Shown here piece by piece: positions 1-23,565 of a DNA stretch of 23,565 bases. This stretch comes from a virus. The notes beneath the pieces are model-generated. The model made no database searches. It was given only the letters and a program-made list of their open reading frames with translations, and had not been told where the DNA came from. The position numbers and the translations under genes are program-made. Within the stretch, counting starts at the first letter, position 1, and each line of letters opens with the position of its first letter. The DNA is taken from positions 1 to 23,565 of IMG/VR virus record IMGVR_UViG_3300024346_003735. One strand, 5' to 3'.

Positions 1-340
1 GCCTTGTAACTTCGTCATCACTATCTGGATCTGGTTCCATTCCTGGTTGTGTATTTTCCATTTCTGGCTCATCCATCATAGCTGACAAACGTTCCATATC
101 CATACGTGGTGAAAGCATTTTAGGTCCAACTTCTTCTGCGGCACCTAGTCCTGCATTTTTCATCATGTCTAGTAGATCAGCAACGTGTTCTTTACCACTT
201 GCGTTCATACTAACATTTACTGTTACTGGATTGCCTTTGTCTACTTCTGGAGCCATTGGTGGAGCCATTCCCATAGGACCTTCTCCAATTCCACATTCTT
301 CGATGTGATCCATTGATTCAATTAATTTCTTCATATTCAT
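1..340 (-). CDS. Conserved virion-type protein, 3' end cut by window edge
   Basis: This is the N-terminal 113 residues of a leftward gene; the stop lies beyond base 1. The ATG at 340-338 is preceded by a strong GGAGG that sits inside the last codons of the upstream gene, whose TGA is at 345-347, so the two are probably translationally coupled. The protein opens MNMKKLIESMDHIEE, followed by a Met/Pro/Gly-rich stretch (about residues 21-34). A short conserved block, VTVNVSMNASGKEHVADLL, comes next, and then an acidic Met/Glu/Asp-rich tail. I associate this pattern from memory with uncharacterised proteins of T4-like marine phages, near terminase and head genes. No catalytic motif, signal peptide or membrane segment is visible. 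A structural or scaffold-associated role is inferred from position only. Confidence 0.7.
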   Translation of the reverse strand, partial: MNMKKLIESMDHIEECGIGEGPMGMAPPMAPEVDKGNPVTVNVSMNASGKEHVADLLDMMKNAGLGAAEEVGPKMLSPRMDMERLSAMMDEPEMENTQPGMEPDPDSDDEVTR

Positions 341-344
341 TTTA

Positions 345-902
345 TCAGCCTCCCACAACTGCTTTAGTATTTTCTACATCGCCGATATCTGATGACTCTC
401 CAACTGGAGCACCTTCCGCACCACTGTGTTCATTTTCTTTGCGATCTTTTTCTAATTCTTGTAATAGACTCATTACTCTGTTACCAGCTACTGAATCCTG
501 TGCGCTTTCCCCGCCCATGTCTTCTGTAGTTAACTTAGTATCATACGGAGCATCGTCTTTCATTTCTTGATACTCTTCTCTAGGATCATTTGCATTGCGT
601 ACAATAATATGTGCTTGATCACAACCACAGCAACGTGCAACGTATTCTTGTAGCACTTGACTAGTACTAGGATATTCTAACTCTGTTTCAAAATAAGTAA
701 CTTCCATATTCTGTAACTGTGGAAAGTCTAATGGACGTTCTTGTATTGGAGTCTTCTTGCCAGGAGTCATGTTTAATACTTTAAACTTTCTCAAACAAGT
801 TTCCATGGAGTCTTCAAAACCTTCTGGTAAAGGTCCTGCTACACCTATTTTAAATTCGTAAGTCTTTTTAGACTCGTTTAGTAATGTTTTAAATGATCTC
901 AT
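345..902 (-). CDS. Conserved T4-like marine phage protein of unknown function (185 aa)
   Basis: The protein begins MRSFKTLLNESKKTYEFKIG and carries a conserved-looking core (GKKTPIQERPLDFPQLQN, then EVTYFETELEYPSTSQVLQEY). A Cys cluster (ARCCGCDQAHIIVR, about residues 89-102) follows, and then a long acidic, low-complexity C-terminal third rich in Glu, Asp and Gly. I recognise the layout as a recurring hypothetical protein of cyanophage-like myoviruses but know no assigned function. The Cys cluster is too short to call a zinc finger. The start at 902 has AGGA about 10 bases upstream and its own late promoter (GATAAATA at 936-929). An out-of-frame ATG at 909 lies between the two. The gene sits between gp16 and another virion-type gene, which suggests a capsid or packaging-associated product. 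Confidence 0.75.
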   Translation of the reverse strand: MRSFKTLLNESKKTYEFKIGVAGPLPEGFEDSMETCLRKFKVLNMTPGKKTPIQERPLDFPQLQNMEVTYFETELEYPSTSQVLQEYVARCCGCDQAHIIVRNANDPREEYQEMKDDAPYDTKLTTEDMGGESAQDSVAGNRVMSLLQELEKDRKENEHSGAEGAPVGESSDIGDVENTKAVVGG

Positions 903-927
903 TGCGCATTGATCCTGTTCTATATTA

Positions 928-1431
928 TTATTTATCTTTATCTATACCTTTGAGCTTCTCTAATAGACTATTTCTGTCAGTAACCACGTATCCGGCGCCG
1001 TTAACCATGTCTCCGTCGCCTGGGCCTGTACTGTCTTTATCCATTTTTTCTTTTTTAAGTTGCAGCTCAATCATCTTTAGTTTTTTATCTAATTTTGCAA
1101 CTTTAGCATCTAAGCTAGTTTTAAGCATTCCGCCAGCAGTTTCAAATACTCTACCACTATAACGACTTTCAACATTCATGCCCAAATCCATAAGATCATC
1201 ATATGCTTGCATGGCTTTATCAGCAACTTCATTTAGTTCCTTATCAGCCATATCGCCTAAACCTTTTACAGCCGGTAATGCTGAAGATATTTTATCAAAT
1301 TCTTCAATATCACGAAATGTTTCTGCTTGAGTAATTTCGTACTTAGACTGTTGTTCTTCTTGAGCTTCTGCTTGTTCTATTATTTCTTTAGAATCAGGTA
1401 AGTTCAATAAGTCTTCTAATTTTTTGGTCAT
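928..1431 (-). CDS. gp16: Terminase small subunit, gp16-like
   Basis: This would be the DNA-packaging small terminase, which in T4 forms rings that regulate the gp17 motor and recognise DNA for packaging. The 167-aa length is close to T4 gp16 (164 aa). The fold order also matches: an acidic N-terminus (LEDLLNLPDSKEI), a central helical segment (about residues 37-95) containing YDDLMDLGMNVESRYSGRVF, then a helix pair ending in a charged coiled-coil-like stretch (AKLDKKLKMIELQLKKEKMD, about 113-132), and a Gly/Asp-rich tail. Identification rests on this layout plus remembered similarity to the T4 central domain (helix followed by a turn and a 'MLKTSLDAK' type helix). The ATG at 1431 has a weak TGGA upstream and its own late promoter. 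In T4, gp16 abuts gp17; here it does not. Confidence 0.75.
   Translation of the reverse strand: MTKKLEDLLNLPDSKEIIEQAEAQEEQQSKYEITQAETFRDIEEFDKISSALPAVKGLGDMADKELNEVADKAMQAYDDLMDLGMNVESRYSGRVFETAGGMLKTSLDAKVAKLDKKLKMIELQLKKEKMDKDSTGPGDGDMVNGAGYVVTDRNSLLEKLKGIDKDK
929..936 (-). promoter_or_regulatory. T4-type late promoter for the 185-aa gene
   Basis: GATAAATA on the minus strand matches the T4 late -10 element TATAAATA at 7 of 8 positions. It overlaps the TAA stop of gp16. The predicted start, 6 bases past the last A, is near 923, giving a leader of about 21 bases that contains AGGA. Confidence 0.6.
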
Positions 1432-1457
1432 TAATCCATTCCATTATATGCTACTAT

Positions 1458-1465
1458 TATTTATC
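1458..1465 (-). promoter_or_regulatory. T4-type late promoter for gp16
   Basis: GATAAATA on the minus strand, overlapping the last codons of gp4. The downstream extension, ATAGTAG, is nearly the same as that of the promoter of the following gene. The predicted start is near 1452, about 20 bases before the gp16 ATG. Confidence 0.6.
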
Positions 1466-1898
1466 TTCTGCGACCTGTATGGAAAATATCATCTTCAGTA
1501 ACAATACGGAATAATATACCTTTTTGTTTGCACCAAGCTCTAGCTGCTTCCCACTTGGCTTGATTAACTACATAATGTGCTTGATTATGTTTGCTTTTGC
1601 CTAGCCGTTCTCGCATTGCTTGATTAGCAGGTTTAACTTCAATTAGTTCTACACGTTTTTTAGTACTTTTATCTGCATATGCAATAAAGAAGTCAGGTAC
1701 ATATATAGTTTGCTTGCCAGTTAATGGATTTCGATAAGGTATACGCACAGCTTCGCTTGCCCATTGTTCTATTGCTGGATGTTCGTCACAAAACTTCATA
1801 AAAGTAAATTCCCATCCGCTGCGATATGTAGGTGTTTTGTTTCCTATATATTTTTGTGGATTTTTTAGATTGAATTTACCTTGCGCAAAACGACCCAT
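1461..1898 (-). CDS. gp4: Head completion protein gp4-like, PD-(D/E)XK nuclease fold
   Basis: T4 gp4 (also called gp50/65 in older maps) is needed to finish DNA-filled heads so that tails can join. The family has a restriction-endonuclease-like fold. In this 145-aa protein the nuclease signature is readable: E30 in YRSGWEFTFM, D69 in YVPDFFI, and E87-x-K89 in ELIEVKP, followed by the conserved NQAKWEAARAWC helix (about residues 112-123) and a C-terminal beta strand (LFRIVTEDDI). The length matches the T4 protein (about 150 aa). All acidic and lysine residues of the putative active site are present, so the fold may be catalytically active. The start is 2 bases from the previous gene's stop, which points to a coupled pair. 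Confidence 0.85.
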   Translation of the reverse strand: MGRFAQGKFNLKNPQKYIGNKTPTYRSGWEFTFMKFCDEHPAIEQWASEAVRIPYRNPLTGKQTIYVPDFFIAYADKSTKKRVELIEVKPANQAMRERLGKSKHNQAHYVVNQAKWEAARAWCKQKGILFRIVTEDDIFHTGRRR

Positions 1899-1899
1899 A

Positions 1900-2241
1900 T
1901 CATATTACAACGTTTCTTTGATCAAATAGTTGTGAGTTAGATATGTCTTCACGAAATCCTAATACGCTAGTTTTAGATCTGTTAAAATTAAGTATTTGAG
2001 CGACAATTAAACTTAGTTGCACATCTGTTACACCTTTTAATGTATCTAAAAGTTGTTGCACATTTAATTCGTCTATTTTGGCTTGCTGTAATAATACACT
2101 TGCTGTATTAATAGCAGATACTTTGCCAAATCCTCTTTTTAAGAAATAACCAATAACTGCATCAACTTCACTTGCGTTATAGCTAATCTCTATATCATAA
2201 AAATTATTAAAAAACTCTGGTGTTAATTCTGTAGTTGACAT
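1900..2241 (-). CDS. Conserved T4-like marine phage protein (113 aa), unknown function
   Basis: This small soluble protein begins with the pattern TPEFFNNFYDIEISYNASEVDAV, contains GYFLKRGFGKVSAINTASVL and ends with RSKTSVLGFREDISNSQLFD. I recall very similar short proteins in cyanophage-type myoviruses, always next to head or tail completion genes, but no function is established. It is mostly helical by eye (LLQQAKIDELNVQQLLDTL) and has no Cys, membrane or catalytic motif. It is packed between the 408-aa tube-like gene (1 base apart) and gp4 (1 base apart), so it is probably co-transcribed and co-translated with them. Tail or baseplate assembly is possible but unproven. Confidence 0.75.
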   Translation of the reverse strand: MSTTELTPEFFNNFYDIEISYNASEVDAVIGYFLKRGFGKVSAINTASVLLQQAKIDELNVQQLLDTLKGVTDVQLSLIVAQILNFNRSKTSVLGFREDISNSQLFDQRNVVI

Positions 2242-2242
2242 A

Positions 2243-3469
2243 TTAAGTTCCGCCTATATTATTAATTGCATTAGATGCAACTTGTGCTAATTTTTGGTTG
2301 CCTCCAGCAATACTATCTGTTACTTGTTTATTGTATGCAGATTTTTGTGATGCATTAGCACTATTGTAAGCATTAATACTTACATTGTTTAATGCTCCAC
2401 TATTAACTAAAGCTGGCATAACTTGACTTGCAACACTAGGATTTGCAAGGCTTTGCACAATCTGTGTAGAACTAAGTATTCTACTATTGTTTGATGTTGA
2501 AGTTGTAGTTTCCACTCTATTCTGACTATCTGGTACAGACAAGTTATTTTTTGATAATACATTAGTTACTAAGCCGCCAATAAGTCCTGCGCCAACTTGT
2601 TTTAAAATATTTTTACTTGGACTATTACTATTACCAAATGCTTTATTTAATAATGCACTTGTGCCTAATCCTATTAATGCAGGTAATAAACCTTTTTCAC
2701 CACCGTTTGGAATCATAGCATTATCTAGATAACCTAATGGACTTGGTTCTACATCATAACCGACTGCTGCATCTGCAAAGCCTGCTGGAGTATCATTAAC
2801 AACATTTCCGCTAGTATACTGCACACCTTCGTATGCAACAGTTATTGTATTCTCGTTAAATCCGCCATCGCTGGCATCAACGCCACCGTGGTCCCAAGCA
2901 CTTAGTAATGGATTAACTAATGTGTATGCTACCCATTCTCTACGTGCCAATTGATAAATTGTAATGTATTTGAAGAATGGATTTTTCTTACGATTGTCTA
3001 AACCATATGAAGGTACTCTAGCAAAATATTTGTCACGAGGACCGTATGCTGCTTCTGAACCTGTGGTATTTTTATTAGCATCAACAAAGTAATATCTGTA
3101 ATATTCTTCTAATAATGCTCTAGTTACACCAGTGTTATCATCATGAAAAGTAATTCTGCAATCTTGGTAATCTACTCTAGTTTGTACATTCTTTTTACGA
3201 TTGTATTGTTGCTTGTTTTCTACACTTGCTCTAAAACTAGGCAAGTCTGCACTTTTAACAAGTACACCTAGTTCTTTTTGAAATTGGAATACATTTGATG
3301 TTGCGCTGTTGCCAACTTCATCATTAGGCTCGAACCTAACATGATACATGTATTTAGATTTAGGAGCAAACGCAAAATTATTTTGCGTATAGATTTGGTT
3401 CGCATGACGAGCATCACGTAAATGTGTTTCTGACTGTAAATTGAATAGGAATGCATCTTTTAAACTCAT
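2243..3469 (-). CDS. Tail-tube-fold structural protein, candidate gp54/baseplate tube initiator
   Basis: The N-terminal ~150 residues carry the phage tube signature: a beta strand (KYMYHVRFEPND), the LGVLVKSADLPSF strand, NKQQYNRKKNVQTRVDYQD, then ITFHDDNTG and a helix ending EEYYRYYFVD. T4 gp19 and its relative gp54, which starts the tube on the baseplate, share this fold. A second, longer part follows (residues ~165-408) with two Gly/Leu-rich hydrophobic segments (about 260-278 and 289-305) and a Ser/Asn-rich tail. That makes it 408 aa against 214 for the gp19 in this window. gp54 is the most economical guess because there is already a gp19, but a second tube-like virion protein is equally possible. 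The ATG at 3469 lacks a normal ribosome binding site (see its promoter). Confidence 0.65.
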   Translation of the reverse strand: MSLKDAFLFNLQSETHLRDARHANQIYTQNNFAFAPKSKYMYHVRFEPNDEVGNSATSNVFQFQKELGVLVKSADLPSFRASVENKQQYNRKKNVQTRVDYQDCRITFHDDNTGVTRALLEEYYRYYFVDANKNTTGSEAAYGPRDKYFARVPSYGLDNRKKNPFFKYITIYQLARREWVAYTLVNPLLSAWDHGGVDASDGGFNENTITVAYEGVQYTSGNVVNDTPAGFADAAVGYDVEPSPLGYLDNAMIPNGGEKGLLPALIGLGTSALLNKAFGNSNSPSKNILKQVGAGLIGGLVTNVLSKNNLSVPDSQNRVETTTSTSNNSRILSSTQIVQSLANPSVASQVMPALVNSGALNNVSINAYNSANASQKSAYNKQVTDSIAGGNQKLAQVASNAINNIGGT

Positions 3470-3474
3470 ACTAA

Positions 3475-3482
3475 TATTTATC
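3475..3482 (-). promoter_or_regulatory. T4-type late promoter giving a predicted leaderless mRNA
   Basis: GATAAATA on the minus strand lies 5 bases before the ATG at 3469. In T4 late promoters the octamer covers about -13 to -6, so the predicted +1 is exactly 3469, the A of the ATG. No Shine-Dalgarno sequence lies in the intervening bases (TTAGT). Confidence 0.6.
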
Positions 3483-3507
3483 CTTGTGAATTATCCGTGC
3501 ATATAAA

Positions 3508-3546
3508 GAAAAAACGAAGACCGCGTTAACAACCTTCGTTTTTCTT
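3508..3546 (-). terminator. Rho-independent terminator after gp19
   Basis: A perfect 10-bp inverted repeat, AAAAACGAAG (3510-3519) and CTTCGTTTTT (3534-3543), flanks a 14-base loop. On the minus strand it ends in a run of Ts (TTCGTTTTTTC), so it should stop leftward transcripts from gp18-gp19. The A-run on the other side could make it work in both directions. Placed between gp19 and the next gene's late promoter, it separates two transcription units. Confidence 0.8.
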
Positions 3547-3574
3547 TTAAAACACCAACCTATAACTAAGCGTA

Positions 3575-4219
3575 TTAGCCAGTAACAGTTGTTCCACCTG
3601 TTGCCGCTGCTACTGCTCTTGCAGTTGCTTCGCCAATACCTTCGAATGATTCATCTGCACCAAACTGTATAGCATTATCATAACGTATAGTTAATGATGT
3701 TGTTACTGCTTCGTTTGTTGCATATGCTAACGTGTTGTAGTTAGCTGATTCAATGTAGCAACCTACTAATTGGAAGCGATCAATTACTGCTGCTCCATTA
3801 GCACCGTTACCACCGTCTAGAACTTCAATTCTAGTTTGGAATTTGTATGTTCCACTTGACACTGCACTAGATTGCTCAAAGAAGTCGAACTGTCTTTGTA
3901 GCTGCTGTCCAACAACTTTTTGTACGTTGTTGTTTGCATCTTCGCGTAGTGTTAGCGTAATTGGTTCCCATGTGTGCTTACCTGCAAGATATGTTCTTGA
4001 GTTATAAGCGTCAATAGTCATTTGTTCAAAACTAACGTTTGGACGACTTACGTCTACTACTTGTCTTGAAATTTCTCTTGTACCATCTGGTCCTCCAGTA
4101 GTACCAAAATTGTCTAGTAATACTCTAAAACGATACTGTAGTTTAGGCATCAATAATGATGAGTTACTTCCAGCGCCTTCAGTAGGTACACTAATATTTT
4201 GTAAAGTTGTGATTGGCAT
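3575..4219 (-). CDS. gp19: Tail tube protein gp19-like
   Basis: This is the inner tube subunit that stacks in hexamers inside the contractile sheath. At 214 aa it is somewhat longer than the T4 protein (163 aa). Tube-family features can be read in order: an N-terminal strand (MPKLQYRFRVLLDNFG, about residues 24-39), the REISRQVVDVSRPNVSFEQM segment, the strand HTWEPITLTLREDANN (about 82-97), a helix with QLQRQFDFFEQ, a strand pair (TYKFQTRIEVLDG, then RFQLVGCYIESANYN), and the closing TTSLTIRYDNAIQF. The C-terminus is an Ala/Thr/Gly-rich tail. The start at 4219 has a strong AGGAG 8 bases upstream and a late promoter, so it is presumably expressed at high level. It is directly downstream of gp18, the usual order sheath-tube in T4-like phages. 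Confidence 0.88.
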   Translation of the reverse strand: MPITTLQNISVPTEGAGSNSSLLMPKLQYRFRVLLDNFGTTGGPDGTREISRQVVDVSRPNVSFEQMTIDAYNSRTYLAGKHTWEPITLTLREDANNNVQKVVGQQLQRQFDFFEQSSAVSSGTYKFQTRIEVLDGGNGANGAAVIDRFQLVGCYIESANYNTLAYATNEAVTTSLTIRYDNAIQFGADESFEGIGEATARAVAAATGGTTVTG

Positions 4220-4236
4220 TATGTTCTCCTATACAG

Positions 4237-4244
4237 TATTTATG
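4237..4244 (-). promoter_or_regulatory. T4-type late promoter for gp19
   Basis: CATAAATA on the minus strand is followed by CTGTATAGGAG. The predicted start is near 4231, so the leader is about 12 bases long and essentially only the ribosome binding site AGGAGAAC. The gp18 promoter has the same CTGTA extension. Confidence 0.65.
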
Positions 4245-4248
4245 CCTC

Positions 4249-4276
4249 AATGAACGGAGTATTACCTCCGTTCATT
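4249..4276 (-). terminator. Strong hairpin between gp18 and gp19
   Basis: A perfect 11-bp inverted repeat, AATGAACGGAG (4249-4259) and CTCCGTTCATT (4266-4276), flanks a 6-base loop. It follows the gp18 stop and lies just before the gp19 late promoter. There is no T-run after it on the minus strand, so it is either a weak terminator or attenuator, or a 3' stabiliser of the gp18 mRNA. Confidence 0.55.
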
Positions 4277-4287
4277 ATGTGCGCATA

Positions 4288-7200
4288 TTAACCTAGTGCT
4301 GCAATTTCGCCTGTGTTTTTAATACGCAATGGAATGTAAATAAATTCAATTGCTTTAACTGGTTCAATTGCTATATCTAAGTATAGCTCGTTTCTATCAA
4401 TTCTAGCTGGTGTGTTGTTTGATTCATCACACACTACTAAGAAATCATACAATGCACGTAACGCTACTAATTCTAGTAACAATGCATCTGCTGCTGCTTT
4501 AACTTGATCACGTGTGATCTTGTCATTTGGCTCAAACAAGTATGGTTTCGCTAGTAGCTCTAGCTGTCCACGTAAGTAAACAGTTAAACGTGCTACGTTA
4601 ACTCTATCCAATGCACTTGCGTTTCTTGCACGAGTCTTTTGACCAAATACAACAAGTCCTGCACCACTAATAAATGTGATCGGGTTAATTGCATTTGAAT
4701 AAAGTGTATCACGCTGTCCAGTGTTTAATGCTACACTTACAAATTCGCCTTCGCTATTAATATAGCCTGAACTTGTAGCGTTGCTTACACCACCACGTCT
4801 TGTACCTGCTGGAGCAAACCAGGGGAACGCAACTTGGTCGTTTAGTATGATAGTGCGTAGTGCCATATGACTTGCTGGAACAACAATATTGTTTCCTGCA
4901 TTATCACTTGTAAAGCCTGAACCGTAATACATAGCCATGTACTCATCGTAACTAACTGCACCATTGTCATTATCTTCTAATGCTAGTTTAACGTTAGTTG
5001 CCCATTCATTTAATGAAGTTGCATCTGGTGTTAAACGGAATGGTGTATCACCAACAACAAATGCTGTTAAGCGTCTGTCATAGTTTAATGTGATCATTTC
5101 ACCAATTAGCTCTGGATAACCTGGAGTAGCTAACAAGTTAAACTGACGACTTTCTTCGTCACGTATTTCTTGGTTGCTATTAACAGTTGCTTGTAACGCT
5201 TGTACAACACTCTTACGCTGTGCATGACGTCCAAAGCTACCTGAACCATCTGCTTGGTTACCTGAGTCTGTTACCCATCTGTGTGGGTAGTAAGCTGCCA
5301 TTGACGCTCCTGCATCAACTCCGCCTTGACGAACGTTTTTAGCAGTTAAGTCTACATAGCTACGCTCAAAACGCTTAACGTTAAATCCGCTCTTACGTAA
5401 GTTCCATAACAACATACCTTTTGGATATAGTGCTGGATCTGGAGCATCTACGTCTACAAAGTCACTTACAAGCAATTCTGCAATAGATGCACTTGGTGCA
5501 TCGTCTGCTGTTCCGCCTGTGTCACCTTGACGTGCATCTGCAAATAGTATTCCGTTTTCAGTTGTTTGATCTGATTTATCAAGTAAGATCCACTTGCTAA
5601 GTGTAGCATTGTATCTATAAACTGCTGGATAATTTTCAACATCTGCTGTGCTTACCCAAATATCACCTTCTACTAGTGCAGTACCATCTGACTGTACAGT
5701 TGGCTCTGTTGCTGCAACTTGTGGTCCATCTGAGTCTGTTCCACTGTATGGACTTGAATCAGCTGATAAGCCAGTTCCGCCTACATAGTTAAGACCAACA
5801 AATGCATCGCCATTATGTACTAGGATGTCTACTTCGTCAACAACACTGTTGTACCATAGTTGACCATCTGCTGCTAAACTTAATGGAACATTGCCTGATG
5901 CTGTGTAAGTTAGTGGCTTCCAGTTTGAAGCTACTAAACCAGTTGCATTTGGTCCAACATATAAGTTAGCTGTTGTTGCTGCTGCAAAACCAAATCCTGC
6001 TAAACCACTATCTGTGTCAACTAATTTAATTTCTCCACCTAGTTTATGCTGAATTACAACTTTATTTGTTCCATCTACTAATGCTACAACATTTACTAGA
6101 CCTTTAGCATTAATTGCTGCTGCTAATAAATCAGCATCGCCACTTGCGCCTAATGTTGTTACACTTACTGTTGCAGGAGCAGTCATTGCTGCTGTATTAG
6201 CTCTTGATTCACTAATTGTAAATGTGTAAGTTGCTGCTGCAACTCCACTTGCTCCAATTACTGTGCCAGAGATGCTAGTTGCGCCTGCTGCTACTCTTGA
6301 ATAAACTTTGTAATTACCAATTGGGTTACCAAGCTCATCTACGTTAACTTTTGCATATAATGATCCAGCTAGTAAGTTTGCGCCACCGCCTGATTTATCA
6401 AGACCGTAAATTGAACTTTGTGCTGTAGTATAAATTGGTGTTGTTACAGTTGACCATAGCTGTGTCGCTGTGCTGTACTGTTTAACACTTAATTTTGCTC
6501 CACCATTTGGAGTAGTTGTTTTAATCCAAACACTACCACTTGGTGCTGGTGTAGTATCACCTGATTTAAATGCAGGTACTGCTGTGTGCGGTGCTGCTTC
6601 TAATCTTGGTGAACTAGATGTTCCTGCTGTTAGACCTAAGTCTGTTAACAAGTCACCTGTTCCTGCTGCTAGTAAAATTTTGCCATCTGCTACTGAACCG
6701 TTTGATTCACTTAATGAGTTTGCAAATAATTCAATTGAACCATCAACTAGTGCTGATGTTACACCAGCAACGCCTGCTGCATTAATAATTGTAACTAAAT
6801 CAGCAATACCTGTGCCACTTGCTAATACAACATTTGTGCCGTTAATACTAATTGAATCACTTTGAGTTAATGTTGGATTAGTTGCTGTGCCGCGTACCGC
6901 TGCCCAACTTGCTTTCCAAGCATCACTACCTAATTCTACCCAAGTACCTACGTTTGCAGTTCTTTGAGCTGCTGTACCGTAACCTGGAGTTTTGTAGTAT
7001 ACTCTGTTCATTGTGTCGTTAGCATCTATTGCATAATCGCCTAATTGGCCAATTGATGCTTTTGGTGCTGAGCCTAGTCCTGATACTAAATCAGTTGTTA
7101 CTGTAAGTACTGTTGGAGCCTTTGCTGCGAAAGTTTGTCCACCTGTTTGTGTAACTGCTAAGCCGTTCCATTGTAGGATACCGTAGTTGCTAGTTGAAGT

Positions 7201-7614
7201 GTCAAACCAGTAAGCGCCATTTGCTGGCTCTCCACCTGGTGCTGATGCACTTGCTGTTAATTCTGCTGAGTCTAAATCAGCTCTTACAACATACACACGA
7301 TTTGAAACGCCTAATGCAGAGTAAGCAGCTTGTAGGCCGTACTCGTTAAGCTCTCCACCGTGGATCATGTTGCCGTTATTATCGCTATAAAATAGAGGAT
7401 CGCCAAATGTTTCACCAAGCTCACGCTGACTAGTGATCAAATAAGGTTTTCCTGCATTTGCTTTTATCGTACCTGCTGCTGTTCCTGTTCCACTGCTTTT
7501 AGTTTTATTACTAGCAGTAGCAACAAAGATCATAGGTACCGTTCCAGCGGCAGCTGGGGTGTAGAACGATTCGTCAATTACATTGACTTCTACGCCTGGT
7601 GATACTAATGCCAT
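4288..7614 (-). CDS. gp18: Tail sheath protein gp18-like, greatly enlarged
   Basis: This is the contractile sheath subunit. The N-terminus (SPGVEVNVIDES, then a short beta region up to about residue 120, with RVYVVRADL) and the C-terminus (from about 720: MLLWNLRKSGFNVKRFERSY, YPHRWVTDSGN, PGYPELIGEMITLNYDRR, and the end IEPVKAIEFIYIPLRIKNTG) match the sheath family. The length is 1108 aa against 659 in T4, owing to an insertion at about residues 125-690 (bases ~5545-7240). The insertion holds at least five copies of a G-x-Y/W motif module (near 133, 192, 360, 584, 650). It also contains two stretches reminiscent of the flagellin hook IN motif (about 254-298 and 463-531). These probably form surface-exposed domains on the sheath. 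The ATG at 7614 has AGGAGA 6 bases upstream, with a late promoter before it. Confidence 0.92.
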   Translation of the reverse strand: MALVSPGVEVNVIDESFYTPAAAGTVPMIFVATASNKTKSSGTGTAAGTIKANAGKPYLITSQRELGETFGDPLFYSDNNGNMIHGGELNEYGLQAAYSALGVSNRVYVVRADLDSAELTASASAPGGEPANGAYWFDTSTSNYGILQWNGLAVTQTGGQTFAAKAPTVLTVTTDLVSGLGSAPKASIGQLGDYAIDANDTMNRVYYKTPGYGTAAQRTANVGTWVELGSDAWKASWAAVRGTATNPTLTQSDSISINGTNVVLASGTGIADLVTIINAAGVAGVTSALVDGSIELFANSLSESNGSVADGKILLAAGTGDLLTDLGLTAGTSSSPRLEAAPHTAVPAFKSGDTTPAPSGSVWIKTTTPNGGAKLSVKQYSTATQLWSTVTTPIYTTAQSSIYGLDKSGGGANLLAGSLYAKVNVDELGNPIGNYKVYSRVAAGATSISGTVIGASGVAAATYTFTISESRANTAAMTAPATVSVTTLGASGDADLLAAAINAKGLVNVVALVDGTNKVVIQHKLGGEIKLVDTDSGLAGFGFAAATTANLYVGPNATGLVASNWKPLTYTASGNVPLSLAADGQLWYNSVVDEVDILVHNGDAFVGLNYVGGTGLSADSSPYSGTDSDGPQVAATEPTVQSDGTALVEGDIWVSTADVENYPAVYRYNATLSKWILLDKSDQTTENGILFADARQGDTGGTADDAPSASIAELLVSDFVDVDAPDPALYPKGMLLWNLRKSGFNVKRFERSYVDLTAKNVRQGGVDAGASMAAYYPHRWVTDSGNQADGSGSFGRHAQRKSVVQALQATVNSNQEIRDEESRQFNLLATPGYPELIGEMITLNYDRRLTAFVVGDTPFRLTPDATSLNEWATNVKLALEDNDNGAVSYDEYMAMYYGSGFTSDNAGNNIVVPASHMALRTIILNDQVAFPWFAPAGTRRGGVSNATSSGYINSEGEFVSVALNTGQRDTLYSNAINPITFISGAGLVVFGQKTRARNASALDRVNVARLTVYLRGQLELLAKPYLFEPNDKITRDQVKAAADALLLELVALRALYDFLVVCDESNNTPARIDRNELYLDIAIEPVKAIEFIYIPLRIKNTGEIAALG

Positions 7615-7650
7615 GTTATTTCTCCTGTTGGATGTTAGTGTTCTGTACAG

Positions 7651-7658
7651 TATTTAGT
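7651..7658 (-). promoter_or_regulatory. T4-type late promoter for gp18
   Basis: ACTAAATA on the minus strand matches TATAAATA at 6 of 8 positions and shares the downstream CTGTA with the gp19 promoter. The predicted start is near 7645, about 31 bases before the ATG. The leader contains AGGAGA. Confidence 0.55.
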
Positions 7659-7660
7659 AG

Positions 7661-7688
7661 TTTACTGAAATTTCACCTAAGTTATAGT
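7661..7688 (+). promoter_or_regulatory. Possible weak sigma-70 promoter for the HNH-type gene
   Basis: TTTACT (7661-7666) and TATAGT (7683-7688) are separated by 16 bases, matching the host consensus at 4 of 6 and 5 of 6. If used, it gives a leader of about 32 bases containing AGGTGA. In an AT-rich genome this match could arise by chance. Confidence 0.3.
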
Positions 7689-7713
7689 ACCGAAAAAGGG
7701 ATATAAAAGGTGA

Positions 7714-7721
7714 GCTAAATA
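7714..7721 (+). promoter_or_regulatory. T4-type late promoter, predicted leaderless, for the HNH-type gene
   Basis: GCTAAATA lies 5 bases before the ATG at 7727, the same spacing as at 3469. The predicted +1 falls on the A of the ATG. It is a 6 of 8 match to TATAAATA. Confidence 0.45.
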
Positions 7722-7726
7722 TATGT

Positions 7727-8062
7727 ATGAGACCTTTATGCAAATGCGGGCATAGACCTGCTGCTATAAACTACAAAAAACAAGGCAAAGTATACTATCG
7801 TAAACTATGCGAAATTTGTTTGCGCCACGGCGAAGGTCATGGTATACCTAAATGGAAACTACGTGGATATGAAAAGAAAAACAATTGTGAAAAATGTGGA
7901 TTTAGATCAAAGCATACAGAACAGTTTAATGTATTTCATATAGACGGAGATTTAAATAATTGCAGGCCTAATAATTTAAAAACTATTTGTGCTAACTGTC
8001 AACGCATTGTACAGAAAGAAGGAGTGCAATGGAGGCAAGGAGATTTAACTCCTGACTTTTAA
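7727..8062 (+). CDS. HNH-type zinc-binding protein (111 aa)
   Basis: Zinc-ligand pairs are obvious: C5-x-C7, C28-x2-C31, C54-x2-C57 and C88-x2-C91. Between the last two pairs is an HNH-like core, FNVFHIDGDLNNCRPNNLKT, with H71, D73 and N77/N83, so the C-terminal half looks like a treble-clef HNH nuclease. The N-terminal C-rich part may be a separate DNA-binding ribbon. I recall near-identical small proteins in many cyanophage-type myoviruses, where they are annotated as hypothetical or HNH endonuclease. Because the protein is conserved in those phages it may be a resident phage function rather than a selfish homing enzyme, but this is inference. Its 3' end overlaps the convergent kinase gene by 18 bases. 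Confidence 0.8.
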   Translation: MRPLCKCGHRPAAINYKKQGKVYYRKLCEICLRHGEGHGIPKWKLRGYEKKNNCEKCGFRSKHTEQFNVFHIDGDLNNCRPNNLKTICANCQRIVQKEGVQWRQGDLTPDF

Positions 8063-8551
8063 ATGTTCCATAAGTTGATAAGTGTTAAACATTAGACCAT
8101 TTAGATCACGATTATTATCAATAGTATAATCAGCCATCCATTGTTCTAAACTCATTGAGTCTTTGTTTTCTGGAGGTAAATGCTCACTGCGATCAACCCA
8201 GATAGCATAATCAAATACACCAGTATTTTTCATTGCAAAAAATTCACGCTTGTTTCTTAGGCCGCAATATATGTCATGTTCTTTAAATATTTCTCTACCT
8301 AGTGTTGCTGCATCTTTTTCATTATAATCACAGATAGCATCATACCATTCTTTTCGATGTGCATGCCTGTCAGCATAACATTCTTCTTCGTTAGCGTAAC
8401 CATACTTTTCTTTTAGATCATTATATATAAACAGTTTTGAACAAAATCGGCTGCTGCTTTCAAAACTATAGTTGTAGTTTTTTTCTAGTATTTCGCAAAC
8501 AGTATCTTTACCGTGCCGACCGTGGCCAATAACTAATAATTTAGGTAACAT
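8045..8551 (-). CDS. P-loop nucleotide kinase-like protein
   Basis: A Walker A motif of the GHGRHGKDT type (residues 9-17, K15, D16) follows a first strand (KLLVIG). The GKD-[ST] variant is typical of deoxynucleoside-monophosphate and related small phage kinases (T4 gp1 and the cyanophage 'adenylate kinase-like' proteins). Further segments look conserved: FESSSRFCSKLFIYN (lid/NMP region), RHAHRKEWYDAICDYN, the strand DYAIWVDRSEHLP in the usual place for the base-binding or Walker B strand, and the end YTIDNNRDLNGL. The likely role is phosphorylation of nucleotides recovered from host DNA. Substrate cannot be read from the sequence. The gene has a strong ribosome binding site (GGAG) and, unlike its late neighbours, a perfect host-type promoter. 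Confidence 0.8.
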   Translation of the reverse strand: MLPKLLVIGHGRHGKDTVCEILEKNYNYSFESSSRFCSKLFIYNDLKEKYGYANEEECYADRHAHRKEWYDAICDYNEKDAATLGREIFKEHDIYCGLRNKREFFAMKNTGVFDYAIWVDRSEHLPPENKDSMSLEQWMADYTIDNNRDLNGLMFNTYQLMEHLKVRS

Positions 8552-8588
8552 TTTAACTCCGCATGATTAATAAGACAACTTATTTCTT

Positions 8589-8617
8589 ATTATATACGAG
8601 TTTTGCAGTTATGTCAA
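8589..8617 (-). promoter_or_regulatory. Perfect-consensus sigma-70 promoter for the nucleotide kinase
   Basis: On the minus strand TTGACA (8617-8612) and TATAAT (8594-8589) are separated by exactly 17 bases. The predicted start is near 8582, giving a leader of about 31 bases with GGAG before the ATG at 8551. No late promoter octamer is present, so the gene is expected to be early. Confidence 0.9.
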
Positions 8618-8626
8618 GTATTTTTT

Positions 8627-9382
8627 TTAACCTATTGTAAAGCCGTAGCCAACACCACCAGCAACTGCCATTGATACTTCAGCATCAAGTTTTTCCATAT
8701 CAGCTTGTGCTTCTGCTTTAAGAGCATCACCGTTTAGTGTCGATCCGCCTTGTGGACCAGCTATAGTAGCAAACTTACTTCTTGCTTCGCCTAGCATATA
8801 TTTACAACCAGCAAGTGTATAATCTTTAATCCATTGTACAGCTAAGTAATCACTAAGTAATTCGCTATCTGGACGATAGTTATAACAATAAAGTAATATT
8901 TCTTCTTCTGCTCTTGGACGTTGTAATAACGTAAGTTTCTTAGTTGGGGAGTTCCATTTAAATTCTATAAATGATCCAAACATTCTGCCTACTAGCTCTT
9001 GGTGTTGTGCGAACATATCATATGTTGCTAATCCACCTAATTTTGAGCCTGAAAGCAAATATGTATTAGTGTATGCTGCGTTAAATGGTTCAAACATACT
9101 GCCGCCATCTCCGCTACCTGCACGTGATCCTATTGATCTACGGTATAACTTACGAACTTCAATAACTTCATTTGGCAAAGTATATTCGTTTTGATCTACA
9201 ACAGTAGTTAAGAACATGTATGATTCTTCAACACTATTATCACTACGCTGTCTAAAACGTGTAAGTGCTTTAGTTAATGCTGTTTGATAGTGTATAGGAT
9301 CAAGTTCAACATCAATCATGCCTCCACCAAGGAATGTGTTAACATAATCGTATACTTCTTGTTTTTGTGTCGCTAGTGTCAT
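8627..9382 (-). CDS. gp13: Neck protein gp13-like
   Basis: T4 gp13 forms, with gp14, the neck ring that closes the filled head and accepts the tail. This 251-aa protein (T4: 309 aa) shows the family layout: an N-terminal helix pair (KQEVYDYVNTFLGGGMIDVELDPIHY and TALTKALTRFRQRS), beta strands (YMFLTTVVDQNEYTLP, then EVIEVRKLYRRSIGS), a strand IEFKWNSPTKKLTLLQRP, and the most telling C-terminal block WIKDYTLAGCKYMLGEARSKF, followed by a Gly-rich turn (GPQGGSTLNGDALK), a helix and the end GYGFTIG. T4 gp13 has the equivalent WVKDYATALAKE, GGVTIDG and FGILVG features. The start at 9382 has GGAG 8 bases upstream. The gene diverges from gp14 across a shared promoter region. Confidence 0.85.
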   Translation of the reverse strand: MTLATQKQEVYDYVNTFLGGGMIDVELDPIHYQTALTKALTRFRQRSDNSVEESYMFLTTVVDQNEYTLPNEVIEVRKLYRRSIGSRAGSGDGGSMFEPFNAAYTNTYLLSGSKLGGLATYDMFAQHQELVGRMFGSFIEFKWNSPTKKLTLLQRPRAEEEILLYCYNYRPDSELLSDYLAVQWIKDYTLAGCKYMLGEARSKFATIAGPQGGSTLNGDALKAEAQADMEKLDAEVSMAVAGGVGYGFTIG

Positions 9383-9399
9383 ATGAAAGTCTCCATTAG

Positions 9400-9420
9400 T
9401 ATTTATCGTTACGATAAATA
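9400..9420. promoter_or_regulatory. Palindromic divergent pair of late promoters between gp13 and gp14
   Basis: TATTTATCG (9400-9408) and CGATAAATA (9412-9420) are a perfect 9-bp inverted repeat with a 3-base spacer. Each arm contains GATAAATA, reading leftward to gp13 and rightward to gp14. Predicted starts are near 9394 (leader GGAGACTTTCAT before the gp13 ATG) and 9426 for gp14. The -10 elements are only about 5 bases apart. Confidence 0.75.
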
Positions 9421-9432
9421 TGTATAACGAAT

Positions 9433-9437
9433 AGGAG
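9433..9437 (+). promoter_or_regulatory. Ribosome binding site that places the gp14 start at ATC 9445
   Basis: AGGAG is followed by 7 bases and then ATC at 9445. The spacing is ideal for that codon and far too long for the ATG at 9517, which has no Shine-Dalgarno sequence of its own. It is the same AGGAGAACA sequence seen before gp19. Confidence 0.75.
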
Positions 9438-9444
9438 AACAGTT

Positions 9445-10608
9445 ATCCCACGTCTTAGCTTATATAAACCGGAACGCGGAAACGATTACCATTTCTTAGA
9501 CAATCAAATCTTAGAAATGTTTACTATCGGCGGTACAGATATTAATATTCACAAGTTTCTTGGTGCAGAAAACCCCGCGGTTGGCGAAGGTACTGCTGAT
9601 CAGCCTACGTATGATGCTGTAAAAGAAACTAATATACAAGATCTACTATTTTTAGAAAATAGAGACAGAAAATACGATGCTGATGTTTATAGTATGCGTG
9701 GCATTTATAATGTACAAGATATTGACTTTGATTTGTCACAATTTGGACTATTTCTAAGTAATGACACACTAATGTTAACAATACATTTGAATAGTTCAGT
9801 TAAGACCTTAGGTAGAAAAATCATGTCAGGCGATGTTGTTGAATTACCGCATTTGAAGGATGAATATGCTCTTAACGATTATAGTGTTGCACTTAAACGC
9901 TTTTATGTTGTAGAAGATGTTAATCGTGCAGCAGAAGGTTTTTCACAAACATGGTATCCGCATTTATATCGTTTAAAATTAAAGCAAATATACGACGGAC
10001 AGGAATATGCCGAAATACTTGATTTGCCTGCAGAAGAAGGTAGCGATAACACATTGCGTGATTTGCTTTCAACCTATGAAAAAGAAATGCAAATATCAGA
10101 TGCTGTAGTTGCTCAAGCAGAAGCGGATGCTCCTAAAAGCGGATATGATATTAGTCATTATTATACAGTAAGTACAAATGATGACGGCAGTGTAGCATTG
10201 CAAACAGCAGATGATACCGATATCGAAGCAAGTAATCTTAACATTAGTGCAGATGAAGTTGCTAATAGACCAGAGCGTGAGGGCTATACTGGTTATCTAG
10301 TTGGCTCAGGTGATGCTGCGCCGAATGGTGCGCCATTTGGATTTGGTATACAATTTCCATCTACTAATGTAGACGGTGACTACTTTTTACGTACAGACTT
10401 TTTACCAAATAGAATGTTCCGTTATGACGGCGCACGTTGGGTTAAAGTACAAGATGATATTAGAATGTCATTAAGTAATACACTTGAAAGACGCACACAA
10501 AAAGCCAGCTTTATTAATAACACAAATCAGTCAACAATTGCCGGCGAAACTGTTCAAGAAAGACAAAGCCTATCAAAGGCATTACGTCCAAAGGCGGATA
10601 ATACATAA
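9445..10608 (+). CDS. gp14: Neck protein gp14-like, apparent ATC start
   Basis: This is the partner of gp13 in the neck ring. The reading frame is open from the stop at 9415-9417, and residues 2-24 (PRLSLYKPERGNDYHFLDNQ...) have the family N-terminus, but no ATG, GTG or TTG precedes them. The codon aligned with the expected initiator Met is ATC at 9445. Starting at ATG 9517 would delete this block and leave the gene without a ribosome binding site. The rest (LLFLENRDRKYDADVYSMRG, then GDVVELPHLKDEYAL, LKRFYVVEDVNRAAEGFS and WYPHLYRLKLKQIYDGQEY) fits gp14 of marine T4-like phages. The protein is about 387 aa against 256 in T4. The C-terminal extension includes a GDYFLRT...FRYDGARWV module. The stop overlaps the gp15 start (TAATG). 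Confidence 0.82.
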   Translation: MPRLSLYKPERGNDYHFLDNQILEMFTIGGTDINIHKFLGAENPAVGEGTADQPTYDAVKETNIQDLLFLENRDRKYDADVYSMRGIYNVQDIDFDLSQFGLFLSNDTLMLTIHLNSSVKTLGRKIMSGDVVELPHLKDEYALNDYSVALKRFYVVEDVNRAAEGFSQTWYPHLYRLKLKQIYDGQEYAEILDLPAEEGSDNTLRDLLSTYEKEMQISDAVVAQAEADAPKSGYDISHYYTVSTNDDGSVALQTADDTDIEASNLNISADEVANRPEREGYTGYLVGSGDAAPNGAPFGFGIQFPSTNVDGDYFLRTDFLPNRMFRYDGARWVKVQDDIRMSLSNTLERRTQKASFINNTNQSTIAGETVQERQSLSKALRPKADNT

Positions 10609-12020
10609 TGCAACATTTTTATGACGGACAAATAAGAAGATATATGACGCAAATGATGCGCATACTTGCAAACTTTCCTGTACAAGACGGTAAAGGTGTG
10701 CAAAAAGATGTTCCAGTAACATATGGCGATCTAACACGCCAAGTGGCAAATATTATTCGAGAGAATAGTGAAAATAAGATACCTAGTGCGCCTCGTATTG
10801 CTGTTTATTTGACTGGTCTTGAATTAGATAAGGATAGACTAACAGATGCAACATATACACGTAAAGTGAATATACGCGAACGTGAATATGACGAAGAAAA
10901 TAGCGAGTACCTAAACACACAAGGTAAAAACTATACTGTTGAAAGACTAATACCAACTCCATATATGATGCGCATTAATGCAGATATTTGGAGTACTAAC
11001 ACTGATCAAAAATTACAAATATTAGAACAAATATTAGTATTGTTTAATCCTAGTTTAGAAATGCAAACTACAGATAATTTTGTTGACTGGACTAGTATTA
11101 CCGTTGTTAATTTAGAAAATGTAACATGGACAAATCGTAGTGTGCCAGTTGGTGTTGATAGCGAGATAGATATTGCTACATTAAGTTTTAGTGTTCCTAT
11201 CTATATTAGTCCACCTACTAAAGTACGTAAGATGGGTGTTATTACAAATATTATTACAAGTATGTTTGACGAATCATTAGGTGATATCGAATCTGGAGTT
11301 AGTGCGCCAATATTAAATGCATATGACGATAGACCAAAAGCAGGTATTACACAGAATGAATTTGGTAGAAAAGCACAAAGTAGTGCTGCAAACGAAATGG
11401 CAAATGTTAACTATAATACATATGGTGCATATGTAAATCAAGATAGTGCGCAACTATTTTCTAATGGCATGGTTGGTAATAAAAATTGGAGAGAAATCTT
11501 TGAAGCATTACCTGGAATATATGCTGCTGATGTAAGTCGCATATACTTTACTAGCCAAGACAATAATAAAACTGTAACAGGTACCTTTACTTTAAGCCCG
11601 TTTGATGATACTAAAATATTGATTAACTGGGACGCTGACAGTTTTCCAAGTGACACTGTAATTTCAGGACGTACAAGTATTGATTATATTATAGATCCTA
11701 CTAGCTATAATCCTACTGATATTAAAACGTCTGGTGTAAGATTATTGCTACTAGATAATGTAGGCAATGCAGACGCTACTGAATCGCCAGTAGCTTGGCA
11801 AAATGCAGATCAATCAGCAACAGTTGCTAGTGCTAATGATATTATTGAATGGGACGGTTCAAGGTGGAATACTGTATTTGATGCAAGTGCTGCTACTGAA
11901 ATAACATATACTACTAATCTAAATACAAGTATACAATATAGGTTTAGTAACGACGAATGGTTATTAAGTATTGATGGTGATTATCCAGTTGGTACCTGGA
12001 GAATTGAACTTGCTGGCTAA
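10608..12020 (+). CDS. gp15: Tail completion/sheath stabiliser protein gp15-like
   Basis: T4 gp15 caps the finished tail at its head-proximal end and joins it to the neck. The N-terminus HFYDGQIRRYMTQMMRIL, the VPVTYGDLTRQ segment, PRIAVYLTGLELD, then VERLIPTPYMMRINADIWS, the helix LQILEQILVLFNPSLEMQ and the closing IDIATLSFSVPIYISPP (through about residue 205) follow the T4 order (YNSSFRRY, VPITYA, PSPIKMIYELSIF, QIVEQILPYFQP). At 470 aa it is almost twice the T4 length (272). The extra C-terminal half contains a poorly conserved region and ends in a module with EWDGSRW and VGTWRIEL. The start overlaps the gp14 stop by one base, so translation is coupled. Confidence 0.87.
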   Translation: MQHFYDGQIRRYMTQMMRILANFPVQDGKGVQKDVPVTYGDLTRQVANIIRENSENKIPSAPRIAVYLTGLELDKDRLTDATYTRKVNIREREYDEENSEYLNTQGKNYTVERLIPTPYMMRINADIWSTNTDQKLQILEQILVLFNPSLEMQTTDNFVDWTSITVVNLENVTWTNRSVPVGVDSEIDIATLSFSVPIYISPPTKVRKMGVITNIITSMFDESLGDIESGVSAPILNAYDDRPKAGITQNEFGRKAQSSAANEMANVNYNTYGAYVNQDSAQLFSNGMVGNKNWREIFEALPGIYAADVSRIYFTSQDNNKTVTGTFTLSPFDDTKILINWDADSFPSDTVISGRTSIDYIIDPTSYNPTDIKTSGVRLLLLDNVGNADATESPVAWQNADQSATVASANDIIEWDGSRWNTVFDASAATEITYTTNLNTSIQYRFSNDEWLLSIDGDYPVGTWRIELAG

Positions 12021-12028
12021 CTATATAT

Positions 12029-12469
12029 ATGAGCAATCGTATTACATGTAGTGGTGCATTATTTTACACACTAAAAACAAATAGATTTTTATTCTTACAT
12101 AGAGCAAACGGTAAACGTGGTAATATGTGGGGACTTGTTGGTGGCACTAACGAAGGAGCAGAAACTCCATTTGAAGGACTTAAAAGAGAAATTGAAGAAG
12201 AAATTGGTTTCTTGCCTGATATTAAAAAGACATTACCTTTAGAGAGTTTTATTTCACCTGACAGCAGATTTTATTTCCATACTTATTTGTGTGTTATCAA
12301 TGATGAATTTATTCCTACCTTAAATACTGAACACGACGGATATGCTTGGTGTTCATTTACTAAATGGCCAAAGCCGTTACATCACGGACTTCGCAATACA
12401 TTACAAAGTAAAGTTAATTTAGCTAAGTTAGATACTGTATTTAAAACAATCAATTTACTTGACAATTAG
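12029..12469 (+). CDS. Nudix hydrolase
   Basis: A perfect Nudix box, G-x5-E-x7-REI-x-EE-x-GF, spans residues 39-61, with the catalytic glutamates in REIEEEIGF. The fold's flanking strands are visible (SGALFYTLKTNRFLFLHR before it, FYFHTYLCVIN and GYAWCSFTKWP after it). At 146 aa it is a single-domain hydrolase that cleaves a nucleoside diphosphate linked to another moiety. The substrate is not predictable; NDP-sugars, dinucleotide polyphosphates and RNA caps are options known for the superfamily. It begins 8 bases after the gp15 stop without a clear ribosome binding site, which suggests coupling. It ends 24 bases before the heptose cassette, whose promoter overlaps its last codons. A role in hydrolysing ADP-sugar products is possible but speculative. 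Confidence 0.88.
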   Translation: MSNRITCSGALFYTLKTNRFLFLHRANGKRGNMWGLVGGTNEGAETPFEGLKREIEEEIGFLPDIKKTLPLESFISPDSRFYFHTYLCVINDEFIPTLNTEHDGYAWCSFTKWPKPLHHGLRNTLQSKVNLAKLDTVFKTINLLDN

Positions 12470-12487
12470 TCAAAAATAAGGTATAAT
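12459..12487 (+). promoter_or_regulatory. Perfect-consensus sigma-70 promoter of the heptose cassette
   Basis: TTGACA (12459-12464) and TATAAT (12482-12487) are separated by exactly 17 bases. The -35 element overlaps the end of the Nudix gene. The predicted +1 is 12494, the A of the hldE ATG, so the mRNA would be leaderless. Only an AAGG 12 bases upstream could act as a weak ribosome binding site on longer read-through transcripts. Confidence 0.88.
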
Positions 12488-12493
12488 AACAAT

Positions 12494-13633
12494 ATGAAAG
12501 TATTAGTTCTTGGTGACATAATTATCGACAAATACATATATGGGACTAGTAGTCGCATTAGTCCTGAAGCACCAGTGCCGGTAATAACTTATATTGATGA
12601 AAAAGAAACAAGGGGCGGCGCAGGTCTTGTATACGAAAACTTAAAAAGTTTAGGCGTTGATGTTGATATGTTTGAAACACAAGGTCAAGTTAGTGTTAAG
12701 ACTAGAGTAATTTGTGACGGACATTATGTTACACGTATTGACGATGATGCACAATCAAATGGCATGGACGTTCTAAAACAAGTACAAGAAACTGATTTTT
12801 CACAATATGAATATGTTATATTAAGTGATTACAACAAAGGCGTATTAGACGAAGCAAAAGAAATTATTGCACATATTAACAAGTATAATTGTAAAGTAAT
12901 TGTTGATCCAAAAGAAAATGCTTGGTTCTATGAAAATGCTTGGTTAGTAAAACCTAATTACAACGAGTTTCACGACTTAGGGTTTGATGACTGGCAAGGC
13001 AATATTATTACAACTAATGCCGGTGAAGAAGTTATTGCAACTATCGATGGTGTGAAATATGAAATACCTGTTGATAATTTAGAAGTGTCAGATGTTACTG
13101 GTGCAGGTGATTGTTTCTTAGCAGCATTTGTTTACGGTCTTACAAAAGGCTATGAATATAAAAAATGTTTAAAATTAGCAGTTACAGGTTCTACTGAAAG
13201 TGTTAAGCATTCAGGTACATATACGCTTACTATAAACGATATTGAAGAACGTGTAGTATTTACTAACGGAGTCTTTGATATACTACACACGGGTCATTTT
13301 GAGCTCCTAGCAGCGGCAAAATCGCTTGGTAATAAACTTATTGTTGCTGTTAATTCAGATGCAAGTGTACAGAGATTAAAAGGCAAAAATAGACCTATCA
13401 ATGATTTAGGTAAACGTGTAAAACAATTAGAAATGCTACCATGGGTAGATGAAGTTCATGTATTTGAGCAAGACACACCTTACGAAATAATTAAACATAT
13501 ACAGCCTGATTTAATTGTTAAAGGCGGAGATTATATTGTTGAAACTGTTGTAGGACACGATTTAGCAGAAGTGCATATTGTACCTACTGTAGACGGTTAT
13601 TCAACAACACAGATTATAGAGAAAAGTAAATGA
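12494..13633 (+). CDS. hldE: Bifunctional heptose 7-phosphate kinase / heptose 1-phosphate adenylyltransferase, HldE-like
   Basis: HldE phosphorylates D-glycero-beta-D-manno-heptose 7-phosphate at C1 and, after dephosphorylation at C7, transfers AMP from ATP. The N-terminal PfkB-type kinase (residues 1-~250) shows GDIIIDKYIYG, SRISPEAPVPV (20-30), a GG pair (41-42), DPK (138-140), KPN (153-155) and the catalytic VTGAGD (201-206, D206). The C-terminal nucleotidyltransferase (~254-379) shows FTNGVFDILHTGH (HxGH at 265-268), VAVNSDASVQRLKG, EDT-like QDTP, VKGGDY and STTQII. E. coli HldE has 477 aa; here a kinase segment after residue ~60 and the interdomain linker are shortened, but all motifs remain. 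The stop overlaps the next start (ATGA). Confidence 0.92.
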   Translation: MKVLVLGDIIIDKYIYGTSSRISPEAPVPVITYIDEKETRGGAGLVYENLKSLGVDVDMFETQGQVSVKTRVICDGHYVTRIDDDAQSNGMDVLKQVQETDFSQYEYVILSDYNKGVLDEAKEIIAHINKYNCKVIVDPKENAWFYENAWLVKPNYNEFHDLGFDDWQGNIITTNAGEEVIATIDGVKYEIPVDNLEVSDVTGAGDCFLAAFVYGLTKGYEYKKCLKLAVTGSTESVKHSGTYTLTINDIEERVVFTNGVFDILHTGHFELLAAAKSLGNKLIVAVNSDASVQRLKGKNRPINDLGKRVKQLEMLPWVDEVHVFEQDTPYEIIKHIQPDLIVKGGDYIVETVVGHDLAEVHIVPTVDGYSTTQIIEKSK

Positions 13634-14448
13634 AAATATTAGTTACAGGAAACCAAGGATTTATTGGTAAAAATGTTGCAAGCTATTTGCAACAACAAGG
13701 ACACGAAGTAGAAGGTTGGGAATGGGAACCAGGTGTGCTTCCGCATACTGAAGGTTACGATTGGTGTATACACTTAGGTGCAATTAGTTCAACTACATAC
13801 ACAGATGTAAATCAAATACTAGAACAGAATTTTGAGTTTAGTGTAAGACTAGCGCAAGTATGCGAAAACTTTGGCACTAATTTACAATACGCATCAAGTG
13901 CAAGTGTTTACGGACCAACTACACATTTTACAGAAAATGGACCATTATTACCTCAGTCGCCTTATGCATGGTCAAAGTATTTGTTTGACAGATTTCTAAA
14001 TCAGTATATAAATGAATTTGAAATTAAAATACAAGGATTTAGATATTTTAATGTATACGGCGAAGGTGAAGAACACAAAGGTGATCAAGCAAGTCCATAT
14101 TCTAAGTTTACAAAGCAAGCTAAAGAAGATGGACTAATTACACTATTTGAAGGCAGTGACAAATATCTTAGAGACTTTGTTTGTATAGATGATATATGTA
14201 AACTACATGAAAAAATGTTCGACGTAGATCAATCAGGTGTATTTAATGTAGGTACTAGTAATCCTACAAGTTTTGAAACAGTAGCACAGACTATTGCTAA
14301 AAAGCATACTGCCGGTATACATTACATACCAATGCCAGATAACATAAAGTCACAATACCAGGAATATACTTGTGCTGACTTAACTAATTTAAATAGTGTA
14401 GTTGACATGCAATGGACAAACATAGAGGATTATATTAATGGAAAATAA
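13630..14448 (+). CDS. hldD: ADP-glyceromanno-heptose 6-epimerase, HldD-like
   Basis: HldD inverts C6 of ADP-D-glycero-beta-D-manno-heptose to give the L-glycero form used by heptosyltransferases. The 272-aa protein is an extended short-chain dehydrogenase: the NAD(P) site GNQGFIG (7-13), SSTT (53-56), YASSASVYG (87-95), and the catalytic Y112-x3-K116. What separates it from generic sugar epimerases is a run of HldD-specific matches: GFRYFNVYGEGEEHKG, QAS, LFEGSDKYLRDFV, GVFNVGT, SFETVA, YIPMPDNIKSQYQ and ADLTNLN. E. coli HldD is 310 aa; the difference is mostly in the N-terminal half, where the segment between the Rossmann motif and the HLGA strand is short. It overlaps hldE by 4 bases and the cupin gene by 11. 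Confidence 0.9.
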   Translation: MKILVTGNQGFIGKNVASYLQQQGHEVEGWEWEPGVLPHTEGYDWCIHLGAISSTTYTDVNQILEQNFEFSVRLAQVCENFGTNLQYASSASVYGPTTHFTENGPLLPQSPYAWSKYLFDRFLNQYINEFEIKIQGFRYFNVYGEGEEHKGDQASPYSKFTKQAKEDGLITLFEGSDKYLRDFVCIDDICKLHEKMFDVDQSGVFNVGTSNPTSFETVAQTIAKKHTAGIHYIPMPDNIKSQYQEYTCADLTNLNSVVDMQWTNIEDYINGK

Positions 14449-14836
14449 CGAACCAACTAGACTAAGTGGTGTTGTGCCTAAAGGATGGGGATACGAATTA
14501 ATTTGGGCTACTAATGAAAAATATTGTGGTAAAATTATGTTCTTTGAAAAAGAAGGGGCAATGTTTTCAATGCACTTTCACAAAGAAAAAGATGAAACTT
14601 GGTTTGTAAATAGTGGCAAATTTAAAGTACAATGGATTGACACTGCAACAGCAGGACTTCATGAACAAGAATTAAATGAAGGCGATGTTTGGCACAATCC
14701 TCCATTGCAACCACATAGATTAATTTGCATGAAAGCAGACTCAAGTATTACTGAAGTATCAACACCAGACAGTGTTGAAGATAATTATCGTGTTGCACCT
14801 GGTGACACACAACGAACTGCACCTACAGATGGCTAG
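14438..14836 (+). CDS. Cupin, phosphomannose-isomerase-like; candidate heptose phosphate isomerase
   Basis: A single cupin domain of 132 aa. Metal-binding motif 1 is MHFHKEKDETWFV (H46, H48, E53) and motif 2 is EGDVWHNPPLQPHRL (H93). The entry strand GWGYELIW and the end ITEVSTPDSVEDNYRVAPGD resemble the cupin domain of type II mannose-6-phosphate isomerase (PWG-x-Y..., EVQ...ED-x-R...D..GR). The family interconverts ketose and aldose phosphates with manno configuration. It overlaps hldD by 11 bases and gmhB by 8, so it belongs to the heptose operon. The operon otherwise lacks the sedoheptulose-7-phosphate isomerase step (GmhA); this cupin could supply it, but binding or regulatory cupins of sugar operons are alternatives. 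Confidence 0.75.
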   Translation: MENNEPTRLSGVVPKGWGYELIWATNEKYCGKIMFFEKEGAMFSMHFHKEKDETWFVNSGKFKVQWIDTATAGLHEQELNEGDVWHNPPLQPHRLICMKADSSITEVSTPDSVEDNYRVAPGDTQRTAPTDG

Positions 14837-15479
14837 TGTTTATCAATGGGGACAACCTAAAGCACAGCCTCAAACAATAACACCTAAAGAAGTAAACATG
14901 AAAGAAGGCTATATTGCACCTAAGTGTGTAATAGGTCTTGATCGTGATGGTGTTATTAATGTTGATAGAGGCACTTATACATATCGTCCAGAAGACTTTC
15001 AGCCTATTGAAAATAGTTTAAGTGCAATTGCTAAACTACGTATGCTCGGACATAAAATAGCTATAATTACTAATCAAGGCGGAATTGAAAAAGGATTGTT
15101 TACACAGTATGATGTTGACAATGTACATAACCATATGTTTAATTTATTAGGAGAAGCGGGATGTCCTAGTATTGATGCAATATATTATAGTATGAGCAGC
15201 AGAAAAAATGACGAATGGGCAAAGCCAAATCTTGGAATGTTTAAACGATGTGAAAAAGAACACCCGCACGTTAAGTTTAAAACAGGATACTATGTAGGCG
15301 ATAAAATGAGCGATCTAAAAGCTGCATTTAAATTAGGTGCAAAACCTGTGTTAGTTCGTACAGGATATGGCAAGCAAACTGAAAAAGAGTTAAACAAGTT
15401 TTCTTACCGTGACATAAAGAAAAAGACCATCGTATTTGATGATCTTAATTCTTTTGCAAATTACATGGAAACGCTTTAA
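14829..15479 (+). CDS. gmhB: D-glycero-beta-D-manno-heptose 1,7-bisphosphate 7-phosphatase, GmhB-like
   Basis: This HAD-family phosphatase removes the C7 phosphate between the two HldE reactions. Visible motifs in the 216-aa product are LDRDGVINVDRG (motif I, nucleophile D38, acid D40), ITNQGGIEKG (motif II, 80-89), AKPNLGMF (K132), VGDKMSDLKAA (motif III/IV, 156-166) and VLVRTGYGK. Family GmhB enzymes usually carry a Cys/His zinc loop before the KP-x-PGM motif; here that loop reads YYSMSSRKNDEW and has no Cys or His. The start at 14829 overlaps the cupin gene by 8 bases. An alternative ATG at 14898 (MKEGYIAPK) has a weak AAGAAG upstream and gives a length closer to the family start. The stop overlaps the convergent 2143-aa gene. 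Confidence 0.88.
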   Translation: MASVYQWGQPKAQPQTITPKEVNMKEGYIAPKCVIGLDRDGVINVDRGTYTYRPEDFQPIENSLSAIAKLRMLGHKIAIITNQGGIEKGLFTQYDVDNVHNHMFNLLGEAGCPSIDAIYYSMSSRKNDEWAKPNLGMFKRCEKEHPHVKFKTGYYVGDKMSDLKAAFKLGAKPVLVRTGYGKQTEKELNKFSYRDIKKKTIVFDDLNSFANYMETL

Positions 15480-18400
15480 GCCTGCGCTTCACCCCATTTA
15501 AGTAGTATGTTTGATTTTAGCTCACCGCCACTCACTTTATAAATGTTAATAGCTAACACGTCTGGACCATTTGGGAATGTTCCTCTACCACCTAGTGGAG
15601 TGTTTGTAAGTTCTTTCAACTCAGCTAATGATAGTGTTGAACGTTCACCCGGTACAGCAATGAATGAGAACACTGTCTCACCCGGCTGTGCATATGGTGG
15701 TTGACTAAATTCAAAGTTAAACACATCACCTGGGCTAACTGTACCAGTATATGAACTGTTAAAGTTCACTTTATAATACGAAATTTGACCGCCGCCGCTA
15801 CCAAATAAGTGCGGGCCTTCTACACTTGATACAGCAACGTTTGCAGGGAAACTAACATCACTTTGGTTAGTCGGATTACCGCCTGCATCACTTAACGGTG
15901 TACCTGCTTTAGCACCTGTTGCGTTCCATACACTTTCAGTAAAGTATGCAAATGAACCGTTACTAGAATCACCACCTTTTTCAAATGTTTGGTTTACACC
16001 ATTACCCGAATTTGCATTTGGTCTTTGTGTAAAGTATACTAGATATCTTCCATACTGTGTTTGATCAAAGATACTTTGAATGGCTGTTCCTCCAGGAAAA
16101 TAATCGCCGCCGCCAGCACCGTCACTAATTAAATCACCAACTTCTAAGTTTGCTAGTTCCCACGAAGCCTGTGTAAAGTATCCATAGTTTCTGTTTGTTC
16201 TAAAGTTCCACCATGGCATTAATGTTGCTGTTGTAGTTGCTTTAGACATAACAGTAGCAGTTGTATACGTAGCAGTGTCACCACTATTCCAACTAATACC
16301 ACCACCTGATGCAATCTGTGCAAAACTTGGCTGTCCACCTTGAGCAACACCACTTAGTCCGGCCCAGTTAACATCTCCAGGGTTAAGTGGATAGTTTTGA
16401 GGGTTAAGAACACCCTCAACAATCACGCCGCCTGTAATTGGAGCGTTTGAGTTATCTGGATCAATACCATCCGAAGTAATCTCAAGTCCTTGTAGTAGTA
16501 ACTGCGCTCTGTTTAGTAGTTCTCTTTCACCTAAGTCTCCAACAATAGCGTTTGAAACACTAGGTGCTAGTCTAAGCATAAATGCTGTCTGTCTAGTTGT
16601 ACTAACTGTGATGCCTGTTTCAGCGTAACTAAAGATATAACCGCGATCTTCATCAAAGCCGCCGTCTGTAATAAACGCTGAACCCCAGTGTGATATAAGT
16701 GGCGTAACTGTATTACTAATTAACACAACACCTGTTGCTTCAGCGTGTGTAGCTGCTACACCGCCATTATATATTCGATCTGCGCCAGCTTGGAAGTTTG
16801 TTAATGAAGCTGCTCTAACAACACCTGTTAGTGTGTTTCCTGATCTAGCATCAAACGACATAACTTCGTTATCAATATACACTGTTCCCCAGTCTGGGAA
16901 GAACGATGCGTCTTCTAATACTATAGTATTTTGATCTATAGTCATTGCTGATGCTAATTTACCTGGAGGTCCTTCGTTAGTAACTTCGTAACGTACTGGC
17001 AAGTTACCTGAGCGCATAAACGCTTCTGTGTTTACGTTTGAGTTACGCATTCTGTGACAGAATACAAAGTTACCATCTGATCCACGTAACATGAAGTCAA
17101 TAAAACCAGCACCATACCAACTGTACTGAATACCAATCATTTGCATTTTAGCAATATCAATATCGTAACCACTTGGTCCGTTGCCGTCAAGTGTATCTAG
17201 GTTAAAGTCTTTTTGTTTTGCTTTTTTATCAACAACTAAATTCATTTTTGCGCCACTAATTGTACCAACGCCTCTCCAGTCAGGAGAAACTGATAATTCA
17301 GTTTCACTAATTACATTAGTAATAACGTGTGTCATACCTTTAATAACAACACGGTCGCCTGCTTTAAGTTGTTCTCTAAATCTTGTTCCTACACCAATAA
17401 CTTCGTTATTGTTAGTTTGCATTGTAATAGTGCCTGAAATTTGCTTAGTTGATGTACGTTGACATACTTGAACATTTGTTCCGTCATATTCCCAATAAAT
17501 TCCGTTTTGATCATCAAAGATTCCTGAGCGTACTGTAGCACCGTGCCATGAAACAACACTCATTTGTGCGCCAAATCCTAGTACTGCTGTTGTAGAACCT
17601 AATCTACGCTGCGATCTTACTTGGAATGATCTTTCGTCAATAACGTCAACAACTTCATAATCAAAGTTTGGTGGAACAGCCGTTTCTGATCCACTGTTAT
17701 ATCCTGGAGTTTTTACTCCTAACAATCTAACAATGCCGCCAACTTGTACTCCGTGATCGTTATCATCTGTAGTAACTGTAATAGTAGAGCCAACTTCAAC
17801 ACCATCAGCAGTTACATTTGCAAGATCATAACTTGGTGCAAATAACGCACCAGTTGTATACATAATGCCTTTACCTGATTGATATCTAATATACTTTTTA
17901 CTTTGACGTATTGCCTGTGCGCCGTGTTGTGGTCCACCAGTACCTAGTTGTACACCTCCGTCGTATGGTCTGTGTATAAAGAATGAGTCAGGTCTTGGAT
18001 AAACAATTCCTGATATAATTTCAGTACTAGCATCAATTGCGCCTGGTGCTCTTGCTGTATATCTTAATTTGTTAATATCTGGTATATCTGTTGCAAAGAA
18101 TGATCCACTTGCAAGTGCATGGTTATTAGAACCGTCATCCGAAGTAACAGTAGTAATAAACGAATCACCTGGAACAAATCCGTGTGCGTTAGCAAATGTG
18201 ATTTCTAAAGTAGCAAGTGCAGAGTATGAAATTGCTTCAGTAACTGCTATTGGTGCAGTCGATGCTTGCGACATCAAAATAGTTGATATTAGATCTAAGT
18301 TAGAACCTGGTGCACCTGTACCAGTATGTGTGACAGTTTCAATTTCTCCGCCTGCACCGACTGTTGAAACTGTTACATCAATATCGTTTGACGGCGTTGC

Positions 18401-21400
18401 TCCATCTACTAAGTTACCAGCTACTGTTAATCTATCACCAATTGCGTATCCTGTACCAGCATTTGCTGCACTTACAGTATCGTACACTGCAAAGTTTTTA
18501 GCAACAGTAAATGTTGCACTTGATCCAACAGGAACATTGTTAAGGCCTGCTACATCAGTAAATGTGCCGCCCGGTGTAGCTGTTGTACCTGCAGAGTTAA
18601 TAGTTGTAATTACACCTGTTGTTAGTGCATCAACTGCACTAATTGTAATAGTTAAATCGTTTGCCGGCGTTGCTCCGCCTAAGAATGTACCTAATATTTT
18701 TAATTCTTGGTTAGCGTTATAAAGTGTACCAGCATTATTAATAGCTACAACATAGTTATTAGATACAATAGAAACATCAAAAGTAGCTCCTAAACCTTGT
18801 CTATTTGAACCACTTACTGCTAAGGCTTCGCCGTCTGTTGAACCAGTACCTGCTATACTAGCAACTGTAATTTCACCTGTTCCGCTAACATTATCAAATG
18901 TGATAGTTGCGTCATTTGCTGGCGATGTGCCACCTAGTTTGTCACCTGTAACAGTAAACGTTTCTGTAGGCAAATAGTTTTGTCCACCATTGTCTACACT
19001 AACTGCATAAAAGCCATTACCGTTAGTAATTGTTAATGATGCAAATTCACCTGTGCTACCTGAATATGTAGCATTAGGACCACCTGCTCTAGTTGCATTA
19101 CCGCCACTTGTATAAGAAGAGTGTGCAGATGAATCATAATTTGTTGATAGTGTTGGGTCTGTAAATATTGAAAATGTTGTACTGTTTATTACATTAACAT
19201 AAACGCCTTGAGCGTTTATTTCAGTCATTCCAACTACATCAGTAATTGTAACAAATTGTCCATTTGTTAATTGCGATGTATCTGCAACAGTAATTACAGC
19301 AGGACTAGCCTGTGTAATATTAGTAATTGGTAATTGAACATAGCCTATTTGACTAACATTACCATAATTGTTAATTACACTTGGTGAAGCACCTGCATAT
19401 GTTAATGAAGTAATGTCGCCAGTGCCGCCTACAGCTACAACACTTACAGATAAGTCGTTTGTTTCGTCGATACCGCCTAATGCCGAACCTAGTACTTTAA
19501 TTACGTCACCTACTGCATAGCCACTATCAGTTGCTGAACTTGCTATTGCTACACTACTAAAGTTGCCTGCTGTCCAGTTTACATCAAGTAATGCTCCAGT
19601 ACCTGTTCCACCTTGCGGTGTAGCAGTTGTACCTGTTATAGATAATGATCCATCCCAATGTACACCTGTATGTGAAAATGTAGAAACTCCACCACCAGCT
19701 GTTACGGCTGTAATTGTTATTATTATGTTATTAGTACCAGTTGTACCGCCTGCATTTAAACCATCAATTGTTATTCTGTCACCGTTGGCATATCCTGTAC
19801 CTGCTGTATTAACTGTAACTGTATAAGATCTTTCAGCGTTTTGGTCAAGTGTAATATCAAATGTTGCACTAGTACCTGTTGGGTTTACATTACTTGCTGC
19901 AACACCTGTATATGTCTTTTTATTAGGTACTAATGTACTTGAAAAGTTTCCATCAAAATCAATATAGTTTGCTCCAACAGTGGAAATGTTTATAGCATCT
20001 CCATTACCTTTATCAGCTGATAAGTTAGCTAATACACCAGTTACATCATCAAGATATACTCTATTCTCGCCTGGGTTTACAGTTTCAGTTATTGCTGGAG
20101 TTATATATGTTCCACCGCCGGCGCTAGTATCAATAATACCAGTTACCTGTGAACCTACAGGAATATTACCATTAGTTAATGGTGAACCAACTTCTGGAGC
20201 AGGGCCATCAAATGGAATTATAGTTGCACCTGTTGGAATATTTAATTGTGCGTTCATTACTCCGTTACTACCATTACTTTGAATAGTAAAGTTAGCTGTA
20301 CCAACGTTAGCACCTGTATAAAAGCCTGCTTTTCTTAATTGTGTATATGTAGTAGTTAATATTTCACCATTTGCTGTACCTACTTTTGCTTTTGCATAAA
20401 AGTTAAATGTAGAAGTAGTCGGCGTTGCGTTAATAATAAAGCTACCTTCAGCTCTTGCAGCACCAGTGATTGAATTCTCTAACGCTTTAATAGTTATAGG
20501 ATCGCCTGCTACAAACCCATGTGGGCCTTGCGTAGTTACTGTAATTAATGATTGACCAACACCTTCTGAGCCTGTGGATGCATCAGTTACAACTAAAATA
20601 ACTTCGGTATCAGTACCTGGTATTTCGTATACACTTGGGTATCCGCGCAATGTTCCAATAGCACTCCACTTAGTAGGCTGTAGACCATATTCAAAGTCAG
20701 CGTCAAGCATTGATTTTGGTTCAGCAGTTCTACCTCTTTCAATAGCATCTGTACCAAAATCAAATGGTCGTGTTCTAACTTCTCTTTCTTCTACAAAAAT
20801 TTGTAAATCGTCTGTTGCTGAATGACCAGTAGTAGAATAATTTAATTTAACAGTTGTAACACCGTCTGTAGTTTCTAAGAATTTTAAAAAGTCGGTATCA
20901 ATTCCGTGATCCATTATTGTTACAACACCGCCTTGTGTGGCACTACCAAAGTTGTAAATAATTTCGTTTGTAATTGTGTTTGTAATTAATAGCAATTCAT
21001 TTGACTGCCATTTGCCTTGTATTTTAACATTGCCTACACCAAGATATATCTTTTTAGGTAATCCGCCTAATCCGTTTGTTATTGTATCTACAGTATTAAA
21101 TACTAAAGTATTAATTTTTGCATTTGGACCAGCTGTTACGCCGTTTGCTGTAGCAGTATTAAATGTATGTAATGAAGTATCAGATGATACACCAACATTA
21201 ACAGTAATCGTAGTTGAAGTTACTGCTGTAATTTCAAGTGGCGCATAATAAAAACCGTCTTTGCCAGTAGCATTAGGAACCCCTGAAGCTCTTGGATAAG
21301 GATGCAGTGTTGCGTTGCCGTCTAATGCACATGTAAATGTAACTGCTCCTGGAGCAATAAAGATTTCGTCACCAACAGATAATGTATGTGTACCAATAGT

Positions 21401-21907
21401 TAGTGACATCACTCCTGTTTGTGGTTTATATGTTCCGTTTGTTGGAGTAAATTGCTGCAATGTCTCAGATGCTGTTCCTGAAAGATCCTGAGTTACTTCT
21501 GTGTTTGCTGCTGAGTATGCTACCTGTGGGAAAATATTGTCTTTAATTAAGTTGCCGATCCACGTATGAGTTTGTATTTCAGGCTGTCGATCACCGTCAA
21601 CTTGTGCAACATCTTGATCCCAATAGTATTTAATGTTGTTTATTACAGTTTCATTACCGCCGTATCTTAAATCAGTCAAGTAAGCATCAATAATATAACC
21701 AACATCTCTTTGACATTTTGCTTCGTTATATGTATAACCTACAAAGCCCGATACGTTTGCTGCTACTTGTGCAGCAATCCATGCAGTTGATTCTTTTTGT
21801 ATAAATTCTTTGTTTGCACTTAACAAAGCGTAAGCGTTTGGATAACGATTATCGTTTGCTCCAATGCCCGGTTTAAATACATAATTTTTTATCTGTGTTT
21901 TTGCCAT
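15476..21907 (-). CDS. Very large repeat-containing virion protein (2143 aa), tail fibre or baseplate type
   Basis: The N-terminal ~100 residues (IKNYVFKPGIGANDNRYPN, then RDVGYIIDAYLTDLRYGGN) and the conserved-looking region at ~1250-1750 (FFIHRPYDGGVQLGTGGPQ, KKYIRYQSGKG, IQYSWYGAGFIDFMLRGSDG, LRLAPSVSNAIVGDLGERELLNRAQ) match, as I recall, giant structural proteins of T4-like marine phages. In between, about residues 690-1220 hold five imperfect repeats of a beta-rich unit with the core AGTGYAxGD..xVxG..LGG...ND. HGF-x-x-GD modules occur near residues 465 and 1245. An FCCH-like module (VADTSQLTNGQFVTITDV) sits between repeats 2 and 3. No enzyme motif is seen. A particle-surface, possibly receptor-contacting, role is inferred. 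Codon use and frame are continuous throughout. Confidence 0.85.
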   Translation of the reverse strand: MAKTQIKNYVFKPGIGANDNRYPNAYALLSANKEFIQKESTAWIAAQVAANVSGFVGYTYNEAKCQRDVGYIIDAYLTDLRYGGNETVINNIKYYWDQDVAQVDGDRQPEIQTHTWIGNLIKDNIFPQVAYSAANTEVTQDLSGTASETLQQFTPTNGTYKPQTGVMSLTIGTHTLSVGDEIFIAPGAVTFTCALDGNATLHPYPRASGVPNATGKDGFYYAPLEITAVTSTTITVNVGVSSDTSLHTFNTATANGVTAGPNAKINTLVFNTVDTITNGLGGLPKKIYLGVGNVKIQGKWQSNELLLITNTITNEIIYNFGSATQGGVVTIMDHGIDTDFLKFLETTDGVTTVKLNYSTTGHSATDDLQIFVEEREVRTRPFDFGTDAIERGRTAEPKSMLDADFEYGLQPTKWSAIGTLRGYPSVYEIPGTDTEVILVVTDASTGSEGVGQSLITVTTQGPHGFVAGDPITIKALENSITGAARAEGSFIINATPTTSTFNFYAKAKVGTANGEILTTTYTQLRKAGFYTGANVGTANFTIQSNGSNGVMNAQLNIPTGATIIPFDGPAPEVGSPLTNGNIPVGSQVTGIIDTSAGGGTYITPAITETVNPGENRVYLDDVTGVLANLSADKGNGDAINISTVGANYIDFDGNFSSTLVPNKKTYTGVAASNVNPTGTSATFDITLDQNAERSYTVTVNTAGTGYANGDRITIDGLNAGGTTGTNNIIITITAVTAGGGVSTFSHTGVHWDGSLSITGTTATPQGGTGTGALLDVNWTAGNFSSVAIASSATDSGYAVGDVIKVLGSALGGIDETNDLSVSVVAVGGTGDITSLTYAGASPSVINNYGNVSQIGYVQLPITNITQASPAVITVADTSQLTNGQFVTITDVVGMTEINAQGVYVNVINSTTFSIFTDPTLSTNYDSSAHSSYTSGGNATRAGGPNATYSGSTGEFASLTITNGNGFYAVSVDNGGQNYLPTETFTVTGDKLGGTSPANDATITFDNVSGTGEITVASIAGTGSTDGEALAVSGSNRQGLGATFDVSIVSNNYVVAINNAGTLYNANQELKILGTFLGGATPANDLTITISAVDALTTGVITTINSAGTTATPGGTFTDVAGLNNVPVGSSATFTVAKNFAVYDTVSAANAGTGYAIGDRLTVAGNLVDGATPSNDIDVTVSTVGAGGEIETVTHTGTGAPGSNLDLISTILMSQASTAPIAVTEAISYSALATLEITFANAHGFVPGDSFITTVTSDDGSNNHALASGSFFATDIPDINKLRYTARAPGAIDASTEIISGIVYPRPDSFFIHRPYDGGVQLGTGGPQHGAQAIRQSKKYIRYQSGKGIMYTTGALFAPSYDLANVTADGVEVGSTITVTTDDNDHGVQVGGIVRLLGVKTPGYNSGSETAVPPNFDYEVVDVIDERSFQVRSQRRLGSTTAVLGFGAQMSVVSWHGATVRSGIFDDQNGIYWEYDGTNVQVCQRTSTKQISGTITMQTNNNEVIGVGTRFREQLKAGDRVVIKGMTHVITNVISETELSVSPDWRGVGTISGAKMNLVVDKKAKQKDFNLDTLDGNGPSGYDIDIAKMQMIGIQYSWYGAGFIDFMLRGSDGNFVFCHRMRNSNVNTEAFMRSGNLPVRYEVTNEGPPGKLASAMTIDQNTIVLEDASFFPDWGTVYIDNEVMSFDARSGNTLTGVVRAASLTNFQAGADRIYNGGVAATHAEATGVVLISNTVTPLISHWGSAFITDGGFDEDRGYIFSYAETGITVSTTRQTAFMLRLAPSVSNAIVGDLGERELLNRAQLLLQGLEITSDGIDPDNSNAPITGGVIVEGVLNPQNYPLNPGDVNWAGLSGVAQGGQPSFAQIASGGGISWNSGDTATYTTATVMSKATTTATLMPWWNFRTNRNYGYFTQASWELANLEVGDLISDGAGGGDYFPGGTAIQSIFDQTQYGRYLVYFTQRPNANSGNGVNQTFEKGGDSSNGSFAYFTESVWNATGAKAGTPLSDAGGNPTNQSDVSFPANVAVSSVEGPHLFGSGGGQISYYKVNFNSSYTGTVSPGDVFNFEFSQPPYAQPGETVFSFIAVPGERSTLSLAELKELTNTPLGGRGTFPNGPDVLAINIYKVSGGELKSNILLKWGEAQA
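18250..19850 (-). repeat. Five imperfect protein repeats inside the 2143-aa gene
   Basis: The repeated core reads NAGTGYA-x-GDRLTV-x-G, then a Gly-Gly pair, then a-x-NDI-x-VTV. Its conserved GYA-x-GD positions lie near 19780, 19515, 18975, 18710 and 18445. Spacing is about 265 bases, except between copies 2 and 3 (about 540), where an FCCH-like insert lies. Conservation is at protein level, not as DNA direct repeats. Confidence 0.75.
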
Positions 21908-21910
21908 GTT

Positions 21911-22795
21911 TTATAATCCAAATGCTATTGCTAGTGATAGTGCCTGACTATCGACGTAATCTTTATTAGTAACACTAGAGCCTACTGTAGGTGCAGTTGC
22001 TATTGTAGCCGCTGAAAACGCCGCTGCTGCTGGCGTTGTATTACCTATGACTGTATTGTCTATTGTACTGTTATTTATAGTAACTGCAAGACCTGAAGAA
22101 TTTAATTCACCAAGTTTTGTGTCTGCTATTTGTAAAATTATTTTGTTTGCTGCGTTAATATCTAAGTTTGTTGTAGAATCTAACTTAGCTATACCAATGC
22201 CGGACACATTTAATTGCCCGCCTACATATAAGTCTTCAGCAATGCCTACGCCGCCGGCTACAGTAAGTGCGCCTGTTGTTGTACTAGTTGCTGCTGTAGT
22301 TGATGTAATAGATGCTGAACCAAATAATCCTGTTGGATTTTCAACTGTGATTGTTCCATACACAGTACCATCTGCGTTACCATAATATAATACATCAGGT
22401 GCATTTGACGGAATAGAAACATATAAAGTTCCATCGCTTTTGCCCTGTGAGTCAGCAAGTGTTGTGCCATCTGAGTGTCTTAACCCGTTTGTATAAGCAA
22501 CTGGATTTGCTCCTACAGCACTAAAAATATTCATAGTAATTGTACTAAGCTCTAAGTCAAATGTCTTAGTACCATTTCTATAAAGTGTTATTGATGGGTT
22601 ATTTGCTCCACCACCGTCTATTCTAAAGTTTCCGCCGCTTTCAGTTACTGCAAAGTCGGTAACAAATGCATCGTCGTCACTAACTACTTCTAATGTAATT
22701 GATCTAGCGGTAATGTTTCCAAGCTCGTCTACTGTAAAGGACGGGCTATCGAATCCATATTCTGACTTAAATGCGTTATTTACAATTGTTGGCAT
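21911..22795 (-). CDS. Tail-fibre-like structural protein (294 aa)
   Basis: This is a beta-rich, Thr/Ala/Gly/Ser-rich protein without Cys or enzymatic motifs. It contains FTVDELGNITARSITLE near the start, ITLYRNGTKTFDLEL (about 68-82), DGTLYVSIP, and the module TTTGALTVAGGVGIAEDLYVG followed by GQLNVSG (about 172-200). That module is common in fibre and particle proteins of marine T4-like phages. The C-terminus VTNKDYVDSQALSLAIAF is the NKDYVD motif often seen at the end of fibre domains near trimerisation or chaperone-type tails. The start at 22795 has AGGAG 6 bases upstream and a late promoter. The stop (21911-21913) is 3 bases from the ATG of the 2143-aa gene, so the two are one operon and probably neighbouring components. 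Confidence 0.8.
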   Translation of the reverse strand: MPTIVNNAFKSEYGFDSPSFTVDELGNITARSITLEVVSDDDAFVTDFAVTESGGNFRIDGGGANNPSITLYRNGTKTFDLELSTITMNIFSAVGANPVAYTNGLRHSDGTTLADSQGKSDGTLYVSIPSNAPDVLYYGNADGTVYGTITVENPTGLFGSASITSTTAATSTTTGALTVAGGVGIAEDLYVGGQLNVSGIGIAKLDSTTNLDINAANKIILQIADTKLGELNSSGLAVTINNSTIDNTVIGNTTPAAAAFSAATIATAPTVGSSVTNKDYVDSQALSLAIAFGL

Positions 22796-22813
22796 ACGTT
22801 ACTCCTACAAGTA

Positions 22814-22821
22814 TATTTATC
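22814..22821 (-). promoter_or_regulatory. T4-type late promoter for the 294-aa and 2143-aa genes
   Basis: GATAAATA on the minus strand; the predicted start is near 22808, giving a leader of about 13 bases that contains AGGAG. TTATC-A-GATAA around it forms a near-palindrome like the one at 9400-9420. Confidence 0.6.
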
Positions 22822-22832
22822 AGATAATACTA

Positions 22833-23246
22833 TTAAGGAGTTAGCGGGTTTTGATTGTGGAAGTACTGTGCTGTATAAATTACTTTTACACCAAGATTTG
22901 CATCAGCTGGTGATGTAGTAGCTGGATTTAGGATGATATCAACATGACTATCATTTACTACAGCACTTACTGTAAGTAAATCTCTTAATGTATTATTTCT
23001 AGCATATACGACCACACTAGCTTTGTCTCTAGTAGCAGTTACTAAAACTTTAATTATCTCTTTATTATTAGAGTCAAGGTCTGCAGATATTGTATATTCA
23101 GCTGACGAAAATGATCCCATATGCCATCTATCAAGCAACGTATCTACGTATACTTGTTTCCAGGGTCCGTTATGTGATGTACCTAAATTATTTTTAAATA
23201 ACAAAGTATTTTGTAAGCCTGCTTTTATATATGCGCCAATATCCAT
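22833..23246 (-). CDS. Conserved T4-like marine phage structural protein (137 aa)
   Basis: The protein has a family-like pattern: GLQNTLLFKNNLG, GPWKQVYVDTLLDRWHMGSF, SSAEYTISADLDSNNKEIIKVLVTAT (read as a beta-sandwich) and a C-terminal VKVIYTAQYFHNQNPL. I recall close relatives in cyanophage-type myoviruses next to fibre and baseplate genes, described as virion proteins without a T4 counterpart. No catalytic or membrane segment is visible. It has AGGG about 10 bases before the ATG and its own late promoter, and lies in the same direction as the fibre genes downstream. A baseplate or fibre-attachment role is an inference from context. Confidence 0.75.
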   Translation of the reverse strand: MDIGAYIKAGLQNTLLFKNNLGTSHNGPWKQVYVDTLLDRWHMGSFSSAEYTISADLDSNNKEIIKVLVTATRDKASVVVYARNNTLRDLLTVSAVVNDSHVDIILNPATTSPADANLGVKVIYTAQYFHNQNPLTP

Positions 23247-23271
23247 TATATTTTATCCCTAACTGATATAA

Positions 23272-23279
23272 TATTTATC
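23272..23279 (-). promoter_or_regulatory. T4-type late promoter for the 137-aa gene
   Basis: GATAAATA on the minus strand, starting 3 bases after the stop of the upstream oxygenase gene. The predicted start is near 23266, giving a leader of about 20 bases with AGGG. Confidence 0.6.
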
Positions 23280-23281
23280 AA

Positions 23282-23565
23282 TTATAGTAGTTTGCCTTTC
23301 ATGATCCAATTAACACTAATGCGTCTAGGAACTGTGCTAGATATAGGACTATGATTTAGTCTGCAATCAAACATTAAAGCAGAATTTTCTTTATGCACAA
23401 ATTCAGTATCATCAAATTTAGTTCCGCCATCTGCATCGTTTACATAATATAATAGACTATAATATCCAGGTTCAACCATATCTTGATGCCAACCTGTATT
23501 TTGACCAGGTGTATAAAAGTTAATCATACACCTATGTAGATGATCTAACTCAAAAATATCTTTGT
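23282..23565 (-). CDS. 2-oxoglutarate/Fe(II)-dependent oxygenase, 5' end cut by window edge
   Basis: The frame is open to the window edge, so the ATG at 23527 (MINFYTPGQN) is probably internal: residues KDIFELDHLHRC precede it in frame. The visible part is the C-terminal double-stranded beta-helix of the prolyl-4-hydroxylase type: iron ligands H-x-D in TGWHQD (H14, D16 counted from that Met), distal H59 in LNHSP, and the 2-oxoglutarate-binding Arg in PRRISVNW (R69). YSLLYYVNDADGGTKF is the usual linking segment. Such oxygenases are frequent in T4-like marine phages, where the substrate (a virion protein, a nucleic acid or a metabolite) is not known. All ligands are present in the visible part, so it looks active. 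Confidence 0.85.
   Translation of the reverse strand, partial: KDIFELDHLHRCMINFYTPGQNTGWHQDMVEPGYYSLLYYVNDADGGTKFDDTEFVHKENSALMFDCRLNHSPISSTVPRRISVNWIMKGKLL

Follow-up and report, generated by a model that had tools for sequence, protein, structure and literature searches.

Why would a phage carry, among its virion genes, a pathway for an activated heptose, and how would that pathway start in the absence of GmhA, which makes its usual first intermediate? These questions are raised by a 23,565-nucleotide stretch of viral DNA (IMG/VR record IMGVR_UViG_3300024346_003735; hereafter the window), in which a four-gene operon of a marine jumbo-type phage probably makes the seven-carbon sugar ADP-heptose. 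The relevant features of the locus are as follows.

12029..12469, + strand: NUDIX hydrolase gene directly upstream of the operon, syntenic in relatives; its role in the pathway is only putative
12459..12487, + strand: sigma-70 consensus promoter TTGACA-N17-TATAAT (12/12 match), 6 bases before the HldE-like start
12494..13633, + strand: HldE-like protein, 379 aa, a predicted fusion of heptose-7-phosphate kinase (about residues 1-250, shortened) and heptose-1-phosphate adenylyltransferase (about residues 251-379)
13630..14448, + strand: HldD-like, predicted ADP-heptose 6-epimerase, 272 aa
14438..14836, + strand: metal-type cupin, 132 aa, proposed sedoheptulose-7-phosphate isomerase replacing GmhA
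14829..15479, + strand: GmhB-like HAD-IIIA phosphatase without zinc-binding loop, 216 aa from the ATG at 14829
15476..21907, - strand: giant virion structural protein, 2143 aa, convergent with the operon and a possible acceptor
23282..23563, - strand: 2OG-oxygenase-like gene with a cut end, the last gene of a second operon running past the window

An earlier note on this DNA had described four overlapping genes under one promoter, and this description is accurate: the HldE-, HldD-, cupin- and GmhB-like genes (12494-15479, + strand) overlap by exactly 4, 11 and 8 bases, and the perfect promoter has a chance expectation of 0.00 in shuffles of the window. Its hexamers are kept upstream of HldE in 15 relatives, with differing spacers, and its distance of only 6 bases from the HldE start implies a leaderless transcript or a very short leader. 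For the GmhB-like gene a GTG at 14772 is a possible start, while relatives favour the later ATG. Pfam, PHROGs and NCBIfam assign the four products to PfkB plus cytidylyltransferase (HldE), NAD epimerase (TIGR02197), Cupin_2 and HAD-IIIA/GmhB. The operon does lie within the structural region, as had been claimed, since its neighbours encode tail sheath, tube, a gp15-like sheath stabiliser and the giant virion protein. Synteny over the entire block extends to about 20 other IMG/VR contigs, the order HldE-HldD-cupin(-GmhB) is conserved in relatives, and dN/dS values of 0.1-0.3 (against L016 and L022) show that the operon genes are maintained by purifying selection. Neither the upstream NUDIX gene nor the second operon starting at the right window edge was mentioned in the earlier note.

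The assignment to ADP-heptose synthesis is supported by pathway-specific residues, activity on heptose phosphates being predicted from sequence. The HldE-like protein, identical to E. coli HldE at 154/379 positions, has both a PfkB kinase and a cytidylyltransferase-like domain with their GAGD and HxGH motifs, and keeps the E. coli motifs RISPEAPVPV, GGA, DVTGAGD, FDILHTGH, KGGDY and GYSTTQII; because these heptose-specific motifs are kept, a role of the nucleotidyltransferase in NAD repair was dropped. It is named 'HldE-like' since it scores below the NCBIfam equivalog cut-off (282 vs 521 bits, PRK11316), as does its adenylyltransferase domain (158 vs 181.5 bits), and since its kinase domain lacks about 65 residues. 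The best PDB match of the HldD-like protein is E. coli HldD (1eq2, 3.6e-44), and its S90, Y112, K116 and K150 correspond to E. coli S116, Y140, K144 and K178, i.e. the SDR triad and second base. TIGR02197 is its best family by far, although the score misses the cut-off (226 vs 274.6 bits), hence 'HldD-like'. The GmhB-like protein retains the HAD motifs DRDGVIN (D38, D40), T81 and D158-K159. The earlier claim of ADP-heptose enzymes is supported. The HldE and HldD active sites match E. coli; in the predicted phosphatase the zinc-binding Cys/His loop is missing (E. coli C92 and H94 are replaced by Ser, and C107/C109 are deleted). That HldE, HldD and GmhB all fall below curated NCBIfam equivalog cut-offs speaks against an ADP-heptose pathway, with a cupin isomerase, at this locus.

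The window pathway is complete save for GmhA, which was also absent from the contigs of 15 relatives searched with the PF13580 profile, and from 22 viral records and the complete P-SSM2 and S-SSM7 genomes searched with TIGR00441. The cupin, whose motif residues H46, H48, E53 and H93 are invariant, is a beta-barrel rather than a SIS-fold protein and does not belong to the GmhA family, though it may take over that enzyme's function. Its phage homologues carry the annotation 'cysteine dioxygenase'. Evidence for such a role comes from cellular genomes. Among those with an HldE kinase, one archaeal phylum has the cupin in 0/17 genomes that carry GmhA and in 10/16 that lack it (Fisher p 8.7e-5); for the phylum of a Parcubacterium the figures are 1/10 and 6/6, respectively (Fisher p 8.7e-4). 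These p-values overstate independence because the genomes are related and partly incomplete. Pooling the two phyla, the cupin is found in 16/22 kinase genomes without GmhA and 1/27 with it; the exceptions are six archaeal kinase genomes with neither protein and one genome (G399) with both. Moreover, the cupin is fused to the HldE kinase in archaea and CPR bacteria (L159, L163, L168, L169, G348, G370, G400, G483, G069 and G176) and a triple GmhB-cupin-HldE_NT fusion exists (L164), while GmhA-kinase fusions (G106, G125 and G306) mirror the cupin-kinase ones.

The cupin resembles cupin sugar isomerases, and with the profile of the phage family D-lyxose isomerase 2y0o is hit at 4.6e-5. Structure is less discriminating. 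In fold comparison CapF, KdgF, quercetinase and others fit the cupin as well or better, and since no isomerase stands out there, the argument for one depends on genomic context and on what the archaeal homologues match in Pfam. The fused archaeal cupin of L163 exceeds the cut-offs for D-lyxose isomerase (Lyx_isomer) and mannose-6-phosphate isomerase (MannoseP_isomer), whereas the phage cupin itself lies under both. It could be argued instead that the host supplies GmhA and that the cupin comes in at a later step, perhaps as an epimerase or tailoring enzyme on heptose or ADP-heptose. In Campylobacter capsule synthesis GDP-heptose is a substrate of cupin 3,5-epimerases, CapF and other epimerase-type cupins are found in the list of fold matches, and in many phages the cupin gene has tailoring genes around it (2OG oxygenases, halogenase, carbamoyltransferase). 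A cupin relative is, in addition, present in some genomes without HldE kinase, including 16 sampled genomes of the Parcubacterium's phylum. Against a later-acting enzyme stand the complementarity of the cupin with GmhA, its fusion to the kinase and to GmhB, whose reactions adjoin the missing one, and the Lyx_isomer and MannoseP_isomer matches of the archaeal homologue; we consider this alternative unlikely. That the cupin is the missing sedoheptulose-7-phosphate isomerase is, taken alone, the reading we would put somewhat above even. In the openly accessible literature searched, no relevant report links a cupin with GmhA or a sedoheptulose isomerase, and both a cupin filling the GmhA step and the linked operon with heptosyltransferase-fold and carbamoyltransferase genes look new. 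The role of the cupin, the absence of GmhA and the linked carbamoyltransferase/2OG-oxygenase/halogenase operon had escaped the earlier note.

Where the sugar might go is suggested by a 99%-identical relative (L043), in which the second operon is seen 2 kb past the window end and encodes a Trp halogenase, two 2OG oxygenases, a heptosyltransferase-like protein and a carbamoyltransferase. A phage glycosyltransferase outside the window had been suggested, and the heptosyltransferase-fold protein found there bears this out; the proposed search for GT9, GmhA or other transferases thus yielded a GT9-fold protein and a carbamoyltransferase but no GmhA. The transferase misses the Pfam PF01075 (GT9) cut-off (<22 bits), a search too weak on its own to name it, so that structure was needed; its family profile had no match in the PDB, and hhalign against single WaaC and WaaF sequences failed. 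The predicted structure (pLDDT 90.3) has a GT9 fold, with VIA Z scores of 22.8 to GT9, 20.9 to WaaF, 20.2 to TibC and 19.7 to WaaC, the enzyme class that comes next reaching 12.1; GT9 members span 19.3-22.8 and other nucleotide-sugar enzymes reach at most 12.1, although plant NDH subunits also score 18.9-19.4. By eye, Arg replaces the WaaC catalytic Asp13, which together with the missed cut-off accounts for the name 'heptosyltransferase-like'. The carbamoyltransferase adjoins this gene in 78/80 phage loci, and these linked enzymes probably use the heptose. Relatives of the transferase are encoded in at least 474 IMG/VR stretches (pattern search), and the pair would make up a common system of phage glycosylation, as yet unstudied.

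From these observations we infer the catalytic activities, the cupin step and the acceptor of the following scheme. The cupin would convert sedoheptulose 7-phosphate to D,D-manno-heptose 7-phosphate, GmhA's usual step, and the HldE kinase domain, GmhB-like phosphatase, HldE adenylyltransferase domain and HldD would follow in turn. The product would then feed the GT9-fold heptosyltransferase and NodU/CmcH carbamoyltransferase of the similarly promoted second operon, yielding a heptose, carbamoylated and tailored in other ways, that is attached at a surface, to the host envelope or to the giant virion protein encoded next to the operon. We judge the whole scheme, from cupin-started ADP-heptose synthesis to the second-operon transferases, to be moderately probable.

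Which acceptor is served is a closer question. Transfer to the inner core or outer polysaccharide of host LPS, for receptor masking, superinfection exclusion or sustained LPS synthesis, is a serious possibility that we nevertheless place short of even. From the sigma-70 consensus promoter, early transcription by the host polymerase is to be expected, the modelled heptosyltransferase fold is close to WaaF/WaaC, and LPS or capsule modification has been proposed for pelagimyophages (PMC7029224) and for related cyanophage clusters (PMC3037559, PMC7824862). Against it stands the proximity of the heptosyltransferase-like/carbamoyltransferase pair to one giant virion protein family in 73/80 phage loci, across lineages, as does the non-conserved WaaC catalytic Asp. 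Homologous cassettes also occur in cyanophages P-SSM2, S-SSM7, S-CAM1/3 and P-TIM68, whose hosts are reported to lack LPS heptose; the same cassettes undo the earlier argument that heptose-less cyanobacterial LPS points to a heterotrophic host. To judge from its structural genes, the phage is akin to jumbo phages such as Atu_ph07, and this kinship with rhizobial and pseudomonad jumbo phages argues, independently of the cassette, for a non-cyanobacterial phage.

The 73/80 adjacency would be consistent with decoration of the virion itself, the sugar being placed on a giant virion or fibre protein after hydroxylation by a 2OG oxygenase, by analogy with TibC heptosylation. The cassette is accompanied by 2OG oxygenases, the protein heptosyltransferase TibC is among the top matches of the model, and the S-SSM7 and P-SSM2 clusters have tail-fibre genes on one side and gp13 or other tail genes on the other. 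Against this, the timing differs, both sugar operons carrying sigma-70 promoters and the structural genes a late-type [GC]ATAAATA motif, and a cassette that simply occupied a variable stretch among the structural genes would show the same adjacency; virion decoration is conceivable, with the balance against it. A halogenated amino acid plus sugar, as a secreted or intracellular small molecule, seems improbable. The linked Trp halogenases, carbamoyltransferase, methyltransferase and 2OG oxygenases would suit it, and such a product was proposed for the S-SSM6a cluster by Iyer et al. 2021 (PMC7824862), but the window-type halogenase is present in only 5/80 heptosyltransferase-like loci, against a nearly universal carbamoyltransferase, and the heptosyltransferase fold suggests a macromolecular acceptor.

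ADP-heptose genes on phages were already known from cyanophages (PMC3037559). The linked 'LPS' cluster T4-GC 302-308 of P-SSM2, S-SSM7 and S-SM2 (Sullivan et al. 2010, PMC3037559) is homologous, with T4-GC302 (heptosyltransferase-like), 303 (carbamoyltransferase), 304 (HldE-NT), 305 (HldE kinase), 307 (cupin) and 308 (HldD), but differs in its split HldE (fused in the window), the absence of a GmhB-like gene and the presence of a mini-HAD-like protein, 306; its proteins are about 34-46% identical to those of the window set, which belongs to another phage lineage and is divided between two operons. T4-GC306, annotated as phosphoheptose isomerase, was rejected as such, since it resembles a mini-HAD of about 110-114 aa with a DxD motif (weak HAD matches). 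The S-SSM6a amino-acid/sugar cluster shares a carbamoyltransferase, halogenase, 2OG oxygenases, cupin and HAD phosphatase with the window set; in the part of that paper devoted to it, it is read as secondary metabolism or capsule decoration, and a heptose pathway or heptosyltransferase is not named (PMC7824862). Pelagimyophage rfaE, in a host-recognition cluster, is likewise a phage-borne HldE among structural/tail genes, in another phage group with other glycosyltransferases, GT8 dominant (PMC7029224). Compared with E. coli GmhA-HldE-GmhB-HldD, the window retains most catalytic residues in its homologues of HldE, HldD and GmhB, but has no GmhA, an extra cupin, a shorter kinase domain and no GmhB zinc site.

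If the cupin is indeed the isomerase, the gap in ADP-heptose synthesis would be closed in many phages and small-genome archaea and bacteria, and widespread annotations ('cysteine dioxygenase', and 'phosphoheptose isomerase' for T4-GC306) would be corrected. The broadest form of this idea, that the cupin is an unrecognised non-orthologous GmhA replacement in phages, DPANN archaea and CPR bacteria, which in phages supports widespread heptosyltransferase-carbamoyltransferase decoration of a giant virion protein, is tentative and on balance unlikely. As for the promoter classes, TATAAATA was rejected as a late promoter, showing no enrichment. The [GC]ATAAATA motif occurs 8 times against 4.6 expected, an enrichment that is not significant, but each of its seven copies on the minus strand is found 13-34 bases ahead of a gene start on that strand.

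The four genes of the operon (12494-15479, plus strand) overlap by 4, 11 and 8 bases, exactly as the earlier note had it. Family searches identify their products as PfkB plus cytidylyltransferase (HldE), an NAD-dependent epimerase for which TIGR02197 ranks first among families (HldD), a cupin, and a HAD-IIIA phosphatase for which GmhB models top the list; since all enzyme scores fall below the NCBIfam equivalog cut-offs, the names carry '-like'. Compared with the E. coli K-12 proteins, the HldE-like protein has identical residues at 154 of the 379 aligned positions and retains RISPEAPVPV, GGA, DVTGAGD, FDILHTGH, KGGDY and GYSTT, its kinase half being ~65 residues shorter, the HldD-like protein retains S, Y and K together with K150, the second catalytic lysine, and the GmhB-like protein keeps the catalytic Asp pair and has lost the zinc loop. 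Purifying selection acts on all four genes (dN/dS 0.12-0.29 against the phage relatives L016 and L022), and their assignment to ADP-heptose synthesis is well supported and very probably correct. In HldE (12494-13633), dS against a near-identical relative (L003:10001-11137) is 0.13, compared with at most 0.06 in neighbouring genes, which suggests recent recombination within it.

ADP-heptose synthesis starts with an isomerase, GmhA. The earlier note had pointed to GmhA as a gene to look for elsewhere in this genome or its relatives, but searches of the contigs of 15 relatives, 22 viral records and the complete P-SSM2 and S-SSM7 genomes found none. Of the conserved cassette members, all but the cupin have an assigned step. 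A genome scan showed that its relatives adjoin HldE parts in many lineages, are fused to the HldE kinase in Woesearchaeota, and occur in a GmhB-cupin-HldE_NT triple fusion. Its family shows sequence matches to D-lyxose isomerase, L-ribose isomerase and D-lyxose/D-mannose isomerase. In archaea, the fused homologue scores above the Pfam thresholds for D-lyxose isomerase and mannose-6-phosphate isomerase. Enzymes of these types convert a ketose to a manno-aldose by the same chemistry, on smaller sugars; comparing folds does not single out isomerases. The most likely single explanation is that the cupin would be the missing isomerase, a reading held with moderate confidence. PHROGs and RefSeq phage records call the family (14438-14836; phrog_7851) cysteine dioxygenase, a name apparently derived from the fold alone.

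Complementarity between cupin and GmhA was tested in two phyla, with Fisher p-values serving as guides because the genomes are related and partial. In the phylum of the archaeal kinase-cupin fusion (L163), where 33/148 genomes have an HldE kinase at ≥200 bits, the cupin is found in 0/17 of these with GmhA and 10/16 without (p 8.7e-5). In that of a Parcubacterium (L155; kinase in 16/380 genomes), the figures are 1/10 and 6/6 (p 8.7e-4), the single cupin alongside GmhA scoring 75 bits and lying on a separate contig. Shared open frames indicate a GmhA-kinase fusion in some genomes (G106, G125, G306) and a cupin-kinase fusion in others (G028, G031, G069, G176, G348, G370, G400, G483), and therefore GmhA and the cupin occupy one slot.

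Past the right end of the window, a relative whose proteins are 96-100% identical (G001) encodes, behind TTGACA-N16-TATAAT, a second operon: a Trp halogenase, two 2OG oxygenases, a 315-aa protein, a NodU/CmcH carbamoyltransferase and a further 2OG-like protein, the end of which is cut at the window edge. The GT9 heptosyltransferase envisaged outside the window in the earlier note is partly realized in the 315-aa protein. Its predicted structure (pLDDT 90.3) resembles GT9, WaaF, TibC and WaaC (Z 19.3-22.8, next enzyme class 12.1; plant NDH subunits, which share this fold, about 19), and a D-S-x-G-x-H signature resembles the GT9 ADP-binding motif; against this, the GT9 sequence match is weak and, in an alignment read by eye, Arg occupies the position of the WaaC catalytic Asp. 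Relatives are encoded in at least 474 IMG/VR stretches. Of the 80 best loci, the carbamoyltransferase is present in 78 and the cupin in 23; several of the large contigs without an adjacent HldE carry it elsewhere. The heptosyltransferase-like protein likely uses the ADP-heptose. As for the acceptor, the host surface is possible, a virion protein is nearly as possible, a relative of the giant virion protein (15476-21907, minus strand, convergent with the operon) being present in 73/80 of the same loci, and a small molecule is unlikely. Residues 868-939 of the giant protein match an E1_FCCH domain (PF16190). Cys-rich proteins of ~260 aa with the motif CRCSxGCCCxW, often in tandem, lie near heptosyltransferase/carbamoyltransferase genes (L012:2746-5139 and 29/80 loci, within L047-L126).

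A perfect TTGACA-N17-TATAAT (12459-12487) precedes the cassette, its hexamers kept in 15 relatives with a variable spacer. A second exact copy (8589-8617, minus strand) lies upstream of a deoxynucleotide-kinase-like gene. Structural genes carry instead a likely late-promoter motif, each of its seven minus-strand copies being followed, 13-34 bases on, by the start of a minus-strand gene:

902-9407 and 22795-23279, minus strand, [GC]ATAAATA copies upstream of seven gene starts

If T4-like phages are a guide, the cassette would be early and the structural genes late.

Homologous cassettes are present in cyanophages, so a heterotrophic host can no longer be argued from a supposed lack of heptose in cyanobacterial LPS, as had been proposed. 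By present assignment, the cyanophage cluster of Sullivan et al. 2010 (PMC3037559) comprises HldE-NT, HldE kinase, cupin and HldD, and Iyer et al. 2021 (PMC7824862) interpret the S-SSM6a cluster as serving either a halogenated amino-acid/sugar metabolite or capsule decoration. Phage ADP-heptose cassettes are already known as a kind; what is new is the proposed cupin role and the link to the heptosyltransferase-like protein and carbamoyltransferase. Cyanophage T4-GC302 belongs to the family of the 315-aa protein. T4-GC306 (110-114 aa; L042:15655-15999, L041:15640-15975, L158:10015-10347) is annotated as phosphoheptose isomerase in cyanophages. It has only weak HAD matches, and its homologue carries the HAD-type motif FDLDGTLC; it is not GmhA and may be the GmhB counterpart.

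The window is a 23,565-base IMG/VR fragment. Its tail sheath (1,108 aa) is nearest to those of Sinorhizobium phage Phosso, Agrobacterium phage Atu_ph07 and PA5oct-like jumbo phages. The cassette occupies the same position in about 20 contigs, some with inserted 2OG-Fe(II) oxygenases or Trp halogenases, and a separate phage group (L009, L012, L019, L030) has the same genes plus a carbamoyltransferase and several 2OG oxygenases. A Neomarinimicrobiota MAG includes a 335-kb contig with a syntenic relative; because the cassette and the structural genes of this phage occur both there and on a 153-kb contig from the same MAG (L127 and L128; PBPT01000016.1 and PBPT01000082.1), the two contigs probably represent phage DNA wrongly assigned to a bacterium. 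Contig L029, with HldE-HldD followed by an inverted HldD-HldE differing in identity, is probably an assembly chimera.
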